A stretch of DNA of 64,000 bases from Bacteroidota bacterium (lineage in GTDB: Bacteria > Bacteroidota > Bacteroidia > B-17B0 > Aurantibacillaceae). The DNA lies in contig JAAFIL010000013.1 in assembly GCA_013297775.1 (NCBI GenBank), forward strand, positions 1-64,000. The letters run 5' to 3'. The notes under the pieces are model-generated. The model was not told the origin of the DNA. It was given only the letters and a program-made list of their open reading frames with translations, and did not search any database. Positions 1 through 64,000 of this stretch are shown here, piece by piece; within the stretch, counting starts at the first letter, position 1; each line of letters starts with the position of its first letter. A program made the position numbers and the translations under genes.

Positions 1-8
1 TTACTTTG

Positions 9-158
9 TGTTCGGCACCGGGCTGTTCGCTTTAGCCCCTCGTGTGTGTTGCCATTTTGCTACGGCGTGCGGGGTCTTCGTGCCTCAGCCTCCGCCGCTC
101 GTGCAAAATGCGCCACACACACATCGGGGGCTGCCGCTGCCATCCCTCACGCGGGGGT
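9..158 (+). repeat. GC-rich 150-bp repeat, copy 1 of an inverted pair
   Basis: This block is much richer in G and C than its surroundings. It contains a small hairpin (GGGCT pairing with AGCCC near 20-38). Its reverse complement reappears, with scattered mismatches, at about 1514-1665, so the two copies form an inverted pair around the MNT-HEPN gene. No open reading frame in it looks coding. It could be a dispersed intergenic repeat of this genome; whether further copies exist outside the window cannot be seen here. Confidence 0.8.
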
Positions 159-184
159 ATAACTTAATATAAAGGTTACATTTT

Positions 185-374
185 AAGAATTAAGAAACAT
201 ACCCCTTTCTCGTCCTTGTTTAGCGTAGCGTAACGAGGACGTTTGAGAACTGCGTTTGTAACGCAGGTAAAGGAATGATTGGGGCGTTACAAACGCCCGT
301 TTAGAACGTCCTCGTTTCCGCTAACGCTCAAACAAGGACGAGGGGATTTACATTTTAAAAATTACAAAACAAAA
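185..374. repeat. 190-bp tandem palindromic unit 1
   Basis: This is the first of two direct tandem units that are nearly identical over 190 bp. Within it, about 209-345 forms a large imperfect palindrome: CGTCCTTGTTT near 211 pairs with AAACAAGGACG near 330-340, GAGGACG near 234 pairs with CGTCCTC near 308, and a central TGCGTTTGTAACGC pairs with GCGTTACAAACGC. The arms can also fold locally, giving a cruciform-like three-hairpin shape. I see no coding content. Confidence 0.85.
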
Positions 375-564
375 TAAGAATTAAGAAACAAACCCTTTCT
401 CGTCCTTGTTTAGCGAAGCGTAACGAGGACGTTTGAGAACTGCGTTTGTAACGCAGGTAAAGGGATGATTGGGGCGTTACAAACGCCCGTTTAGAACGTC
501 CTCGTTTCCGCTAACGCTCAAACAAGGACGAGGGGATTTACATTTTAAAAATTACAAAACAAAA
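375..564. repeat. 190-bp tandem palindromic unit 2
   Basis: This is the second copy of the tandem unit, offset by exactly 190 bp from the first and differing at only a few positions. It carries the same large palindrome (about 399-535). Its last 13 bases overlap the 3' end of the MNT-HEPN gene, so the final codons and stop of that gene are made of repeat sequence. The duplication is probably recent because the units have hardly diverged. Confidence 0.85.
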
Positions 565-1466
565 CTGGCTATTTTTTCTCTACATAATTTTTCAGTTAAT
601 ACAATTAACAGTTTAACACGCTCTTGTAAATACTCTAAATCTTCCTTTGTAATGCGGTAATTGATGTTATACCGTGCGTCCACATACGCTCTTTTTAACA
701 AGGTAAATCGTTCTTGTTCGCTTTCCGTGTTACTCGGAAATACTTTACCAAACTCCATATTAAAACTTTTAGCTAGTCCGCCAAGCACTTCTAAATCGTG
801 GCTTTTACTTTTATAACCCGTAAACACCAATTGAATACAATTGTAATAACGCTCGGTGGCTTGGTGGAGAAGAAAAGCGGCTGAATTGTATTTAGCTTTA
901 TTATATCCATGCGTGAAATAATCAAAAAACTCATTTGCACTTTCAAACCATTTATCAAAATACTCTTGTGCTTTGGTTTGTTGTTCTAAAGGGCTTGCTT
1001 CTTTTTTATCCGATAGCTGAAAACGAGTGGTATCAAATAATACAATCCCCTCTTTTTTAATATCACCAAAAAAATAACTGCCTTGCTCTAGCTCCTTATT
1101 AACGAACTCAATACCGTGGTAAATGGCATGTACAGGTGTTTTGATTAAAATAGATTTTAATTTATCATTGGCTGATTTTACAAATGTTTCAGCAGTAGCT
1201 TTGTTGTTATTATTGAGTATAACTAACAAATCGTAATCACTCGTGTATTGATACGTGATGCCATCTTCTCTATACGAATCATCCACCCAAGTACCACGGG
1301 CATAAGACCCAAACAAAATGATTTGCTCAATTTCGCCATACTGCAAAGTGAGTGTTTTAACAATAGACTTTAGTTCCTCTTGTTTTTGTTTTGGTAAATA
1401 TGAAATATTACTATTCAAAGGGTAGAAATCTTTGCCTTTAAAAATACAACATTTTAAATAGACCAC
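552..1466 (-). CDS. MNT nucleotidyltransferase-HEPN domain protein
   Basis: The protein joins two domains usually found as a toxin-antitoxin or nucleotide-transfer pair. The N-terminal part is a minimal nucleotidyltransferase with GSYARG (residues 53-58) followed by S-D-Y-D (76-79), the GS...DxD active-site pattern of DNA polymerase beta-like enzymes; an insertion of about 17 residues separates the two halves. The C-terminal half (about 160-290) is a helical HEPN domain with the A-T-E-R-Y-Y segment and a conserved S-H-D-L. In related two-gene systems MNT AMPylates or otherwise restrains the HEPN RNase; here both lie in one chain. The start used is GTG and no better ATG exists nearby, so the N-terminus is uncertain. 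The gene stands alone on its strand, bracketed by inverted repeats, and its stop lies in the tandem repeat. Substrate unknown. Confidence 0.8.
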   Translation of the reverse strand: MVYLKCCIFKGKDFYPLNSNISYLPKQKQEELKSIVKTLTLQYGEIEQIILFGSYARGTWVDDSYREDGITYQYTSDYDLLVILNNNNKATAETFVKSANDKLKSILIKTPVHAIYHGIEFVNKELEQGSYFFGDIKKEGIVLFDTTRFQLSDKKEASPLEQQTKAQEYFDKWFESANEFFDYFTHGYNKAKYNSAAFLLHQATERYYNCIQLVFTGYKSKSHDLEVLGGLAKSFNMEFGKVFPSNTESEQERFTLLKRAYVDARYNINYRITKEDLEYLQERVKLLIVLTEKLCREKIASFVL

Positions 1467-1513
1467 AAATTACCAATTGATAAGTAATAAAAACTTTATA
1501 AATAAAACAAACC

Positions 1514-1665
1514 CCTCTTTCTGTGAGGGATGGAGGTGGCAGCCCCCGACGTTGGTGTGGCACATTTTACACGAGCGGCGGAGGCTGAGGCACGAAGACC
1601 ACGCACGCCGTGGCAAAATGGCAACACCAACTAGGGGCTAAAGCCGACAGCCCGACCCCGACTTA
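1514..1665 (-). repeat. GC-rich 150-bp repeat, copy 2 (inverted)
   Basis: This is the reverse complement of the block at 9-158, with clear similarity along its whole length including the GGGCT/AGCCC hairpin and the G-rich end. It lies just upstream of the MNT-HEPN start. The rest of the gene-free stretch 1467-1806 holds only A/T-rich sequence and the terminator at 1751-1779. Confidence 0.8.
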
Positions 1666-1750
1666 AATGCTAACTGTATTATTTTAACTGTGCAAATAAC
1701 TACCGCATAAGTATAACTCTTAAAAATGAACAAGGGGACACACCCAAAAA

Positions 1751-1779
1751 AAAAGGGCTTAGATGTTCTAGCCCTTTTT
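1751..1779 (-). terminator. Rho-independent terminator
   Basis: A 9-bp stem (AAAAGGGCT with AGCCCTTTT) encloses a short loop and is followed, reading on the minus strand, by a run of T. It sits about 30 bp beyond the stop of the minus-strand T9SS gene ending at 1807 and is the obvious end of that transcript. Confidence 0.8.
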
Positions 1780-1806
1780 AGTATATAAATTAAGTGATAG
1801 CTTCTG

Positions 1807-2883
1807 TTAATCCACTACCAATTTTTGTGTTTGTACAATTTTTGCATCAGCCATTAAACTAACGCTATAAACACCAGTTGATAAATCACTAATATCTATT
1901 TCACTCATGTTGGTGTAACGCACACGCTTCACCTCCATACCTAAAACATTGGTAATGCTAACCTCAACATTGCTAAGTGGGCTATCAATTTTTATTTTAT
2001 CCGTTGCTGGATTTGGAAACAGTTTAAACGCCACTTTAGTAGCTGCCAATCCATTTAAACCAACCGTATTATTATTTCGAGCAAAGCGATACACCCTTCC
2101 ATTAGAAATAGTAGCATTTACACTTGGAGGTGTATTGGGGTTCCAAAGAGCATAGCTAGGCGAATTAGAGTTAACGCCACCCAACATATTAGCACGAGGC
2201 GCAGCACCCGTGTTAGTATCTACGCTATCAATAAGTCCGCAAACTATTCCACTTGCTCCACTGATCAAATTAATCCCTTGATTTTGAATATTTACAGCCC
2301 CATATCTAAATTCAATATCACCACTTGTTTCATAAATCCACGTTTGAAAATTAACACTGCTTACAGATGTACCATTGGCATCATTTTCTCCAAAAAAACC
2401 AGCATTACTCACTTGAATTTTACAAATACGATTACCCGGTGTACCAGTTGTTGTATGCGAAATAACAGAAATACCGCCTGGGTCGCCTTCATTATCTACA
2501 TTAGGATCATACGCACGATCACATAAATCTTCAAACATGGGTGCCACAAAAGTAGCCGTTGGGTCGTTAAAAAAATCATCGAAACCAACCGTTCTTGCTT
2601 CCGATAAATTAATAACGCTGCCTTGTTGACTGTACAACTTAGCATTGAAACCCGCACTAAGGGTATAAGTTACATCGTCCCACTTTAACCCGCCAGTTAG
2701 CGATGTACCCGTGATAGGAATATATGGTGCTGTAAACGTTGAAAAACTATAAAGTGTACTTATAGAATTTACAGCAACAGCACTTGTTTTACTCTGAGCA
2801 AAATTAAATGGCTCCTTTTTAATTTTTTGAGCACTTGCGGTTAGTGTAACACAAGTGGCTAATAGACATAAATGTTTAATCAT
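1807..2883 (-). CDS. Secreted protein with T9SS type A sorting domain
   Basis: A 358-residue exported protein. It begins with a signal peptide (charged MIKH, then a hydrophobic stretch ending near A-S-A-Q at residue 19). The middle resembles a beta-rich surface or adhesin-like domain that I do not recognise. The last ~75 residues form a typical T9SS type A C-terminal domain: F-K-L-F-P-N-P-A-T-D, then V-S-I-T-N-V-L-G, then I-S-D-L-S-T-G-V-Y and a K-L-V-V-D end. Such proteins cross the outer membrane through the PorU/V machinery and are released or anchored on the surface. It is monocistronic, with its own promoter and terminator. The specific role of the mature domain is unknown. Confidence 0.85.
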   Translation of the reverse strand: MIKHLCLLATCVTLTASAQKIKKEPFNFAQSKTSAVAVNSISTLYSFSTFTAPYIPITGTSLTGGLKWDDVTYTLSAGFNAKLYSQQGSVINLSEARTVGFDDFFNDPTATFVAPMFEDLCDRAYDPNVDNEGDPGGISVISHTTTGTPGNRICKIQVSNAGFFGENDANGTSVSSVNFQTWIYETSGDIEFRYGAVNIQNQGINLISGASGIVCGLIDSVDTNTGAAPRANMLGGVNSNSPSYALWNPNTPPSVNATISNGRVYRFARNNNTVGLNGLAATKVAFKLFPNPATDKIKIDSPLSNVEVSITNVLGMEVKRVRYTNMSEIDISDLSTGVYSVSLMADAKIVQTQKLVVD

Positions 2884-2904
2884 AGATTTTTATTTTAACT
2901 AATT

Positions 2905-2938
2905 CAAAGTTACTAAACAATTGTGAGTTAAACGCAAA
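2905..2938 (-). promoter_or_regulatory. Bacteroidota-type promoter of the T9SS gene
   Basis: On the minus strand TTTG (2935-2938) is followed after 22 bases by TAACTTTG (2905-2912), an exact match to the TAnnTTTG -7 element of Bacteroidota sigma-ABfr promoters. It lies about 22 bp upstream of the ATG at 2883. The spacer is slightly longer than the usual 19-21. Confidence 0.55.
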
Positions 2939-2997
2939 GAAAAACTTAATTAACGTTTACTAAATATTACACGTTATAGACCAAATGAATTTATACT

Positions 2998-4863
2998 TTA
3001 CACCAACACCAAAGGCACTTCTATATGATGGCGCACCTCATCAATGGTTGCTCCTAATAAAATATCTTTAAACGTTTTGTGTCCATGCCTACCCATTACC
3101 ACCAACTGGCATTGATGCACTTTTATTAAACGAGGTATTTCCGTTTTAGGATTACCAAAGCCCATCACCAACTCTACCACGTAACCCAAAGCCTGTAATT
3201 GTAAACCGTATTGTTTCAATTTAATATAATCCTCTTCACGCTCTAAGTCGCTTGCCTGCTCGCCATATACGACAGCGTTTGCGCTCTCAAGCACATGTAT
3301 CAACACCACCGTTGCTTGCGGCGTACCCAATTGCAACGCTTTATTAATGGCCTTATTATCACTTTCACTAAAATCAACTGTTATAGCTATTTTCTCAAAA
3401 TGTTTAGCAGCCTCTAATACCAAAGGCTTCAGCGGTTGATGCATGCTTGTATTGGTCTTGGCTAATTGTTTATCAATAAATGGCACCACCACAATATAAC
3501 CTAACACATACAAACACAACAAACAAAAAGGAATAATAATAAAACTTAGCAAAATAGGTGAACTAGAACCAGTAATTAAACTTTCCAATTCGTTATAGAC
3601 CATGCCTATATTTAACGCCACAATAACCAACACCGCTAACCACGAGGCCACTTTTTGCCACAAGGGAATACTAAATGCACCCATCTTACGCTTATCGCTC
3701 ACAAAATGAATAAGCGGAATAACCGCAAAACCCAATTGTAAACTTAAAATCACTTGACTTAGAATTAATAGCTTACCCGTGCTGCTTTCGCCCAACAACC
3801 ATATTGTAAAAAACGCCGGCACAATGGCAATCAAACGTGTAATCAAACGACGAATCCAAGGTTGCAAACGCAAATTCAAATACCCTTCCATTATAACTTG
3901 TCCCGCTAAAGTACCCGTAACTGTTGAACTTTGCCCCGCAGCAATTAAAGCCAAAGCAAACAACATGGGGGCTAAAGTACTTCCTAACATAGGTGCTAAT
4001 AATTGATGCGCATCTTGTATATCCGTTACATTGGTGTGTCCTCTATTAAAAAATGTACTTGCCGCCAAAATCAAAATAGCCGCATTAACAAACAAAGCTA
4101 AATTAAGCGCAATGGTACTATCAATAATATTAAACTTTAAAGCGCGCTTAATACCCTGAGGCGTTCGTGCAAATTTGCGAGTTTGCACTAAAGAACTGTG
4201 CAAATAAAGGTTGTGAGGCATTACCGTAGCACCAATAATACCAATGGCAATATACAACGCATCTTTGTTAGCCAAACCCGGAATAAACCCACCTGCCACT
4301 TCTATTAAAGAGGGTTGCGCAATGCAGAGTTGTATTAAAAACGATACGCCAATTAAAAGCACTAACGAAATAATAAATGCTTCCAATTTTTTAATGCCCT
4401 TGTTTAATAAAAAGAGTAATAAAAAACTATCCAACACCGTAATGCAAACGCCCGTTAAAATAGAAATGGATGGAAACAATAAATGTAAACCAATGGCCAT
4501 ACCTATTACTTCGGCTAAATCGCAAGCCGCAATGGCTACCTCGGCCAATAAGTAAAGAAAAAAATTAATAAAAGGCGGATAACTTTCGCGCGAGGCTTGT
4601 GCCAAATCTTTCCCACTCACAATTCCTAAACGAGCGCAGTGCGATTGTAATAGTAAGGCTATTAAATTACTCATTAACAACACCCACAACAAACTGTACC
4701 CAAAGGCACTGCCCCCTGCAATATCGGTTGCCCAATTGCCTGGATCCATATACCCTACACTTATCATATAAGCAGGGCCAGCAAAGGCTAAAAAACGTTT
4801 CCAGCCCCCACCGCTTACCTCGGTGCTAACACTAGCGTGTACTTCTTCTAACGATTTACTCAT
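2998..4863 (-). CDS. mntH: Nramp Mn2+/Fe2+ transporter fused to a universal stress domain
   Basis: An inner-membrane proton-coupled divalent metal importer. Residues 1-440 carry about eleven membrane segments with the two Nramp signatures that build the metal site: D-P-G-N-W in the first helix (from residue 40) and M-P-H-N-L-Y-L-H-S-S in the sixth. The C-terminal ~140 residues are a cytoplasmic universal stress protein domain, with K-I-A-I-T-V-D-F-S at its start and G-R-H-G-H followed by G-A-T near the end, close to the ATP-binding G-x2-G-x9-G pattern. Ordinary MntH is about 410-450 residues, so the 621-residue length reflects this fusion. Its ATG overlaps the stop of the upstream mntR by 4 bp (ATGA), implying translational coupling and shared regulation. 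Mn versus Fe preference cannot be settled from sequence, but the MntR partner favours Mn. Confidence 0.92.
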   Translation of the reverse strand: MSKSLEEVHASVSTEVSGGGWKRFLAFAGPAYMISVGYMDPGNWATDIAGGSAFGYSLLWVLLMSNLIALLLQSHCARLGIVSGKDLAQASRESYPPFINFFLYLLAEVAIAACDLAEVIGMAIGLHLLFPSISILTGVCITVLDSFLLLFLLNKGIKKLEAFIISLVLLIGVSFLIQLCIAQPSLIEVAGGFIPGLANKDALYIAIGIIGATVMPHNLYLHSSLVQTRKFARTPQGIKRALKFNIIDSTIALNLALFVNAAILILAASTFFNRGHTNVTDIQDAHQLLAPMLGSTLAPMLFALALIAAGQSSTVTGTLAGQVIMEGYLNLRLQPWIRRLITRLIAIVPAFFTIWLLGESSTGKLLILSQVILSLQLGFAVIPLIHFVSDKRKMGAFSIPLWQKVASWLAVLVIVALNIGMVYNELESLITGSSSPILLSFIIIPFCLLCLYVLGYIVVVPFIDKQLAKTNTSMHQPLKPLVLEAAKHFEKIAITVDFSESDNKAINKALQLGTPQATVVLIHVLESANAVVYGEQASDLEREEDYIKLKQYGLQLQALGYVVELVMGFGNPKTEIPRLIKVHQCQLVVMGRHGHKTFKDILLGATIDEVRHHIEVPLVLV

Positions 4864-5525
4864 TTCTTAAATTCGGCTAAAATGTGAGAGGCCGCTTTCT
4901 GACTTAAAAAAACGATTTGCCCACCAGTCGTTTTTAGTTTACACGACGCATCGTAAGCATTAATCTCTTCCAACTTAACTACATCGCCAATACAAATGTT
5001 TTGCTCGGTTAAATAATTTAAAAACGATTTGCTATGGTCGGTTACACGGGTAATGCGGTAATAACCTTTTTGAATAATATGTGTTAAGGGTTTAGCCAAA
5101 TCGCTGCGTATTTGCCCTTTTTTATCTGGAATAGGATCGCCATGCGGATCGCACTTAGGATGGTTTAAAAATTTATCCAAGCGGTTGGTTAACTCTTCAC
5201 TTTGGATGTGTTCTAACTGCTCCGCTAAATCATGCACTTCATCCCACTTAAACTGTAACTTCTCGTACAAAAAAACTTCCCATAAACGGTGCCGCCTAAC
5301 AATATGAACCGCCAATTTATGACCTTTAGTGGTTAAAGTAACGCCTTGGTATTTTTTATAATGCACTAACTTTTTATCGGCTAAACGTTGCAACATATCT
5401 GTAGCCGATGCCGCACGCGTGTTAAAATGCTCGGCCAACCGCGAGTTACTCACCACCTCATCGGCATTCAACTGCAAACTAAAAATAGCTTTCATGTAGT
5501 TTTCTTCAGTTAACGAAATTTCCAT
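4860..5525 (-). CDS. mntR: DtxR/MntR family metal-dependent repressor
   Basis: A 221-residue iron/manganese-dependent regulator. The N-terminal ~65 residues are the DtxR winged helix-turn-helix (N-Y-M-K-A-I-F-S-L, then A-A-S-A-T-D-M-L-Q-R-L). A dimerisation and metal-binding domain follows, with V-R-R-H-R-L-W-E-V-F-L and the later H-x-x-E-Q-L-E-H ligand cluster, and C-P-K-C is replaced by H-P-K-C-D-P-H-G-D-P. The last ~70 residues form a FeoA-like SH3 domain. It is the first gene of a two-gene operon with mntH, overlapping it by 4 bp. It probably represses its own operon when metal is replete through the palindrome at 5564-5577. A TAATTTTG element (5530-5537, minus strand) sits unusually close to the ATG, so a near-leaderless transcript is possible. 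Confidence 0.9.
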   Translation of the reverse strand: MEISLTEENYMKAIFSLQLNADEVVSNSRLAEHFNTRAASATDMLQRLADKKLVHYKKYQGVTLTTKGHKLAVHIVRRHRLWEVFLYEKLQFKWDEVHDLAEQLEHIQSEELTNRLDKFLNHPKCDPHGDPIPDKKGQIRSDLAKPLTHIIQKGYYRITRVTDHSKSFLNYLTEQNICIGDVVKLEEINAYDASCKLKTTGGQIVFLSQKAASHILAEFKK

Positions 5526-5563
5526 GCAACAAAATTAAAAATTAAACGCATATAAAAAAATAA

Positions 5564-5577
5564 TTAGACTAGTCTAA
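5564..5577. promoter_or_regulatory. Candidate MntR operator
   Basis: TTAGACTAGTCTAA is a perfect 14-bp palindrome in the intergenic region, 38 bp upstream of the mntR ATG and just upstream of a TAATTTTG promoter-like element. DtxR-family repressors bind such short interrupted or perfect palindromes and commonly autoregulate. The assignment to MntR is inference from position and symmetry. Confidence 0.55.
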
Positions 5578-5653
5578 ATTATGAGTTGTAATAAGACTAT
5601 TTTAAGCCCATCTGGCGGAACGCTACTCCACAAAATAAAAGCCATTAACTTGC

Positions 5654-5684
5654 TTTGTTTCTAATTCTCAAATGTGTAGTTTTG
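5654..5684 (+). promoter_or_regulatory. Bacteroidota-type promoter
   Basis: TTTG (5654-5657), a 19-base spacer and TAGTTTTG (5677-5684) match the TTTG / TAnnTTTG consensus with ideal spacing. It would start transcription near 5690, about 100 bases before the gene at 5790. Confidence 0.5.
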
Positions 5685-5789
5685 TTAGTCTCGGATTATA
5701 ATTAAAATAGACAGCAAACCCTCTATCAAAAAAGGATAGAGTTATGCTAAAAGTATTAAACGTCATCCTAAATAAAGAAGTAATTATTT

Positions 5790-8700
5790 ATGAAATCTCT
5801 CTTCCACCTAAGCCTTGCCATTGCGATAAGCACAACGGCATTTGCACAAAAAAAAGAAGCCAAGGCAACCGCTACAACGCCCGAAAAACCTGCGCTTTTA
5901 AACGAAAGTACTTACAGTGCTTTAAATTTTAGAAGTGTTGGTCCGGCAGTAACCTCGGGGCGTGTTGGCGATATTGCAGTTAACCCTCAAAATAAAAGCG
6001 AGTGGTACATTGCAGCGGCCGCAGGTGGCGTTTGGAAAACACAAAATGCAGGCACTAGTTTTACACCTATTTTTGATAACGAAGGCGCCTACTCCATTGG
6101 TTGCCTCGCCCTCGACCCCACCAACCCTAATGTTATTTGGGTAGGCTCGGGCGAAAATAATAACCAACGCAGCGTAGGGTATGGCGATGGCATTTACAAG
6201 AGTGAAGATGGCGGAAAATCATTTAAAAACTTAGGGCTTGCCAAATCGGAGCATATCGGTAAAATTGCCATTGACCCCACCAACAGCGACATCGTTTATG
6301 TGGCGGCTTATGGCCCCGTGTGGAGCAGCGGTGGCGAGCGTGGTATTTATAAAACAAACGACGGTGGTAAAACTTGGAAACAACTATTCAACGTAAGCGA
6401 CCAAACTGGTTTTAACGAAGTACACATTGACCCCAAACATCCCAACATTTTGTATGCCTGCGCACATCAACGTCGCCGACACGAGTGGACTTACATAAGT
6501 GGTGGACCCGAAAGTGCTATTTACAAAAGTACAGATGCCGGACTCACTTGGCAAAAACTAAGCAAAGGTTTACCCACAGGCGATTTAGGGCGCATTGGCA
6601 TGGCTGTTTCGCCAGTTAACACAGATGTGTTGTATGCCATTATTGAAGGCAGAGATAACAAAGGCGTTTACAAAAGTACCGACCGTGGTGCCAGTTGGAA
6701 CAAACAAAGTGGATATGCTACCGATGGCAATTACTACCAAGAACTGTTTGCAGACCCTGTGGACGTTAATCGCATTTATGTGATGAACACCATTGCACAA
6801 GTATCGAACGATGGCGGTAAAACATTTAAAGAATTAGGTGAGCGCAATAAACATGTTGACAACCACGCTATTTATGTATTTCCCGATGATACCCGACACC
6901 TATTAATGGGTTGCGATGGTGGACTTTACGAATCGTTTGATGGAGCTGTCACTTGGAATTATTTTGGCAACTTACCCATTACCCAATTTTACCGTGTATG
7001 CGCCGATAACGCCAAACCATTTTACAACATTTATGGCGGCACACAAGATAACAACACATTAGGTGGCCCTTCGCGAACCAAAAGTGCCAGTGGCATTACC
7101 AATGCCGATTGGTTTGTAACCGTTGGTGGAGATGGTTTTCAGAGCAGAGTAGATCCGAAAGAACCAAATATTGTTTATAGCCAATGGCAATACGGCGGGT
7201 TGATTCGATTTGACCGCAATACAGGCGAACAACTAGATATTAAACCCATGGAAAAAGAAGGAGAAGCCGCCTATCGCTTTAATTGGGACTCTCCACTATT
7301 GATTAGTTATTTCGATAACAAACGCTTATACTTTGCTGGAAACAAACTGTTTCGTAGCAACAACCGAGGCAGTTCTTGGTCGGCTATTTCGCCCGATTTG
7401 AGCCGAGGCATAGATCGCAACCAATTAAAAATAATGGATAAAGTATGGAGCATGGATGCAGTTGCCAAAAATGCTTCGACCTCTATTTTTGGTAACATTA
7501 CCGCTCTTAGCGAATCGCCCAAAAATGAAAATACATTGTATGTAGGCACCGACGATGGATTAATACAAGTAACCGAAAATGGGGGAACAACTTGGACAAA
7601 GTATAACAACTTTGCAAGCATTCCAGTTATCACAAACAACGGTCAAACATTTGGCCCCTTAGTGCATTACTTAACTGCTTCGCAACATAACGAGAATGCT
7701 GTATATGCTGCTTTTAATAATCATCGCAACGGCGATTTTAAACCCTATCTTTTAAAAAGTAGCAATAAAGGTAAAACATGGACTTCCATTGCTGGCGATT
7801 TACCCGAAAGAGGTTCGACCTATTGCATTGTTGAAGATCATAAAAACCCCGAGTTGTTATTTTGCGGCACCGAGTTTGGAATTTACTTCACCTTAAATGC
7901 TGGAAAAAATTGGATAAAACTAAGCGGTGGTTTACCCAAATCCATTTGCATTCGCGACATTGCCATTCAAACACAAGAAAACGATTTAATACTAGCCACT
8001 TTTGGTCGCGGGTTTTTTATTTTAGACGATTACAGTATGTTACAAACCGTAAATGCCGATGCGTTTACTAAACCTGCACATATTTTTCCAATAAAAGAAG
8101 CCGCCTTGTATAACTTAGCAGCACCTTATGGACACCGCGGCAAATCGTTTCAAGGCGAGTCGTTCTATACAGCCGAAAATCCTGCCGTAGGCGCAAAAAT
8201 ACGTTTACATTTAAAAGACAACTTTAAAACCTTGAAAGAAAAACGTAAAGATCGTGAAGCCGAAAAAATAAAAAAGAAAGAAGATATTTACTACCCGAGT
8301 GCCGATAGCATACGCCTCGAAGACGAAGAAAAAGCACCCTTGTTGTTTGCCTTAATTACCAACGAAAGCGGCGAAGAAATGAATCGCTTAAAAATCAATA
8401 ACCAAAAAGGTATGCAAGAAATAATTTGGGATGGTCGGCTTGCCTTAACCAGTCCAATAGATTTTAATCAACCCGATACTGAAAATCCTTATTACACGCC
8501 CGACTTCGGCGCCATGGCTTTACCTGGCAACTATTTTGTTCAACTCATTAAACTACAAAACGGGAAAACAGAAACCTTAGGCGATAAACAAAACTTCGCA
8601 TTAAAACCACTTAACTTATCTACCCTTCCCCTACCCGATGCAAAAGCCATGCAAGCATTTAACAAAGACTTAGGCGAATTTAGAAGAGTAGTATTAGGTA

Positions 8701-9107
8701 GCACAGATTACCTCGACCATTTAAAAAACAGAGCTAAATATTTGCGGAGTAGCTTCGAGAAAAAAGTAAATACGAACAGCACCGAATTATCTGAGCTTAA
8801 CGAACTTGAAACCCGTATTCAAAAAGTGAATATAGCCCTAAACGGCGATAACAGCCTAGCGCGCCGCGAATTTGAAACCTTGAGTGGATTAATTGGATCG
8901 CTAGAAACCATTGTTTACGGCACTTACGGCCAATCCATGGGAAGCACAGGCACTTATGAAGAAAAGTATCAAACCATTAAAAAACAATTTAAGCCATTAT
9001 ACAACGAAATACTTGGCATTAAACAAGGCATAGAACAAATGGAAGCGAAAGCTGAAAACTTAAAGTTACCAGCTACTTATGGACGCCTGCCTAAATTAAA
9101 CGATTAA
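5790..9107 (+). CDS. Sortilin/BNR-repeat beta-propeller exoprotein
   Basis: A 1105-residue exported protein. A signal peptide (M-K-S-L-F-H-L-S-L-A-I-A-I ending A-F-A-Q) is followed by a long series of beta-propeller blades with Asp-box/BNR motifs such as S-x-D-G-G-K-S-F, T-N-D-G-G-K-T-W, S-T-D-A-G-L-T-W, S-N-D-G-G-K-T-F and T-E-N-G-G-T-T-W, as in VPS10/sortilin-like proteins and the glycosyl hydrolases annotated next to them. The last ~350 residues (K-R-K-D-R-E-A-E region, then a FlgD-like Ig segment and a helical tail) complete the usual architecture of this Bacteroidota family. There is no T9SS C-terminal domain, so a periplasmic location is likely. An overlapping 62-codon frame at 5744 is not believed. 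Binding partner or substrate unknown. Confidence 0.8.
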   Translation: MKSLFHLSLAIAISTTAFAQKKEAKATATTPEKPALLNESTYSALNFRSVGPAVTSGRVGDIAVNPQNKSEWYIAAAAGGVWKTQNAGTSFTPIFDNEGAYSIGCLALDPTNPNVIWVGSGENNNQRSVGYGDGIYKSEDGGKSFKNLGLAKSEHIGKIAIDPTNSDIVYVAAYGPVWSSGGERGIYKTNDGGKTWKQLFNVSDQTGFNEVHIDPKHPNILYACAHQRRRHEWTYISGGPESAIYKSTDAGLTWQKLSKGLPTGDLGRIGMAVSPVNTDVLYAIIEGRDNKGVYKSTDRGASWNKQSGYATDGNYYQELFADPVDVNRIYVMNTIAQVSNDGGKTFKELGERNKHVDNHAIYVFPDDTRHLLMGCDGGLYESFDGAVTWNYFGNLPITQFYRVCADNAKPFYNIYGGTQDNNTLGGPSRTKSASGITNADWFVTVGGDGFQSRVDPKEPNIVYSQWQYGGLIRFDRNTGEQLDIKPMEKEGEAAYRFNWDSPLLISYFDNKRLYFAGNKLFRSNNRGSSWSAISPDLSRGIDRNQLKIMDKVWSMDAVAKNASTSIFGNITALSESPKNENTLYVGTDDGLIQVTENGGTTWTKYNNFASIPVITNNGQTFGPLVHYLTASQHNENAVYAAFNNHRNGDFKPYLLKSSNKGKTWTSIAGDLPERGSTYCIVEDHKNPELLFCGTEFGIYFTLNAGKNWIKLSGGLPKSICIRDIAIQTQENDLILATFGRGFFILDDYSMLQTVNADAFTKPAHIFPIKEAALYNLAAPYGHRGKSFQGESFYTAENPAVGAKIRLHLKDNFKTLKEKRKDREAEKIKKKEDIYYPSADSIRLEDEEKAPLLFALITNESGEEMNRLKINNQKGMQEIIWDGRLALTSPIDFNQPDTENPYYTPDFGAMALPGNYFVQLIKLQNGKTETLGDKQNFALKPLNLSTLPLPDAKAMQAFNKDLGEFRRVVLGSTDYLDHLKNRAKYLRSSFEKKVNTNSTELSELNELETRIQKVNIALNGDNSLARREFETLSGLIGSLETIVYGTYGQSMGSTGTYEEKYQTIKKQFKPLYNEILGIKQGIEQMEAKAENLKLPATYGRLPKLND

Positions 9108-9133
9108 CCCTTAAATTTACGATAACAAAACAA

Positions 9134-10375
9134 ATGATTACTTACGAAAAATTCAAACTCAAAAATAATTTAACGGTTATTGTTCACACCGACAAAAGCA
9201 CGCCCATGGCGCACCTCAACATTTTATACGATGTAGGCGCACGCGACGAAGACGAAAACCGCACTGGCTTTGCGCATTTATTTGAACACCTCATGTTTGG
9301 CGGTAGCGTTAACATTCCCAACTACGACGAGCCCTTGCAAATGGTAGGTGGCGAAAACAATGCCTTTACCACCAACGACATTACTAATTATTACTGCACC
9401 GTTCCAGCCGAAAATTTAGAAACAGCATTTTGGCTCGAAAGTGATCGGATGTTAAGTTTAGCCTTCACCGAAAAAAGTTTAGAAGTACAACGTTCGGTGG
9501 TTGTGGAAGAGTTTAAACAACGCTACTTAAATCAACCTTATGGCGATGTGTGGTTGCTATTGCGACCCTTAGCTTATACCCAACACCCCTACAAATGGGC
9601 TACCATTGGCAAAGAGTTGGCTCATATTGAACAAGCCACTATGAACGATGTAAAAGCGTTCTTTAAAAAACATTACAATCCAGCAAACGCCATCCTAGTA
9701 ATTGGCGGAAATGTAGAAGTAGCCGAAGTAAAACGCTTAGCCGAAAAATGGTTTGAACCCATTCCAGAAGGGGTTAAACCCTTGCGTCAATTACCCATAG
9801 AACCTCCACAAACACAAGCCCGAAAGTTAACTGTAGAACGTGACATTCCTGTAAACAGCATCTACAAAGTTTATCACATGTGTTCGCGCTACGATAAAGA
9901 TTACCACAGTATGGATGTGTTAAGCGATGTATTATCGCGCGGTAATTCTTCACGCCTCTACAAATCCTTACTAAAAGAACAAAACTTATTCAACGATATA
10001 AACGCTTACGTGATGGGCGATTTTGATAAAGGCTTATTTGTTATCTCCGGAAAACTAAACGATAACGTGAGTATAGAAACCGCAGAAGCATCCATTATTA
10101 GAGAATTAGAACTATTGCAAAACCAAGCCATTAGTGCCGATGAATTACAAAAATGTAAAAATAAAATTGAAAGCAGTTTAACCTTCAGCGAAACCGATGT
10201 ATTAACCAAAACAACAAACTTAGCCTTATCCGAATTGTTAGGCGATGCCAATTTAATTAACGAAGAAGCCGCTAAATACAATGCCGTAGAAGTGCAAGAC
10301 GTGCAACGCTTGGCACAAACGGTTTTAAACGAAAACAATTGCTCAACACTTTATTACTTAAAGAAAACTTCGTAA
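9134..10375 (+). CDS. M16 zinc metallopeptidase, catalytic-type subunit
   Basis: A 413-residue insulinase-family protein. The inverted zinc motif H-L-F-E-H is at residues 48-52 and the third ligand Glu lies in V-V-V-E-E-F near residue 125, 73-74 residues on, as expected for M16 peptidases. It has no signal peptide and so appears cytoplasmic. Bacterial M16B peptidases work as a pair of a catalytic subunit and a non-catalytic subunit; the probable partner is at 15694, separated by four other genes. It begins 26 bp after the propeller gene and ends 2 bp before the HD-CoaD gene, so it is co-transcribed with both. Confidence 0.9.
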   Translation: MITYEKFKLKNNLTVIVHTDKSTPMAHLNILYDVGARDEDENRTGFAHLFEHLMFGGSVNIPNYDEPLQMVGGENNAFTTNDITNYYCTVPAENLETAFWLESDRMLSLAFTEKSLEVQRSVVVEEFKQRYLNQPYGDVWLLLRPLAYTQHPYKWATIGKELAHIEQATMNDVKAFFKKHYNPANAILVIGGNVEVAEVKRLAEKWFEPIPEGVKPLRQLPIEPPQTQARKLTVERDIPVNSIYKVYHMCSRYDKDYHSMDVLSDVLSRGNSSRLYKSLLKEQNLFNDINAYVMGDFDKGLFVISGKLNDNVSIETAEASIIRELELLQNQAISADELQKCKNKIESSLTFSETDVLTKTTNLALSELLGDANLINEEAAKYNAVEVQDVQRLAQTVLNENNCSTLYYLKKTS

Positions 10376-10377
10376 GC

Positions 10378-11328
10378 ATGACACGTGCCGCCATAGAAAC
10401 CAGATTAGTTCAACTCGGATTTTCGACTGCGGTGCTAACCCGCTACGAAGAGCCACATCGGTATTACCACACCTTTTCGCACCTTGTTAACGTGTTAAAC
10501 CATTTAGCACAAACGGGTGCTATAAACGATGAATTATTTTTAACCGCTGTTTATCACGATGCCATTTATAAGCCCACATCGGCCACCAACGAAGCAGACT
10601 CGGCTGCCCTATTTTTAGAGGAAGCGCAAGGCACAAACATTTCGGAAGAAATTAAAACAGCCGTTGTTCAACTCATTAACGATACCAAACACCACACCAG
10701 CAGCAACGCCAACTCGCAACGTTTTATAGCCGCCGATTTATCCATTTTTGATTCTTCCTTTGAAACACTCATTCAATACGAACACGCTATTTTTAAAGAA
10801 TTTCAGTTTATAGACTATAGCATTTATCAACACAAACGAGTAGAAGTTTTAGAAACGTTTAATACCAATGGTAAATTAAATCATTTGATTGCTTACGTGA
10901 AACAACGTCAACCGCTTATGGCAGTATTTGCGGGCAGTTTCAATCCATTCCACAAAGGGCATTATAATGTTTTAATTAAAGCCGAGCGTATTTTCGATAA
11001 AGTGATTATTGCCTTTGGAAAAAATCCTGAAAAAGAAATCCGCACCTGGCCCGTCCCGCAAGCCATTCAAAACAGGCAATTAATGGAGTACTCGGGTTTA
11101 TTAACCGATTTCATCACCACTTTATCTTACAACGTAGTAGTAGTACGTGGGTTGCGTAACTCTACCGATTTTCAATACGAACAAAATCAATACCGCTATA
11201 TTCAAGAACTTATGCCGAGTATTAAAATCGTTAATGTATTTTGCGATAAAGAATTTGAACACATCAGTTCATCGGGCATTCGTACCTTAGAAAAATTCGA
11301 TAAGCATCAACAGTATTTATTAGACTAA
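10378..11328 (+). CDS. coaD: HD-domain hydrolase fused to phosphopantetheine adenylyltransferase
   Basis: I start this gene at the ATG 2 bp after the previous stop, giving 316 residues. Residues 1-175 are an HD-superfamily domain of the predicted metal-dependent phosphohydrolase type: R-Y-Y-H-T-F-S-H-L, then A-V-Y-H-D-A-I-Y and T-K-H-H. From about residue 181 the chain is a complete CoaD: M-A-V-F-A-G-S-F-N-P-F-H-K-G-H (nucleotidyltransferase G-x-F-x-P-x-x-x-G-H), V-R-G-L-R-N-S-T-D-F-Q-Y-E and I-S-S-S-G-I-R. CoaD joins ATP and 4'-phosphopantetheine to dephospho-CoA in CoA synthesis and is normally a ~160-residue single-domain protein. The CoaD part begins exactly at an in-frame ATG (10918), so separate internal initiation is conceivable. 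The role of the HD part is unknown. Confidence 0.88.
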   Translation: MTRAAIETRLVQLGFSTAVLTRYEEPHRYYHTFSHLVNVLNHLAQTGAINDELFLTAVYHDAIYKPTSATNEADSAALFLEEAQGTNISEEIKTAVVQLINDTKHHTSSNANSQRFIAADLSIFDSSFETLIQYEHAIFKEFQFIDYSIYQHKRVEVLETFNTNGKLNHLIAYVKQRQPLMAVFAGSFNPFHKGHYNVLIKAERIFDKVIIAFGKNPEKEIRTWPVPQAIQNRQLMEYSGLLTDFITTLSYNVVVVRGLRNSTDFQYEQNQYRYIQELMPSIKIVNVFCDKEFEHISSSGIRTLEKFDKHQQYLLD

Positions 11329-11368
11329 CGTTAGAAATTATTTTTTATAATAACGCTTACACTTTCGT

Positions 11369-13258
11369 ATGGAAAATAAAAAAATAGTTCAACTCACCTT
11401 CAATAAATTATACTGGCTTGGCGCAGGGCTTATTTTTTTATTAATGGCCTTACGCGCTTGGTACATTCCATTTAGCCACGATGAAACGGCCACCTTCTTT
11501 TATTATATACAAAGTGGTAATTATTTACCTTATAAAGCGCATGTTTACACCAACAATCACGTTTTAAATAGTGCCCTCAGTCATTGCTTCTATTCTTTAT
11601 TTGGTTCACATCCGTTTGTTTTAAGGCTTCCCAATTTGTTAGCTTTTGGCTTATTAGTTTGGGGCATTCAAAGGCATTTTATTTTTTTAAAAAATCTAGG
11701 TGCAAAATTGGTGCTCAGTAGCTTGTTTTTACTCTCCTTTAATTTTTTAGACATATTTGAACTCTGCCGCGGCTATGGGCTTTCCATGGCTTTTATGGTT
11801 TGGGCTTTGAGTTATTTACTTCACTACTTTAAAACGTATAACTTTAAGTCGTTAATTTACTTTACAATAGGCTTACAATTGGCACTAGCCGCCAATTTAA
11901 CTTTATTACCGGCCATCGTTTTATTAAGTGGCATACTAGTTGGCTTTCAAGTTATCCACCATTTATTTTTCACTAAACAAAACTTGGGTTTGTTTACATT
12001 GCATCATTTACTAATTGGCTTTTGGCTAAAGTTTACCTTATTCTACAAAGCGCAAGGCATGTTAGATTCGGGTTCACCAATAAATTATTGGAAAACAACA
12101 TTTAGTTCGCTCATCGAATTTGTTTTTGGAAGTAACATGCCACTTCTGCAAATTACTTGTATTGCCGCCGCTTTAATTAGTTTAATACTTATTTTTTACA
12201 CGTTCAAAAAAACGCCTTTAACTCTAAAAACCAGTTTTACACCTTTAATGGTTTATGCCTTTACATTCTTCGCACTTGTATTAGGGTTTTGGTTATTAAA
12301 TAAATGGGGAGGCGTTAACTTTCCCGAAGACCGAACAGCTTTATTTTTCTACCTCTTTTTTGCTTTAGCGTTTAGCTTTGCCTGCGATGTATTAACTTTT
12401 AAGTCAGGTTTAATACTAAGCAGCATCATTGGTTTAAGCACTATTACTTCATTTGTTAGTAGCTATAACATTCGTTACTTCTCATCTTATTTTTATTATA
12501 CCATGCCTACTCCACTTTTTGATTATTTAATAAACGAACAAGCCAATAGTTCTGTACCTCTTACCATTGGCGGCAGTAAAGCGCGCGAGTTAAACTATGC
12601 GTTTTTAAATTTTAGAAAGGGTGGTGTTCTAAATCCGATGAATGTAGATGAATCTATTCAACTCCACCATGATTATAATTTTGCTTTAGCCATCGAAAAG
12701 CCTTATTACGAACCCTTTTACGAAGAGGTGATGCGCGATGAAAAATGGAATCGTGTTTTACTAAAACGAAAAGTACCATTAGTGCGTAAGCCTTTACTAA
12801 AAATAGATACACTAACAGCAATAGCCACCTCTGCCGAGTTTAAAAACCTATTGCAACTGCGCGACTCAGCCATTATACGCTTAAATCTAACAACAAATGC
12901 GCCATTAGAAGTAGAGTTTGAACTTTACTTTGAAAAAGTACCGGCCCCCTTTAATGCGTTTTTGGTATTTAGTTTTAACGACGATACCAACGCCCAATAC
13001 GATTACAGACGCATTCCTTTAAACTGGATAGGAACTAATTTAAGTGGGAAAACCCAAACGTTTAAATTAACTTCGACACATCTACCAAAAAAAATAAGCG
13101 AACTCGTTGTTTATATTTGGAACATTGGACAAGCCGATTATTCGATTACGTGTAAACGACTCCAACTTTATCAACTCAATGGAAAAGGTATTAACCTCAA
13201 AGTTCCTGATTCGTTTTATCCGTTGATGGGAAAAGCCAATGGACAAATACAATTATAA
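11369..13258 (+). CDS. Multi-span membrane protein, GT-C glycosyltransferase-like
   Basis: A 629-residue integral membrane protein with about ten to twelve hydrophobic segments up to residue ~370, then a soluble domain. Just after the first membrane helix lies F-S-H-D-E-T-A-T, resembling the acidic first-loop motif of ArnT/PMT-type (GT39, GT-C fold) transferases that use polyprenyl-phosphate sugars. The C-terminal ~150 residues look like a beta-sandwich ending in V-Y-I-W-N, also found at the end of the next gene. It is the third gene of a plus-strand run, with 40 bp before it and 22 bp after. Family assignment is tentative; a polysaccharide or protein glycosylation role is inference. Confidence 0.6.
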   Translation: MENKKIVQLTFNKLYWLGAGLIFLLMALRAWYIPFSHDETATFFYYIQSGNYLPYKAHVYTNNHVLNSALSHCFYSLFGSHPFVLRLPNLLAFGLLVWGIQRHFIFLKNLGAKLVLSSLFLLSFNFLDIFELCRGYGLSMAFMVWALSYLLHYFKTYNFKSLIYFTIGLQLALAANLTLLPAIVLLSGILVGFQVIHHLFFTKQNLGLFTLHHLLIGFWLKFTLFYKAQGMLDSGSPINYWKTTFSSLIEFVFGSNMPLLQITCIAAALISLILIFYTFKKTPLTLKTSFTPLMVYAFTFFALVLGFWLLNKWGGVNFPEDRTALFFYLFFALAFSFACDVLTFKSGLILSSIIGLSTITSFVSSYNIRYFSSYFYYTMPTPLFDYLINEQANSSVPLTIGGSKARELNYAFLNFRKGGVLNPMNVDESIQLHHDYNFALAIEKPYYEPFYEEVMRDEKWNRVLLKRKVPLVRKPLLKIDTLTAIATSAEFKNLLQLRDSAIIRLNLTTNAPLEVEFELYFEKVPAPFNAFLVFSFNDDTNAQYDYRRIPLNWIGTNLSGKTQTFKLTSTHLPKKISELVVYIWNIGQADYSITCKRLQLYQLNGKGINLKVPDSFYPLMGKANGQIQL

Positions 13259-13280
13259 AGCCTTGGCCACTTAATCAACA

Positions 13281-15662
13281 ATGAAAATGATTGATTCAAA
13301 AAAATATATTGATTTAAAAAAATTATTTACTGCTTTCCTACAAAGAAATGAACCACGATGCTTTTTAATAGCTGTTTTAGTTGGCATCATCAGTTTCCCA
13401 GTTAACGATTGGGTATTTGGTATAGGATTAGATTCGTCCCTATCGTGGGCCTCTAACCATTTAATAGATACACATTGGAAAAATGCGAGTTCTATTATAT
13501 TTCCGCATGGCCCTTTAGCAGTTATACTTTATCCGCATCCTCAAAATGCCAAGCTAACCATTTGTTTTCATTTACTTATAACTTTTGGATTAGTTTACAA
13601 CCTAAGTCAACTTTGGCAAACAATACTTACTACTCAAAAGTGGTTGGTAGTTTTAGTAAGTGCCTACCTCATTTTGATTATGACCGAGCTATCGAACACT
13701 GTACCTATTCTTATTTTAATATGTTATGTAAATGCTCACCAAACCGAACAAAAGAAATTTAAAGTTATGGCTTTTGTATTAACAGCAGTTGGTTGCTACA
13801 TAAAAGCTTATACAGCTGCTCTTAGCTTACTTTTATTTTTCCTTTTTTTAATAGTAAGTCTGTATTATAAACGAAACTTAAAATCCATTTTAAAAGATAC
13901 AGCCATCGTATTCGTATTACTGTATAGTGTGTGGTTTATACTATTTTCCCAGTTCAGCCAATTCTTCACTTACTTCTACGGTCTTTTACAATTGAGTAAC
14001 GACAATTCCTCAGCCGTTTCTTTTTACCCGAGTAATAATTGGTTAGCCTTATCCGTATTTTTTGCGGCACTATTAGTTCTTATCCGTTTAAGTGGTAAAA
14101 GAGCAGGTTACTTCATTTGGATTTTAATAATACCTTCCTTGTTTGCAGCTTGGAAATACGGCATTTCGAGAGAAGATTATTCGCATTTTAAAGGCTTTTA
14201 TGTTTACTATTTAAGTTGTTTAATCATCTTTTTTATACAAACACCAACACTAAGATTAAGAGAAATAACAATCGCTTTTATCTCTATACTTACACTTTAC
14301 TTAAACATGAGTCGTTCCGTTGCTGCTGCAAAACCAAGCTACGAATTATTAGGAGGCGTTTTATCGTTCACCGATTTTATGAGCGACCGTGCGCAACTTA
14401 AAAGCAAAGCAAAATTACAAAGCGAACAAAATATTTCTTCGCAGCAATTAGACTCTACGCTCGTTAAACTTATTGGTAAACGGAAAGTGGATACTTATCC
14501 TTGGGAGTATTCCTTCTTTCCTGCCAACCAAATTAACTGGCAACCCCGTTGTGTTTTACAAAGCTATGCTGCCTATACCTCTTGGCTCGATGAACAAAAT
14601 AGTCAACATTTTAAAAGTAAGTCGGCACCCGATTTTATTATTTGGAGCAAAGGCGAATCAAGTCAACAAAATAATTCTTTCTTTAACAGTATTGATGAAC
14701 GTTACTTATTAAATGATGAACCGAAAACATTACTAAGCCTTTTTCAAAACTATTACCAATTGCCCAATTACTCAAACCCTTATGTCTTAAAAAAACGAAC
14801 CAAACCGATTACGTTACAGCAAACCTATTCAGAAAAAAATACGTTAACTTGGTTTAAGTGGATACCTCTTCCCGCATTAAAAGGAGATTGGCTGCGAGCG
14901 CGTTTAAACATAGGTTCAGGTTTGATGAGAACATTAAAAAAAACCTTTTATAAAGACGAACCTTTTTGGATAATACTGCACTTAAAAAATGGGAAAACAA
15001 TTAAACACCGATTTATTCCGAAAAATGCAGTAGATGGTTTATGGATACATCCATACTTTACACAACCCAAACTTGCCGAAGAGGTTGATAAAATAATGTT
15101 CATGTGTTCTAACCAATGGCTCATGCCTACAACGTTCGAACTCGAATGGGAACATTTAAAAATTTTAAACGAACCGAAAAGTGAGCCTAACCTATTAAGT
15201 TATGACCAAACGCCTAACATTATTTTTAAAACACAGCTAACGCAAGAGGACTCGCTGACAAACCAAATACCTATTAATAACTCAAGTAGCGAAACTACTT
15301 CTAAGAAAAAAAAGCAATCCCTCAAAGCAGGTGAATACTCGACCGCCTTTAGTATAAAAGTGGACTCTCTTAAAACCTCGGACTTAAAACAAGTTTATGC
15401 TTCGTGTTGGGTAAAAACCGAACAACCCCAAACAGCGAATGATGTAGCGTTGATTATATCGGTTGACTCGCCAACTGGCAATATCGGTTGGTATGGTACT
15501 TCGCTTCAAAACCATTTATTAGATGGAAATAAATGGGCCTTAATGACCCTTCAATTAGCCAACAACCAATTACAACCCGGAAATACTATTAACGTTTATG
15601 TGTGGAACAATAGTAATAATTCGATACTAATCAACGATTTTAATATCCATTTTCAAAAATAA
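13281..15662 (+). CDS. Large membrane protein with C-terminal beta-domain
   Basis: A 793-residue protein I cannot assign to a named family. The first ~340 residues contain about ten membrane segments, with an early loop carrying G-L-D-S-S-L-S-W, a pattern reminiscent of the acidic loop of GT-C transferases. Residues 360-640 are soluble, followed by a Ser/Thr/Lys-rich linker and a C-terminal beta-sandwich-like domain with A-S-C-W-V-K and V-Y-V-W-N-N, echoing the end of the preceding protein. The ATG at 13281 is 22 bp after the previous stop. Its neighbours (a GT-C-like protein and, further on, a GT4 transferase) suggest glycan assembly, but no activity is proven by the sequence. Confidence 0.5.
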   Translation: MKMIDSKKYIDLKKLFTAFLQRNEPRCFLIAVLVGIISFPVNDWVFGIGLDSSLSWASNHLIDTHWKNASSIIFPHGPLAVILYPHPQNAKLTICFHLLITFGLVYNLSQLWQTILTTQKWLVVLVSAYLILIMTELSNTVPILILICYVNAHQTEQKKFKVMAFVLTAVGCYIKAYTAALSLLLFFLFLIVSLYYKRNLKSILKDTAIVFVLLYSVWFILFSQFSQFFTYFYGLLQLSNDNSSAVSFYPSNNWLALSVFFAALLVLIRLSGKRAGYFIWILIIPSLFAAWKYGISREDYSHFKGFYVYYLSCLIIFFIQTPTLRLREITIAFISILTLYLNMSRSVAAAKPSYELLGGVLSFTDFMSDRAQLKSKAKLQSEQNISSQQLDSTLVKLIGKRKVDTYPWEYSFFPANQINWQPRCVLQSYAAYTSWLDEQNSQHFKSKSAPDFIIWSKGESSQQNNSFFNSIDERYLLNDEPKTLLSLFQNYYQLPNYSNPYVLKKRTKPITLQQTYSEKNTLTWFKWIPLPALKGDWLRARLNIGSGLMRTLKKTFYKDEPFWIILHLKNGKTIKHRFIPKNAVDGLWIHPYFTQPKLAEEVDKIMFMCSNQWLMPTTFELEWEHLKILNEPKSEPNLLSYDQTPNIIFKTQLTQEDSLTNQIPINNSSSETTSKKKKQSLKAGEYSTAFSIKVDSLKTSDLKQVYASCWVKTEQPQTANDVALIISVDSPTGNIGWYGTSLQNHLLDGNKWALMTLQLANNQLQPGNTINVYVWNNSNNSILINDFNIHFQK

Positions 15663-15693
15663 TTTTAAGTACTTTGTTAAAATATTTACTGGT

Positions 15694-16974
15694 ATGCTAA
15701 ACAGAACAATTGCTCCCAACTTTAAAACCATTGATCACATTACTGTATTGCAGGCGCAATCGCAACAGTTGCAAAATGGTATTCCGCTACATACGGTAAA
15801 CGTTGGTAGTCAAGAGATCACCAAAATCGAATTTATTTTTAAAGCAGGTATGTTTTATCAAGATAAAGCATTGATAGCTGCTTGCACCAATGCCCTTCTC
15901 GAAATGGGTACAAAAAATTTTACAGCTAATGAAATTAGTGATGGCATAGATTTTTATGGCTCGTTTATTGAATTGAGCGTGGGGCAAGACTTTGCGAACA
16001 TTACCATTTACAGTTTAAATAAATACCTCGCCAAAACTTTGGCCTTCGTAGAAGAAGTTATAAAGTATCCTTTATTTCCTCAAAACGAGTTTGATTTATT
16101 GATTAATACAAAAAAACAAAAACATTTAATTAACTCTCAAAAAGTAAGTGTATTGGCGCGCCGTAGGTTTACCGAACTTATCTTTGGAAGTGAACACCCT
16201 TATGGCATAGATGTTAAGCTAAATGATTTTGAACGAATTAACACACACGAAATAAAAACCTTTCACGCCAAGCATTACCAAGCTAGTAATTGCACCATCA
16301 TTGCTTCGGGTAATTTACCAAGTGATTTAACCGATATTTTAAATACCTATTTTGGTGAAGGTCATTGGGGGCAAAATGTCAACATCGCAAAGCCATCTGT
16401 GTCCATTCTTACTCAAGCCACAAAGGAATGCATTTATAAAGAAGAAGCCATTCAATCGGCTATTCGTATTGGTAAACCTTTGTTTAATAAAACCCACGCC
16501 GACTATTTTAAATTTCAGGTTTTAAATACTATTTTAGGTGGCTACTTTGGTTCGCGCTTAATGGCTAACATTCGCGAAGATAAAGGTTATACTTATGGTA
16601 TCAATTCGGGCTTAGCCTCTATGGTTAACGATGGGTATTTTTACATTGGCACGGAGGTTGGTGTAGATGTTACACAAGCTACACTTAACGAAATTTATAA
16701 AGAAATAAATACCTTACAAACCGAACGTATTGATGAACATGAATTGGAAACGGTTCGTAATTATATTTTAGGTCAATTTTTACAAAGCGTAGCAGGTCCT
16801 TTTGCATTGGCCGATAAGTTTAAAGCAGTATGGGAATTTAATTTAGATTACTCTTATTTTGATAAGTATTTAACCGCTGTGAAAACAGTAAGTGCAAAAG
16901 AGCTGCAAGATTTAGCCAATCAATACTTAAAACTAGATTCATTAACCGAATGTGTTGCTGGAAAAATAAGCTAA
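15694..16974 (+). CDS. M16 peptidase-like protein, non-catalytic subunit
   Basis: A 426-residue M16 family protein in which the H-x-x-E-H zinc motif is absent: the corresponding region reads A-C-T-N-A-L-L-E-M-G-T. The C-terminal half keeps the Arg/Tyr substrate-positioning element (I-R-E-D-K-G-Y-T-Y-G). This is the pattern of the inactive partner in heterodimeric M16B peptidases, where this half supplies Arg and Tyr and the other subunit (here the gene at 9134) supplies zinc. The two are usually adjacent; here four genes lie between them. It has no signal peptide. Confidence 0.85.
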   Translation: MLNRTIAPNFKTIDHITVLQAQSQQLQNGIPLHTVNVGSQEITKIEFIFKAGMFYQDKALIAACTNALLEMGTKNFTANEISDGIDFYGSFIELSVGQDFANITIYSLNKYLAKTLAFVEEVIKYPLFPQNEFDLLINTKKQKHLINSQKVSVLARRRFTELIFGSEHPYGIDVKLNDFERINTHEIKTFHAKHYQASNCTIIASGNLPSDLTDILNTYFGEGHWGQNVNIAKPSVSILTQATKECIYKEEAIQSAIRIGKPLFNKTHADYFKFQVLNTILGGYFGSRLMANIREDKGYTYGINSGLASMVNDGYFYIGTEVGVDVTQATLNEIYKEINTLQTERIDEHELETVRNYILGQFLQSVAGPFALADKFKAVWEFNLDYSYFDKYLTAVKTVSAKELQDLANQYLKLDSLTECVAGKIS

Positions 16975-16997
16975 ACATTTTATTTGCTTAAATAGAT

Positions 16998-18137
16998 ATG
17001 CGCTTAAAAATTTTTATCATTGGTCCTGCTTATCCCTTGCGTGGTGGTCCTGCGCAATTTAATGAAAACCTTTGCCACGAATTGCGACAACAAGGACACG
17101 ATGCACAAATTATTTCGTATCGTTTGCAATATCCCAATTTTCTTTTTCCAGGTTCTTCGCAATTTGAAACCAATGCGCAAGCACCCGCTAACACGCCCAT
17201 ACACACGCTTATCAATTCCATTAATCCGTTTAACTGGCTGCGTGTAGCCCACTTTATTAAAAAAGAAAAACCTGATTTTATTTTATTTCGTTTTTGGTTG
17301 CCGTTTTTTGGCCCCAGCTTGGGCACTATTGCTCGCTTGGTAAAAAAACATACTCGTGTGTTAGCTTTAACAGACAACGTTATTCCTCACGAAAAACGCG
17401 TGGGCGACAAACCGCTTACTCAGTACTTTATTAAAGGCTGCCAAGGTTTTATTGCCATGAGTCAAAAAGTTTTGCAAGACATTAGTTTATTTACGAACAC
17501 AACGCACAAGGTATATGCCCCGCATCCTATGTATGAAACCTATGGTGCACCCGTATCGCAAAGTGAAGCACGCCAAAAACTTGGACTTAAACCCGATGAT
17601 AAAATTGTTTTGTTTTTCGGTTTAATACGCCATTACAAGGGCTTAGACCTCTTAATAGAAGCCATGGCACACCCGGCCGTTCGCTTGGCAAAAATTAAAC
17701 TACTCATTGCTGGCGAGTTTTACGACGATAAAATGATGTACATCAATGCCATGCAACACTATCAACTTAATGAAGAAGTGGTTATACTCCACGATAAATT
17801 TATACTCAACGAAGATGTGAAATATTATTTTTGTGCAGCTAATTTAGTGGCACAAACCTACCGAACAGCTACCAACAGCGGCGTTAGCATGGTTAGTTAT
17901 TACTACAATAAACCCATGTTAGTAACCAATGTTGGCGGGCTCCCCGAAATTGTTATCCATAATAAATGTGGCTACGTGGTTGAAAAAAGTAATACACAAA
18001 TTGGACAAAAGTTAGCCGACTATTTTAACGAAGGCAAAGAAGATGAATTTACCAAAAACGTTATTGAAGAAAAGAAAAAATACGAATGGTCGCATTTTAT
18101 TAACAAACTGTTAGAACTATATAACACCTGTTCATAG
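16998..18137 (+). CDS. Glycosyltransferase family 4
   Basis: A 379-residue cytoplasmic GT-B transferase. The N-terminal Rossmann half starts F-I-I-G-P-A-Y-P-L-R-G-G-P-A-Q-F, with the glycine-rich acceptor loop of GT4 enzymes; the C-terminal half has V-L-F-F-G-L-I-R-H-Y-K-G-L-D and T-N-S-G-V-S...T-N-V-G-G-L-P-E-I-V, the nucleotide-sugar site. It starts 23 bp after the M16 gene and is the last gene of the run that began at 5790. The following 180 bp contain a weak hairpin (18244-18263) and no gene. Donor and acceptor are unknown. Confidence 0.88.
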   Translation: MRLKIFIIGPAYPLRGGPAQFNENLCHELRQQGHDAQIISYRLQYPNFLFPGSSQFETNAQAPANTPIHTLINSINPFNWLRVAHFIKKEKPDFILFRFWLPFFGPSLGTIARLVKKHTRVLALTDNVIPHEKRVGDKPLTQYFIKGCQGFIAMSQKVLQDISLFTNTTHKVYAPHPMYETYGAPVSQSEARQKLGLKPDDKIVLFFGLIRHYKGLDLLIEAMAHPAVRLAKIKLLIAGEFYDDKMMYINAMQHYQLNEEVVILHDKFILNEDVKYYFCAANLVAQTYRTATNSGVSMVSYYYNKPMLVTNVGGLPEIVIHNKCGYVVEKSNTQIGQKLADYFNEGKEDEFTKNVIEEKKKYEWSHFINKLLELYNTCS

Positions 18138-18317
18138 TTTTTACATGTTGCATTTAGTTGCTAAAGCCTTTATTTACAGGCTAAAACACCACTACAACCG
18201 CTCAAACGGTTAATTACCCTGTTTTTTGTTAATAACGCAAGTTGAAAGCCCCGCTTAGGCTTCGTATTTTTATAAGATGATGATTTTAGATTCTCTTCTT
18301 AAAAAGCGTGTGTTATA

Positions 18318-19556
18318 ATGGCATTACAAGTAAACGTTAATGATATTCTATCTCAACTGTACCATAACAGAAGTACAGTCGAATTTTTATTTGCTAACCG
18401 CGAAAACATAACGGTTAATGAACTCCTCGCTAAAGGCGATTTGTCGGATGAGCAATACCAGCGCATGAAGTCGTTAGACTTGGTGTATGAATATGAAAAC
18501 ATTGTGAGTTTAAACGATGCGGTGGTGGCCATGTTTGAAGACTTCATGGAGATTGGTGAAGTTACGCCTGGCGTTATTAACGATGCCATCAACGAATTAA
18601 AACGTAACATTCACTTTTATCAAGAAGTACACGAACACCGATTTTTACGCAGCATAAAAAAATACCTTAAAAAAATTAGTGTGGCTCTTACCCGCGAAAT
18701 TATTAAGCTGCAAAAAAATGTAGATGATACTTATAAAAACGAAGCCAATTACCGCATCAAATTACAAAAACTCGAAAACTACCGCGAAAAGCGCGATACC
18801 ATTATTGATTTCATTCATAAAACTGAAAAAACAATTGATGAAACGCGGCAATTGTTTACGTTCACTAACGATACCGAATTGTATGGTATTGTGAATGCAC
18901 TAAAATCTACCCTTATTGAAAACCTCGATTATTTAATTGAGATTCAAACCAACATTACCGACTACATCAATAAAATACAATTTCAATTGGATGTGTATGT
19001 GAAAGCCCAACGTTTAAAAGAAATTAAAGACCATGGCACTTTGCATTACCGTACTAATTTTACCGAAGTTTTAAAAACCATTAACACCTTGCGGTATAAT
19101 AACGTTAAAGGGCCACGTACTAAAATTTCAGTTGACTTTTTATTTACCGACGATGGGCATTTATTATGCAAACGCGTTGCCGAAAAATATAAATTAGCGC
19201 GTTTAATGATGCGTGGTGTGGCTGGTAAATTGCCCGGAAACTTTAAAGAGCAATTAATAGATCAACAAATAAAATTAGATACCGAAAAATTAGTAGAGCG
19301 ATTTTTAACTCAAACCAAACATAATTTATTTGAATACTTAATGGATTATAAATTTCCGAAAGCAGTAGGCAACGTAACGTTTGAAGACCGCCTTTCGTTA
19401 TTTGTAGAAATAGCCATGGAATATCAAAATGATTTAGAGTTTAAATACCGTTTAAACTATTACGATTATGAAGATAACCAACAACGTAAAAAACGTTTAG
19501 GCTACACCATTATTTTGCCGAATAAGCAAGAAAAGAAATCTAAAAAAGCAGCTTAA
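18318..19556 (+). CDS. MksF/JetA-like kleisin of an SMC complex
   Basis: A 412-residue protein that I assign mostly by context and architecture. Its N-terminal ~100 residues look like a winged-helix (L-S-Q-L-Y-H-N-R-S-T-V-E-F-L, then a D-E-Q-Y-Q-R-M recognition-like helix). A helical middle follows (residues 95-240, long amphipathic helices), then a basic C-terminal region. MukF and its relatives MksF and JetA have this winged-helix-helical-bundle-winged-helix order and bridge the ATPase heads. It is the first gene of a three-gene operon: 18 bp to the MksE-like gene and then 35 bp to the SMC-like ATPase. Confidence 0.7.
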   Translation: MALQVNVNDILSQLYHNRSTVEFLFANRENITVNELLAKGDLSDEQYQRMKSLDLVYEYENIVSLNDAVVAMFEDFMEIGEVTPGVINDAINELKRNIHFYQEVHEHRFLRSIKKYLKKISVALTREIIKLQKNVDDTYKNEANYRIKLQKLENYREKRDTIIDFIHKTEKTIDETRQLFTFTNDTELYGIVNALKSTLIENLDYLIEIQTNITDYINKIQFQLDVYVKAQRLKEIKDHGTLHYRTNFTEVLKTINTLRYNNVKGPRTKISVDFLFTDDGHLLCKRVAEKYKLARLMMRGVAGKLPGNFKEQLIDQQIKLDTEKLVERFLTQTKHNLFEYLMDYKFPKAVGNVTFEDRLSLFVEIAMEYQNDLEFKYRLNYYDYEDNQQRKKRLGYTIILPNKQEKKSKKAA

Positions 19557-19574
19557 CCTTAAATAAAAGAACCG

Positions 19575-20183
19575 ATGACAGCAGAAGATTTTGCACTACC
19601 CCGTCAAACCCACGACATATTTGCCATTATGGCGCGTGGGCATTTCATTAGCAGCAATGGCACTAAAGATAACATGAGCCGTTTATACGACATCATTAAT
19701 CAAGAAGAAAATTTTCCACGTTTGCAAGCCTACTTTAATGTTATTAAATACAATATTGAACGCGGCAATAATTACTTTTATTTTTCGCGCATTAACGAAG
19801 GCAATAGTTTGATTGAAAAAAAACTAGAAACTTTTGAAAGGTATATTGATGTTATTGATTTGTTTGCTAGCATGGATAATAAAATTACCATTGGCTCGCG
19901 TTTCCGGCCAGCCGAAATTGCCGAAGAGTGCAACGCCAATGTGCGCCTTAAACAAAAGCTACAAAAAATTCCAATGTACCGCTCCGAAACCATGCTCAAC
20001 AAGGTGCGCGATATATGCGACCTCATGGCACGCGACAGTTATTTAGAACTCGAAGATGAAAATACCGAAAGTTATAAAGTTTTAGACTCGTATAATTACT
20101 TAATGGATGTGATTAACGCCATCAGTATTTATGAAGAGAGCACAGGTACCGATTCTAACAGCAGTGGAATCATTTACAATTAA
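19575..20183 (+). CDS. MksE/JetB-like accessory (KITE) subunit
   Basis: A 202-residue soluble protein with the size and order expected for MksE. Its first ~90 residues contain I-F-A-I-M-A-R-G-H-F-I-S-S and L-Q-A-Y-F-N-V-I-K-Y-N-I, ending in Y-F-Y-F-S-R, which fits a winged-helix of the KITE family; a second helical module follows, with an acidic tail (E-D-E-N-T-E). In MukBEF and Wadjet such proteins dimerise and bind the kleisin. The assignment rests on the MksF-like gene 18 bp upstream and the SMC-like ATPase 35 bp downstream. Confidence 0.7.
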   Translation: MTAEDFALPRQTHDIFAIMARGHFISSNGTKDNMSRLYDIINQEENFPRLQAYFNVIKYNIERGNNYFYFSRINEGNSLIEKKLETFERYIDVIDLFASMDNKITIGSRFRPAEIAEECNANVRLKQKLQKIPMYRSETMLNKVRDICDLMARDSYLELEDENTESYKVLDSYNYLMDVINAISIYEESTGTDSNSSGIIYN

Positions 20184-20218
20184 TGAATAGAACTATTTAA
20201 GCAGAAAGATAAACGCCA

Positions 20219-23200
20219 ATGAATACCGAAAACGTAAGAATTTTAAATCGCATTGTAGAAATAAATATTTCTAATGTAAAATATGCCGACATTGAACTTT
20301 GCGGCAACACCTGTTTTGTGGGTACTAATAATTTTGGAAAAACTTCGCTGCAACGGGCCATTTTGTTTTTTTACAGTGCCAATAGCCGTGGTTTAGGGAT
20401 AGCCCAATCGCAAAAAAGTTTTGAAGAACATTATTTCAGATACGAAAACTCTTACCTCGTTTATGAAATTGCTACCGAAGAAAAAAACTTTTTTGTAATG
20501 GTGTATCGCCACAACAAACTCGTGTTCCGCTTTGTTGATGCGCCTTACGATGCTGATTTCTTTTTTAATGCTAACGACGAGGCCATGAAAATTAAAGAAA
20601 TTATTTCGGGACTCGAAAAACGTGGCATTTACATCTCGAACCAAATTGATACATTTGAACGCTACCGTAATATTATTTTTGGAACTGAAACCGATAAACA
20701 ATTAGCCAAGTTCCATTTATTAAAAGGTAACGAAAAATACCAAAACATCCCAAAATCAATCACCAATGTATTTTTAAGTTCTAAAAATAGTATTGACTCG
20801 CGCTTTATTAAAGATTTTATTGCCAACTCGTTAACCACCGAAAACTCTAGCATACGCTTAGAGCAAGTAGAACGCCAGTTGCGCCAGTTTAATGAAAAAT
20901 ATACCGACATTGAAACGTTTATTAAAAAGGAAACGCAACAGCTTATTGAACTCATTGATAAAAAGTACGATCAAGTGCATTTATTAAAAGGTTCGCAAAT
21001 GGAACTGGCCGATAAATTAGGCAGCAGCCTACGCTTTGCCGAATCGCAAAATGAAGCCATACGCGAAGCCTCTAAAAAGAAAGAAGAAGAACTAGAAATT
21101 TTAACCGAAGACCACGAAAAGCTAATCAGCGAAATAGATAACAAACAAGGCAACGTGCGCGAAGAAATTGGTTACTACGATAAATCTATTCGCGATGCCA
21201 ATAAACGTTTGCGCGACTATAAAGATAAAAACATAGAAGAAGCCGTAGAAAAAAATGCCGAGCGCGAAAAGTTACAAGTTGAGCAAAACATTGCACGCCG
21301 CGAATACGAAAGTTTAACAAGCAATGTAGCCAGTATCGAATTAAAATATGCCTCGTTGTTAGAGCAATTGCGAAATGATAAAATGGCTTACATTAACACC
21401 ATTAATGCCAAAACCAGCGAAATATTTAATCATTACAACGAATTGCAATTATTACAAAAAAATGAATTTAATAAACGCGAGTCGGAATTAAAAACTAAAC
21501 GTGAAGAAGCCTTTAGCGAAGTAAATGCCGAAGTAACCGCCAAACAAATTGAATTTAATGAATTAAAAAGCGATGAAAAAGTAATTCGTAATACCCGTTT
21601 TTACGAAGCCGAAATTAAAAATATTGAAACTGAATTGGCCGAGTTACGCGCCATCTCGTATAAAAATAAAAGTGAACGTGCCATTAAACAAAACATGGTT
21701 CAAACCTTACAACGCGAATGGGAAGCCATAGAAGCTAAGTTGAAAACCTCACTCAGCAACGAAGTAAACCGCACCAATGGCGAAATCATTAAAATTAAAA
21801 ACGAAATTAAAGACATCGAATCGAAGCTAAACGTGCAACACGATGCGTTTTATGGTTTCTTAGAAAAAAATGTAAAAGATTGGCACCACACCATTGGCAA
21901 AGTGGTAAACGAAAAATTATTGTTCCGAACAGATATTAACCCCGAACTAAAAGAAGAAACCCTTAAAACCCTTTATGGCGTTAGCTTAAACTTAGAAAGT
22001 GTTGATGTCGTTTCTAAATCTATTGAAGAATATCAATTTGAAAAAAACGAACGCCTTGCTTTAATAAGAGATTTAGAAGAAGCTTTAAATGCGTTTCAAA
22101 CGAGTAATAACGAAGAAAAAATGTTGGCCGCTGATAAATATGGTAAACAATTGGGCGAGTTTAAAGAAGATGTGAAAGTGTTAAGCTACTCGTTAGATTT
22201 AGCGGATAAACGTGAGAAAAAATTAATGATTGAACTCGAAGACTGGCAAATGAAAGCAGGTGGCGAGGTAGAGCAATCGTTAAGCGGCAATCGTCAACGT
22301 TTAAATATTGTAGAAGAAGAGTTAACCTTATTAAATAAACGTAAAAATAATTTAGTAGATGATTTTAATCGCCAGCTCGACCAATTAAAAGTGTATAGTG
22401 AAGAGCGTTTACAAGATTTAAAATCGCGTCAAGAAACTGAAATTAGCGAATTGGAAGTCGAGAAAAAAAATCAGGTTAAAGAATTTGAGTCGAAAGAAGA
22501 AGAAATTAGTAAAGAAAAAGAAACTAATTTTAAATCGAAAGGAGTTGATAGTAAACAATTAAAACAAGTTGAAATGCGCTTAAAAGAAGTGCAAGAAGCC
22601 TTGAAAGAAATTGACCAATATGCCCAGTTAGTAAGCGATTACTTAAAAGACAAACGCGATATTTTTGACAAACTCCCCGACTTCATTCAGAAAAAAGAAG
22701 AGTACGTTAAATCGAATAACGAATTAACTGCACAAGCCGAAGAAACCACTCGTAAGTTTAATTTAAAACGGATGGAATTGAATAAACAAAAACGAGCGTT
22801 TGATGAAGAGTTAATTGAGTTTAACAACGGCGTTAATTTTTACAGCAATAACTTCCGCGAAACGCCAGTGTATGCTAAGTACTCCGAAATTATTGAACGT
22901 GCCGAAGCTAAACGAACCAATTACAACATCATGGATTTGTGTACGCAATTATTAAAAAACGATTCGCATTTTAATGAAGAGTATGGTGCGTTTCAACGTT
23001 ATGTAAACGACTTTTCGGGCCGTTTCCGTTTAGATAACCATTTTAATTTTATTATACGAAACGATGCTACACAAGCCGAATACGAACGATTTGCGCAAAA
23101 CCTACGATCGTTTATTAATGAAAATAAAATCGAATTGTCTATTGCCGAAACGGCTACTCAAATTGGTTTAGTAACCGATAGTATTGCCACTAAGGTAAAA

Positions 23201-23908
23201 GAACTTAGCGGACAAAAAGATAAAATTCAACACATCATTACCTTAATTGCCGAAGATTTTAAGAAAGCTGAATTTGAAGAAAGTAAACTCATCGAATTTA
23301 TTAAAATTAAAATTGAAGAATCGGATAATAAAGTTTATAAACTCTTAAAACGTATTGAAGAGTTTCGCGAAGAACATGGTTTAATTTATAACGAAGGTTT
23401 ATTTAACACCGACTTTGCAACAGGTACTAAACGCGAAATTAGTGGGCGTGCCGTTAAATTACTCGAACAATTGCGCAGTGCGATTAAGGAACAAGAACAA
23501 GAAGAAATTCGTTTACAAGATTTATTTGAATTAAAATTCAATATTAAAGAAGGGATGAACGAAACAGGGTGGACACATAAAATTGATAGCATTGGTAGCA
23601 CAGGCACCGACATCTTGGTAAAAGCAATTATCTACATTACGTTGTTGCATGTGTTTATTAAAGAATCGAGCCACCGCAGTAGCAAAGACTTTAAAGTACA
23701 TTGTATCATTGATGAGGTGGGACAAATTTCGGCGCATTATTTACGCGAGTTATTAAAGTTTGCCAAAAACCGAAATATTATGATGATTAATGGTTTACCA
23801 AATAAGAGCGGATTAGAAAGCCATTACAAGTACACGTATCAATTCCGTAAAGAAGACAGCGGCAATGTGCGCATTTTCCCGAGTATTGTTACCGAGGTAG
23901 AAGCGTAA
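20219..23908 (+). CDS. mksB: MksB/JetC-like SMC ATPase
   Basis: A 1229-residue SMC-type ATPase of the MukB/MksB/JetC branch. The Walker A loop G-T-N-N-F-G-K-T-S is at residues 35-43. The ABC-type signature S-T-G-T-D-I-L-V-K-A begins near 1127. Walker B C-I-I-D-E-V-G has its Asp-Glu at 1165-1166. In between lies a very long, charged, heptad-rich coiled coil (about 220-900 and 970-1090) interrupted by a more globular region near 900-970. Such ATPases extrude DNA loops, working with a kleisin and a KITE protein, which are encoded just upstream. In Wadjet systems a fourth gene (JetD, toprim-type nuclease) follows and cuts plasmids; here a terminator and unrelated minus-strand genes follow instead. 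This fits a chromosome-organising MksBEF better than a complete defence system. Confidence 0.85.
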   Translation: MNTENVRILNRIVEINISNVKYADIELCGNTCFVGTNNFGKTSLQRAILFFYSANSRGLGIAQSQKSFEEHYFRYENSYLVYEIATEEKNFFVMVYRHNKLVFRFVDAPYDADFFFNANDEAMKIKEIISGLEKRGIYISNQIDTFERYRNIIFGTETDKQLAKFHLLKGNEKYQNIPKSITNVFLSSKNSIDSRFIKDFIANSLTTENSSIRLEQVERQLRQFNEKYTDIETFIKKETQQLIELIDKKYDQVHLLKGSQMELADKLGSSLRFAESQNEAIREASKKKEEELEILTEDHEKLISEIDNKQGNVREEIGYYDKSIRDANKRLRDYKDKNIEEAVEKNAEREKLQVEQNIARREYESLTSNVASIELKYASLLEQLRNDKMAYINTINAKTSEIFNHYNELQLLQKNEFNKRESELKTKREEAFSEVNAEVTAKQIEFNELKSDEKVIRNTRFYEAEIKNIETELAELRAISYKNKSERAIKQNMVQTLQREWEAIEAKLKTSLSNEVNRTNGEIIKIKNEIKDIESKLNVQHDAFYGFLEKNVKDWHHTIGKVVNEKLLFRTDINPELKEETLKTLYGVSLNLESVDVVSKSIEEYQFEKNERLALIRDLEEALNAFQTSNNEEKMLAADKYGKQLGEFKEDVKVLSYSLDLADKREKKLMIELEDWQMKAGGEVEQSLSGNRQRLNIVEEELTLLNKRKNNLVDDFNRQLDQLKVYSEERLQDLKSRQETEISELEVEKKNQVKEFESKEEEISKEKETNFKSKGVDSKQLKQVEMRLKEVQEALKEIDQYAQLVSDYLKDKRDIFDKLPDFIQKKEEYVKSNNELTAQAEETTRKFNLKRMELNKQKRAFDEELIEFNNGVNFYSNNFRETPVYAKYSEIIERAEAKRTNYNIMDLCTQLLKNDSHFNEEYGAFQRYVNDFSGRFRLDNHFNFIIRNDATQAEYERFAQNLRSFINENKIELSIAETATQIGLVTDSIATKVKELSGQKDKIQHIITLIAEDFKKAEFEESKLIEFIKIKIEESDNKVYKLLKRIEEFREEHGLIYNEGLFNTDFATGTKREISGRAVKLLEQLRSAIKEQEQEEIRLQDLFELKFNIKEGMNETGWTHKIDSIGSTGTDILVKAIIYITLLHVFIKESSHRSSKDFKVHCIIDEVGQISAHYLRELLKFAKNRNIMMINGLPNKSGLESHYKYTYQFRKEDSGNVRIFPSIVTEVEA

Positions 23909-23932
23909 TACGGTCGTAGCTATAAAAAACTA

Positions 23933-23964
23933 AAAACGCACAAGAAATACCTTGTGCGTTTTTT
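23933..23964 (+). terminator. Terminator of the mksFEB operon
   Basis: AAAACGCACAAG (23933-23944) pairs perfectly with CTTGTGCGTTTT (23951-23962) around a 6-base loop and is followed by T. The A-run on the other side makes it bidirectional. The same stem occurs again at 25143-25175. Confidence 0.85.
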
Positions 23965-24057
23965 AATGGGGAGTAACGGCTTTGTGAATATGTTGTTGCT
24001 GGCTAGGCTTACTTGTTCTTATTAATTCTGCATTACAGTTGGTTTATGAAGGTTCTC

Positions 24058-24345
24058 CTATGTTAGTTCCAGTCGCACTTTATATGAACTTGATCCAGTT
24101 TGGAGTATAGTAAATTGACCATGATCAATATATACTGATGTTACAAAAGGTGTTGCAACAATATTACCATTTGGTGTTTGAACTTCGGCAGATATTTCCT
24201 TGAAGTAAATTCCTGACTGCGGTAATGTAAAAATTTTATATGGTTCGACCGTATATGGAATAGGGATATTTTTCTCAACTTCATAAACGTATCCACTAAC
24301 AACGTATTTTGTACTATTGGCAATTTCAAGTTCTAGCAATGACAT
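24058..24345 (-). CDS. Small beta-rich protein, paralogue of 24526
   Basis: A 95-residue protein with no signal peptide or membrane segment; it is probably one compact beta-sandwich. I do not recognise the family. It is a clear paralogue of the protein at 24526-24816: both have a Leu/Ile-rich first strand with N-S/T-T-K-Y-x-V-S-G, then E-I-S-A-x-V-x-T-P-N-G-x-x-V-A-T-P and a hydrophobic last strand. It shares its upstream leader with that gene and with the LecB-type lectin gene, so the three are probably co-regulated. A carbohydrate- or surface-binding role is only inference from this company. Confidence 0.65.
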   Translation of the reverse strand: MSLLELEIANSTKYVVSGYVYEVEKNIPIPYTVEPYKIFTLPQSGIYFKEISAEVQTPNGNIVATPFVTSVYIDHGQFTILQTGSSSYKVRLELT

Positions 24346-24482
24346 AATATTTAATTGTTTTAAATTATTTCCTACTCGTATAGCTTTTTAGAGTACCTCC
24401 CGTTTTTTTAAGAGGGTCCTGCTCCACGCATGATAAAAAATTTATGAATCAAAATTATAGTACTCAAAAGATAATTTTAACT
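24346..24482 (-). promoter_or_regulatory. Shared structured leader, copy A
   Basis: This non-coding stretch upstream of the 95-residue gene matches the leaders at 24817 and 25581. Conserved blocks on the minus strand are a TTTTGAGTACTATAATTTT segment, a GGAGCAGGACCCTC hairpin-like element, TTAAAAAAACGGGA, and a TACTC (24391-24395) / GAGTA (24373-24377) stem-loop before the start codon. This copy is the shortest and its first hairpin is weak. Confidence 0.65.
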
Positions 24483-24525
24483 GTACAAAGAGTGTTTCGT
24501 TATAACCTCCCGACTCCAAATCGAG

Positions 24526-24816
24526 TTAGGTTTCTGATAAAGTTACTTCATATAAGTATCCTTCGATTTCGCATATAGCAAAATGAACTCTTGAACTTCC
24601 ATACGAACGGTAAGGTGTTGCAACTAAACCGCCATTTGGTGTTTTAACTATGGCAGATATTTCGGCTACTGGATTATTTTCTGGGGTTGTTGTTTGCCAC
24701 GTTTCATTCGGTGCGGCGGAATATACATCAGTGTGGTGAAGTGGACCTTCATAAAGAATAGTTCCAGAGACATCGTATTTTGTAGTATTGTTAATGGTAA
24801 TTACTAGATCATTCAT
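24526..24816 (-). CDS. Small beta-rich protein, paralogue of 24058
   Basis: A 96-residue protein without export signals. It aligns along most of its length with the 95-residue neighbour (N-T-T-K-Y-D-V-S-G and E-I-S-A-I-V-K-T-P-N-G-G-L-V-A-T-P), showing a local duplication followed by considerable protein divergence. A weak stem (24504-24532) overlaps its stop. The family is not known to me. Leader copy B lies directly upstream. Confidence 0.65.
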   Translation of the reverse strand: MNDLVITINNTTKYDVSGTILYEGPLHHTDVYSAAPNETWQTTTPENNPVAEISAIVKTPNGGLVATPYRSYGSSRVHFAICEIEGYLYEVTLSET

Positions 24817-25035
24817 AACATTTAATTGTTTTAAATTATTCCCTACTCGTATGGCTTTTCAGAGTACGTCCCGTTTTTTTAAGTGGATTCTACTCCACAC
24901 ACTATAAAAAATTTTACGAATTAAAATTATAACATTCAAAAGCTAATCTTAGCCATATAAATAATCGAATTGAAAACGAGTATTATTACTAGGTTATGAA
25001 TTCCTCTAGGTATAAATAAGGGGAGATAAATACGA
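24817..25035 (-). promoter_or_regulatory. Shared structured leader, copy B
   Basis: Strongly similar to copy A near the gene and to copy C over about 220 bp, including the distal segment around 24960-25035 (a TATAC-CTAGAG-AATTCATAACCT block). On the minus strand it contains TTTTGAATGTTATAATTTT, a clean GTGGA/TCCAC hairpin (24883-24898), TTAAAAAAACGGGA and a TACTC/GAGTA stem (24844-24866). No gene lies between 24817 and 25203; the 64-codon frame at 25045-25239 is not believed. Confidence 0.7.
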
Positions 25036-25142
25036 CCTGTTGTTTTAACAACTCCATTTATAATCAAATCCAGTCAATGGAAAATTAGCAGCCACTTCAT
25101 TTTTAAAAGATATGGATACAAGACAACTGTAGATATAAAAGT

Positions 25143-25177
25143 AAAAACGCACAAGAAAATACCTTGTGCGTTTTTTA
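25143..25177 (-). terminator. Terminator of the lectin gene
   Basis: The stem AAAAACGCACAAG (25143-25155) with CTTGTGCGTTTTT (25163-25175) is the same as that behind mksB apart from one extra loop base. Read on the minus strand it follows the lectin stop codon at 25203 by about 25 bp. Confidence 0.8.
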
Positions 25178-25202
25178 ATTGGGATTAACTCTACTTTACT
25201 TC

Positions 25203-25580
25203 TTATCCCTGCGTATTCCAAGCTACGAGCGATACCCATACATCGTTAAAGTCTTCATCAGAGCCATCTTCGATAGCCACGTTAAAATACTCGCCGATTA
25301 CATTCCCAGAAGGATCATTAATATTCCCTGAGGCAATTGACGAAATAAGTGTAGTAGCATTTAGTACATTTATCGTTAAGTTCAGACTAGTCCCATTTAC
25401 TAAACTCGCACCAGGCGTTGGCGCAGGTAAAGGATTTGTACTTTGACGACACATATTATTAATATACGTCGTGCTTGAATCCTTCAAAGTGATGCACACA
25501 TTATTTGCAGCTTGTGTAGTCCAAGACCAAAACATTAATTGATTTTGGTTGAACGGAACGGTGAATGTTTTACTTGCCAT
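25203..25580 (-). CDS. LecB/PA-IIL-type calcium-dependent lectin
   Basis: A 125-residue protein with no signal peptide. Its end carries the calcium-site pattern of Pseudomonas fucose/mannose lectin LecB: E-D-G-S-D-E-D-F-N-D at 104-113 followed by a C-terminal Gly at 125. The spacing of Glu104, Asp108, Asp110, Asn112 and Asp113 equals that of LecB Glu95, Asp99, Asp101, Asn103 and Asp104, and in LecB the C-terminal Gly of one monomer completes the site of its dimer partner. The N-terminal part has the expected beta-strand pattern. Such lectins bind two Ca2+ and a monosaccharide and reach the cell surface without a classical signal. Sugar preference cannot be read here. It shares leader and neighbourhood with the two ~95-residue proteins. 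Confidence 0.8.
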   Translation of the reverse strand: MASKTFTVPFNQNQLMFWSWTTQAANNVCITLKDSSTTYINNMCRQSTNPLPAPTPGASLVNGTSLNLTINVLNATTLISSIASGNINDPSGNVIGEYFNVAIEDGSDEDFNDVWVSLVAWNTQG

Positions 25581-25815
25581 GTTGGTTATTTTTTTGATTC
25601 CTACTCATTAGGTATTTCGGAAAAAGACCTCAACGTTTTAACTGCGTTGACCAGTTCGTTTTTTTAAGTGGGTTCTGCTCCACCGTTATAAAAGCTTTTA
25701 TGCTTACAAAATTATAGCATTCAAAAGCTAATTTTAACCGTAGAAATAATCGAATTAAAAAACAGGTACTATCTCCAGGTTATGAATTTCTCTAGGTATA
25801 AATAGGGGGGATGAA
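25581..25815 (-). promoter_or_regulatory. Shared structured leader, copy C
   Basis: Upstream of the lectin gene, this region repeats the blocks of copies A and B: a distal TATAC-CTAGAG-AATTCATAACCT block, TTTTGAATGCTATAATTTT, a GTGG/CCAC hairpin (25668-25683) and TTAAAAAAACG. The start-proximal TACTC/GAGTA stem of A and B is replaced by an unrelated CAACG/CGTTG stem-loop (25631-25649), so the position of a hairpin is kept while its sequence is not. Confidence 0.7.
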
Positions 25816-25970
25816 TATTATCTAAACATTGAGTATTTATGAGGATTATTGGTCTATTTAACAGGTATAATTGGTATTAGATTTCAGGAAATGTACAACA
25901 AATTGTATAGAACCATTCAATAGGATTTTAATTAATGTTTACTAAACCCTTTTCCTACTATTAGTATTAC

Positions 25971-26212
25971 TTATTCAGTCATCTTCGCCAAACCCAATAC
26001 CTTAGCCGTTTGTTGGCGAGTGGCTTGGCAGAGTTTAGCGTTTGCATTTAAGCGTTGGCTGTATGTTGGCAACATACTTTTAGATGAATACGCCCATTGG
26101 GGTTAAGTGTTTTTAATAAAATACCCAAAGTTGCACTCATTATTCCAGCACCAATTAATACCACATAAGCCACTTGGTTGGGCTTATGTGTTCGGTTAAA
26201 TAATCCTGTGTT
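25971..26212 (-). pseudogene. mqo: Collapsed malate:quinone oxidoreductase
   Basis: Directly after the tsaE stop, minus-strand translation gives V-V-L-I-G-A-G-I-M-S-A-T-L-G-I-L-L-K, the unmistakable FAD-binding N-terminus of malate:quinone oxidoreductase. After about 40 residues the frame is lost. In another frame the sequence continues M-L-P-T-Y-S-Q-R-L-N and ends Q-T-A-K-V-L-G-L, matching the extreme C-terminus of the same ~500-residue enzyme (compare the usual M-I-P-S-Y-G...V-L-G-L). So the whole middle has been deleted, with the junction near 26075-26085, and no ATG start remains. The 25816-25970 stretch beyond it holds nothing recognisable. Confidence 0.75.
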
Positions 26213-26215
26213 TTA

Positions 26216-26635
26216 TCAGTAAGTAACAATTAATTCGCGTTGTTGCGCCACCACATTTAACTGCAAACGAATCACATCCACTGGTAAAAAGTTTAAGGCT
26301 AACTGTGGCCATTCAATAAACAAATAGGCTTGCTGATAAAGGTAATCTTCAAAACCTAAATTAAATAACTCTTCTTCGCTTTTAAGGCGATACAAATCAA
26401 AATGAAAAATAGTAAACGCCTCACCTTTGTATTCGTTCACAATCGCATACGTTGGGCTGCTTACCCCTTCGCTTACACCTAAATCTTTACACAACTGTTT
26501 TACTAGCGTTGTTTTACCCGCTCCCATTGACCCTTCGAGCAACACAATGCAAGGTTTTGGCCAATTGGTCAGTTGCAACCGACTAATTAGTGGCAATTCA
26601 TTTTCTGAAAATAAATATGATTCAGTTTTTTTCAA
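26216..26635 (-). CDS. tsaE: tRNA t6A synthesis ATPase TsaE
   Basis: A 139-residue TsaE. It has the P-loop L-E-G-S-M-G-A-G-K-T-T near residues 33-43, S-S-P-T-Y-A-I-V-N-E-Y, the H-F-D-L-Y-R motif and F-I-E-W-P near the end, all standard for this family. With TsaB and TsaD it forms threonylcarbamoyl-adenosine at position 37 of ANN-decoding tRNAs. The best start is TTG at 26633-26635, overlapping the upstream gene's stop by 14 bp; no ATG fits the family's length. It is the last gene of the porX operon. Confidence 0.93.
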   Translation of the reverse strand: MKKTESYLFSENELPLISRLQLTNWPKPCIVLLEGSMGAGKTTLVKQLCKDLGVSEGVSSPTYAIVNEYKGEAFTIFHFDLYRLKSEEELFNLGFEDYLYQQAYLFIEWPQLALNFLPVDVIRLQLNVVAQQRELIVTY

Positions 26636-27296
26636 TAGCCCTCAAAATTAGGCTTTTTAAATGATTGTAACGTGTAATGTCAAACAAATGCCCCATCTCT
26701 AATACCTTTCGGTTTCGGTCGAGTACAAATAAAAACGGCGTTCCCATGTTGAGTGTGTAATCGGTTTCTTGTTCTTTACTAATAAAACCAAGTTGTACAC
26801 GCGTGTTGTAGCGTTCGTAATAATGCTGCCCATCTTCTTTGCTATCGGCTAACAAATTAATGACTTGAAAACGGTTCGTACTCATAAATGGTTGAAGCGA
26901 GTCTAACAAAGTGTCGGTTAAATCGAGGCACGATTGACAAAAGGCATAATTATAAATTAAAAAAATGGCATCGGCTTTATAATCGCTGAGGGCTTTGGCT
27001 TGCCCATCAATGGTTTCAAAGTAAACATCTGGATAATCTTTACCCTTAACCCGACCAGCTATTTGCCATTTTTTTTCAAAGAAAGTATCCGACAACGCAT
27101 TGATCGTATAAGTATTGCCACTAATAATTGTATCGCGGTTAAACGATTTGTAATAAACACTATCGGCTCTTACTTTATTAAAATCAACCAACTGCTTTGT
27201 GAGCATTAACTTAATATCAAAAAAGCTAGTATCTCTTTTTTGAGCCAATGCCAACACTTGCAAGTTAAGTAAAACTATAATTAGCCAATGCCGCAT
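26622..27296 (-). CDS. Exported thioredoxin-fold protein
   Basis: A 224-residue protein with a signal peptide (M-R-H-W-L-I-I-V-L-L-N-L ending A-L-A-Q) and a C-terminal thioredoxin-like domain of the TlpA/redoxin type: I-F-L-I-Y-N-Y-A-F-C-Q-S-C near residue 120, where C-Q-S-C is the redox motif, then M-G-T-P-F-L-F-V-L-D with the cis-Pro. The N-terminal ~90 residues resemble the extra domain of Bacteroidota TlpA-like reductases. It probably acts in the periplasm on thiols or disulfides. Its ATG overlaps the porX stop by one base (TAATG) and its end overlaps tsaE. Confidence 0.75.
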   Translation of the reverse strand: MRHWLIIVLLNLQVLALAQKRDTSFFDIKLMLTKQLVDFNKVRADSVYYKSFNRDTIISGNTYTINALSDTFFEKKWQIAGRVKGKDYPDVYFETIDGQAKALSDYKADAIFLIYNYAFCQSCLDLTDTLLDSLQPFMSTNRFQVINLLADSKEDGQHYYERYNTRVQLGFISKEQETDYTLNMGTPFLFVLDRNRKVLEMGHLFDITRYNHLKSLILRAIEKN

Positions 27297-28852
27297 TAAC
27301 GAGGTGATAAGGCAATGTATGGAATAAGTATTTCTTCTAAACTAACCCCTCCATGTTGAAAGGTATTTTTATAGTAGTTAACGTAATGATTAAAATTATT
27401 TGGATAGGCAAAAAAACGATCTTCCTTAGCAAACACAAAACGCGAGCTTACATTTTGTTTGGGTAAAAACGCATCCGATGGATTTTTAATTTCAAATACA
27501 TCTTTCGGATTATAATCTAAAGCCTTACCTTGTTTATAACGTAGATTCGTATTTACATTTTTATCGCCCAAAATTTTAGTAGGTTCTTTCACATGCACGG
27601 TACCGTGATCGGTGGTGATAACCAGTTTAATTTTTTTATTGGCGAGTTGTTTAATAATATCTAACAATGGCGAGTGCTCGAACCAACTTAATGTTATACT
27701 TCGGTAAGCAGGCTCATCATCTGCCAATTCGCGTATTACCTCCATTTCGGTGCGGGCGTGGCTTAATATATCTACGAAATTATAAACAATAACATTTAAT
27801 TTATTTTGAAGCAGGTTATGCAAATTATCAGATAATTTTTTTCCCGCATTAAAATTGGTGATTTTGTTATACGACATTTTTACATCTTTACCCAAACGTT
27901 TTAAATGCGCTTGCATGAATGCTTCTTCATTCATGTTTTTGCCCCCTTCATCTTCATCGTTTAACCACAAATCGGGGAATCGTTTTTCCATTTCACTCGG
28001 CAAAAGACCGCTAAACAAGGCATTTCGGGCATATTGTGTGGCCGTTGGTAAAATACTAAAAAAGAGTTCTTCCTTTTCGACCTTATAATAATCTTGTAAA
28101 ATCGGTTGAATAATTTTCCATTGATCGTAACGCAAATTATCAATCACAATTAAAAAAACAGGTTCAGGTTTATCTAACTCCGACATAAACTTATTTTTAA
28201 GTAAGGTATGGCTCATCGTCGGTGGATTGGGTGTTTTACCGTTTAGCCAATTGATGTAATTTTTTTCGATGAATTTAAAAAATTGCGAGTTAGCATCCGA
28301 CTTTTGCATTTTTAAAATATCGAGCATACTCTTATCTTGAGCAGCATCCATCTCCAATTCCCAAAACACTAATTTTTTATAAACCTCTTGCCACTCTTGC
28401 CAACTTAGGTTATCGTTAATAGTCATACCAATTTGTCCAAACTCTTTACGGTAGCCCGTGTTTGTTTTTTCGCTCACTAGGCGTTTATTATCCAAAATCT
28501 TTTTCAAGGATAATAAAATTTGATTGGGATTAACAGGTTTGATAAGGTAGTCGGCAATCTTACTCCCAATGGCATCATCCATGATATGCTCTTCTTCGCT
28601 TTTGGTAATCATCACCACGGGCAAATCGTTGTTATGTTGTTTAATGTGCATGAGGGTTTCGAGTCCGCTTAAACCTGGCATATTTTCGTCGAGCAACACC
28701 ACGCTAATGTTAGAATTACTTTTCACATGCTCTAAGGCTTCGTCGCCACTAACGGCGGCAATAACCTCGTAGCCCTTGCTGTTAAGAAATAATAAGTGTG
28801 GCTTTAATAAATCTATTTCATCATCGGCCCATAAAATCTGAATTTTGTCCAT
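27296..28852 (-). CDS. porX: PorX-type response regulator with PglZ domain
   Basis: I start at the ATG 18 codons inside the longest frame because PorX proteins begin M-D-K-I-Q-I-L-W-A-D-D-E; this gives 518 residues. Residues 1-120 are a receiver domain with the acidic pair D10-D11, phosphoacceptor Asp55 (V-V-L-L-D-E-N-M-P-G) and K-P late in the domain. The C-terminal two thirds are an alkaline-phosphatase-fold PglZ domain with metal ligands visible in V-I-D-N-L-R-Y-D, P-T-A-T-Q-Y-A, D-I-L-S-H-A-R-T and T-T-D-H-G-T. In Bacteroidota PorX, paired with kinase PorY, controls T9SS gene expression; this fits the three T9SS cargo genes in the window. It is first in the operon porX-thioredoxin-tsaE and is divergent from the HD gene. 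Confidence 0.92.
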   Translation of the reverse strand: MDKIQILWADDEIDLLKPHLLFLNSKGYEVIAAVSGDEALEHVKSNSNISVVLLDENMPGLSGLETLMHIKQHNNDLPVVMITKSEEEHIMDDAIGSKIADYLIKPVNPNQILLSLKKILDNKRLVSEKTNTGYRKEFGQIGMTINDNLSWQEWQEVYKKLVFWELEMDAAQDKSMLDILKMQKSDANSQFFKFIEKNYINWLNGKTPNPPTMSHTLLKNKFMSELDKPEPVFLIVIDNLRYDQWKIIQPILQDYYKVEKEELFFSILPTATQYARNALFSGLLPSEMEKRFPDLWLNDEDEGGKNMNEEAFMQAHLKRLGKDVKMSYNKITNFNAGKKLSDNLHNLLQNKLNVIVYNFVDILSHARTEMEVIRELADDEPAYRSITLSWFEHSPLLDIIKQLANKKIKLVITTDHGTVHVKEPTKILGDKNVNTNLRYKQGKALDYNPKDVFEIKNPSDAFLPKQNVSSRFVFAKEDRFFAYPNNFNHYVNYYKNTFQHGGVSLEEILIPYIALSPR

Positions 28853-28954
28853 AGCTTTGCAATATCTCAAATAACGTAGTAAATTTAGTTTTAATTGTGA
28901 TGCCAAGTTGATTTTGTTAAAAGGGCTTGGGTTTCTTAACAGATTTTTTGATTT

Positions 28955-30196
28955 ATGACGCAGAACAAACGCAAAATTATTAATGATCCTATTTATGGTT
29001 TCGTTACCATTTCAAGCGATTTAATTTACGATTTAATTAATCACCGCTATTTCCAGCGTTTGAGACGCATTAAGCAATTGGGTTTAACTAATTTGGTTTA
29101 CCCAGGTGCTTTGCATACGCGCTTTCATCACGCCATAGGTGCTATGCACTTAATGCACGAGGCATTATTTAGCCTCAAACAAAAAGGAATTGATATTACA
29201 GATGCAGAAGAAGAAGCCGCTTTAATTGCTATTTTATTGCACGATATTGGACATGGCCCTTTTTCGCACGCGCTAGAACACAGCATTGTTAAGGGGATTA
29301 CGCACGAAGATATTAGTAGTTTATTAATGAACCGACTTAATAAAACCTTTAAAGGAAAATTAAGTTTGGCTATAAAGATTTTTAATAACGTTTATAAAAA
29401 GAAATTTTTACACCAATTGGTGAGTTCACAGTTGGATATGGATCGTTTGGATTACTTAAAACGCGATAGTTTTTTTACGGGTGTGAGCGAAGGCGTTATC
29501 AGTAGCGATCGCATCATTAAAATGTTGAACGTTGTTAACGACCAATTGGTGGTAGAAGTAAAAGGTATTTACAGCATTGAAAAATTTTTAATTGCACGGC
29601 GTTTAATGTATTGGCAAGTGTATTTACACAAAACAGTTTTAAGTGCCGAAACGCTTTTAGTAACTATTTTAAAACGCGCCAAAGCTTTAAGCGCCAAAGG
29701 CGAGTTGCTATTTGGCACACCAGTATTTCAAAAGTTCTTACAAAATAATTATACAGCAAGCGACTTTGAAAAAGAGGAACGCCTATTAGATTTATTTGCA
29801 CAATTAGATGATTATGATATTATGGCGGCTATTAAAGTGTGGACGGGACACGCAGACACTATACTTCAAAAATTATGCGAAAATCTTTTAGAGCGGCATT
29901 TGTATCGAATCGAATTAGGGCAAACGCCTATCCCTACTTCGTATAAAAATCAGTTAATTGAAAAAGCTACTCAACGTTTTGGCGTATCGCGTAGAGAGGC
30001 CAGTTATTTTGTGATTAGCGACGAGGTTAATAACAGTGCCTATAACTCTTCCGATTTTAAAATTAATATATTGATGAGCGATGGCAGGTTGCTAGATGTG
30101 GCTGAGGCGAGCGATCAATTAAACATACAAAGTTTAACGCAACCCGTTACCAAATATTTTGTGTGTTACCCCAAAGAATTGATGGCTGATAAATAA
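28955..30196 (+). CDS. HD-domain phosphohydrolase (SAMHD1/dGTPase-like)
   Basis: A 413-residue cytoplasmic HD hydrolase. It carries H-T-R-F-H-H-A-I-G and L-L-H-D-I-G-H-G-P-F-S-H-A-L-E, which supply the metal-binding H...HD pattern, then S-S-Q-L-D-M-D-R-L-D-Y-L with the fourth ligand Asp. The opening I-N-D-P-I-Y-G-F-V is typical of the YdhJ-like/dNTP triphosphohydrolase branch. The substrate may be dNTPs but is not proved. It is divergent from porX and converges with the SpoIID-like gene, with 12 bp between the stops. Confidence 0.88.
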   Translation: MTQNKRKIINDPIYGFVTISSDLIYDLINHRYFQRLRRIKQLGLTNLVYPGALHTRFHHAIGAMHLMHEALFSLKQKGIDITDAEEEAALIAILLHDIGHGPFSHALEHSIVKGITHEDISSLLMNRLNKTFKGKLSLAIKIFNNVYKKKFLHQLVSSQLDMDRLDYLKRDSFFTGVSEGVISSDRIIKMLNVVNDQLVVEVKGIYSIEKFLIARRLMYWQVYLHKTVLSAETLLVTILKRAKALSAKGELLFGTPVFQKFLQNNYTASDFEKEERLLDLFAQLDDYDIMAAIKVWTGHADTILQKLCENLLERHLYRIELGQTPIPTSYKNQLIEKATQRFGVSRREASYFVISDEVNNSAYNSSDFKINILMSDGRLLDVAEASDQLNIQSLTQPVTKYFVCYPKELMADK

Positions 30197-30208
30197 CAAC
30201 GATATGAA

Positions 30209-31372
30209 TTACTCATCTCTAAAAAAACTGAGTTTCTTCATATCAATCAATTGAACATTACGATAATAAAAATTTAATACCTCTTGATACGAATAGCCAA
30301 GTTTAGTCATGCGCATGGCACCTTCTTGGCACATGCCTAAACCATGGCCGTAGCCTCTACCTTTAAACACAATAGTATCGGGCGATAAAGGATAAATGCT
30401 AAAAAAAGTAGATTTCAATTGTAAATCGGTACGCACATTTTTTAAAGGTACTTTTATATTACTGGCTTCTAAATAAACCTTTCGAGAATCTTGTTTAAAA
30501 TTTAAAGCCTCCGTTTTGGCTTCTTGATTTTCGGTTGGGTAATTATGTTTTAACTTTAAATAAGTTAACCAATCGTCTGCGGGCATTTTACGTTCCCATT
30601 TCGAGTTGGGCATTTTTATACTAAAGCTATCCTTCACACTGCGTAAGTATGCGGTGTGCGCGCCCCACACATCTTCGCTATTGGCGGTTTGCCCACCACT
30701 ATTACTATGAAAGGCCGCTACAATTAAATTTAAGTTATCATCCACTACCACTTTACCCTTTGTTTCGTCAACGGCGATGAAGATAGATAAATCTTTAGGC
30801 TTGCCATAATACGCTTGGCAATGCACTTGATCGCAGAGGCTAAACCCTTCGGCAACGTGTTTATTAATGTGTGCTAAAGCAAACGTACGCGCTAAAATGG
30901 CTTGTACTTTATAGAATTCTTGGTTCGAGCGACTTCCAGCTTCGGCTTCTGTTACGCCTGCAATGTAATTATCTAATGTTACCGAATTTAGTAAACGTAA
31001 ATAGCCATTTTCAACCGAAAGGTTTATATCATTTTGATACAGCCGAGGTTTACGATCGGGATTAATTAATTTTAATTTTAATTCACTTAACGCATCTCCT
31101 TTTAATTTTATAAATCTATAACGGCCCAGCTTTTCATCTTGACGAAGCAGTTCGATGCTGTCGTTGATAACAATAAATTTAAGATTCGATTCGCCACTTG
31201 TTTCTGTTACTAGGTTTCCATCGGCAATAACTATGTATTTACCTGCATTAACGGTAATTTGCAAGGCATTAATTTTTAAATGGGTATATATTTTAATGGT
31301 TAGTTCTTCGCTGGGTACAAAGTAAAACGAACTTAAACCTAAACATAAACTTATGATGATGATGTACCGCAT
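30209..31372 (-). CDS. SpoIID/LytB-domain protein
   Basis: A 387-residue exported protein: signal peptide (M-R-Y-I-I-I-I-S-L-C-L-G) then a SpoIID/LytB domain, recognised from E-A-G-S-R-S-N-Q-E-F-Y-K-V-Q-A-I-L-A-R-T and G-Y-G-H-G-L-G-M-C-Q-E-G-A near the C-terminus. In Bacillus, SpoIID is a lytic transglycosylase acting on peptidoglycan without its stem peptides; Bacteroidota homologues have no sporulation role and presumably remodel the wall. Its ATG overlaps the lpxB stop by one base, so it is translationally coupled as the last gene of the surE operon. Confidence 0.88.
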   Translation of the reverse strand: MRYIIIISLCLGLSSFYFVPSEELTIKIYTHLKINALQITVNAGKYIVIADGNLVTETSGESNLKFIVINDSIELLRQDEKLGRYRFIKLKGDALSELKLKLINPDRKPRLYQNDINLSVENGYLRLLNSVTLDNYIAGVTEAEAGSRSNQEFYKVQAILARTFALAHINKHVAEGFSLCDQVHCQAYYGKPKDLSIFIAVDETKGKVVVDDNLNLIVAAFHSNSGGQTANSEDVWGAHTAYLRSVKDSFSIKMPNSKWERKMPADDWLTYLKLKHNYPTENQEAKTEALNFKQDSRKVYLEASNIKVPLKNVRTDLQLKSTFFSIYPLSPDTIVFKGRGYGHGLGMCQEGAMRMTKLGYSYQEVLNFYYRNVQLIDMKKLSFFRDE

Positions 31373-32499
31373 TATTTAGTGTTGCTTAACAGGTTTATAA
31401 TGCCCTCGGCCAAACGTGCCGATGCGCCTGGGCCTCCTAATTTTGTGTATGCCAATTCGTAATCGTTTAAAATAGTTTGGCGGTAAGTTGTATCGTTTAA
31501 TAATTTTTGAAGCTCGTTCGCAATGGCTTGCGCATTTAGTTCTTGCTGTACTAACTCTTTTACTACAGCTTTATCCATAATCAAATTAATTAAACTGATG
31601 TATTGGATGTTTACCAAGCGTTTGGCAATAGCAAAACTTACAAGCCCACTTTTATAACACACCACTTGTGGCAATTTTAATAATGCGGCTTCTAAGGTGG
31701 AAGTACCCGATTTAATAATACCCGCTTTGGCATATTTCATTAGGGCATACGTGGCATTGCTAACGGTATTAATCCCTTTTGATTTTAAGTGTTGGTATTG
31801 CTCTACCGAAAAATTGGGTGCGCACGCTATAACAAACTGATAATCGGGAAACATAGGTTTCACATTGATCATTATTTCTAACATGCGATCTACCTCTTGC
31901 TGCCGACTTCCAGGCAAAACGGCAATAATAGGCGCTTTACTTAAACCGTGTGTGGTTCTAAAAGTTTCTTCGTTGGGTAAGTTACCCAAGGTTTGTTCTA
32001 AAGCATCTAACAAAGGATGCCCTACAAACTCAACGTTTATTTGGTGCTTGGCATAAAACGCTTTCTCGAAGGGTAAAATAACAAATAACTTATTCGTAAA
32101 ATCACGAATGGTATTCACGCGGTTTTCTTTCCAAGCCCATACAGTTGGCGAAATGTAATAAAACACATTCATTCCTTTTTGCTTGGCCCATTTAGCCATG
32201 CGTAAATTGAAACCTGGGTAATCTACTAGTATCAAGGCATCGGGCTTATAGTTGAGTATGGCTTGTTTAACGATTTTAAAATTTCGACGAATTGTTCCCG
32301 CATTTTTTACGACATCTACAAATCCCATAAACGCCATGGCATCAATGTTTAGCACGGGTTCTTTTCCAGTTGCTTCTATACAATTTTTTCCACCCGAAAA
32401 AGCAAAATCGGCTGTGGCATCGCGTTTTTTTAATTCCTTAATGCAATTGGAGGCGTGTAAATCGCCACTGGCTTCGCCGCATATAAAAAAATATTTCAA
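31372..32499 (-). CDS. lpxB: Lipid-A-disaccharide synthase
   Basis: A 375-residue GT19 enzyme joining UDP-2,3-diacylglucosamine and lipid X in lipid A synthesis at the inner membrane. Visible family marks are F-I-C-G-E-A-S-G-D-L-H-A at the start, F-M-G-F-V-D-V-V, D-Y-P-G-F-N-L-R-M-A, the P-T-V-W-A-W loop, L-P-G-S-R-Q-Q-E-V and S-G-T-S-T-L-E. The start codon is TTG (32497-32499): the family begins just before G-E-A-S-G-D, so this non-ATG start is well supported. It follows the small membrane-protein stop by one base. Confidence 0.95.
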   Translation of the reverse strand: MKYFFICGEASGDLHASNCIKELKKRDATADFAFSGGKNCIEATGKEPVLNIDAMAFMGFVDVVKNAGTIRRNFKIVKQAILNYKPDALILVDYPGFNLRMAKWAKQKGMNVFYYISPTVWAWKENRVNTIRDFTNKLFVILPFEKAFYAKHQINVEFVGHPLLDALEQTLGNLPNEETFRTTHGLSKAPIIAVLPGSRQQEVDRMLEIMINVKPMFPDYQFVIACAPNFSVEQYQHLKSKGINTVSNATYALMKYAKAGIIKSGTSTLEAALLKLPQVVCYKSGLVSFAIAKRLVNIQYISLINLIMDKAVVKELVQQELNAQAIANELQKLLNDTTYRQTILNDYELAYTKLGGPGASARLAEGIINLLSNTK

Positions 32500-32500
32500 T

Positions 32501-32818
32501 TTATAAATAGGTGGGTTCTAAAAAATAAGTAATGTAAGCTACCAAACCTACATAAAACAATAAGCTAACAATAATACCTTTTGTAAACCGATCTATTTTT
32601 TGCGAGAGGCCAAAATAAAATAACAATAAATTTCCTAAGCCACACAGTTTAACCACATTGCTTAATAAATTTCCACCCATCAAATACCTTATGTAAGCCT
32701 TCGGGAAACTAATTTGACTATGCAGAAAAAGCCAACCACAAAATAAACAGAATGCTGGAAATAAGAGACCGATGGCTAATCCTTTCCAAAATGAATCTAA
32801 TTTTTCTATCCAAGTCAT
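32501..32818 (-). CDS. Small membrane protein
   Basis: A 105-residue protein with three probable membrane helices (about 13-32, 48-68 and 78-99). I do not recognise a named family. It sits between surE (2 bp upstream) and lpxB (1 bp downstream) in a tight operon, so a link to the cell envelope is plausible but inferred. Confidence 0.75.
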   Translation of the reverse strand: MTWIEKLDSFWKGLAIGLLFPAFCLFCGWLFLHSQISFPKAYIRYLMGGNLLSNVVKLCGLGNLLLFYFGLSQKIDRFTKGIIVSLLFYVGLVAYITYFLEPTYL

Positions 32819-32820
32819 GG

Positions 32821-33591
32821 CTATTGCTCTAATTTAGTTTTACAGGTTGCTATAAACGCATGTGCCGTTAAATCTACTTGCGTTGGCACCACGCTCACGT
32901 ATCCAGCTTTCAAAGCAGCTTCATCGGTATCGGAGGCTTCGGGTTCAAAATTTATAAACTCGCCTGTAAGCCAGTAATAACTGCGTCCGTAGGGGTCTTG
33001 CCGTTCATCAAACCGCTCTACCCAGTTGGCTTTGGCTTGCCGCACTACTTTTATTCCGCTTATTAAATGCAATGGCAGCTTCGGAATGTTCACATTAAAA
33101 CAAGTGCCTTGTGGCAACGGATGCTGCAAGGCATATTCTATAATTTTTTTAATAAAAGGCGTGCTTGCTTCAAAATCGGCTTCGTGGCTGTAATCGCATA
33201 AACTAAATCCTATACTGCTACATCCTTCTAATGCCCCTTCTACGGCGGCACTCATGGTTCCACTGTAAATAACATTAATGCTACTGTTGCTCCCGTGATT
33301 AATACCACTCACAATTAAGTCGGGTTTTTCGGGTAATAAATGGTTAATGGCCATTTTCACGCAATCTACTGGCGTGCCGCTACAAGCATACTCTTCGGCA
33401 ACGTGATGATAATTTGTTTTTTGTAAATGGAGCGTTGAGTTAATGGTAATGGCATGCCCCATGCCACTCTGCGGTTTGTTCGGAGCTACTACTATCACAT
33501 CGCCATAGTTTTTAGCAATAGCGGTTAAATGTAAAATACCAGGCGCACTTACCCCATCATCGTTGGTAACTAATATTTTCGGACGTTTCAT
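32821..33591 (-). CDS. surE: 5'/3'-nucleotidase SurE
   Basis: A 256-residue SurE: I-L-V-T-N-D-D-G-V-S-A-P-G at the start supplies the metal-binding Asp pair, followed by V-V-A-P-N-K-P-Q-S-G-M-G-H, V-S-G-I-N-H-G-S-N and Y-S-G-T-M-S-A-A-V-E-G. It dephosphorylates nucleoside monophosphates in the cytoplasm. It is the first gene of the minus-strand operon surE-small membrane protein-lpxB-SpoIID. Confidence 0.95.
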   Translation of the reverse strand: MKRPKILVTNDDGVSAPGILHLTAIAKNYGDVIVVAPNKPQSGMGHAITINSTLHLQKTNYHHVAEEYACSGTPVDCVKMAINHLLPEKPDLIVSGINHGSNSSINVIYSGTMSAAVEGALEGCSSIGFSLCDYSHEADFEASTPFIKKIIEYALQHPLPQGTCFNVNIPKLPLHLISGIKVVRQAKANWVERFDERQDPYGRSYYWLTGEFINFEPEASDTDEAALKAGYVSVVPTQVDLTAHAFIATCKTKLEQ

Positions 33592-33906
33592 ATCAACTCA
33601 TCAATTTTTAGCTTAGAAAGCCTGTGTTACTGCGTTTCTTTCTATTAAATTTTAAAACACATGGACTCGCCTACTTGATGTGCGCCCGATTTAAAATTTT
33701 CATTGCTTCAACAAGCAAATTAATAGAGGTTTACTTTAGTAACAGCACCATCACACAGCCCTACTAAGACTCGTGATTTTGTTTTAAAAGTATCAGAAAA
33801 AGCGGCTTTTAATAGGGTGTGTAAATAATAGTTACGAAACAAAGCCTGTTAATACCTTTAAAAGGTTAAGGCGTTAGTTGCCAACACTGATCAATGAATG
33901 TGAGGG
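33592..33906. other. Gene-free stretch
   Basis: This 315-bp interval lies upstream of surE and downstream of the 128-residue gene. I see no open frame with coding character and no convincing promoter, hairpin terminator or repeat. Confidence 0.5.
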
Positions 33907-34293
33907 TTAAGCTACATCTTTGGTTAATTGAAGTTGAGAAAGTAACCAAACTCTTGCATCGTCTTCGTTCGTAAACAAGCGTGTGGGGGCATTGGGTTTA
34001 TTGAAGCGTAAGTAAAAGTTGCCAATTATTTTTAAAAAACCATTGTTTAAAACAAACGCTTCCGCAATAGAAAATTGGGTGCCTTCTTTGGCCGAAAATT
34101 GTTTGGCTTCTTCGGTAAAAGAATTGTTGGTGTGCAAGACGTTTAGCATAAGGTATTTTTGACCTGCTATATTTTTATTGCACCAATCCAAAAACTGGTA
34201 ACAATCTTCTAAATTCACATGCTTAGGCTTATAGCGCAACACAATTATTGAATGCTCAATTGATAGGGTACAAAAACTTAATTCTACATCCAT
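33907..34293 (-). CDS. Small cytoplasmic protein, STAS/SpoIIAA-like fold
   Basis: A 128-residue soluble protein with alternating strands and helices (L-S-I-E-H-S-I-I-V-L-R-Y, C-Y-Q-F-L-D-W-C-N, Y-L-M-L-N-V-L-H, L-K-I-I-G-N-F-Y, F-T-N-E-D-D-A-R-V-W-L). This order and the phrase near the end resemble the SpoIIAA/STAS-like proteins common in Bacteroidota. No catalytic motif is evident. It is divergent from the ligase gene at 34456, and is not in an operon. Confidence 0.65.
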   Translation of the reverse strand: MDVELSFCTLSIEHSIIVLRYKPKHVNLEDCYQFLDWCNKNIAGQKYLMLNVLHTNNSFTEEAKQFSAKEGTQFSIAEAFVLNNGFLKIIGNFYLRFNKPNAPTRLFTNEDDARVWLLSQLQLTKDVA

Positions 34294-34455
34294 TTACACT
34301 AAGTTAAACTATATTTATTAGTTTTCATATACCAATTACAAGGTATAATTCCCCGTTAATCATTTAGTTGATAATTCTGTTAATTTTTTATTTTCGATGA
34401 AGGTGCGGCGTTACCATTAAAAACCCGAACTTCAAAGGAAGTTTAATTGTGTAAT

Positions 34456-37161
34456 ATGTCGAAAATTAGAGTGGGTATTTTGTTTGGTGGCCCGAGTAAA
34501 GAACGTGAAATTTCGTTTGCTGGCGGACGCACTGTTTATGATAATTTGAATAAATCTATCTTTGAGCCCATCCCTTTGTTTATAGATTCGTTTGGGCATT
34601 TTATAGAGTTGGATTGGTCTTATATTTACAAAGGCACCATCCGCGATTTTTATCCTCCTGTTTCTTTTTTACCAAGTCAGTCAGCGTTTCAATTATACCT
34701 CGAAAACCTCGAAAATTTAAGCATCGAAACACACGAGGCCATGATGCAACACATTGGCAAACCCGTAAAAATAGAATCGTTAAAGCAAAAAATAGATTTT
34801 GCATTTCTGTGTTTGCACGGTTCTTATGGCGAGGATGGGCGTTTACAAGGCTTGTTAGAGTATTTAAAAATTCCATACAGTGGCTCGGGTATTTTAGCGA
34901 GTTCGATTGGGATGAACAAAGCCATTCAAAAAGAATTAATGATTAAATCGGGCTTTAATAGCCCACCGTATTTAGTAATTAACCGAAATGCTTGGATTAA
35001 CGGCGAGTACAAAGGGCTGTTTGCAAAAGTAAAATCAGAAATTCAATTACCTTGTGTGGTAAAGCCCGCCAATCAAGGCTCTAGCATTGGCGTAAGTATT
35101 TTAGCGCAAGATAATGAATTGGCGTTTATGAAAGCCGTTGAAAAAGCCTTGTTTACCCGTTGGCTAGATGCCAGCGAATGGCAAGGATTTAGCGATGAAG
35201 AGAAACACGTGTATATAAAAACGTTAACCGATATTCGCGAAGGTATTGGAATGCCCATCCACATTAGCCAAGGCGCACCCAACGCGCCTACCATTCACTC
35301 GCCCGATGCTTTGCTAAATTATTTGAACCTCCATTTAAAGACCGATGGTATGGTGTTAGAAAGTTTAGACGGCGAAAGTGAAGTACTTGTTGAAGGCTTC
35401 ATTAGTGGAAAAGAATTTTCGTGTATTGTGATGGAAGATGAAAAAGGAACAGCCATTGCCTTGCCACCCACCGAAATACGCAAAGGACACGAGTTGTTTG
35501 ATTACCGCAGTAAATATTTACCCGGCTTATCGCGTAAAATTACGCCCATTGCCATTGCTAACGAGCAAATTGAAGCCATTCGGGTAGCTTGCGAAAAATT
35601 ATTTTACGATTTAAAGTTCGATGTGTATGCGCGCATAGATGGGTTTATCACCGAAGCAGGAAAAATTTTTCTGAATGATCCGAATACAACAAGCGGCATG
35701 ATGCCCTCTTCATTCTTCTTTCATCAAGCCGCCGAAATTGGATTAAACCCTTCTCAATTTATTACTTATATCATTCACACTTCCTTAATAAAACGAATTA
35801 AGGATAGCAACAATGCACACACGTACAACGCTTTATTAACACAGCTTAATCAAGCCATTGCCAACGAACACGAGGGTACAAGCACCAAACAAAAGGTAGC
35901 CGTGGTGCTGGGTGGCTACTCATCCGAACGGCACATTTCGGTAGAGAGCGGACGTAATATTTTTGAGAAATTAGCGTCTTCCGAAAAATACGCGCCCATC
36001 CCTTTTTTTTTAACAGGCTCTAACGACCACCACGAATTATATATTATTCCCATCAACGTTTTACTAAAAGACAACGCCGATGATATAAAGGAAAAAGTAA
36101 ACCATTATGTGGTGCATCCTGTTATTGAAAGGATAAAAGAAAAATGTGCGGGCATCACGCATTTATTTACAGGTGGAAATGCCTTAACTAAGCCGCAACG
36201 TATTTCATATACAGACTTAGCTCAATTGGTAGGGCAAGTGTTTATTGCTTTGCATGGTCGCCCGGGCGAAGATGGTGCTATACAAGCCGAGTTAGATAAA
36301 TTGGGTTTACCTTACAACGGATCCGATAAACTAAGTTCAGCCATTACTATTGACAAGTATCGTACCAACGAAATTTTAAAACAGAATGGGTATTTAGTAG
36401 CCGAGCATATTTTAATTTCTACAAAAGAATGGGAAAATAAAGAACACGTAAAACACCAATTGCAAACCCAAATTGGTTATCCATTTATTGCGAAGCCAGT
36501 TGACGACGGGTGCAGTAGTGCGGTGAAAAAAATAAAAACATTTGAAGAGTTTGAAGCTTTTGCAACGCTAATGTTTAGAAACGATGTTGCGTTAGACCTT
36601 CGAGCAGCGACCACATTGCACATTAAAGATAAAGAAGAGTTTCCGCAAAAAACGGTGATACTCGTTGAAGAGTTAATTAGTAAAAAAGAAGCGCGCCATT
36701 TTTTAGAAGTAACTGGCGGCATGTTAACGCGCTACAACTCATCGGGCGAGGTGGAGTACGAAGTGTTTGAAGCCAGTGAGGCTCTGGCAGAGGGCGATAT
36801 ATTAAGTTTGGAGGAAAAATTTTTGGCAGGGCAAGGGCAAAATATTACACCAGCAAGGTATGCCCGCAACGCTAACGAACGGCAAATTATTAGCGAACAA
36901 GTTAAAACCGCATTAGGCGGTGCTGCCAAAGTGTTAGGCGTTATGGGCTATTGCCGCATAGACGCATTTGTGCGCGTATTCGATGATTTACGAACCGAAG
37001 TTATTTTTATAGAAGTGAACTCGTTGCCCGGCATGACCCCCGCCACTTGTATTTATCACCAAGCGGCCATAAACAATTATAAGCCCTATGAGTTTATAGA
37101 TCGTATTTTAGAGTTTGGACAAGCGCGTTTAAAACATCAAGCCGTCGTTAACCATTCTTAA
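34456..37161 (+). CDS. Double D-alanine-D-alanine ligase-like protein
   Basis: Two ATP-grasp ligase modules in one chain. I start at the ATG at 34456 (M-S-K-I-R-V-G-I-L-F-G-G-P-S), not the TTG three codons earlier, giving 901 residues. Module 1 (1-470) has L-H-G-S-Y-G-E-D-G, V-V-K-P-A-N-Q-G-S-S-I-G and A-R-I-D-G-F with a final metal motif L-N-D-P-N-T-T-S-G-M. Module 2 (about 477-901) restarts with V-A-V-V-L-G-G-Y-S-S-E-R, then L-H-G-R-P-G-E-D-G, A-K-P-V-D-D-G-C-S-S, and I-E-V-N-S-L-P-G-M-T. Normal Ddl is about 300-370 residues. Module 2 keeps the canonical E-x-N; module 1 has D-x-N and lacks the Pro-Gly. Whether it makes D-Ala-D-Ala or another dipeptide is unknown. polX follows 12 bp later. 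Confidence 0.88.
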   Translation: MSKIRVGILFGGPSKEREISFAGGRTVYDNLNKSIFEPIPLFIDSFGHFIELDWSYIYKGTIRDFYPPVSFLPSQSAFQLYLENLENLSIETHEAMMQHIGKPVKIESLKQKIDFAFLCLHGSYGEDGRLQGLLEYLKIPYSGSGILASSIGMNKAIQKELMIKSGFNSPPYLVINRNAWINGEYKGLFAKVKSEIQLPCVVKPANQGSSIGVSILAQDNELAFMKAVEKALFTRWLDASEWQGFSDEEKHVYIKTLTDIREGIGMPIHISQGAPNAPTIHSPDALLNYLNLHLKTDGMVLESLDGESEVLVEGFISGKEFSCIVMEDEKGTAIALPPTEIRKGHELFDYRSKYLPGLSRKITPIAIANEQIEAIRVACEKLFYDLKFDVYARIDGFITEAGKIFLNDPNTTSGMMPSSFFFHQAAEIGLNPSQFITYIIHTSLIKRIKDSNNAHTYNALLTQLNQAIANEHEGTSTKQKVAVVLGGYSSERHISVESGRNIFEKLASSEKYAPIPFFLTGSNDHHELYIIPINVLLKDNADDIKEKVNHYVVHPVIERIKEKCAGITHLFTGGNALTKPQRISYTDLAQLVGQVFIALHGRPGEDGAIQAELDKLGLPYNGSDKLSSAITIDKYRTNEILKQNGYLVAEHILISTKEWENKEHVKHQLQTQIGYPFIAKPVDDGCSSAVKKIKTFEEFEAFATLMFRNDVALDLRAATTLHIKDKEEFPQKTVILVEELISKKEARHFLEVTGGMLTRYNSSGEVEYEVFEASEALAEGDILSLEEKFLAGQGQNITPARYARNANERQIISEQVKTALGGAAKVLGVMGYCRIDAFVRVFDDLRTEVIFIEVNSLPGMTPATCIYHQAAINNYKPYEFIDRILEFGQARLKHQAVVNHS

Positions 37162-37173
37162 ATTCAAAAAAAT

Positions 37174-38766
37174 ATGAGCAACGATGAATTATACGATGCA
37201 CTTGAGTTAACGGGTAAGTTAATGGAACTGCATGGCGAAAATCCGTTTAAAACAAAAGCATACACTAATGCGTCTTACAAATTAAGTAAGTTACGTTACG
37301 ATTTTAATGGCAAAAGTGTAGCCGATGTAGAGGCTATTGAAGGCATAGGAAAAGGTATTGCGGCTAAGTTGGTAGAGTTGCTCGAAAGTGGCACTACTAA
37401 AGAGTTGCAGACTTTACTCGAAAAAACGCCTCCAGGCATTTTGGATTTGTTTTCGGTAAAAGGATTGGGTGTAAAAAAAGTAGGACAGTTGTGGCAGGAA
37501 TTAGGAATCGAAAGCATTGGCGAATTATTGTATGCTTGCAACGAAAACCGTTTGGTTAGCTTAAAGGGCTTTGGTTCTAAAACACAAAACAGCATTCGAG
37601 AGGCTATAGAGTTTAAATTAGCCAACACTCAAAAATTACATTACGCAACCGCCGAGGCTTTGGTAACGCCTTTGTTAGAAGCATTGCGAACACAAGCTGG
37701 ACTTATGGTAGAAGTTGTTGGGCAAGTGCGACGCAAGTGCGAGGTAATTGATAACATTTTAATTTTAAGTAGTGCCCCCATAACCGTTGATGTAAAAGGT
37801 TTAGAAGCAAACATTCCCATTCCTATAGAGTACCATGTATGTGAGCCCAATGCGTTTTATTACCAATTGGTGGCCTTAACTGGCCATGAAGCACACTTAC
37901 AACAAATTGGATTTAATACGTTAACAACCACTTCGTTTCCTTCGGAGTTGGCGGTTTACGAGGCTCTAAATTTACAGTATCCCGAACCTGAAATTAGAGA
38001 GGGTTTGCAAGAAATAAGTTTAATGCGCAAACGACAATTACCAACGCTTATTGAGTTGAGCGATTTAAAAGGGGTTTTGCATAACCATAGCACGTATAGC
38101 GATGGCGTGCATACGCTGAAAGAAATGGGCGATTATTGCCAAAGCTTGGGATATTCGTATTTAGGTATTTGCGATCACTCGCGTTCGGCAGGTTATGCTG
38201 GCGGTTTAAGCATTGATAGGGTATTGGAGCAGCAAGCCGAAATAGATAAACTAAACGCACATTATACTGATTTTGTAATTTTGAAAGGCATTGAAAGCGA
38301 TATTTTAAGCGATGGAAGTTTAGATTACCCAGAGGATGTATTAAAAACATTTGATTTTATTGTAGCCTCGGTTCACTCAAATTTAAAAATGGAGGAGGAA
38401 AAGGCTAATGTGCGTTTGATAAAAGCAATCGAAAATCCCTACACTTCTATTTTAGGTCATCCAACGGGACGCTTACTGTTGGCTCGACCAGGTTATCCCA
38501 TTCACCACCAAAAAATAATTGATGCCTGCGCTGTTAATGGTGTTAGTATCGAACTAAATGCGCATCCTTACCGATTAGATATAGATTGGCGTTGGTTGTA
38601 TTATTGCATGGAGAAGGGAGTAAAAGTTGGTATTAATCCCGATGCACACCACAAAGAAGGGTTTAAAGACATGTATTATGGCGTGTGTGCAGCGCGAAAA
38701 GGCTTGTTAAGCAAAGCCCATTGTTTAAATGCTTTGAGTTTGGAGGAATTGTTGAAGATTGTATAA
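37174..38766 (+). CDS. polX: PolX-family protein with PHP domain, degenerate polymerase site
   Basis: A 530-residue relative of bacterial DNA polymerase X. N-terminal helix-hairpin-helix repeats (I-E-G-I-G-K-G-I-A-A-K-L and V-K-G-L-G-V-K-K-V) are followed by a pol-beta-like region (about 160-290) and a C-terminal PHP phosphoesterase (about 310-530). The polymerase centre is altered: the usual G-S...D-x-D reads G-Q-V-R-R-K-C-E-V-I-D-N-I-L, so the second catalytic Asp is missing. The PHP metal site looks complete: H-N-H-S-T-Y-S-D-G, C-D-H-S-R-S, G-I-E-S-D-I, V-H-S-N-L, G-H-P-T-G-R and N-P-D-A-H. It may therefore be a nuclease (3'-5' exonuclease or AP endonuclease) rather than a polymerase. Confidence 0.85.
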   Translation: MSNDELYDALELTGKLMELHGENPFKTKAYTNASYKLSKLRYDFNGKSVADVEAIEGIGKGIAAKLVELLESGTTKELQTLLEKTPPGILDLFSVKGLGVKKVGQLWQELGIESIGELLYACNENRLVSLKGFGSKTQNSIREAIEFKLANTQKLHYATAEALVTPLLEALRTQAGLMVEVVGQVRRKCEVIDNILILSSAPITVDVKGLEANIPIPIEYHVCEPNAFYYQLVALTGHEAHLQQIGFNTLTTTSFPSELAVYEALNLQYPEPEIREGLQEISLMRKRQLPTLIELSDLKGVLHNHSTYSDGVHTLKEMGDYCQSLGYSYLGICDHSRSAGYAGGLSIDRVLEQQAEIDKLNAHYTDFVILKGIESDILSDGSLDYPEDVLKTFDFIVASVHSNLKMEEEKANVRLIKAIENPYTSILGHPTGRLLLARPGYPIHHQKIIDACAVNGVSIELNAHPYRLDIDWRWLYYCMEKGVKVGINPDAHHKEGFKDMYYGVCAARKGLLSKAHCLNALSLEELLKIV

Positions 38767-38877
38767 ATTAATTGAATTGAAATTTCTATTCAAATAGTAA
38801 CCAAATTTTTCAATAAATAAAATATACTATTCACTCATTACAATTGTTAATTTATTGATTTTATAACGTTACACAGC

Positions 38878-38920
38878 CTAAGTACCATTTTGCTAAGTAC
38901 CGATTTTTCGAGTAAATCAG
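38878..38920 (+). promoter_or_regulatory. Direct repeats and possible promoter of the five-gene operon
   Basis: CTAAGTACC followed by ATTTTG or GATTTTT occurs twice in a row (38878-38892 and 38893-38908, period 15), which is a likely site for a regulator. TTTG at 38889-38892 with a 20-base spacer and TAAATCAG at 38913-38920 gives a partial match (5 of 6 defined positions doubtful at the end) to the Bacteroidota promoter. It lies 27 bp before the ATG at 38947. Confidence 0.4.
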
Positions 38921-38946
38921 GTTTTTTATAGTAATTTTAACCCCGT

Positions 38947-39645
38947 ATGTCGAAATTTAGTTTAAAAAGCATCTTCATTAAATCGGAAGAGACGGACGAC
39001 TCCTCAAAACAAGCGGAGACTAACGTTAAAAAAACAGAGGAAACAGGTTCTAACCTAAAGTTTCCAAGTCATAACTCATCTGCTTACATCCCTCCAGCAG
39101 TATCTATAAGCGATGGCATTTTAAATCAGGTGGTAGAGTTGTACGAAAAAGGATTCGACTCTTTAAATAAACCAGGGTACGATTTTTATGAGTTTTTTAA
39201 AGCCATCCATTCTGTTAATGATTTCTCGTCGGGAGCCTACAAAATGGCCTACCAAATGGGGAAAGTGATGAATGGTACTATCGAAAAAAATGCGCTCATT
39301 CAAAGTGCCGATAGTTATATTTCTGAAATTAATAAAGTACACGAGGGTTATCGGGTGCAAGGCGAGGGTAAGCGTAACGAGTTGACCAAAGCGCAAACAA
39401 ACGAGAAGCAAGCACTAAGTAATGAAATTGTAAGTATTGAGAATCAAATCAATCAATTAAAAAATCAAATTATTCAACTTGAAGCAAATAAACGTCAGCG
39501 CGAAAGTGAATTAGCTCCTATTGATGGCAAATATCAAACAGAGTTAAAGTTGGTAGCCGAAAAATTACAAGCAAACGATTCGGCTCGCGAAATACTTACT
39601 GCAAAAATAAATACCGTAAAGCACGGTATATTAACCAATATCTAA
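38947..39645 (+). CDS. Cytoplasmic coiled-coil protein of the OmpA/ABC operon
   Basis: A 232-residue soluble protein. The first ~55 residues are Ser/Lys/Glu/Thr-rich and probably disordered; residues 60-120 look globular (I-S-D-G-I-L-N-Q-V-V-E-L-Y-E-K-G, then D-F-Y-E-F-F-K-A-I); residues 130-225 form a long coiled coil with a Q-I-N-Q-L-K-N-Q-I-I-Q-L-E heptad stretch. I do not recognise a named family. It is the first gene of a five-gene operon with a membrane-bound coiled-coil protein and an ABC transporter, 26 bp before the next start, and probably works as a cytoplasmic partner of that machinery. Confidence 0.75.
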   Translation: MSKFSLKSIFIKSEETDDSSKQAETNVKKTEETGSNLKFPSHNSSAYIPPAVSISDGILNQVVELYEKGFDSLNKPGYDFYEFFKAIHSVNDFSSGAYKMAYQMGKVMNGTIEKNALIQSADSYISEINKVHEGYRVQGEGKRNELTKAQTNEKQALSNEIVSIENQINQLKNQIIQLEANKRQRESELAPIDGKYQTELKLVAEKLQANDSAREILTAKINTVKHGILTNI

Positions 39646-39671
39646 TTTAATTTATAATAAATATATCTACT

Positions 39672-40802
39672 ATGACATCCAATTCTTCTTCCTCATTCAG
39701 TTCAGAGAAAATGTTGCAACTTCCTATTTTAAAACATTTTGATGCAGCTGAGTTAAGTTTAACCAATGCTTCTAAAAAATTTCGTCCAGGTGAAAAAGGC
39801 ACAACGAGTGTATTAACTTTGGTGGTGTTTGCAGCGTTGGGATATTTAACGTGGATTTATGTTTTGCCACCCGTATTTAGAGCCATTGGCGAACTATTAG
39901 CATTAGCCATAACAGCAGTTGGTATTGTATTACTCATTTTATTGGCACCACTAATTTTTAAAATGTTGCGAAGTTTTGCTCGCTATCTAAACAAGTTATT
40001 TATTAAATATAATCCGTTTGGTGAACTCGAAATTCAAAAAGAAAAGATGATGGCCAATCGCGAAAATTTTAAAAAAGCGAAAGCAAAAATTAAATCGTTG
40101 AAAAGTAACATGGAAACCGAAGCGGTAAAATCGGAACAAGAAGCCAAAAATTTTCAAACGCACGTTTTAGAATTACAAAAAAAAGCGGAAGCTATTAAGT
40201 TGAAACTGGCAGCCATGGATCGTAATTTGGGCGAGAAAGCCAAGGAAAGCGATGAATATGTTGATTTGCAAGCGGCGCAGTTAAAGGTATTATCAGAGGC
40301 GCAGCGGGTAGCGCATCAACTCGAACAAAGTTCTAATTTTGTTCAAAAATATGGTGTGCGTGCAAATATTATGGGTAAACTCGATCGTAAACTTACTCTT
40401 GTGCAAACGGCAATGGATATTAAAATTTCGGATTTTGAAACCAGTATTAGTATGCTTCGCAAGGAATATGAATTTGCTGAGTCGGCTAAAAATGCCACCG
40501 AGCAAGCTAAATCGGCCATGTTGTTTACTAAAAGTTGGGAGCTTGATTATGCCTTAGATGTTGTAACCAATACAATTGCTATGGACATTTCTATAACACA
40601 AGAAAATTTATCGGACTTAGATACCTTAACCTCGAAGTATTCGTTAGACAGCGACGAGTTGTATTCGAAGTTAGATACCTTAACGGATAAAATTAAAACA
40701 GGGCAAAACGCCATACCCGAGGCGGGTAAGTTTAATAATCCGAATTATAAATTAAGTTCGCAAGATAAAGCTAACAGTGGCGGATTTTCTGATCTATTTT
40801 AA
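39672..40802 (+). CDS. Membrane-anchored coiled-coil protein (PspA-like features)
   Basis: A 376-residue protein. Two adjacent hydrophobic segments (about 45-65 and 72-95) anchor it in the inner membrane, and most of the rest (about 120-340) is an Ala/Lys/Glu-rich coiled coil with F-K-K-A-K-A-K-I-K-S-L-K and L-E-L-Q-K-K-A-E-A-I-K-L-K. The coiled part has the look of PspA/Vipp1-like envelope-stress proteins but this is by composition, not a firm assignment. It lies 26 bp after the first operon gene and 40 bp before the OmpA fusion. Confidence 0.7.
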   Translation: MTSNSSSSFSSEKMLQLPILKHFDAAELSLTNASKKFRPGEKGTTSVLTLVVFAALGYLTWIYVLPPVFRAIGELLALAITAVGIVLLILLAPLIFKMLRSFARYLNKLFIKYNPFGELEIQKEKMMANRENFKKAKAKIKSLKSNMETEAVKSEQEAKNFQTHVLELQKKAEAIKLKLAAMDRNLGEKAKESDEYVDLQAAQLKVLSEAQRVAHQLEQSSNFVQKYGVRANIMGKLDRKLTLVQTAMDIKISDFETSISMLRKEYEFAESAKNATEQAKSAMLFTKSWELDYALDVVTNTIAMDISITQENLSDLDTLTSKYSLDSDELYSKLDTLTDKIKTGQNAIPEAGKFNNPNYKLSSQDKANSGGFSDLF

Positions 40803-40842
40803 TTTTTAAAAATTTTAAACCAATATATAAAACATAAAAACT

Positions 40843-42639
40843 ATGAGTTTCTGGAGTAAGTTAACCGGTGCAGGTAAAATTTCAATTGCCCTTTTAGTAG
40901 CAGCCCCTATCGTGTATGGCGTCTATAAATTGGCACCTGGTATAAAAGTAGAAGATGCTAAAACCGTTAAAAAAATTGAGATCAATGGCGGTGATGTAAA
41001 TAATGCAACTGGTGCCGACGAGTTGCCTTTACCTACCGAGGAGGTATCGTCGGAAGTTAGTGGAAAACCTTTAGTGCGTATTTCGGGTTATGCTTGGAAT
41101 GCACAATCAGGCATTATTGTAGCCAATGGCGGTGTCCGCACGGCTAAAGGATCTTTAATGGAAAAAAATGGAGTTAACCTCGAAATTTTACGCGAAGATT
41201 GGTTGAGCGAATTGCGTAATAAACAAATGAAGTTTATTGAAGAGTTCGATAAAGGAAATGCCAATCCAACGGAAGGGGTAATGGGTTTAATGATTATGGG
41301 TGATGGTGCACCGTATTATATTTCATCGGCGCAACAGGCATTAAACGATAAGTATGGTAATAAATACCATTTAGAAATTGTTGGTTCATTAGGCTTATCT
41401 TATGGCGAGGATAAATTAATTGGTCCCATTAGCTGGAAAAAAGATCCTAAAAGTATGAAAGGATCACTAATTAGTGCAGTTATTGGCGATGGAGACTGGG
41501 TAGTAGCCGTTAATTATGCTTCGGCAAATGGTTTAAAAATTAATCCCGACCCAAGTACCTACGATGAGGAGGCTGTTAACTTTTTAGCAGCTGAAAATGA
41601 TGATTACATTGAAGCCTCAAAAGTGCTCATTAAATCGCAATTAGAAAATTATAGTATAGAATTAAAAGAAGTAAAAGGCGGTAAGTTAACGGGTAAAAAA
41701 ATTAGTAAAAAGGTAGATGGTTGCGCTACTTGGACTCCTGGCGATAAGATGGTATTTGACGCATTGAATGGATTTACAGATATTGTTTCTACCAAAGAAT
41801 TTAATAACCAAATGTCAACGGTATTAATAGTAGTAAAAGAATGGGCCGATAAAAATCAAGATGTAATTACCAATATTTTAAAATCGTCGTTTACAGCTAG
41901 TAATCAAATGAAGCAACACGATAGTTGGCGAAAACAAGCTGCTGCTTGCGTAGCCAAAACTTTCAATTTAGAAAATGCGGATTATTGGTATAAAATGTTT
42001 GCAGGGCAAAAGGCTATAAAAAATGGCATTGAGTATAACATGGGTGGTTCGCGTGTGTTTAACTATGCCGATGCCATGCAGTATTATGGCATCACAGATG
42101 GCGTTAATCGTTACAAGGCGGTTTACGACCAAGTGAGTTCTTATTTAACAGATCTCAATCCGATGGGCTTTAATCAATCGGTAAAGCGTGTTGTGCCTTA
42201 CGAAGAGGCTGTAAATTTATATTACATTAAAAATATTAACGACATCGAAAGCGGTGTTGCTACTAAAGCCGATTATTCGAAAATGGCAACGCAACAAATT
42301 GCATCGGGCGAATGGAAGATTAATTTTAAGACGGGAAGCACCGAAATCAATAGTTCGTCAAATATTGTATTAAATGAAATTTATAATTTATTAGTTCAAG
42401 CAGAAGATGCTAAACTGGAGCTAGAGGGCCATACAGATAATGTAGGTAACGAGCAATCCAATTTAGTATTATCAGAAGGACGTGCAAAAGCCGTTAAGCA
42501 ATATTTAATCCGTAAAGGGATCAATAGTGTTCGTTTTCAAAGTGTATCTGGAAAAGGTCAATCAGAACCTTTAGCCGACAATACCAATGAACAAGGACGA
42601 GCGCAAAACCGCCGTGTAGTTATTAAGCTCTTAAAGTAA
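40843..42639 (+). CDS. Substrate-binding protein fused to OmpA peptidoglycan-binding domain
   Basis: A 598-residue protein with three parts. An uncleaved-looking N-terminal membrane anchor (A-L-L-V-A-A-P-I-V-Y-G-V-Y near 15-28) is followed by a periplasmic NitT/TauT- or phosphate-type solute-binding region (about 70-470) and a C-terminal OmpA domain (about 490-598) with F-K-T-G-S-T-E-I, L-E-G-H-T-D-N-V-G, L-S-E-G-R-A-K-A-V-K-Q-Y-L and N-R-R-V-V-I-K. The OmpA part should bind peptidoglycan while the N-terminus holds the inner membrane, so the protein would span the periplasm next to its transporter. Permease and ATPase genes follow at 5 bp and 3 bp. The ligand is unknown. Confidence 0.82.
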   Translation: MSFWSKLTGAGKISIALLVAAPIVYGVYKLAPGIKVEDAKTVKKIEINGGDVNNATGADELPLPTEEVSSEVSGKPLVRISGYAWNAQSGIIVANGGVRTAKGSLMEKNGVNLEILREDWLSELRNKQMKFIEEFDKGNANPTEGVMGLMIMGDGAPYYISSAQQALNDKYGNKYHLEIVGSLGLSYGEDKLIGPISWKKDPKSMKGSLISAVIGDGDWVVAVNYASANGLKINPDPSTYDEEAVNFLAAENDDYIEASKVLIKSQLENYSIELKEVKGGKLTGKKISKKVDGCATWTPGDKMVFDALNGFTDIVSTKEFNNQMSTVLIVVKEWADKNQDVITNILKSSFTASNQMKQHDSWRKQAAACVAKTFNLENADYWYKMFAGQKAIKNGIEYNMGGSRVFNYADAMQYYGITDGVNRYKAVYDQVSSYLTDLNPMGFNQSVKRVVPYEEAVNLYYIKNINDIESGVATKADYSKMATQQIASGEWKINFKTGSTEINSSSNIVLNEIYNLLVQAEDAKLELEGHTDNVGNEQSNLVLSEGRAKAVKQYLIRKGINSVRFQSVSGKGQSEPLADNTNEQGRAQNRRVVIKLLK

Positions 42640-42643
42640 CAAC

Positions 42644-43417
42644 ATGTTTAAAAAATTAATAACACCGCTTGAAAAGCTAAAAGCACCATTTAATCTTTAC
42701 ATCATTGTATTTTGGTTATTAATGGTGTTGGGGGTTTGGTTTGCCGCCACTTCGGGACAAAAGCATTTAATCCCCAGTCCAGCACAAGTGTTTAAAGGAT
42801 TTTCCGATCTTTTTGCCGAAGGATTGGTAACTCATGTTGGTAGTTCACTAGCATTATGTTTTCAATCGGTGTTATATTCTATCATTGTTTCGTTAATTGT
42901 TGTTTACCTATCGCCTTTACCATTGTTAAAGCCATTGGCCGCCATGATTAGTAAATTCAGGTATTTGCCATTAACGGGAATTACTTATTATTTTACAGTA
43001 TTTTTTCAAACGGCAAGGGGTATGCAAATTGCAGTGTTAGTCGTTTTTATGAGTACATTTTTTATCACCTCTTTGTTATCGGTTATTAAAGATATTCCTA
43101 ACGAGGAGTTCGACCATGCGCGTACGCTTAAATGCAGCAGGTGGGAAACACTTTGGGAGGTAATTGTGAAAGGTCGCCTCGATTATGTGTTTGATGTGTT
43201 ACGTCAAAATTTAGCAATTGTATGGATGATGATTGTAACCGTTGAATCTATTTTAGTAGCTGAGGGCGGATTGGGTGTGCTTATCAAAAACAACGATAAG
43301 TTTATGAACCACGGTAAAATTTTTGCGTTGCAAATTGTGATTTTAATTTTGGGTTTATTGATAGATGTATTTTTAAATTTTTGCCGTAAATCACTATTCC
43401 GTTATTCTAAATTTTAA
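42644..43417 (+). CDS. ABC transporter permease (SsuC/TauC-like)
   Basis: A 257-residue inner-membrane protein with about six helices and the binding-protein-dependent transport fold: I-V-F-W-L-L-M-V-L-G-V near the start and the EAA-like coupling loop D-H-A-R-T-L-K-C-S-R-W-E-T-L-W-E in the C-terminal half. It resembles the nitrate/sulfonate/taurine permease family. It starts 5 bp after the OmpA fusion and stops 3 bp before the ATPase gene, and presumably forms a homodimer with them. The transported compound is not known. Confidence 0.88.
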   Translation: MFKKLITPLEKLKAPFNLYIIVFWLLMVLGVWFAATSGQKHLIPSPAQVFKGFSDLFAEGLVTHVGSSLALCFQSVLYSIIVSLIVVYLSPLPLLKPLAAMISKFRYLPLTGITYYFTVFFQTARGMQIAVLVVFMSTFFITSLLSVIKDIPNEEFDHARTLKCSRWETLWEVIVKGRLDYVFDVLRQNLAIVWMMIVTVESILVAEGGLGVLIKNNDKFMNHGKIFALQIVILILGLLIDVFLNFCRKSLFRYSKF

Positions 43418-43419
43418 GT

Positions 43420-44253
43420 ATGCCCTATTCTATAAAAGATACCATTCTCTATGTAGAAAATCTAAGCGTAGCTTACGATGGTAAAGTCATCATAAAAGAT
43501 ATTAATTTCACCGAAAAAGACATCCACCGCGAGGATGTAGTAACGGGACAAGTTATTGCCATTTTAGGACGATCGGGTAGAGGCAAGTCCACGTTATTTA
43601 AAGCCTTAACAGGTTTGGTAAAACCTACTTCGGGGCAAGTACTTATCCGCGATATTAAAAATAGTACCGAAACCGATATCAAAGCAAAAATGGTTGAAGA
43701 AGGCGATGTTGGATTTGTAGATCAGAAATATACTTTGTTTAGAAATAAAACCATTTTACAAGCGTTAAAGTTTGCTTTACGAACATCTAATTTAAGTGAG
43801 GCGGAAAAGCAATCAAAAATTGAGACGTACATTAAAGAATGGGGGTTAGAGAAAGTAAAAAACCAATACCCTAATGAGTTATCGGGTGGGCAAAGGCAAC
43901 GCACTGCGGTTATCGAACAAATTTTTAGTTCGGGTAATTATATGATTATGGATGAACCCTTTTCGGGTTTAGATGTAGGTAATGTAGAAGATGTAAAACG
44001 CTCCATACATAAGATAGGAGAAGACCATACATTAAATACAGTTATTTTTTCGACGCATGATATTGAACTTGCGGTAAGTTTAGCCGATTCCATTTATGTG
44101 ATAGGCTACCCAACAATTAATGGGAAACTAGAAAATTACGGTACCATTGTGGGGCATTTCGATTTAAAAGCCATGCACATAGCTTGGCAAAAATTTGGAG
44201 CTAGTCATTTACAATTAGTCGAGCAAATTAAAACACTTATGCTCAATAGTTAA
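43420..44253 (+). CDS. ABC transporter ATP-binding protein
   Basis: A 277-residue ATPase with Walker A G-R-S-G-R-G-K-S-T near residue 55, the Q-loop V-D-Q-K-Y, signature L-S-G-G-Q-R-Q-R, Walker B Y-M-I-M-D-E-P-F and the switch H-D. It is the last gene of the five-gene operon and drives the permease upstream. Its last codons overlap the end of the convergent histidine kinase gene by 4 bp. An insertion between the first strand and the P-loop (E-K-D-I-H-R-E-D-V-V-T) is slightly unusual. Confidence 0.92.
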   Translation: MPYSIKDTILYVENLSVAYDGKVIIKDINFTEKDIHREDVVTGQVIAILGRSGRGKSTLFKALTGLVKPTSGQVLIRDIKNSTETDIKAKMVEEGDVGFVDQKYTLFRNKTILQALKFALRTSNLSEAEKQSKIETYIKEWGLEKVKNQYPNELSGGQRQRTAVIEQIFSSGNYMIMDEPFSGLDVGNVEDVKRSIHKIGEDHTLNTVIFSTHDIELAVSLADSIYVIGYPTINGKLENYGTIVGHFDLKAMHIAWQKFGASHLQLVEQIKTLMLNS

Positions 44254-45629
44254 TTGCTTTTTGTTGGTGTATAATTAAATACCATTTGAAAGGTGCTTCC
44301 TTGTCCTAGAACCGAACTGGCTTCGAGCTTCCCGTTATGAATTTGCATAATATTTTTACAAATTGTTAAGCCAATGCCAGAGCCACCTTCTCGCGTTGTA
44401 AAAAATGGAATAAAAATTTTATCTAAATTTTCTTTTGCAATGCCTCGTCCATTGTCGGTTACGATTATACTATAAGCATCGGGTGTTTTTTGTGTGCTAA
44501 TTTTAATTAAGCCATTGGGGTTATCCTTCACCGCATGAATGGCATTGGTAATTAGATTAATTAAAACTTGGTCAATCAATTTTTTATCCAATTCGAGTGT
44601 ATCGCGTTCGTTAATATCTTCCAAATTTAAAAGCGTGCCTTGTTTTTGAATGAGCGGTTTCATTAAATCGAGGGCTTCACTAATTAACTCTTCTACATTA
44701 ATGGTTTTTAAAATTGGACTCGGTAACTCAGCAACTAAGCGGTAATCTTTCACAAAATCGGCAATCCCATCCGAACGTTTTTTAATCGTTCGTACTGCGG
44801 TTTGAATATCTTCTATATCTTCTTTATCTGTAATTTCGGTTTTACCTTCTAACATGGTGTTTAAGGTATCACTCAAAGAGGCAATGGGTGTTATCGAATT
44901 GAGTATTTCGTGCGATAAGACATTAATGAGTTTATTCCATGCTTCTATTTCTTTTTGCTCTACTTCATCTTTAATGTTTTGAATAGTAATGATGAGGTGT
45001 GTTTTATTAATTAATTGTAGTGGCATTACCTCTAAACTAAGTTGAGAGCGTGTGCCTTCAATTAACATCTCTAAAAATTTTTTACCGCCACCTTTAATTT
45101 GTTTGATTTCATTTACCAATTCTGGGATGTGATCATCGAAACGCCGCCAATATTGGTACTTTGGTATGTGAAGAATAGAAAGCATGGCTTCGTTCATAAA
45201 TACTATTTCTTCGCGTTCGTTTTCATTTTCTAAAGCTTCGGCATAAATAGTAATAACACCAAACTTCACTTTTTCTAAGATGGCTTGGAAGAGTAAAAAA
45301 ATACGTTCACGCTCTAACTCCAAATTTTTACTGTGTAAAATAATTGCATTAAACGATTGGTAAAGCCGTTTAGTACTGCCACTACTTTGTGTAGTTGAAA
45401 ATACCATAGAGTAATCTTTATTTTTTAGAGTATCTGCAAACCGCTCAACATCGCGTGTAATTTTATTGGTAAGTTGTATTAATAAAATAACTTGAAGTAC
45501 AATTAACGCGCCAAGCCCAATAATGGAGAACCATAGTGTAGTATTTTGATAGAGGTGTACGAGCAGCCACAAACTAAAAAATAGTAAGATAACTCTAATA
45601 ATAATTTTAAAACCAAGACTTTTAAACAT
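44250..45629 (-). CDS. Sensor histidine kinase, NtrY-like
   Basis: A 459-residue kinase. Two membrane helices (about 8-24 and 30-50) with almost no periplasmic loop are followed by a PAS-like region (about 100-215), a dimerisation/phosphoacceptor helix with L-S-H-E-I-L-N-S-I-T-P (phospho-His) and a HATPase domain with N-A-I-H-A-V (N box), D-N-G-R-G-I-A (G1) and G-G-S-G-I-G-L (G2). The lack of a sensing loop suggests a cytoplasmic or membrane-state signal. No response regulator is adjacent, so its partner is unknown; PorX is on the same strand but 16 kb away. It overlaps the ABC ATPase gene tail to tail by 4 bp. Confidence 0.9.
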   Translation of the reverse strand: MFKSLGFKIIIRVILLFFSLWLLVHLYQNTTLWFSIIGLGALIVLQVILLIQLTNKITRDVERFADTLKNKDYSMVFSTTQSSGSTKRLYQSFNAIILHSKNLELERERIFLLFQAILEKVKFGVITIYAEALENENEREEIVFMNEAMLSILHIPKYQYWRRFDDHIPELVNEIKQIKGGGKKFLEMLIEGTRSQLSLEVMPLQLINKTHLIITIQNIKDEVEQKEIEAWNKLINVLSHEILNSITPIASLSDTLNTMLEGKTEITDKEDIEDIQTAVRTIKKRSDGIADFVKDYRLVAELPSPILKTINVEELISEALDLMKPLIQKQGTLLNLEDINERDTLELDKKLIDQVLINLITNAIHAVKDNPNGLIKISTQKTPDAYSIIVTDNGRGIAKENLDKIFIPFFTTREGGSGIGLTICKNIMQIHNGKLEASSVLGQGSTFQMVFNYTPTKSN

Positions 45630-45799
45630 GTACTTTAAATTTGATTCGGTTGAACTCTCTAAAAGTTACCTTTTAATTCTATATAATTTATTATAAATTT
45701 CGAGAGGTCAAACGTTTGGAAATAAGTTATCAGCTAAGTTCTAAAGGTTCTCGTTCTTGAAATCTGGGTTCAACAAAAATGGCATCGTTTACTATTTCA

Positions 45800-47008
45800 C
45801 TAACATTTTTCAATTACTACGGCATAGCCCTGTCCAACCCCAATACACATGGTAACCAAGGCATACTGTTTATTTTGAATGTGTAATTCTAAAGCGGCTG
45901 AGTTTAAAATACGCGCTCCACTCATACCTAGCGGATGCCCCAAGGCAATGGCACCTCCATTGATGTTAATCCGTCCATCATTGTCGGCTAAGCCCCAAGC
46001 TCGTGTACACGCCAAACTTTGGGCGGCAAAGGCTTCGTTTAGTTCAATCACCCCCAAATCATTAAAAGTTAATCCCGCTTTTTTAAGTGCTTGATTAGAG
46101 GCTTCTACTGGCCCAATGCCCATGATACGGGGCTCTACACCTACTACACCCATCGAAACGATACGTGCCAATGGTTTAAGTTGATATTTTTTTAAAGCTT
46201 CTTCACTAGCTAGTAGTAATGCCGCTGCGCCGTCATTTAAACCACTGGCATTACCTGCGGTAACTGTTCCATCTTTTTTAAAGGAGGGTTTTAGTTTAGC
46301 TAAACCTTCTAAAGTAGTAGCTGGTTTGGCAAATTCATCAACATTAAAGAGAAGCGGTTCGCCTTTGCGTTGTGGTATTGTAACCGAAATAATTTCTTGC
46401 GCTAAACGCCCGCTACTAACGGCTTTTGCCGCTTTGAGTTGGCTCCAAGCTGCAAACTTATCTTGATCATCGCGCGAGATGTTGTATAGTTGTGCCACAT
46501 TTTCGGCTGTTTCACCCATGGCATCTACTCCAAATTGTTCTTTCATTATCGGATTAATAAAACGCCAACCAAAACTACTATCGTATAACTGTTGGTCGCG
46601 ACCATACGCCGCCGAAGCTTTGCTCATTACCAAAGGGCCACGCGTCATGTTTTCAACACCTCCAGCAATCATTAAAGGTGCATCTCCTAGCATAATAGCT
46701 CGCGCAGCATCTATGGCAGCACTTAAACCACTTGCGCAAAGTCGGTTTACGGTTTGCCCTGGAACTGTAATGGGTAAACCAGCCATTAATGAAGCCATTC
46801 GCGCCACATTACGGTTATCTTCTCCTGCTTGATTGGCGCAACCTAAAATTACATCGCCTACTTCGCTGAAATCAATAGTTGTATGTTTTTCTTTTAATGC
46901 TTTTAAAACTGAGGTGGCCAAATCATCGGTTCTAACGCTTGCCAATGTTCCACCAAAATTACCAATAGCTGTTCTAACACCGTTTACTAGATATGCTTGC
47001 TTTACCAT
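45800..47008 (-). CDS. Acetyl-CoA C-acyltransferase (thiolase)
   Basis: A 402-residue thiolase. The nucleophile is in N-R-L-C-A-S-G-L near residue 90; G-G-A-I-A-L-G-H-P-L-G carries the His and C-I-G-V-G-Q-G the second Cys. It either cleaves 3-ketoacyl-CoA in beta-oxidation or adipyl-type ketoacyl-CoA in aromatic catabolism (PcaF/PaaJ-like); the sequence cannot separate these. It lies 1 bp after a PaaI-type thioesterase gene and is the last gene of the cluster beginning with dinB-tetR. Confidence 0.92.
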   Translation of the reverse strand: MVKQAYLVNGVRTAIGNFGGTLASVRTDDLATSVLKALKEKHTTIDFSEVGDVILGCANQAGEDNRNVARMASLMAGLPITVPGQTVNRLCASGLSAAIDAARAIMLGDAPLMIAGGVENMTRGPLVMSKASAAYGRDQQLYDSSFGWRFINPIMKEQFGVDAMGETAENVAQLYNISRDDQDKFAAWSQLKAAKAVSSGRLAQEIISVTIPQRKGEPLLFNVDEFAKPATTLEGLAKLKPSFKKDGTVTAGNASGLNDGAAALLLASEEALKKYQLKPLARIVSMGVVGVEPRIMGIGPVEASNQALKKAGLTFNDLGVIELNEAFAAQSLACTRAWGLADNDGRININGGAIALGHPLGMSGARILNSAALELHIQNKQYALVTMCIGVGQGYAVVIEKC

Positions 47009-47009
47009 A

Positions 47010-47423
47010 TTATTCCCAATTTTTCGAGCTTAAATATACAATTCCTTTAAATAGAGCCACCGTATTTTTTGAATCTTCGCTCCATATACGCACTGTGTAA
47101 TGTGCTAGTTTTTCGTTACGATTTAATTCGTGTGCCTCTGCAATAAGTTTGGTGCCGCTTTTAATTTTTTCGAGATGTGAAATAGACGTTTCGATACTTA
47201 CTGCGTGTTGCCCTTTTGAGTTAGCGGCAAAAGCCAAGGCACTATCGGCTAAAGCATAACTAATACCACCATGTGCAATACCAAAACCGTTAAGCATATC
47301 GGGTCTTACTGTTAAAGCAAGTGAGCAAAAACCAGGTTCAATTTTGTGTAAGGTAATACCTAACCATTTACTGAACGCATCGTTGGTGTACATGCGTGTG
47401 AAAATTTCGTTTGCGTTTAACAT
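47010..47423 (-). CDS. PaaI-type hotdog thioesterase
   Basis: A 137-residue hotdog-fold acyl-CoA thioesterase: L-N-G-F-G-I-A-H-G-G-I-S-Y-A-L-A-D-S-A-L-A is the family's catalytic segment, with the H-G-G motif and active-site Asp. PaaI enzymes hydrolyse hydroxyphenylacetyl-CoA or other dead-end CoA esters. The adjacent thiolase (1 bp) supports a CoA-ester degradation pathway, possibly phenylacetate-like, but no other paa gene is in the window. Confidence 0.88.
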   Translation of the reverse strand: MLNANEIFTRMYTNDAFSKWLGITLHKIEPGFCSLALTVRPDMLNGFGIAHGGISYALADSALAFAANSKGQHAVSIETSISHLEKIKSGTKLIAEAHELNRNEKLAHYTVRIWSEDSKNTVALFKGIVYLSSKNWE

Positions 47424-47506
47424 CCTTAAAAATTATTTGTAAATACAATGCTAAAATAGTCTATTTAAAATGTATTGTAAGCATGTTAAATGAATTTACC
47501 CCTTAA

Positions 47507-48088
47507 CTATTTAATAGTTTGAAGCGCAATTTTAGCTACGTTTTCTAATTCTTTTTTATCGGCACCACTTTGGCTTAATACCCTTAATCCGCAAATAGTA
47601 TTGTAAATAAATAAACTGTATGCTTTTGAAGCCTGTTTGAGGTTAATTAAACCTTCTTCTTGGCCCATTTTAATCCATTCATCTAACAGTTTTTCCATAT
47701 CTTTTTTTGCATTACAAATTACGTTAGAAGTATCTTTACACTGTTTACTCATTTCGGCGGCGGCATTTACCATTAAGCAGCCGTTGGTGTCGGGCGAGTT
47801 TGTAATATGGCTTATCACACCAGTTATTAAAAGTTCTATTTTTTTTAACCCACTTATATTTTTTGCTTTTAAGGCTTCGAGAGGGTGAGCGGCTTTTGTT
47901 TTATAATGGTTAAGCGACTCGAGGTATAGAGTGTGCTTATCTTGAAACGTGTCGTACAAACTACTGCGGCTAAGGCCTGTGGCTTGTAAAAGGTCGTCAA
48001 TAGAAGTACCATTGTATCCTTTTGTTTGAAAAATGCTAGATGCTTTATTTAGCACATCTTCTTTATCGAATTGTTTTACTTTAGGCAT
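47507..48088 (-). CDS. TetR/AcrR family regulator
   Basis: A 193-residue repressor: an N-terminal helix-turn-helix with F-Q-T-K-G-Y-N-G-T-S-I-D-D-L (residues ~20-33) and L-S-R-S-S-L-Y-D-T-F, then an all-helical ligand-binding domain with C-L-M-V-N-A-A-A-E, typical of the TetR_C family around YxaF/AcrR-like proteins. It lies 12 bp after a dinB-like gene and probably represses that pair through the palindrome at 48571-48586. The ligand is unknown. Confidence 0.9.
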   Translation of the reverse strand: MPKVKQFDKEDVLNKASSIFQTKGYNGTSIDDLLQATGLSRSSLYDTFQDKHTLYLESLNHYKTKAAHPLEALKAKNISGLKKIELLITGVISHITNSPDTNGCLMVNAAAEMSKQCKDTSNVICNAKKDMEKLLDEWIKMGQEEGLINLKQASKAYSLFIYNTICGLRVLSQSGADKKELENVAKIALQTIK

Positions 48089-48100
48089 TTGAATTTGTTT

Positions 48101-48556
48101 TTAAGAGGTTAGTATTTGTTTTTCGTGTGATTTATAAGCGAGGTAATTTATTTCGAGCGGAAGTTTAATCCTATCGCTAAGTAACATACTAATTTGACCG
48201 CGGTGATGTGCCGCATGAAAAAATAGGTGCTGTAAAATATCGTGAAAGTAGTTAGATAGATTACGATTATCTTTTGTAATTACAGTAATAAAAGTATCGG
48301 CGGGAACATTTTTAAATAATTGAAGTAAAGTCGTTTGATTATCGGTATTGATTTGTGTGAGTTCTTTGGTAGGCTTTATTACAAAAGTTTCTTGTTCGAT
48401 AGGGGCTTGTTTAATAAGGGCTATCATGGATTGAGCTGACAAAATAATATGACTTAGTATTTTCCGAATTTTTTCATCGGTTACCCCGTGATTTTGAATA
48501 ACATCGAATAAAATTTGGTTCGCTTGATGCGTGTAGTTTATATAAGATTTTACCAT
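48101..48556 (-). CDS. DinB family protein
   Basis: A 151-residue four-helix DinB/YfiT-like protein, with the helix bundle and metal-type His residues in H-D-I-L-Q-H-L-F-F-H-A-A-H-H-R-G-Q-I. Such proteins are putative metal-dependent hydrolases or thiol transferases; no firm activity can be given. It is the first gene of the dinB-tetR transcript and has its own TATATTTG promoter. Confidence 0.88.
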   Translation of the reverse strand: MVKSYINYTHQANQILFDVIQNHGVTDEKIRKILSHIILSAQSMIALIKQAPIEQETFVIKPTKELTQINTDNQTTLLQLFKNVPADTFITVITKDNRNLSNYFHDILQHLFFHAAHHRGQISMLLSDRIKLPLEINYLAYKSHEKQILTS

Positions 48557-48570
48557 TTAAAATAAATATA

Positions 48571-48619
48571 CGGAATGATTATTCCGCAAATATAATTATA
48601 AAAGACTGATTATTCCAAA
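48571..48619 (-). promoter_or_regulatory. Promoter and TetR operator candidate upstream of dinB-tetR
   Basis: On the minus strand TTTG (48616-48619), a 21-base spacer and TATATTTG (48587-48594) match the Bacteroidota promoter. Immediately downstream, over the likely start site, lies the palindrome CGGAATGATTATTCCG (48571-48586, 6-bp arms and 4-bp centre), and one half (GATTATTCC, 48608-48616) recurs at the upstream element. This is the arrangement of a self-repressing TetR regulator. Confidence 0.55.
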
Positions 48620-48681
48620 TAAATAATATATTTTAACATCCTTCATTTGAGAGGGCAGTGTATTAGATTTATTGGCTAAGA

Positions 48682-48746
48682 CGAATACTTGCTAAATCTA
48701 TCGAAAAAGTATAGATTTAGCTAGAGTTATTTTTATACTTTGTAGT
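48682..48746. repeat. Hairpin repeat R1 before the AAA gene
   Basis: First of three related elements: GAATACTTGCTAAATCTA, a short spacer, TATAGATTTAGCTAG and GTTATTTTTATACTTT. The GCTAAATCTA and TAGATTTAGC arms make a hairpin. It ends about 35 bp before the ATG at 48781. A TATATTTG promoter-like box lies in between (48757-48764). Confidence 0.8.
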
Positions 48747-48780
48747 ATTTATAGTATATTTGGAGTACTAAAACTTTTAA

Positions 48781-50226
48781 ATGATTGTTGGTAGAAATAC
48801 TGAAATAGCAGAAATGAAATCCTTATTGGAGGATAAACGTCCGCATTTATTAATGTTAACGGGGCGTCGTCGGGTAGGAAAAACCTTTTTAATTAATGAA
48901 GTATATAAGCACCATTTAGTTTTTTCATTTACTGGTACAAAAGATGGATTAATCGGAAATCAACTTCGGAAATTTGATGGAAAATTAAAGGAGTATAGTT
49001 CTAAGCGATTACGTTATGATGTTTCGAAAAACTGGTACGAGGCATTCGTTCAACTCAAAAAAATGTTGCAAGCACCACGGCGTAGTAAGCGTAAGCGCGT
49101 TGTTTTTTTTGATGAATTTCCGTGGATAAACAGCCATAACTCGCAATTTTTTAATGAGTTTAGTTATTGGTGGAACGATTGGGCAAGCCTTCAAAATATA
49201 GTAGTTGTTATTAGTGGTTCGGCTACTGCTTGGATGATAAATAAAGTAATAAACGATAGAGGTGGTATGCATAACAGAGTAACTCGACGCATTCATTTAT
49301 CGCCATTTACCTTAGCCGAAACCCGTGCATACGTTAAACGTATAAATCCACGCTTGAGCGATTATAATATTTTAGAGTTATACATGTGTATGGGAGGTAT
49401 TCCATTGTATTTAAGTCAGATTAAGCCAGGCGAAAGCCCCTCGCAAAGCATTTATAATAGTTGTTTTAAAAAGACAGGGCTACTCCACAATGAGTTTAAT
49501 GATTTGTATGCTTCTTTATTTGAAAACCATGAAAAGCATTTAGCAGTTATCCGTTTATTAGCTGCTAAGTGGTCGGGGTTAACGCGGACCACTATTGCTA
49601 GTCAGAGCGGATTAGGTAATGGCGGCGGTTTAACCAAGGTTTTAAGCGAATTAGAATCATGTCATTTTATATTGCAAACACCAGCTTATGGCACTCAAAA
49701 AAAAGGTTCGGTTTATCGTTTAGCAGATGAGTATAGTAGGTTTTATTTAAGTTTTATTGAGGGAAATCGTTACACTCATCAACGTAACTGGTTGGCTTTT
49801 CAGTCAACGTCGAAGCAGTTTATTGCTTGGCAAGGCTATGCTTTTGAAAATATTTGTATTAAGCACGCTTCTATTATTAAAAAGGAATTGGGAATTAGTG
49901 GTATTTTAAGCGAAACGTATAGTTATTATCAGCGGGGTACAAAACAACAGAAGGGATTGCAAATAGACTTATTAATAGACCGCTCGGATAAAGCTATTAA
50001 TTTATGTGAAGTTAAATTTTATAATAAACCCATTAAGCCAAGCCTAGCCCTTTCTGATACTTTACGCCATAAGCGTTCACTATTTATTGAACAAACTCAA
50101 ACTCGTAAAGCTGTTTTTACAACGCTTATATCAACATTTGGAATTGAAACCACAAATTCTGTGATGCCGGACGTTGATACAGAAGTTACATTATCTACAC
50201 TTTTCGAGTTATCTTTTTTTGATTAA
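48781..50226 (+). CDS. AAA ATPase with C-terminal nuclease-like (DUF234) domain
   Basis: A 481-residue protein of the archaeal/bacterial AAA_14-type ATPase family. The P-loop L-T-G-R-R-R-V-G-K-T-F is near residues 25-35 and Walker B V-V-F-F-D-E-F-P-W near 115; S-G-S-A-T-A-W follows as a sensor-1 motif. The middle (about 240-330) resembles a winged helix. The C-terminal ~120 residues show a PD-(D/E)xK-like signature, L-Q-I-D-L-L-I-D near 405 and C-E-V-K-F-Y, as in the DUF234 restriction-endonuclease-like domain. It stands alone, bracketed by hairpin repeats, and so behaves like a single-gene cassette. Function unknown; a role in mobile-element or defence biology is inference. Confidence 0.88.
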   Translation: MIVGRNTEIAEMKSLLEDKRPHLLMLTGRRRVGKTFLINEVYKHHLVFSFTGTKDGLIGNQLRKFDGKLKEYSSKRLRYDVSKNWYEAFVQLKKMLQAPRRSKRKRVVFFDEFPWINSHNSQFFNEFSYWWNDWASLQNIVVVISGSATAWMINKVINDRGGMHNRVTRRIHLSPFTLAETRAYVKRINPRLSDYNILELYMCMGGIPLYLSQIKPGESPSQSIYNSCFKKTGLLHNEFNDLYASLFENHEKHLAVIRLLAAKWSGLTRTTIASQSGLGNGGGLTKVLSELESCHFILQTPAYGTQKKGSVYRLADEYSRFYLSFIEGNRYTHQRNWLAFQSTSKQFIAWQGYAFENICIKHASIIKKELGISGILSETYSYYQRGTKQQKGLQIDLLIDRSDKAINLCEVKFYNKPIKPSLALSDTLRHKRSLFIEQTQTRKAVFTTLISTFGIETTNSVMPDVDTEVTLSTLFELSFFD

Positions 50227-50244
50227 TTTACAATAGCTACAACA

Positions 50245-50310
50245 AGAATACTCGCTAAATCTATCTTTTTTTAATAGATTTAGCGAGTGTTATTTTTTAT
50301 TTTTTGTTAT
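50245..50310. repeat. Hairpin repeat R2 after the AAA gene
   Basis: AAGAATACTCGCTAAATCTA, a T-rich spacer and TAGATTTAGCGAGTGTTA. The arms CTCGCTAAATCTA and TAGATTTAGCGAG are perfectly complementary, so this copy is the best hairpin and could also terminate the AAA transcript. It begins 19 bp after the AAA stop. Confidence 0.85.
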
Positions 50311-50660
50311 TTTATAGTACTTTTAGAAGTAATTAACTTATTATTTATAATTTATTTTAAAGTATTTTAGAAGATAAGGCTCTATGATATTTTTTTGAAG
50401 TATGATTTCAGCTTTGACTATTTTTAATTTTCAAACTAAGTTGTATCATCCAAATAGTATTGTATTTAGGTTCGAGATGGCGTTTCTCTATAACGAAAGC
50501 TACAGTTTTATTGAACAACCTAAATGATGTAAAATAGTAAGTCCATTTACAAGTAGATAAAAGGAAAAATAATTATTTATTGTTAGTACTGGTTTTACGA
50601 AAAAGAGTAAAAAAGTTTATTAATGCGGTTTATTCGTAGTTTATAATTTTTTCTGATCCT

Positions 50661-50730
50661 AAGAATACTCGCTAAATCTTAGTTTTTTTCATAGATTTAG
50701 CAACGGTTATTTTTATACTTTTTAGGCTTT
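50661..50730. repeat. Hairpin repeat R3
   Basis: Third copy: AAGAATACTCGCTAAATC, T-rich loop, ATAGATTTAGCAACGGTTATTTTTATACTTT. It shares its right flank (GTTATTTTTATACTTT) with R1 and its left flank with R2, as if R1 and R3 were the ends of one element. The 540-bp stretch 50227-50766 between the AAA gene and the MFS gene holds only R2, R3 and A/T-rich sequence with no gene. Confidence 0.8.
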
Positions 50731-50766
50731 ATAGGTGTTTCAAGCAAAATTAAGTTTTGATTTTTA

Positions 50767-51963
50767 TTAATTACTTGAATTAACTTTAACCATTTTAAAT
50801 ACGATAATTACACAACCTCCAAATAAAAGTGCGAGTAGTCCTAGGTAAGGATAGTTCATTAGTTTACCATCGGGTAAGACCCAAACTACAAATCCGCCTA
50901 TTAATGACGCAATAGCGGTGGCAAATTGTTGAACGGCCGAATTAATAATTAAAAAGGCGCCACGTAACTTGGGTTCTACGGTAGATGTAACATGTGCCAT
51001 GACAATAATCATGCGCGAACCGCTAAAAATAAATAACGACGAACTAGCCGCTAAAAGAATGAGTTTGCTATGCGTTGTTAAATTAGGAATAACCAGCATT
51101 GGAATTACTGTAAGTACCGAAAGTATTGCTAATACTTTGAAGCGTCCAACACGATCGCTTAGTTTACCAATTAAAGGTGAAGTAACTACAGTTAACAAGC
51201 CACCTACCACATAAACAAACGGAACTGTTGAGGCGTAGTCGAACCCCAAATTTTTCGTAAAAAAATCAGTTAAGAAAGGAATAATGAAAAAGTGCGAAGG
51301 CATGGTTAAGAGCGTTAGTAACAAGGCCCATCGTCTGTTTTTATCGCTCAAGATAGTAGAAATAACAGTTATAAAACTTTGTTTTTTAGCTGTAGTTAAA
51401 TGTGCTGTAAATGAGGGAATGATAAAAAATATTCCAAAAAAAACAATTAAACAAAGTCCTCCTAAAAATAAAAAGGGGGTGTACCAATTAAAATGTCCAG
51501 CTAAATATAAGCCTCCAGGAACGCCTAAAACACTTGCAAGTGCAAAGCCCATCATTAAAATACCCATTGCTTGTCCGCGGCGTTCGTTAGGGATGGCATC
51601 GCCCACAATACTTTGTATCACGCTTCCAGAGATACCTCCAAAGATACCAGTTAAAAAACGCGCCAGAACTAACGTTTCGAAGCTATTGGCCCATCCACAA
51701 AAAAATGTACCTAAAGTAAAGCCGCCATAAACAAAGGCCAATACTTTTTTACGGTCGTAGTTATCTACTTTATTTACAAAGAACAAAGAAGAGAGAAAGG
51801 CACCTAAACCAAAGGCAAACACGGCAAATCCAAATTGTTTAGGGGTGATTCCCCAAATGTCGGTTAATTTAGGTTTTAAAGGCATTAGTATCATAAAATC
51901 TACAATACCTGTAAATTGAACAAAGGCTAAGAGTAATAATAAAATAATTTCTTTTCGTAACAT
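50767..51963 (-). CDS. MFS transporter
   Basis: A 398-residue permease with twelve hydrophobic segments and the major facilitator motif A between helices 2 and 3 (N-K-V-D-N-Y-D-R-K-K) and its repeat (G-K-L-S-D-R-V-G-R-F) in the second half. It resembles the DHA1 drug/arabinose efflux subgroup. It lies 48 bp after an OsmC-family gene on the same strand, so they may be co-transcribed. Substrate unknown. Confidence 0.88.
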   Translation of the reverse strand: MLRKEIILLLLLAFVQFTGIVDFMILMPLKPKLTDIWGITPKQFGFAVFAFGLGAFLSSLFFVNKVDNYDRKKVLAFVYGGFTLGTFFCGWANSFETLVLARFLTGIFGGISGSVIQSIVGDAIPNERRGQAMGILMMGFALASVLGVPGGLYLAGHFNWYTPFLFLGGLCLIVFFGIFFIIPSFTAHLTTAKKQSFITVISTILSDKNRRWALLLTLLTMPSHFFIIPFLTDFFTKNLGFDYASTVPFVYVVGGLLTVVTSPLIGKLSDRVGRFKVLAILSVLTVIPMLVIPNLTTHSKLILLAASSSLFIFSGSRMIIVMAHVTSTVEPKLRGAFLIINSAVQQFATAIASLIGGFVVWVLPDGKLMNYPYLGLLALLFGGCVIIVFKMVKVNSSN

Positions 51964-52011
51964 GGCTGAATAAATAGTAATAATTAGAACTAATTAAAAA
52001 GGTGATCGGTT

Positions 52012-52428
52012 TTATAATACTGGCCAAATAAACTGTATATTTTGCTTAATGTCGGGATGTAAACTTTTAGCAACTGGACAAGTTTGGGCGGCGTGTTCAT
52101 ATATTTTACGTTCTCTTTCGCTATATGCGTAAGTGGGCATGGTAATCGTTATCTGAATTTCACCGATGCGTCGCGGTTCGGCATACATGATTTTAAGCAC
52201 TTCAGCTTTTGCTCCCTCTATGGGTGTCATATCTTCTTTCTTGGCGGCTATTCCCATAATGGAAAGCATACAGCAGGCTAAAGAGGTGGCCGTTAAATCG
52301 GTGGGCGAAAAGGCTTCTCCTTTACCATGATTATCTTTTGGTGCGTCGGTTACGAGTTCATTTCCACTTTGGAGGTGGACTGCAATGGTGCGCAAATGCC
52401 CTTTGTATTCAACTAAACTTGTTTGCAT
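52012..52428 (-). CDS. OsmC family protein
   Basis: A 138-residue OsmC/Ohr-like protein: F-S-P-T-D-L-T-A-T-S-L-A-C-C with the first peroxidatic-type Cys and C-P-V-A-K-S-L with the second. These proteins are thiol peroxidases acting on organic hydroperoxides, or close relatives; two adjacent Cys at the first site (L-A-C-C) are common in the OsmC-like subfamily. It is divergent from the outer-membrane protein gene at 52507. Confidence 0.9.
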   Translation of the reverse strand: MQTSLVEYKGHLRTIAVHLQSGNELVTDAPKDNHGKGEAFSPTDLTATSLACCMLSIMGIAAKKEDMTPIEGAKAEVLKIMYAEPRRIGEIQITITMPTYAYSERERKIYEHAAQTCPVAKSLHPDIKQNIQFIWPVL

Positions 52429-52506
52429 AACGTTTGTTTTTAATTTTAACGCGTATTAATACTTAACGATTTTAAATGTAATACTATTATTTCGTAAATT
52501 TGAATT

Positions 52507-53262
52507 ATGTTAAAAAAGCTGATAGTTAGTTTATTAACCTTTTTATGTGTTCAGCCGGTTTGTGGGCAAAGTGCCATTGACGCAATGAATAGCGGGCAAG
52601 ATGTAAACGTACTGTTTAAGAATGAAGCCAACGGTAAATTTTTTATCCACTCGCGCGGCATTGGCTTTGCGTATCGTCGCTTAAAGCATGTTACAGCTAA
52701 AAATAAATCGGTATTAGATCTTGAGTTCACAACACTACGTCACCCAAAAGAAATAAAAGTTGTTGGAACAGCAGAGAATAATAAACGTTTCGTATATGGT
52801 AAAGTGAACTCTGTTTATTGCTTGCGCGCTGGGGTTGGCATACAACATGCCTTATTTAAAAAGGCTGATCGCAAGGCTATTGAAATACGTTTGCATTATT
52901 TGTTGGGAGTTACAGCGGCTATTGCAAAACCTTATTATGTTCAAATTTTTAGAGGGGATGCAGTGAATGGATTTACGCAAAAATCGGTACCATTTAATGC
53001 TAATACTTTTACGCAAGATTCGATTATAGGGAAAGGTAATTTTTTAGATGGAATTGCCGACACCCGAATTTATCCTGCAGTTAATGCACGGGTTAATCTT
53101 AGTTTTGAATACGCCCCATTATCGTATATGGTACGTGCTTTTGAGTTAGGTGTATCTGCCGATTTTTATCCAGTAGGTTTGCCAATGATGGCTCGAAATC
53201 CTAAAGAAAATTTAATAGTAACGGTACATGCTGGATTTGTATTCGGCAAAAAGTGGTTCTAA
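52507..53262 (+). CDS. Exported outer-membrane beta-barrel-like protein
   Basis: A 251-residue protein with a signal peptide ([15 protein letters not shown] ending V-C-G-Q) and alternating amphipathic strands up to a terminal aromatic residue (F-V-F-G-K-K-W-F). The strand pattern suggests a small outer-membrane barrel. I do not recognise the family name. lipA starts 1 bp after its stop, so the two are co-transcribed. Confidence 0.75.
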
Positions 53263-53263
53263 T

Positions 53264-54151
53264 ATGGAAATGAAAACAGAAGCGCAGATGGATACCGCCG
53301 AAATCCCTCAACGATTAAAAAAACCCGATTGGCTACGTGTAAAATTACCAACAGGGCAAGAATACGTTAATGTTCGCAGCATTGTTTCTAAACATAAATT
53401 ACACACCATTTGCGAAAGTGGAAATTGTCCGAATATGGGCGAGTGTTGGGGTGCAGGAACCGCCACGTTTATGATTTTAGGAAATATTTGTACCCGCAGT
53501 TGCGGCTTTTGCGCCGTAGCTACTGGTAAACCTAAACCTGCCGATTGGGATGAACCTAAGCGTGTAGCCAATTCAGTAAAATTAATGGGCGTTAAACATT
53601 GTGTAATTACCAGTGTTGACCGCGATGATTTAAAAGATGGTGGCTCTATTATTTGGGCCGAAACTATAAAAGCCATTCGTGCCGAAAGCCCTGAAACTAA
53701 ATTTGAGTGCCTTATACCCGATTTTGCTGGAAAATGGGAAAATTTACAACGAATCATTGATGTACAACCCGACATTGTATCTCATAACATAGAAACAGTA
53801 AGGCGATTAACGGCTCAAGTACGCATTCAAGCCAAATACGATCGAAGCCTAGAAGTGCTTAAACGCTTAGATGAGGCAGGCGTAAAAACAAAAAGTGGAG
53901 TAATGGTTGGTTTAGGCGAAACCGAAGCAGAAATTTATGAAACCATTAACGACTTGGCCGCCGTAAAATGCGATGTTATTACCATTGGACAATACTTGCA
54001 GCCAACGCCCAAACACTTGCCAGTTGCTCGTTTTGTGCATCCTGATGATTTCGCTAAATATAAAGTTTATGCTTTAGAAAAAGGCTTTAGGTATGTGGAA
54101 AGCGGCCCATTGGTGCGCTCCTCTTATCATGCGGAAAAACATATTTTCTAA
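53264..54151 (+). CDS. lipA: Lipoyl synthase
   Basis: A radical-SAM enzyme inserting two sulfurs into octanoyl groups of lipoyl-dependent complexes. I start at the ATG one base after the previous stop (295 residues), not the upstream in-frame ATG at 53228 that lies inside the previous gene. Both cysteine clusters are present: [12 protein letters not shown] (auxiliary cluster) and C-T-R-S-C-G-F-C (radical-SAM C-x3-C-x2-C). The closing R-S-S-Y-H-A-E contains the conserved serine ligand of the auxiliary cluster. Confidence 0.95.
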
Positions 54152-54255
54152 AAAGGGATTATACTCGACCTATTGAATAAAAGATTAGTCTAAAATAAAG
54201 TAAACCCTACTTCGCTTTAGATTTAAAAGACTACATTTAGCTAACGTTAAAAAGA

Positions 54256-55287
54256 ATGACATTGGAAGAAAAACACGTAGCCATTGCATTACAAGGAGGT
54301 GGCGCACACGGTGCTTTTACTTGGGGTGTATTAGATCGCTTATTAGAAGAAGAAGCCCTTGTAGCCGAAGCCATTTGTGGCACCAGCGCAGGAGCCGTTA
54401 ATGCAGTAGCCGTAGCTTACGGGCTGCACATGGGTGGTCCCGAAAAAGCCAAAGAACTACTCGAACAATTATGGCGTAAAGTTTCTTTAAGCGGTAGTTT
54501 TTTATTTAAGCCTGGTGCCTTCGATAAAATGTATGGCAGTGGCGATATTTACAACAGTGCAGGCTATATGTGGTTTAATGCGGTATCGCAAGTATTATCG
54601 CCTTATAATTTTAACCCGTTTAATTATAATCCTTTAAAGGATATATTAAACGATTTGATTGATTTTAAGGAGTTACAACTTTACAATAAAAAGAAATTAT
54701 TTATTTGCGCTACCAATGTGAAAACCAATCGTGCAAAAATTTTCACGAATAAGGAGATAACAGCCGACGCCGTTATGGCTAGTGCGTGTTTACCTTTTCT
54801 TTTTCAAGCGGTTGAAATAGATGGCGATTACTACTGGGATGGTGGATATATGGGTAACCCACCAGTATTTCCGATGATTACTAATACGAAGGTAAAAGAT
54901 ATATTACTCGTTAAAATTAATTCTATTAATATCAATTCAGTACCTACTACGGCGCGCGATATTGCCGATCGGGTTAACGAGATTTCATTTAATAGCAGTT
55001 TAATAAACGAAATGCGACTCATCCATTACCGAAATGAATTGTTTAGAAATGGGATTTTAAAAGTAGATGATAAAATGAATCGTGAAATTTTTATCCACAC
55101 CATTAGCGGTTACGACGCGTTAAGTCAGTTAAGTTATAGCAGTAAAATGAATACCAGTTGGGATTTTTTATTGGAATTAAAAAATAAGGGGCGTGAAGTA
55201 GCCTCGCGTTGGCTCGAAAACGACTTTAATGAAGTTGGCATCAAATCTACGTTTGACGTTGAAGAACATTTTTTTGAACAGTTATAA
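54256..55287 (+). CDS. Patatin-like phospholipase
   Basis: A 343-residue patatin-family lipid acyl hydrolase. L-Q-G-G-G-A-H-G-A-F is the oxyanion glycine loop, G-T-S-A-G the nucleophile elbow (Ser near residue 43) and D-G-G-Y the catalytic Asp motif (near 199), completing the Ser-Asp dyad. There is no signal peptide, so it appears cytoplasmic or peripherally membrane-bound. It stands 104 bp after lipA. The following 55288-55483 holds no credible gene. Confidence 0.92.
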   Translation: MTLEEKHVAIALQGGGAHGAFTWGVLDRLLEEEALVAEAICGTSAGAVNAVAVAYGLHMGGPEKAKELLEQLWRKVSLSGSFLFKPGAFDKMYGSGDIYNSAGYMWFNAVSQVLSPYNFNPFNYNPLKDILNDLIDFKELQLYNKKKLFICATNVKTNRAKIFTNKEITADAVMASACLPFLFQAVEIDGDYYWDGGYMGNPPVFPMITNTKVKDILLVKINSININSVPTTARDIADRVNEISFNSSLINEMRLIHYRNELFRNGILKVDDKMNREIFIHTISGYDALSQLSYSSKMNTSWDFLLELKNKGREVASRWLENDFNEVGIKSTFDVEEHFFEQL

Positions 55288-55483
55288 TTGGAGAAGTTAT
55301 TTAAAGTCAAACTAAGTAAAGCCTTTACGCGCCTTTTTGATTTTTACTTCGTTAAATCTTTCGAGATAAATAGTCCATTATCTCTACAAAATTTGCCTCT
55401 TAAAAATCAAAAATTCACTGTAAATCATTTATTTATTTCAACTTTAAATAACTTCGGAATAAACTTCTTTAGTTTACAAAACA

Positions 55484-56386
55484 ATGCTTAAAATTGCTTG
55501 GAATGCTTTGTATGCGCATCCTTTACCCGAAGGTCATCGGTTTCCAATGTTAAAGTATGAGTTAATTCCTGAGCAACTGCAATACGAAGGAACCGTTAGT
55601 ACGGCGAATTTTTTTTCGCCAAAGTGTTGCGACTCTGAAGATGTTTTGCGCGCGCACACTTCCACTTATTTTCAACAGTTAATCACTCAAACATTAGACC
55701 ATCAACATATTCGGCGCATTGGGTTTCCGCTATCGCCACAGTTGGTTGAGCGTGAGTTGCAAATTTTACAAGGCACCATTCAAAATACAGTATATGCCAA
55801 ACAATTTGGCGTAAGCATGAATATTGCTGGCGGCACACATCATGCTTACTCTAACCGTGGCGAAGGTTTTTGTTTACTGAATGATATGGCTGTGGCAGCT
55901 TATTACTTATTACAGCATCGCTTATCGCAAAAAATTTTGATTGTTGATTTAGATGTACATCAAGGTAATGGAACCGCCGAAATTTTTAGAACAGAACCGC
56001 GTGTGTTTACATTTAGTATGCACGGAGCTAAAAATTTTCCAGCTCAAAAAGAACAATCCGATTTGGATATAGCTTTACCCGACGGCACAGACGATGCTAC
56101 TTATTTGAAGCAACTCTACACAACATTGCCCCGTTTATTAGAAGAAGTGCAACCCGATTTTATATTTTACCAAAGTGGCGTTGATGTTTTGGAAACCGAT
56201 AAATTAGGACGCTTGAGTTTAAGTTTAGAAGGCTGTAAACAACGCGATAGATTTGTGTTGGAAATCTGTAAAATTAATCAGATACCAGTAGCTGTTTCGA
56301 TGGGAGGCGGTTATTCGGAAGCAATTAAAATTATTGTAGAAGCCCATTGTAACACATTTAGAGTAGCCCAAGAATTATTTTTCTGA
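55484..56386 (+). CDS. Histone deacetylase-family amidohydrolase
   Basis: A 300-residue zinc amidohydrolase of the HDAC/acetoin-utilisation (AcuC) and acetylpolyamine deacetylase family. Visible: G-G-T-H-H-A with the tandem His, G-F-C-L-L-N-D, D-L-D-V-H-Q-G-N-G-T with the zinc Asp and His, the later Asp in S-G-V-D-V-L and G-G-G-Y-S. The substrate may be acetyl-lysine or acetylated polyamines. It appears monocistronic, convergent with the polyprenyl synthase gene. Confidence 0.92.
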   Translation: MLKIAWNALYAHPLPEGHRFPMLKYELIPEQLQYEGTVSTANFFSPKCCDSEDVLRAHTSTYFQQLITQTLDHQHIRRIGFPLSPQLVERELQILQGTIQNTVYAKQFGVSMNIAGGTHHAYSNRGEGFCLLNDMAVAAYYLLQHRLSQKILIVDLDVHQGNGTAEIFRTEPRVFTFSMHGAKNFPAQKEQSDLDIALPDGTDDATYLKQLYTTLPRLLEEVQPDFIFYQSGVDVLETDKLGRLSLSLEGCKQRDRFVLEICKINQIPVAVSMGGGYSEAIKIIVEAHCNTFRVAQELFF

Positions 56387-56432
56387 AAAAACGGAGTATA
56401 AACTGAGTTAAGAATTTTATTGAAGTTTAGTA

Positions 56433-57422
56433 TTAAATGGTACGATTTAGCAAAGCATAAGCAAACGTTTCTAGTCGTAAACGTTTTTCGCTATCAACGT
56501 TTAATTGATGTAAAAATGAAATGGCTTTAGCGGTATGTTTATCAGCTTCTGCCTGAACCAACTCGCGAATGTTGAGTTCGGTATATAGAGCTTTCATTTC
56601 ACTCACTTTTTTTTCTGCTTCGTTTGTGCTTAATTGCAGCATCAAGTTTAGTCGTTTGGTTTGGTCTGCATTTGCCAATTCCATTGCCTTTAAAAGTAAA
56701 AATGTTTTTTTATTAGCAATAATATCACCACCTACCTGTTTCCCAAATGCTTCAGGTTTATCGGTGAACGCATCTAGCATATCATCTAACAATTGAAATG
56801 CAATACCCAAATGTTTTCCAAAATTATAAATTGCTATTTGTTGAATGTTAGTGGCATTGGCACAAATAGCACCCATTTGTAAACTGCAACCCAAAAGAAC
56901 GGCTGTTTTAAAACTAATCATTTGAATATAGTCTTCTACGCTTACCCGTTCTTCCTGTTCAAAATTCATGTCCCATTGCTGACCTTCACACACTTCGATA
57001 GAGGTTTGTGTAAAAACGTTTAAAAGGTTTTTTAATTGGTTGGCCTCTTCTGTTTGCAATACATCAAAGGCTTTCACCAGCATTACATCGCCACTTAAAA
57101 TAGCAATGTTGGTATTCCACTTTTTATGAACGGTGGCTTGGTTTCGCCGTAGAGGCGCGGCATCTAAAATATCGTCGTGTATAAGCGAAAAATTATGAAA
57201 TAATTCCACGCTCATGGCGGCGTTTAGTGCATTTCGTGGATCTGCACCAAACATATCGCAAGCAATAAGTGCTAATAAAGGGCGTAAGCGTTTACCACCT
57301 AAGTTTAAAATATATTGTTCGGGTTCGTATAATTCTTTTGGACGTTTTTCATTTAATTCTGAGGTGTAAATTTTTAAATGATCCAAAAAAAGTTTTAATA
57401 AAATAGTGTATTCTTTTACCAC
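56433..57422 (-). CDS. Polyprenyl diphosphate synthase
   Basis: A 329-residue trans-isoprenyl diphosphate synthase. The first Asp-rich motif is in L-I-H-D-D-I-L-D and the second in L-L-D-D-M-L-D; G-G-K-R-L-R-P near residue 46 binds the allylic diphosphate. It resembles the octaprenyl (quinone side-chain) enzymes of Bacteroidota, but product length cannot be read reliably. It follows rfbA by 18 bp. Confidence 0.92.
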   Translation of the reverse strand: MVKEYTILLKLFLDHLKIYTSELNEKRPKELYEPEQYILNLGGKRLRPLLALIACDMFGADPRNALNAAMSVELFHNFSLIHDDILDAAPLRRNQATVHKKWNTNIAILSGDVMLVKAFDVLQTEEANQLKNLLNVFTQTSIEVCEGQQWDMNFEQEERVSVEDYIQMISFKTAVLLGCSLQMGAICANATNIQQIAIYNFGKHLGIAFQLLDDMLDAFTDKPEAFGKQVGGDIIANKKTFLLLKAMELANADQTKRLNLMLQLSTNEAEKKVSEMKALYTELNIRELVQAEADKHTAKAISFLHQLNVDSEKRLRLETFAYALLNRTI

Positions 57423-57440
57423 AACCTTCTTACTTTTAAA

Positions 57441-58307
57441 TTACAGTTGATTAGCTTGTTCAATTAAGTAATTGCCATAACCGCTTTTGGTTAAGGGTTG
57501 TGCAATGCTAATGAGTTGCTCGCGGGTAATGTATCCCATTTTAAAAGCAACCTCTTCAATGCACCCAATTTTAAGTCCTTGACGTTCTTCAATAACTTGC
57601 ACAAATTGCCCCGCTTGCATTAACGAAGCAAACGTGCCTGTATCTAACCAAGCGGTTCCTCTATCCATAATGCTAACTTGCAATAAACCTTGTTGTAAAT
57701 AAACTTTATTCACGTCTGTAATTTCATATTCACCTCTGGCACTTGGTTTTAATTCTTTAGCAATTTGAACAACGCTGTTGTCGTAAAAATATAAACCAGG
57801 AACTGCATAATTACTTTTTGGAACCGTTGGTTTTTCCTCTATGCTGAGAACTTTATGCGTTTTATCAAATTCTACAACACCATAACGCTCTGGGTCGCTC
57901 ACATGATAGGCAAAAACAACACCTCCAACTGGGTTATTAATTTTTTGTAACATACGGCCTAAGCCTACCCCGTAAAATATATTATCACCTAATATAAGTG
58001 CTACTTTATCAGAGCCAATAAACGACTCGCCCAGCACAAACGCTTGTGCTAAACCATTGGGTACTTCTTGAACGATATAAGAAAATTTGCAACCAATTTG
58101 CTCGCCCGAGCCGAGTAATTTTTGAAAATTAGGTAAATCGTGGGGCGTTGAAATAATTAAAATTTCATTGATACCTGCCATCATTAAAACCGATAACGGA
58201 TAATAAATCATGGGTTTATCATAAATGGGCATCATTTGTTTACTCATGGCTAAAGTGAGTGGATGTAAACGCGTACCCGAACCTCCAGCTAAAATAATTC
58301 CTTTCAT
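57441..58307 (-). CDS. rfbA: Glucose-1-phosphate thymidylyltransferase
   Basis: A 288-residue Rfb[34 protein letters not shown] and [10 protein letters not shown] are all family motifs. It makes dTDP-glucose for dTDP-rhamnose and related sugars. It leads a two-gene unit with the polyprenyl synthase; the other rml genes are not in the window. Confidence 0.95.
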
Positions 58308-58569
58308 ATCATTTATTTTTTATAGATAAATTAATCGCTAATAATTGCCTCAAAAGCGTCTAAAAATACAAATAATCCTTTTAACCAAGATGATGCCTCA
58401 GGAATTTGTAGGGGTAATCGAAAGTTTAATATAAGTAAAACCTTTTCAATGGAGATTTATGCTGATTTGATTTTTGGTGGAATTGTTAACGTATTATTCT
58501 TCTATGATTTCTATTTGCCTTAATAAGAAGCGGATGATAAAGTAGGTTTTGTTTTAAGTTTTTTTAAAA

Positions 58570-58754
58570 TTTAGTATTAACCATTCTATCAAAACTAAGC
58601 TCTATTTAATCTTAAAACTACCACTTATTTATTTAAACCGACCATTTACCAATATTTTTCGTTTATTTATTAGTAAACCTTTTAAAAATATCTTAGTTTC
58701 ACTATCTTTATAATATCTCTCACACAGATATTAAATAATTAAATAATTTATTAC
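58570..58754 (+). promoter_or_regulatory. Conserved upstream region of T9SS paralogue 1
   Basis: This ~185-bp segment is closely repeated at 61026-61208, before the second paralogue. Best conserved is the stretch TTTATAATATCTCTCACACA followed by GATATTAAATAA, just before the ATG, which is likely to contain the promoter and leader. No exact TAnnTTTG box is present. The rest of 58308-58754 holds nothing I recognise. Confidence 0.55.
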
Positions 58755-60854
58755 ATGAAAAAACATTTATTTTTAGGGAGTGCTTTACTAATCAGTATTA
58801 GTGCCTATCCTCAACAAGAGCGGAAGTTTAAAGCAACAGGATGCGTAAACACTGCTAACGAATTAAAAAAAAGGTTTGCGTTAGATGAAACGACTTTACC
58901 TCAACAAAAAATGACTCAAAATGTAAACACTACATTAGAAGAGCCTACAACTGCTACAAATGCAAAATCGAGTGCTGCTAGTGCTGCCATTACAGTGCTT
59001 CCTATCGGTGGCTCAATTAACGCGTTTGGGATGCTAGAGAGTGCTACCAAAAATTTACGGTGGAATAAAAATGTAGATGCTGTAACGTTTGTACACCGTA
59101 AAAGCCCAACGTATGTAGCTTCGCCCGGAAATAATTCAGGAGCTATTGTAACTTTACTTTCGGCTAACATGGGTGCCACTTGGGATAGTACTTGTATTTG
59201 GGCCGACGCAATTAATGCAGGTCGTTTTCCACAAGGCGGTTTATACAGTGCGCCAGGTAACACCAATTTACAAAACGCTTACATTGTAGGGATGGGTCCA
59301 ACTGTAGCTAGTAATGCTTTTACAGGAACTTGGTTAGCCAGTAAGCAGGTTAGTGTAACTCCTAAAAACACGCAGGGTACCGATGTGCAATTTTTTGGTA
59401 ACGCTGCACCAACAGGGCCTTTTGGCAAAGCCGATTATGTAAGAACTGGTTTCGATATCACTGACGATGGCGTAGTACACGGTATTGGTCCTGTATTTGT
59501 TGATATTAATAACACAACTACCGACGGTTTAAGTGGCGCAGAAATTATTAAAGGTGTATTTAGTGCGGGTGCTTTCGTATGGAGTTCAACAAACATTACC
59601 CCACCTGTTACTACTGATGTGAGCGGAGATAAAGTATTAACCAACACACCTAACATGGCTTGGAACGAAGCAGGCACAGTAGGTTATGCTATGTTTTTAG
59701 GTTCTCGTCAAGGAGCAACTGGTTCTAATGTAGGCTTACAACCACTTATTTACAAATCAACAAATAGTGGGGCTTCTTGGTCTTTATTGAATAATATAGA
59801 TTTCAACTTACCAGCCATGCAAACAGTTTTAGACCGTCTTGCGCCAGTAACTACCAATTCTAACTTGGTTGTACCTTACTTTAGCACTGGCGACGGGATT
59901 GATATAACAGTAGATGCTAACAATAATTTACACATTGGCTGTTTTATTCAATCAGCCAATAGCAATCACCCCGACTCTACTTTCTTTATAAGTACTTTTG
60001 GTGGACGACGTTTTATTTATACTGGTGGTGGTTTCCCTTATGTTTATGACTTTATGGGTGATGGCTCTGCTCCTTGGAAAGTTTTCACCATTGACTCAGC
60101 ACAAACCGAAGCACCAAGTGGTAACTCTGCCTCTTCAAGTTTCTCTGCCAATCCTATAACAGATGTTGATGCTAACGGTAACAAACAAGTTTCTAGTTCT
60201 CGTTTGCAACTTTCTCGAAGCATAGTGGGCGACCGCATTGCTTTCGTTTATGTAGAGGGTGATACGACTCAAACGACGAGTAAATTTTTACAATTTCCAA
60301 ACATAAAAGCACGTTTGGTGTGTACCGCTAACAATACAGTAACCATTGATCCCAATATCACAAATATGACCGCAAATTTACCTAGTGGTGCAATTAACAA
60401 CCGTGTTAAAGGGAAAGCGTATTTTCACCATGTATCTCCAAAGATGAAGGCAAGTTCAAATTCTTTATTTCAAATTCCAATTACAGTAACTAATAGTGCA
60501 CCATTGGTTTCACAAGGAGCCAATAGCCATTATTACATTTCTGGAGAAATTTCAAATTTTTCATGCACTGTAAATGTTGATGAAAATAAACCCAATGCTA
60601 AAGATTTAGCTTATGGTTTAATCCCTAATCCGGCAAAAGACAAAGTTAGTTTAAACGTAAAATTAAATACAGCTAATGCCATTGATGTATCGGTTTACAA
60701 CACGGTAGGTCAATTAGTAAAACAACTTAAAAACAATGGCGAAGTTGGAGAGAACAACATTTCATTGAGTTTAGAAAACTTAACATCAGGTATTTATATG
60801 GTAAAAGTTTCAGTAAATGGACTAACGACTACCAAAAAATTAATTGTTGAATAG
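58755..60854 (+). CDS. T9SS type A secreted protein, tandem paralogue 1
   Basis: A 699-residue secreted protein with signal peptide (M-K-K-H-L-F-L-G-S-A-L-L-I-S-I-S, ending A-Y-P-Q-Q). The large middle has BNR-like pieces such as K-S-T-N-S-G-A-S-W-S and S-A-N-M-G-A-T-W-D-S, so it is probably a beta-propeller. The T9SS type A sorting domain ends it: L-I-P-N-P-A-K-D-K-V, V-S-V-Y-N-T-V-G-Q-L-V and L-T-S-G-I-Y-M-V. It is a tandem duplicate of the gene at 61209 and is followed by its own terminator. Adhesin or hydrolase function is not apparent. Confidence 0.88.
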   Translation: MKKHLFLGSALLISISAYPQQERKFKATGCVNTANELKKRFALDETTLPQQKMTQNVNTTLEEPTTATNAKSSAASAAITVLPIGGSINAFGMLESATKNLRWNKNVDAVTFVHRKSPTYVASPGNNSGAIVTLLSANMGATWDSTCIWADAINAGRFPQGGLYSAPGNTNLQNAYIVGMGPTVASNAFTGTWLASKQVSVTPKNTQGTDVQFFGNAAPTGPFGKADYVRTGFDITDDGVVHGIGPVFVDINNTTTDGLSGAEIIKGVFSAGAFVWSSTNITPPVTTDVSGDKVLTNTPNMAWNEAGTVGYAMFLGSRQGATGSNVGLQPLIYKSTNSGASWSLLNNIDFNLPAMQTVLDRLAPVTTNSNLVVPYFSTGDGIDITVDANNNLHIGCFIQSANSNHPDSTFFISTFGGRRFIYTGGGFPYVYDFMGDGSAPWKVFTIDSAQTEAPSGNSASSSFSANPITDVDANGNKQVSSSRLQLSRSIVGDRIAFVYVEGDTTQTTSKFLQFPNIKARLVCTANNTVTIDPNITNMTANLPSGAINNRVKGKAYFHHVSPKMKASSNSLFQIPITVTNSAPLVSQGANSHYYISGEISNFSCTVNVDENKPNAKDLAYGLIPNPAKDKVSLNVKLNTANAIDVSVYNTVGQLVKQLKNNGEVGENNISLSLENLTSGIYMVKVSVNGLTTTKKLIVE

Positions 60855-60879
60855 TAATTGCTTCTAATCAAAATTCAGG

Positions 60880-60917
60880 GAGGCTGTTTCACAACTTTTG
60901 TGAACAGCCTCTTTTTA
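60880..60917 (+). terminator. Terminator after T9SS paralogue 1
   Basis: GAGGCTGTTTCACAA pairs with TTGTGAACAGCCTC (one bulge) over about 14 bp and is followed by CTTTTTA. The stem sequence is unlike that after paralogue 2. Confidence 0.85.
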
Positions 60918-61025
60918 TTGTTAAAAAGTATAGCTAAGTATTTATTTCATACCTTTCAGGTAACTCAGTTTTATACTTATAACCACCTCTTTTTCCGCAT
61001 AAGTATTTGTTAAAATAGTTGCTTT

Positions 61026-61208
61026 TGGCATTAATCATTCTATCAAAACTAAAATTTATTTAATCCTAGAACTACCACTTATTTGTTTAAACTGACCAAT
61101 TACCAATATTTTTCGCCCATTTATTAGTAAACTGGTTAAAAATACCTTAGCTTCACTAAATTTATAATATCTCTCACACAGATATTAAATAACTAAATAA
61201 TTTATTAC
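61026..61208 (+). promoter_or_regulatory. Conserved upstream region of T9SS paralogue 2
   Basis: The copy of the 58570-58754 region, with about one base in eight changed by eye; again TTTATAATATCTCTCACACA lies close to the ATG. Only a terminator and A/T-rich sequence lie between the previous stop (60854) and this region. Confidence 0.55.
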
Positions 61209-63308
61209 ATGAAAAAACATTTATTTTTAGGAAGTGCCTTACTGATTAGTATTAGTGCCTATCCTCAACAACAACGGAAGTTTAAAGCAACAGGCTGCGT
61301 AAACACTGCTAACGAATTAAAAAAAAGGTTTGCGTTAGATGAAACGACTTTACCTCAGCAAAAAATGGCTTCAAATGTAAGTACCACAACAGAAGAGCCT
61401 ACAGTTACTTCAAATGCAAAGTCGAGTGCTGCAAGTGCTGCCATTACGGTGCTTCCTTTTGGCGGCTCAATGAATGCGTTTGGTATGTTAGAGAGTGCTA
61501 CCAAAAATATACGTTGGAATAAAAATGTAGATGCCGTAACATTTGTACACCGTAAAAGCCCAACGTATGTGGCTGCTCCAGGCAATAACTCGGGAGCTAT
61601 TGTAACTTTATTTTCAGCTAATATGGGTGCCACTTGGGATAGTACTTGTATTTGGGCTGACGTAACTAATGCAGGTCGTTTTCCACAAGGTGGTTTATAC
61701 AGTGCGCCAGGTAACACCAATTTACAAAACGCTTACATTGTAGGGATGGGTCCAACTGTAGCTGGTACCAATTTTTCAGGTAATTGGTTTGCTAGCAAGC
61801 AGGTTAGTCTAACTCCTAAAAACACGCAAGGTACCGATGTGCAATTTTTTGGTAACGTTGCACCAACAGGGCCTTTTGGCAAAGCCGATTATATAAGAAC
61901 TGGTTTTGACATCACCGATGACGGTGTAGTACATGGAATGGGTCCCGTATTTGTTGACTTTAATAATACAACTGCTAATGGTTTAAGTGGTGCAGAAATT
62001 GTTAAAGGCGTATTTAGTGCGGGTGCTTTCGTTTGGAGCTCAACAAATATTACCCCACCTGTTACTACTGAAAGTGGAGGCGACAAAGTACTAACCAACA
62101 CACCTTACATGGCTTGGAACGAAGCAGGTACAATAGGTTATGCTATGTTTTTAGGTGCTCGCCAAGGCGCAACTGGTTCTAATATTGGGATTCAACCACT
62201 CATTTACAAATCAACGAATAGTGGTGCTTCTTGGTCTTTATTGAGTAGTATAGATTTCAACTCACCAGCTATGCAAACAGTTTTGGATCGTATTGCGCCA
62301 GTAAATACCAATTCTAATCTAGCAGTACCATTCTTTAGTGCTAGCGACGGAATTGATTTAACAGTAGATGCTAGTAATAACCTACACATTGGCTGTTTTA
62401 TTCAATCTTCTTTTAGTAGTGACCCTGACTCGGCATTCTTTTTGAGTACTTTTGGTGGACGACGTTTTATTTATACTGGTGGTGGTTTCCCTTATGTTTA
62501 CGACTTTATGGGTGATGGCTCTGCTCCTTGGAAATTTTACACTATTGACTCGGCACAAACTGAAGCACCAAGTGGGAATCAAGCAGCTTCAAGTTTCTCT
62601 GCCAATCCTATAACGGATGTTGGTGCTACTGGTAATAAACAAGTTTCTAGTGCTCGTTTGCAACTTTCTCGAAGCATAGTAGGCGACCGCATTGCTTTCG
62701 TTTATGTGGAGGGCGATACGACTCAAACGACGAGTAAATTTTTACAATTTCCAAACATAAAAGCACGTTTGGTTTGTACTGCTAACAATACAATAACGAT
62801 TGATCCCAATATCACAAATATGACCGCAAATTTACAAAGTAATGCAACTAATAACCGTGTTAAAGGAAAAGCATATTTTCACCATGTATCTCCAAAAATG
62901 AAGGCAAGTTCAAATTCTTTGTTTCAAGTTCCAATTACAGTAACTAATAGTGCACCATTGGTTTCACAAGGAGCTAACACCAATTATTATATTTCTGGAG
63001 AAATTTCAAACTTTGTTTGTATTGTAAGTATTGATGAAAACAAACCTAATGCGAAAGATTTAGCTTATGGTTTAATCCCTAATCCGGCAAAAGACAAAGT
63101 TAGTTTAAGCGTAAAATTAAATACAGCTAACACCATTGATGTATCGGTTTACAACACAGTAGGTCAATTGGTGAAGCAACTTAAAAACAATGGCGAGGTT
63201 GGCGAAAACAACATTTCATTGAGCTTAGAAAACTTAACATCAGGTATTTATATGGTAAAAGTTTCAGTAAATGGATTAACTACTACCAAAAAATTAATTG
63301 TTGAATAA
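61209..63308 (+). CDS. T9SS type A secreted protein, tandem paralogue 2
   Basis: The same length (699 residues) and layout as its neighbour, starting from an identical signal peptide and ending with an almost identical sorting domain; the two proteins are roughly 90% alike. Differences cluster in the propeller region (for example A-G-T-N-F-S-G-N-W-F for A-S-N-A-F-T-G-T-W-L). The offset of 2454 bp is equal at both ends, so the upstream region was included in the duplication. Confidence 0.88.
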   Translation: MKKHLFLGSALLISISAYPQQQRKFKATGCVNTANELKKRFALDETTLPQQKMASNVSTTTEEPTVTSNAKSSAASAAITVLPFGGSMNAFGMLESATKNIRWNKNVDAVTFVHRKSPTYVAAPGNNSGAIVTLFSANMGATWDSTCIWADVTNAGRFPQGGLYSAPGNTNLQNAYIVGMGPTVAGTNFSGNWFASKQVSLTPKNTQGTDVQFFGNVAPTGPFGKADYIRTGFDITDDGVVHGMGPVFVDFNNTTANGLSGAEIVKGVFSAGAFVWSSTNITPPVTTESGGDKVLTNTPYMAWNEAGTIGYAMFLGARQGATGSNIGIQPLIYKSTNSGASWSLLSSIDFNSPAMQTVLDRIAPVNTNSNLAVPFFSASDGIDLTVDASNNLHIGCFIQSSFSSDPDSAFFLSTFGGRRFIYTGGGFPYVYDFMGDGSAPWKFYTIDSAQTEAPSGNQAASSFSANPITDVGATGNKQVSSARLQLSRSIVGDRIAFVYVEGDTTQTTSKFLQFPNIKARLVCTANNTITIDPNITNMTANLQSNATNNRVKGKAYFHHVSPKMKASSNSLFQVPITVTNSAPLVSQGANTNYYISGEISNFVCIVSIDENKPNAKDLAYGLIPNPAKDKVSLSVKLNTANTIDVSVYNTVGQLVKQLKNNGEVGENNISLSLENLTSGIYMVKVSVNGLTTTKKLIVE

Positions 63309-63330
63309 CACTCCATCTCGAATCAAAAAT

Positions 63331-63360
63331 TAAAAGCTGCCTCAAAAGGGCAGCTTTTTT
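63331..63360 (+). terminator. Terminator after T9SS paralogue 2
   Basis: AAAAGCTGCC pairs perfectly with GGCAGCTTTT around a short loop and is followed by TT; it begins 23 bp after the stop. The A-run before it could also end transcription from the other side. Confidence 0.85.
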
Positions 63361-63550
63361 CATAATAGACTTCAACGGTCTGTTTATGGTTAAAATCGAA
63401 AATTACTATTTGCTTTTACCGAATGAACTGATACTTTGTACCAAATTTCAAGAAAGAGAGCCTCTAGAATTAAATATAGTTTATCTGGGCATTAACGAAC
63501 AAAGTCATTTATCCTTTATGTAGCATCAACAAGTAATACACAACTTCTTC

Positions 63551-63578
63551 CTTTGCGAACTTTGCGTCTTTGCGTGCT
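63551..63578. repeat. Short TTTGCG-repeat remnant
   Basis: CTTTGCGAACTTTGCGTCTT continues to TTGCGTG, giving three TTTGCG steps at 8- to 9-base spacing in an otherwise empty stretch (63361-63681). Similar sequences are common between genes in Bacteroidota; it may be a trace of a dispersed repeat. No gene lies here. Confidence 0.4.
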
Positions 63579-63681
63579 ATACTTATTTAATGTATCCCTA
63601 TTATTAAAGAATAATTTAATCTAACGAGACATATCTTTGAATTATGAATTAAAATCATTTAATCCCATTCCATTCATAAAG

Positions 63682-64000
63682 TTAAAATCCACCTACAAAA
63701 CCAATAAACACATTGGGATTTCTGTATGGCGATAAACGAGTTTGATTTAAATTATATAGTACACTCATTTGCAAGGCTGCTCGTTGCCCAATAGAATACC
63801 GATACCCACCGCCAACCCAATAGTTCTCTACATTAACGCGGCTGTTTGGGTCTCTCGAAAAAGGATTATTCCTGTTAATTAAATCGTAACCTACTTGTGC
63901 AAACAAAGTAGGAATTATAAAGTATTGCGCTTGGCTTCTCACACCATATAAATTAGTACTATAGCTAAAATTACCCGATTGCTCGCGGTAATAATTATAA
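63682..64000 (-). CDS. Outer-membrane protein, 3' end only
   Basis: An open frame that enters from beyond the window end and stops at 63682. The visible 106 residues show alternating strands (Y-F-I-I-P-T-L-F-A-Q-V-G-Y-D-L, W-V-G-G-G-Y-R-Y-S-I-G, A-A-L-Q-M-S-V-L-Y-N-L-N) and end in F-I-G-F-V-G-G-F with a terminal Phe, typical of an outer-membrane beta-barrel C-terminus. Its start and family cannot be determined here. The in-frame ATG-like codons within it are not its real start. Confidence 0.7.
   Translation of the reverse strand, partial: YNYYREQSGNFSYSTNLYGVRSQAQYFIIPTLFAQVGYDLINRNNPFSRDPNSRVNVENYWVGGGYRYSIGQRAALQMSVLYNLNQTRLSPYRNPNVFIGFVGGF

What the first reader, a model, noticed from the sequence alone, without database searches (positions are those of the whole stretch)
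24058..25580. LecB-type lectin beside two paralogous unknown small proteins
The 125-residue protein matches the LecB calcium ligand spacing exactly (E-x3-D-x-D-x-N-D, then a C-terminal Gly), and LecB-type lectins are uncommon in Bacteroidota as far as I know. Two paralogous ~95-residue proteins with no recognised family lie next to it and share its leader. A cell-surface or communal adhesion role (biofilm, prey or host binding) is suggested.
Basis: partly seen in the sequence, partly recalled or inferred. Interest (0 to 1): 0.7.

Follow-up and report, generated by a model that had tools for sequence, protein, structure and literature searches.

The report
RNA-led lectin gene with relatives
A Bacteroidota bacterium carries a divergent calcium-lectin gene that, like its two small neighbours and several unrelated genes elsewhere in the genome, starts with the same poorly understood folded RNA leader, which suggests that they are switched on together as one secreted-protein kit.

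Summary
The 125-aa protein has the E-x3-D-x-D-x-N-D calcium motif, and its predicted structure (pLDDT 88) matches PA-IIL/LecB-type lectins far above anything else (Z 12-14, next 7). It is a very divergent relative: the Pfam PA-IIL profile does not detect it, and its C-terminal Gly lies two residues further out than in LecB. The 95/96-aa paralogs are real but occur only in this genome; their fold is unresolved.

The important part is the "shared leader". It is the orphan Rfam motif DUF805 RNA (RF03081), ending 13-19 nt before each start codon. In 56 family copies its pairs covary as two tandem pseudoknots. Non-homologous genes in this genome and one relative carry it too: PixA/AidA, DUF1842 and others. 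Lectin and PixA occur in the same 2 of 87 family genomes. In the relative, the lectin array adjoins a four-gene signalling module (PCPxxC-motif protein, membrane protein, histidine kinase, LuxR-type regulator); 15 such loci were found.

LecB-type lectin, AidA and DUF1842 genes are quorum-sensing targets in proteobacteria. My reading: a comparable kit placed under an RNA leader plus two-component control. Co-regulation, sugar binding and biological role are inferred, not shown.

The parts
25203..25580 (-). Divergent PA-IIL/LecB-fold lectin, 125 aa, no evident signal peptide; Ca ligands E104, D108, D110, N112, D113, C-terminal G125
   Evidence: ORF; AlphaFold pLDDT 88.1; Foldseek top 25 all PA-IIL-type lectins; VIA Z 14.3 to 11.8 for this group, next 7.2; ortholog 73% identical in G032
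25594..25688 (-). DUF805-type leader RNA of the lectin gene (with inserted hairpin), ends 13 nt before ATG
   Evidence: RF03081 35.8 bits, E 1.9e-4, below gathering 51.1; P2 AGGU/ACCU and loop CC with downstream GG present
24526..24816 (-). 96-aa protein of unknown family, predicted all-beta
   Evidence: AlphaFold pLDDT 65.6; no fold match with E <= 0.001
24836..24903 (-). DUF805 RNA of the 96-aa gene, ends 19 nt before ATG
   Evidence: RF03081 60.4 bits, above the gathering score of 51.1
24058..24345 (-). 95-aa paralog of the 96-aa protein
24365..24432 (-). DUF805-type leader RNA of the 95-aa gene, ends 19 nt before ATG
   Evidence: RF03081 42.6 bits, E 4.9e-6, below gathering score
25689..25817 (-). 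Repeated upstream region of the lectin gene; TAnnTTTG (-7-like) at about 25707-25714 followed by ATAAAAGCTTTTAT
   Evidence: repeat families D2, D3, D5; motif position; start site inferred
24904..25040 (-). Same repeated upstream region, 96-aa gene
24433..24504 (-). Same repeated upstream region, 95-aa gene (shorter)
   Evidence: TAnnTTTG 25 nt before the RNA
25143..25175 (-). Intrinsic-terminator-like hairpin after the lectin gene
23932..23963 (-). Near-identical terminator-like hairpin after the 95-aa gene; the pair brackets the two small genes
20219..23908 (+). Flanking 1229-aa coiled-coil ATPase gene; the same neighbour borders the lectin array in G032 (synteny anchor)

Best explanation
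The locus is three separate transcription units (inferred from terminators and repeated upstream regions), each headed by a DUF805-type structured leader RNA that ends 13-19 nt before the start codon. One encodes a divergent PA-IIL-fold, very probably Ca-dependent, dimeric sugar-binding lectin without an evident signal peptide; two encode paralogous small beta proteins of unknown fold. They belong to a dispersed set of RNA-led genes in this genome and its relative G032 (PixA/AidA, DUF1842, a 138-aa family and others). Several of these clusters sit beside a conserved four-gene signalling module (PCPxxC-motif protein, membrane protein, histidine kinase, LuxR/NarL-type response regulator). Most likely the two-component system sets transcription and the RNA gates translation, so that a kit of soluble glycan- or membrane-directed proteins is made together under a community or stress cue. 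That would resemble the quorum-sensing lecM-aidA-aidC and DUF1842 sets of proteobacteria. Shown: ORFs, predicted fold, RNA motif and its covariation, gene neighbourhoods, co-occurrence. Inferred: sugar binding, translational control, regulation by the module, biological role.
For: Lectin fold. Ligands. Leader is RF03081. Covariation of two hairpins plus two pseudoknots in 56 sequences: 96.6% of cells paired, 9 of 11 pairs with changes on both sides, 0 of 500 shuffles as high, slid controls 15-54%. Own and G032 lectin leaders keep P2 and PK2 through compensatory changes. RNA in front of PixA, DUF1842, the 138-aa family and others. Lectin and PixA confined to the same 2 of 87 genomes. Module present at all 15 PCPxxC loci found, kinase and regulator domains checked at six loci; 8 of 15 have the RNA nearby. 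Excluding the five seed loci 3 of 10, where I estimate about 0.1 by chance. Proteobacterial parallel: PMC4596706, PMC12114271, PMC12322963.
Against: PF07472 does not hit the lectin, and profile-profile comparison with two true Bacteroidota PA-IIL proteins gives only 7% probability. The C-terminal Gly is displaced, and adding one Gly to thrombocorticin reduced its sugar binding (PMC9700728). DUF805 RNA also heads unrelated lipoprotein and membrane-protein genes in most relatives, so it is not specific to this kit. Seven of 15 modules have no such RNA nearby (for six of them, for G016). The window locus itself has no module beside it. Only two genomes carry the lectin, so co-occurrence may reflect one ancestral gain. 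No expression data exist.
Confidence: 0.6

Rival explanations
1. The leader is only a recombination substrate: a DNA cassette head whose repeats let new ORFs be captured and shuffled, and the RNA fold plays no regulatory part.
For: Leader about 82-85% identical in front of non-homologous ORFs. Duplicated leaders and near-identical terminators bracket the two genome-specific small genes. Different cargo beside the lectin in G032.
Against: Compensatory changes across 56 copies from many genomes, conserved distance to the start codon, and P2/PK2 kept between orthologous lectin leaders despite sequence change point to selection on RNA structure. Both may be true: homologous leaders can also recombine.
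Confidence: 0.15
2. One reading: lectin and small proteins form a secreted adhesion complex on the surface or in the matrix.
For: LecB binds the matrix polysaccharide Psl and stabilises biofilm (abstract of PMC6522473); the lecM mutant is defective in biofilm formation (PMC4596706). Shared leader implies co-production.
Against: No evident signal peptides. The small proteins are absent from G032, which has the lectin ortholog with other neighbours, so they are not obligate partners.
Confidence: 0.15
3. The kit is an anti-predator or antagonistic arsenal, released on lysis or by a non-classical route and aimed at glycans and lipids of protists, nematodes or other eukaryotes.
For: [quoted passage not shown] cenocepacia (cited in PMC4596706). 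Genes beside the same module elsewhere resemble an HBL-type pore-forming protein (E 3.7e-8, above cut-off) and Nakanori-like lipid-binding proteins (below cut-off).
Against: No assay; the Nakanori matches are sub-threshold; R. solanacearum AidA is not needed for nematode killing (PMC4596706).
Confidence: 0.3
4. The 125-aa protein is a beta-sandwich Ca-binding protein of DUF4114 type rather than a lectin.
For: DUF4114 is the only sub-threshold Pfam hit (E 0.025).
Against: 15.9 bits against a cut-off of 27; the true PA-IIL protein L112 also shows a weak DUF4114 hit, so this is a shared Ca-loop echo; the structure search returns PA-IIL lectins only at E <= 0.001.
Confidence: 0.07

Closest known systems
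PA-IIL/LecB lectin family and the sponge lectin thrombocorticin
   Same: Predicted fold over residues 2-124, Ca-ligand motif, fucose-contacting Asp, C-terminal Gly, no evident signal peptide, small size
   Different: 9-18% identity to the solved chains in structural alignment, not detected by PF07472, C-terminal Gly at +12 instead of +10 (LecB) or +11 (thrombocorticin), sugar-specificity loop differs (my ungapped alignment from memory)
DUF805 and DUF805b RNA motifs (Rfam RF03081, RF02914; clan CL00115)
   Same: Sequence and structure match; place directly upstream of coding regions
   Different: Guild copies often score below the gathering score and carry an extra hairpin; downstream genes here are lectin, PixA/AidA, DUF1842 and others. 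I could not read the original description, so I cannot say whether the pseudoknots are already annotated
SolI/R-controlled lecM-aidA-aidC cluster of Ralstonia (order kept in B. cenocepacia and P. entomophila, PMC4596706) and the CsuI/R-controlled DUF1842 and lectin genes of Chromobacterium (PMC12114271)
   Same: LecB-type lectin, PixA/AidA and DUF1842 families in one candidate regulon
   Different: Bacteroidota; structured RNA leaders and a two-component module in place of a demonstrated AHL system; genes dispersed over several loci

Membership tests
PA-IIL/LecB lectin family | PA-IIL beta-sandwich fold | tested here: met
   AlphaFold pLDDT 88; 25 Foldseek hits E <= 4.3e-4, all of this family; Z 11.8-14.3 against next 7.2. 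Predicted model, not solved
PA-IIL/LecB lectin family | Ca ligands E-x3-D-x-D-x-N-D | tested here: met
   E104, D108, D110, N112, D113 against LecB E95, D99, D101, N103, D104; kept in the ortholog
PA-IIL/LecB lectin family | C-terminal Gly carboxylate reaching the partner's Ca site | tested here: inconclusive
   Gly is the last residue in both orthologs but two positions further out than in LecB and one further than in thrombocorticin; no dimer model was made
PA-IIL/LecB lectin family | Match to Pfam PF07472 | tested here: not met
   No hit at E <= 0.001 in the own genome, none at E <= 10; hhalign with two Bacteroidota PA-IIL proteins 7%. Hence called a divergent relative, not a Pfam member
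PA-IIL/LecB lectin family | Ca-dependent fucose/mannose binding | not testable with these tools
   Needs a binding assay
DUF805 RNA (RF03081) | Score at or above the gathering score | tested here: met
   24836-24903 scores 60.4 against 51.1. The copies before the 95-aa gene (42.6) and the lectin (35.8) are below it
DUF805 RNA (RF03081) | Covarying structure | tested here: met
   56 copies, 0 of 500 shuffles reach any of the five measures, slid controls far lower. The lectin leader keeps P2 and PK2 by inspection; single-strand folding energy is not special (z 0.17), as pseudoknots are not modelled
DUF805 RNA (RF03081) | Cis-regulatory effect on the downstream gene | not testable with these tools
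   Needs reporter fusions
LecM/AidA/DUF1842 regulon type | Members present together | tested here: met
   Lectin, PixA and DUF1842 all in G000 and G032; lectin and PixA in no other of 87 genomes
LecM/AidA/DUF1842 regulon type | AHL quorum-sensing control | not tested
   No search for LuxI or AHL receptors was made
DUF4114 | Pfam score above cut-off | tested here: not met
   15.9 bits against 27

The most novel reading that the evidence does not exclude
A not yet described regulatory system of Bacteroidota: a four-gene module (PCPxxC-motif protein, membrane protein, histidine kinase, LuxR-type regulator), in several loci acting with a tandem-pseudoknot leader RNA, controls exchangeable arrays of signal-less lectin-like, AidA/PixA-like, DUF1842 and pore- or lipid-binding-like proteins. 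It would be a functional counterpart of quorum-sensing-controlled kits of proteobacteria and would give the orphan DUF805 RNA a biological context.
Probability: 0.35. Interest if true: 0.8.

Novelty: new variant of a known kind. Interest (0 to 1): 0.62.

Why it matters
DUF805 RNA is an orphan motif. Here it heads a set of genes whose relatives in proteobacteria are known quorum-sensing or stationary-phase targets (LecB-type lectin, AidA, DUF1842). That gives a concrete hypothesis for when the RNA acts and a short list of reporters to test it. It also links a new four-gene signalling module to secreted-type proteins of unknown purpose, and adds a lectin branch that sequence profiles miss.

Tried and rejected
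Pfam, NCBIfam and PDB sequence searches of the three proteins: no family for the small ones, only chance-level names. Relatives of the lectin in genome contigs with one sequence: none; with the pair alignment: only the G032 record; viral contigs and plasmids: none. Small proteins as LecB-like, Nakanori-like or C2-like: hhalign below 1%, VIA Z at most 7.8 and no Foldseek hit at E <= 0.001 on a low-confidence model, so unresolved. Minimum free energy of the leaders as a test of structure: uninformative. A family-wide TAnnTTTG promoter at fixed distance: only 6 of 83 copies have one 25-60 nt upstream (1.7 expected), so no common promoter architecture. Sigma-70-type promoter scan: below chance. 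A DUF805-specific paper was not in the library. My first idea that the RNA is specific to this protein kit was dropped, since most copies in relatives precede lipoprotein and membrane-protein genes.

Full report
OBSERVATION. The lectin candidate carries E104-D105-G-S-D108-E-D110-F-N112-D113 and ends in Gly125. [quoted passage not shown] All acidic positions have counterparts with identical spacing. The terminal Gly is 12 residues past the last Asp, not 10 as in LecB, or 11 as in thrombocorticin (PMC9700728). So "exactly" is right for the motif and wrong for the tail.

FOLD. AlphaFold with the two-sequence alignment gives mean pLDDT 88.1. All 25 Foldseek PDB hits at E <= 0.001 are PA-IIL-type lectins: BclA/BC2L, LecB, RS-IIL, CV-IIL, thrombocorticin. 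VIA-align gives Z 13.9-14.3 to thrombocorticin and about 12 to the bacterial lectins, with the next unrelated entry at 7.2. Sequence profiles nevertheless miss it: no PF07472 hit, and hhalign against two genuine Bacteroidota PA-IIL proteins shows only the Ca loop, at 7% probability. I therefore call it a divergent relative that most likely works like LecB; sugar binding is untested. PA-IIL is rare in the phylum (2 of 395 sampled genomes above cut-off), and this lectin was found in only 2 of 87 genomes of its family.

SMALL PROTEINS. They are paralogs, found in no other of 87 family genomes, with no family. The model of the 96-aa protein is all-beta but of low confidence, and no fold match is significant. 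Near-identical terminator hairpins at 23932-23963 and 25143-25175, and duplicated leaders, suggest that the pair was inserted or duplicated between the flanking ATPase gene and the lectin.

LEADER. The shared leader is Rfam DUF805 RNA: 60.4 bits before the 96-aa gene (gathering score 51.1), 42.6 before the 95-aa gene, 35.8 before the lectin. In the family 56 of 87 genomes have matches, 41 above cut-off; this genome has ten. Among the copies examined, the RNA mostly ends about 10-20 nt before the start codon. In 56 copies of at least 53 bits, covariation picks out hairpin P1 (GUGG/CCAC), hairpin P2 (GGC/GCC) and two loop-to-downstream pairings, PK1 (P1 loop CC with the following GG) and PK2 (P2 loop CC with the GG of GAGUAGG). 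A formal count of that double-pseudoknot structure gives 96.6% paired cells, 9 of 11 pairs with changes on both sides, covariation score 0.373 against 0.166 in shuffles (0 of 500 as high), and slid controls of 0.015-0.127. Caveat: the structure was derived from the same kind of alignment, and relatedness inflates such counts; the slid controls keep relatedness. The lectin leaders of the two species keep P2 (AGGU/ACCU against GAGGC/GCCUU) and PK2 (CC/GG against CU/AG) by compensatory changes. I could not check whether the pseudoknots are already described.

REGULON. In this genome and in G032 the RNA precedes non-homologous genes, mostly without evident signal peptides: two tandem PixA/AidA proteins here (PF12306, E 1e-15 to 1e-17; one leader is clear, that of the second gene is only suggested by its P1-like hairpin), a 161-aa protein, a 138-aa family present in both species, DUF1842 (PF08896, E 5e-17) in G032, and in the G032 C69 cluster PixA-like and other proteins. 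DUF1842 genes of G022 and G036 also have it. PixA occurs in exactly the two genomes that have the lectin. In other relatives the RNA mostly heads lipoprotein and membrane-protein genes, so it is a wider control element.

SIGNALLING MODULE. In G032 the gene order is ATPase, lectin, 219-aa, DUF1842, 138-aa, DUF1842, then divergently a PCPxxC-motif protein, a membrane protein, a histidine kinase (HisKA_3) and a LuxR-type response regulator, then a 653-aa gene and a MutS2-like gene (by eye). In this genome that array is split: the window has ATPase, 95-aa, 96-aa, lectin, while contig C85 has 138-aa, DUF1842, the module and the MutS2-like gene. A second module lies beside the PixA pair on C96. A profile of the PCPxxC protein finds 15 loci in 11 genomes, and at all 15 the other three genes are found beside it (kinase and regulator domains confirmed by Pfam at six loci; one locus, G050 C127, is cut by a contig end inside the kinase, so its regulator is not seen). 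Eight have DUF805 or DUF805b RNA nearby, seven do not. Five loci seeded the profile because they lay beside RNA-led genes; of the other ten, three (G047, G023, G011) have the RNA within about 6 kb, where I estimate about 0.1 by chance from RNA copy number and genome size (my arithmetic). Genes beside the module elsewhere include an HBL-type domain (PF05791, E 3.7e-8) and sub-threshold Nakanori-like proteins.

COMPARISON. In Ralstonia lecM, aidA and aidC lie beside and are controlled by SolI/R quorum sensing; the lecM mutant is biofilm-defective; the order lecM-aidA-aidC is kept in B. cenocepacia and P. entomophila (PMC4596706). In Chromobacterium subtsugae DUF1842 genes and fucose-binding lectin II are up under quorum sensing (PMC12114271). 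In Burkholderia thailandensis DUF1842 genes rise about 7-8 log2 units in stationary phase (PMC12322963). The same protein families therefore recur in one regulon type, here apparently under different control.

VERDICT. Real and more interesting than described, but the function is inferred. Lectin fold: likely (about 0.85). Leader as a functional structured RNA: likely (about 0.85). One regulon with the module: plausible (about 0.5-0.6). Biological role (matrix, defence against grazers): open.

Noticed in passing
L016:11738-14498, L015:4733-7361, L170:3305-6026, L171:5453-8238, L169:513-3212: Four-gene signalling module (PCPxxC-motif protein, membrane protein, histidine kinase, LuxR-type regulator) at 15 loci in 11 genomes of the family; the first two proteins have no Pfam family.
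   Followed up: partly
L163:1776-4115 (G067 C11): Array of small signal-less paralogs, two sub-threshold Nakanori-like, directly beside the signalling module, without DUF805 RNA.
   Followed up: partly
L165:4515-5642 (G047 C5): 375-aa protein with an HBL-type domain (PF05791, E 3.7e-8) beside the same module and an RNA leader.
   Followed up: no
A7, 56 copies of DUF805 RNA: Covariation supports two tandem pseudoknots; the short DUF805b model (35 nt) would correspond to the second one alone.
   Followed up: partly
window 58755-60854 and 61209-63308: Two tandem, nearly identical 699-aa proteins with signal peptide-like starts and a type IX sorting-like C-terminus (by eye).
   Followed up: no
window 18318-23908: 412-aa, 202-aa and 1229-aa coiled-coil ATPase genes in a row, resembling an MksFEB-type SMC complex (by eye).
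   Followed up: no
window 34447-37161: 904-aa protein that looks like two D-alanine-D-alanine ligase units fused in tandem (by eye).
   Followed up: no
L112:1477-1872 and L113:1396-1890: The only two above-cut-off PA-IIL proteins in 395 Bacteroidota genomes; neither ends in Gly, so their calcium site must be completed differently or be incomplete.
   Followed up: no

Follow-up and report, generated by a model that had tools for sequence, protein, structure and literature searches.

A Bacteroidota operon encoding a putative wall-tethered ABC transporter and a membrane-anchored relative of PspA

The five-gene locus

The window, a stretch of 64,000 nucleotides, carries five open reading frames at positions 38947-44253, all on the plus strand and in the predicted order, with intergenic gaps from gene 1 to gene 5 of 26, 40, 4 and 2 bp. 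The tight five-gene operon proposed in an earlier note made from the DNA alone is thus borne out (gaps of 2-40 bp), as are the types of parts it named: gene 1 lacks a transmembrane (TM) segment, gene 2 has a hydrophobic hairpin, gene 3 has an OmpA domain, and a permease and an ATPase follow. The order of the five genes is not a product of chance, since the same order was found again in dozens of distinct loci. The parts, as predicted from sequences and structural models, can be named with high confidence as follows.

38947..39645, plus strand: gene 1 (cc1), soluble coiled-coil protein of 232 aa, without a TM segment
39672..40802, plus strand: gene 2 (cc2), putative membrane-anchored PspA/Vipp1 relative of 376 aa (profile comparisons)
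39801..39983, plus strand: predicted transmembrane hairpin of gene 2, residues 44-104 (hydropathy 2.2 and 2.9; AF2 helices 45-63 and 65-113)
40020..40697, plus strand: PspA-like helical region of gene 2, residues 117-342 (AF2; the PspA profile alignment spans the region)
40843..42639, plus strand: gene 3 (sbp), 598 aa, predicted TM anchor, NitT/TauT-type substrate-binding domain and OmpA domain (AF2, Foldseek)
40861..40932, plus strand: predicted N-terminal membrane anchor of gene 3, residues 7-30 (hydropathy, TM at residues 7-25; AF2 helix 9-30)
41065..42237, plus strand: substrate-binding domain of gene 3, about residues 75-465 (fold comparison)
42316..42630, plus strand: OmpA-like peptidoglycan-binding domain of gene 3, residues 492-596, HTDNVG...LSEGRA (Pfam 5.5e-20)
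42644..43417, plus strand: gene 4, ABC permease, TauC/SaoP/NrtB-like, 257 aa (Pfam BPD_transp_1 1.8e-7, above the cut-off)
43420..44253, plus strand: gene 5, ABC ATPase, 277 aa (Pfam ABC_tran 6.2e-27)

The product of gene 3, modelled by AF2 with a mean pLDDT of 83.9, gave Foldseek matches to NrtA, CmpA and TauA (TMt 0.61-0.71) and to OmpA domains, and in the structure search its binding domain was also likened to Thi5-type proteins. A profile search of the PDB with this domain returned no match, so that its type is assigned from the fold search; a plasmid search with the same domain found none. The motif DGCATWTPGD (residues 292-301) lies in the pocket region, and W297, P299 and T317 are invariant from Bacteroidota to Acidobacteriota. 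D532 and R547 are invariant in the OmpA domain, which is 45% identical to the C-terminal domain of a Capnocytophaga OmpA found in the structure search. The N-terminal TM segment together with the predicted peptidoglycan-binding domain supports the suggestion that the binding protein is tethered both to the inner membrane and to the wall. Gene 4 scored 57.8 bits with the NCBIfam model of SaoP and 43 bits with that of TauC, each under its own cut-off, and in gene 5 the Walker A (GRSGRGKS), signature (LSGGQ), Walker B (MIMDEP) and H-loop (THD) motifs are intact.

A Bacteroidetes promoter pattern matched the window five times, against 4.7 matches expected by chance, and none of these lies upstream of gene 1. 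A histidine kinase gene adjoins the operon in the window; within the sampled genus, its close homologue was found only in genome G027.

The two coiled-coil proteins

Gene 2 is, judging from profile comparisons, a remote relative of PspA/Vipp1 with an added N-terminal TM hairpin. Its profile aligned with that of PspA at an hhalign probability of 84% (P 7e-6), controls reaching at most 5.7% and both reversed-sequence and decoy helical controls failing, and in a PDB profile search the best four matches were all Vipp1/IM30. PspA is also the commonest Pfam match in the gene 2 family (six of 18 members); a homologue from another Bacteroidota family (L146:7225-8217) scores 35.2 bits, over the cut-off of 33.9 bits for PspA_IM30 (PF04012), and the homologue in locus L116 falls slightly below it. 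The AF2 model, of medium confidence (pLDDT 64), predicts a second hairpin helix (65-113) extending beyond the membrane, and then helices 117-192, 194-283, 289-314 and 327-342, which would amount to a long alpha1 / alpha2-3 hairpin and, after it, shorter helices.

It might be objected that gene 2 is a generic TM coiled coil whose likeness to PspA is only the similarity of low-complexity helices, as the window protein itself has no PspA match in Pfam and the fold search was not discriminating, with generic coiled coils on top, Vipp1 at rank 42 and PspA not singled out; searching the PDB directly with gene 2 by itself also gave nothing useful. This reading is very unlikely, given the homologue above the curated PspA cut-off, the failure of the reversed and decoy controls, and the true PspA that occupies the slot of gene 2 in an acidobacterial locus. 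The possibility that gene 2 is the counterpart of the acidobacterial TM coiled-coil protein was not supported (hhalign 2-5%, against 84% to PspA).

Gene 1 is, as far as its sequence tells, a fast-evolving soluble coiled-coil partner that recurs in Acidobacteriota too, where cc1-like proteins match it at an hhalign probability of 72.8%. It consists of an N-terminal SLKSIFI motif, a disordered linker with KFP, a helical domain and a C-terminal coiled coil; the N-terminal motif, KFP and N-x-x-G-x-D are conserved. A relationship of gene 1 to PspA was rejected (hhalign 5%). The earlier view of both coiled-coil proteins as PspA-like, for which composition was a weak basis, is therefore retained for gene 2, on profile evidence, and dropped for gene 1.

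Long-term co-inheritance and a sixth gene

Of 57 distinct loci in Bacteroidota for which the upstream flank was available, every one carries gene 2 and 54 carry gene 1, three lacking it, so the coiled-coil genes are far from missing in most homologous loci and the set behaves as the unit that the earlier note took it to be. All five acidobacterial loci have PspA-type and/or TM coiled-coil neighbours, and in neither phylum was the transporter core found without a coiled-coil partner. In one of these loci (L141) a cc1-like gene and a true PspA (79.9 bits), the latter in the slot of gene 2, precede the genes of the binding protein, permease and ATPase; another (L145) has PspA, binding protein, permease, ATPase, a TM coiled coil and an AAA+ ATPase in one operon. 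Phylogenetic comparison shows that the five genes have been co-inherited over the long term: the gene trees concur on a deep split (support 0.985-1.0), with distance correlations of 0.92-0.99. The distribution of the set is patchy. A sample of Pseudomonadota, the phylum of G452, gave 0 of 399 with a profile that might miss remote forms. No PF04012 match was found in the genome of the window, and the form of the set in Bacteroidota seems to be a branch of its own, in bacteria that mostly lack PspA.

In Flavobacterium and Pedobacter loci the set is followed by a gene for an AAA+ ATPase of the SpoVK/CbbX type, giving a six-gene form, carried for example by the culture-collection strain F. reichenbachii DSM 21791 (locus L034); this gene is absent from the operon in the window and from all Chitinophaga/Hymenobacter-type loci seen. 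The Flavobacterium protein shows a weak likeness to the AAA+ ATPase of L145 (hhalign 14%).

Possible function and relation to known systems

Taken as a whole, the set in the window is best explained as a member of a Bacteroidota branch within the PspA-ABC-PBP/OmpA operons, with an envelope-coupling mechanism, an explanation held with nearly even confidence. The coupling of the transporter to the PspA-like protein is itself tentative, being somewhat less likely than not. The binding protein would keep the transporter at wall-attached sites, and the state of the permease and ATPase, set by ligand occupancy or by strain between wall and membrane, would recruit the PspA-like protein to the cytoplasmic side of the membrane or release it from there, gene 1 perhaps serving as adaptor. 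In this way a scaffold that stabilises or remodels the membrane might assemble at envelope sites in need. In Flavobacterium and Pedobacter the dedicated SpoVK/CbbX-type AAA+ ATPase might recycle this scaffold, by analogy with Vps4 and ESCRT-III. The more specific proposal, that the wall-tethered transporter senses the wall-to-membrane distance or some signal of damage in the periplasm and directly controls whether a membrane-anchored scaffold of the PspA/ESCRT-III type assembles, as an envelope-repair system of Bacteroidota without classical PspA, is unlikely.

Simple uptake is a viable function because the NitT/TauT fold, the pocket-region motif and the ATPase motifs look intact, and the earlier preference for a role in tying the condition of the envelope to ATP consumption, and not in mere import, is not supported. 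The operon could encode an ordinary NitT/TauT-type importer that takes up a vitamin precursor or a small anion, whether organic or inorganic. In this case the OmpA domain would only position the binding protein, and the PspA-like protein would merely steady the nearby membrane. The resemblance of the binding domain to NrtA, CmpA, TauA and Thi5-type proteins, the invariant pocket-region residues, and the intact motifs of the permease and ATPase would fit this; however, no metabolic gene recurs as a neighbour, no known riboswitch was found near the operons from four sources, and the core always comes with a coiled-coil partner, which makes such an importer somewhat doubtful. The direct fusion of a peptidoglycan-binding domain to a ligand-binding domain, and a partner of PspA type, might instead indicate a wall-linked transporter of a wall- or membrane-derived compound (a muropeptide or lipid head group). 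The PspA-like protein would then answer damage nearby. This reading is quite unlikely, as the neighbourhood gives no sign of wall recycling and the NitT/TauT fold is not known to take ligands of this kind. An anti-phage or competition system, with the OmpA protein acting like ZorB of Zorya, would agree with the patchy distribution and with the PADLOC ZorB models matching the OmpA domain (2e-10), but that match is limited to the generic OmpA domain, there is no ZorA/MotA-like gene and no effector, and genes 1, 2 and 4 match no defence model, so that this function is extremely improbable; a Zorya system as such was rejected, the operon having no match to a ZorA model.

The ESCRT-III superfamily includes PspA and Vipp1 among its bacterial members. 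The operon family bears on the question of how they assemble and are recycled without Vps4, which for PspA homologues without an AAA partner is unexplained (Ravi et al. 2024, PMC11237479). It lends itself to a natural comparison: the operon, which combines a membrane-fixed PspA-like protein with a wall-fixed transporter, comes with an AAA+ ATPase of its own in the cultivable Flavobacterium and without one in Hymenobacter-like bacteria, Chitinophaga and the window. The operon also suggests a place to seek a PSP-like function in Bacteroidota without canonical PspA.

None of the five proteins matches PspB, PspC or PspF of the classical PSP system (PspF-PspABC) in Pfam or NCBIfam. With PF04012 proteins (PspA and IM30/Vipp1) gene 2 shares the order of helices and profile similarity over residues ~117-342, but it has the extra N-terminal TM hairpin and the Pfam model misses the window protein. 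The NitT/TauT importers (NrtA-D, CmpA-D, TauABC, SsuABC) have the same binding-domain fold, permease type and ATPase type, whereas in the window the binding protein carries a membrane anchor and an OmpA domain and has constant coiled-coil neighbours. The sixth gene of Flavobacterium resembles the CbbX/SpoVK/EccA family of AAA+ ATPases (TIGR02881, 265 bits, below the cut-off) and differs by a distinct N-terminal part of ~220 aa.

The earlier note knew of no described function for the whole set. This kind of operon is, however, already known from gene context: a close relative that unites PspA, a TM Snf7-like protein, an AAA+ ATPase, an ABC ATPase, a permease and a PBPB-OmpA protein (e.g. OGG56892.1) was reported by Ravi et al. 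(2024, mSystems, PMC11237479), who describe the AAA+ ATPase as one that 'may occur'. The window differs in that a TM-anchored relative replaces PspA, gene 1 belongs to another coiled-coil family and the AAA+ gene is not linked; gene 2 has the TM segment expected of a TM Snf7 homologue but aligns with PspA and not with the acidobacterial TM coiled-coil proteins. What the present analysis adds is a TM-anchored branch related to PspA, found in a genome that has no PF04012 match. The acidobacterial locus L145 matches the published description gene for gene, and the window likewise has the ABC ATPase, the permease, the fusion of binding protein and OmpA domain, and a coiled coil of the PspA type.

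Layout and co-inheritance of the five genes

All five open reading frames (ORFs) lie on the forward strand, exactly where the earlier note had placed them, and are separated, from gene 1 to gene 5, by gaps of 26, 40, 4 and 2 bp:

38947-39645, +, gene 1, soluble coiled-coil protein
39672-40802, +, gene 2, membrane coiled-coil protein
40843-42639, +, gene 3, binding protein with OmpA domain (Pfam OmpA, 5.5e-20)
42644-43417, +, gene 4, permease (Pfam BPD_transp_1, 1.8e-7)
43420-44253, +, gene 5, ATPase (Pfam ABC_tran, 6.2e-27)

No Pfam match above the curated cut-off was found for genes 1 and 2. A histidine kinase gene (44250-45629, reverse strand) is convergent with gene 5 and overlaps it by 4 bp.

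Related loci were collected from full-length relatives of the binding protein on genome contigs and by profile searches of whole genomes. Such relatives were present in 8 of the 396 genomes sampled from the window's phylum, in 40/121 genomes of the family of G222 (a sampled genome) and in 5/149 genomes of Acidobacteriota (the phylum of G454), while profiles found none in 399 genomes of Pseudomonadota (the phylum of G452). Among the 37 genomes of the window's genus (in the grouping used for the search) that were searched, only the window genome and G027 encode the binding protein. Gene order was scored with profiles in 57 distinct Bacteroidota-type loci with flank upstream of the binding protein, duplicates (L127, the same as L031, and L147, the same as L044) having been dropped. 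The coiled-coil genes, whose conservation the earlier note had left to such a survey, are kept: gene 2 occurs in all 57 loci, and 54 have gene 1. The loci lacking gene 1 number three, were inspected by hand and all belong to the family of G222. Trees of the five proteins (54 complete loci and the window) share a deep split of the window and Flavobacterium/Pedobacter from the rest (support 0.985-1.0), and distance correlations among the proteins are 0.92-0.99 overall and 0.75-0.92 inside the Flavobacterium group. Judged from these sequences, the set has been passed on as a unit.

Gene 2 as a membrane-anchored relative of PspA

Gene 2 encodes a relative of PspA that is anchored in the membrane. 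By itself the window protein gave no PspA match, but its homologues in Chitinophaga (L060) and in L123 did (5e-4 and 7e-7, respectively). PspA_IM30 is the commonest family match among gene 2 relatives (6 of 18 members). The homologue in L146 scores 35.2 bits, over the curated cut-off of 33.9 bits, and that in L116 33.5 bits, under it. Compared with a PspA profile, the gene 2 profile reached a probability of 84% (P 7.4e-6), against a maximum of 5.7% (P 0.0066) for the controls, namely reversed sequences, gene 1 and 12 other helical proteins from the loci, mostly ATP synthase b subunits. The top four hits of a PDB profile search were Vipp1/IM30 sequences, each singly weak (E 0.02-0.04). In the predicted model (pLDDT 64), the transmembrane (TM) hairpin is followed by helices 117-192, 194-283, 289-314 and 327-342, a series in the PspA order; Foldseek placed Vipp1 (6zvr) at rank 42 with a probability of 0.95, not separable from other long coiled coils. 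The earlier note had likened both coiled-coil proteins to PspA, which holds for gene 2, by profile comparison and a homologue over the cut-off, but not for gene 1, ruled out by comparison with the PspA profile. PF04012 was not found in six frames of the window genome, and its cut-off was passed in 1 of 41 genomes searched.

In Acidobacteriota, locus L141 carries, in this order, a gene 1-like gene, a true PspA (79.9 bits), a TM coiled coil on the opposite strand, the binding protein, permease and ATPase. L145 combines PspA with the binding protein, the permease and the ATPase, a TM coiled coil and an AAA+ protein, all encoded in the same direction. In L142-L144 these three transporter genes are accompanied by a TM coiled coil and a gene 1-like protein; profile comparison relates window gene 1 to the gene 1-like proteins of Acidobacteriota at 72.8%. 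Because of this gene order and the sequence relation, window gene 2 corresponds in position and sequence to the L141 PspA, with a TM hairpin added.

An AAA+ gene is added in all Flavobacterium/Pedobacter-type loci with downstream flank; its product has the lid domain AAA_lid_6, and the nearest NCBIfam model is SpoVK (265 bits, below cut-off). The window genome encodes an SpoVK/CbbX-type protein of 877 aa with two AAA+ domains, unlinked to the operon (L126, 5306-7939, reverse strand), a possible stand-in for the AAA+ protein of the Flavobacterium form.

Surrounding genes and regulation

No further gene family was found to recur convincingly beside the set across groups. Both the window and G222-type loci have a histidine kinase in the vicinity of the set: in the window and G027 its gene is convergent with the operon, and in loci of the G222 family (L123, L146 and others) it lies a few kb downstream, L146 also having, by eye, an NtrC-like response regulator. 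These kinases are possibly regulatory, or their proximity may be due to chance, such kinases being common. Rfam detected no riboswitch by the operon; a DUF805 cis-regulatory RNA (RF03081, above the gathering score) lies at 24836-24903 on the reverse strand of the window.

In L051 (5829-13383), several gaps between system genes hold extra same-strand ORFs (456 and 245 aa; 186 aa; 273 aa, matching the candidate defence model PDC-S22; 174 aa), which is unusual for an otherwise tight operon. Elsewhere in the window, a 481-aa ATPase (48781-50226) matches the PADLOC candidate defence family PDC-S27 very strongly (1.7e-173). Three genes at 18318-23908, the last encoding a 1229-aa SMC/MukB-like ATPase, recall Wadjet/Jet genes by eye, PADLOC yielding only a weak AriA match for this protein. 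A 904-aa ORF (34447-37161) apparently comprises, by eye, two tandem D-Ala-D-Ala ligase-like modules, and tandem 699-aa ORFs with nearly identical N-termini (58755-60854 and 61209-63308) are apparently a recent duplication.

The binding protein, possible coupling and described operons

Apart from the OmpA domain, Pfam gave only a marginal NMT1-like match for gene 3. In its AlphaFold2 model (alignment of 25 rows; mean pLDDT 83.9), a helix at the N-terminus (residues 9-30) is followed by a two-lobed domain and by the OmpA domain. The best solved matches of the two-lobed domain include NrtA, CmpA and TauA, with TM-scores of 0.61-0.71 relative to target length, of which NrtA binds nitrate and CmpA bicarbonate; the C-terminus matches a Capnocytophaga OmpA domain (45% identity). 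Residues 292-301, DGCATWTPGD, resemble the NitT/TauT-class motif 'DA...W.P', and W297, P299 and T317 are invariant as far as Acidobacteriota. The same is true of the OmpA-motif residues D532 and R547, the positions serving diaminopimelate binding in OmpA domains. By its model, fold matches and conserved motifs, the protein therefore looks capable of ligand binding, of anchoring in the inner membrane and of attachment to the wall.

The assignments of the individual parts have good support. From the constant linkage and the topology we infer that the state of the transporter would be coupled to the PspA-like scaffold; the main rival, also plausible from the sequence, is an ordinary importer with an accessory membrane-protecting protein. 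The set is testable, since Flavobacterium hosts are cultivable.

Ravi et al. 2024 (PMC11237479) have already published the gene grouping, with PspA, a TM Snf7-like protein, AAA+, ABC ATPase, permease and a PBPB-OmpA protein encoded together, and the useful part here is a membrane-anchored PspA branch in bacteria without PspA. In their section on AAA+ associations, these authors give OGG56892.1 as an example and suggest that membrane remodelling is linked to solute transport; other literature searches found no function for the set. As far as that section goes, the window set is thus a new form within an operon kind otherwise known from gene context alone, although the Bacteroidota form may already be listed in their Table S3. 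The Acidobacteriota locus L145 closely fits the operon text of that section.
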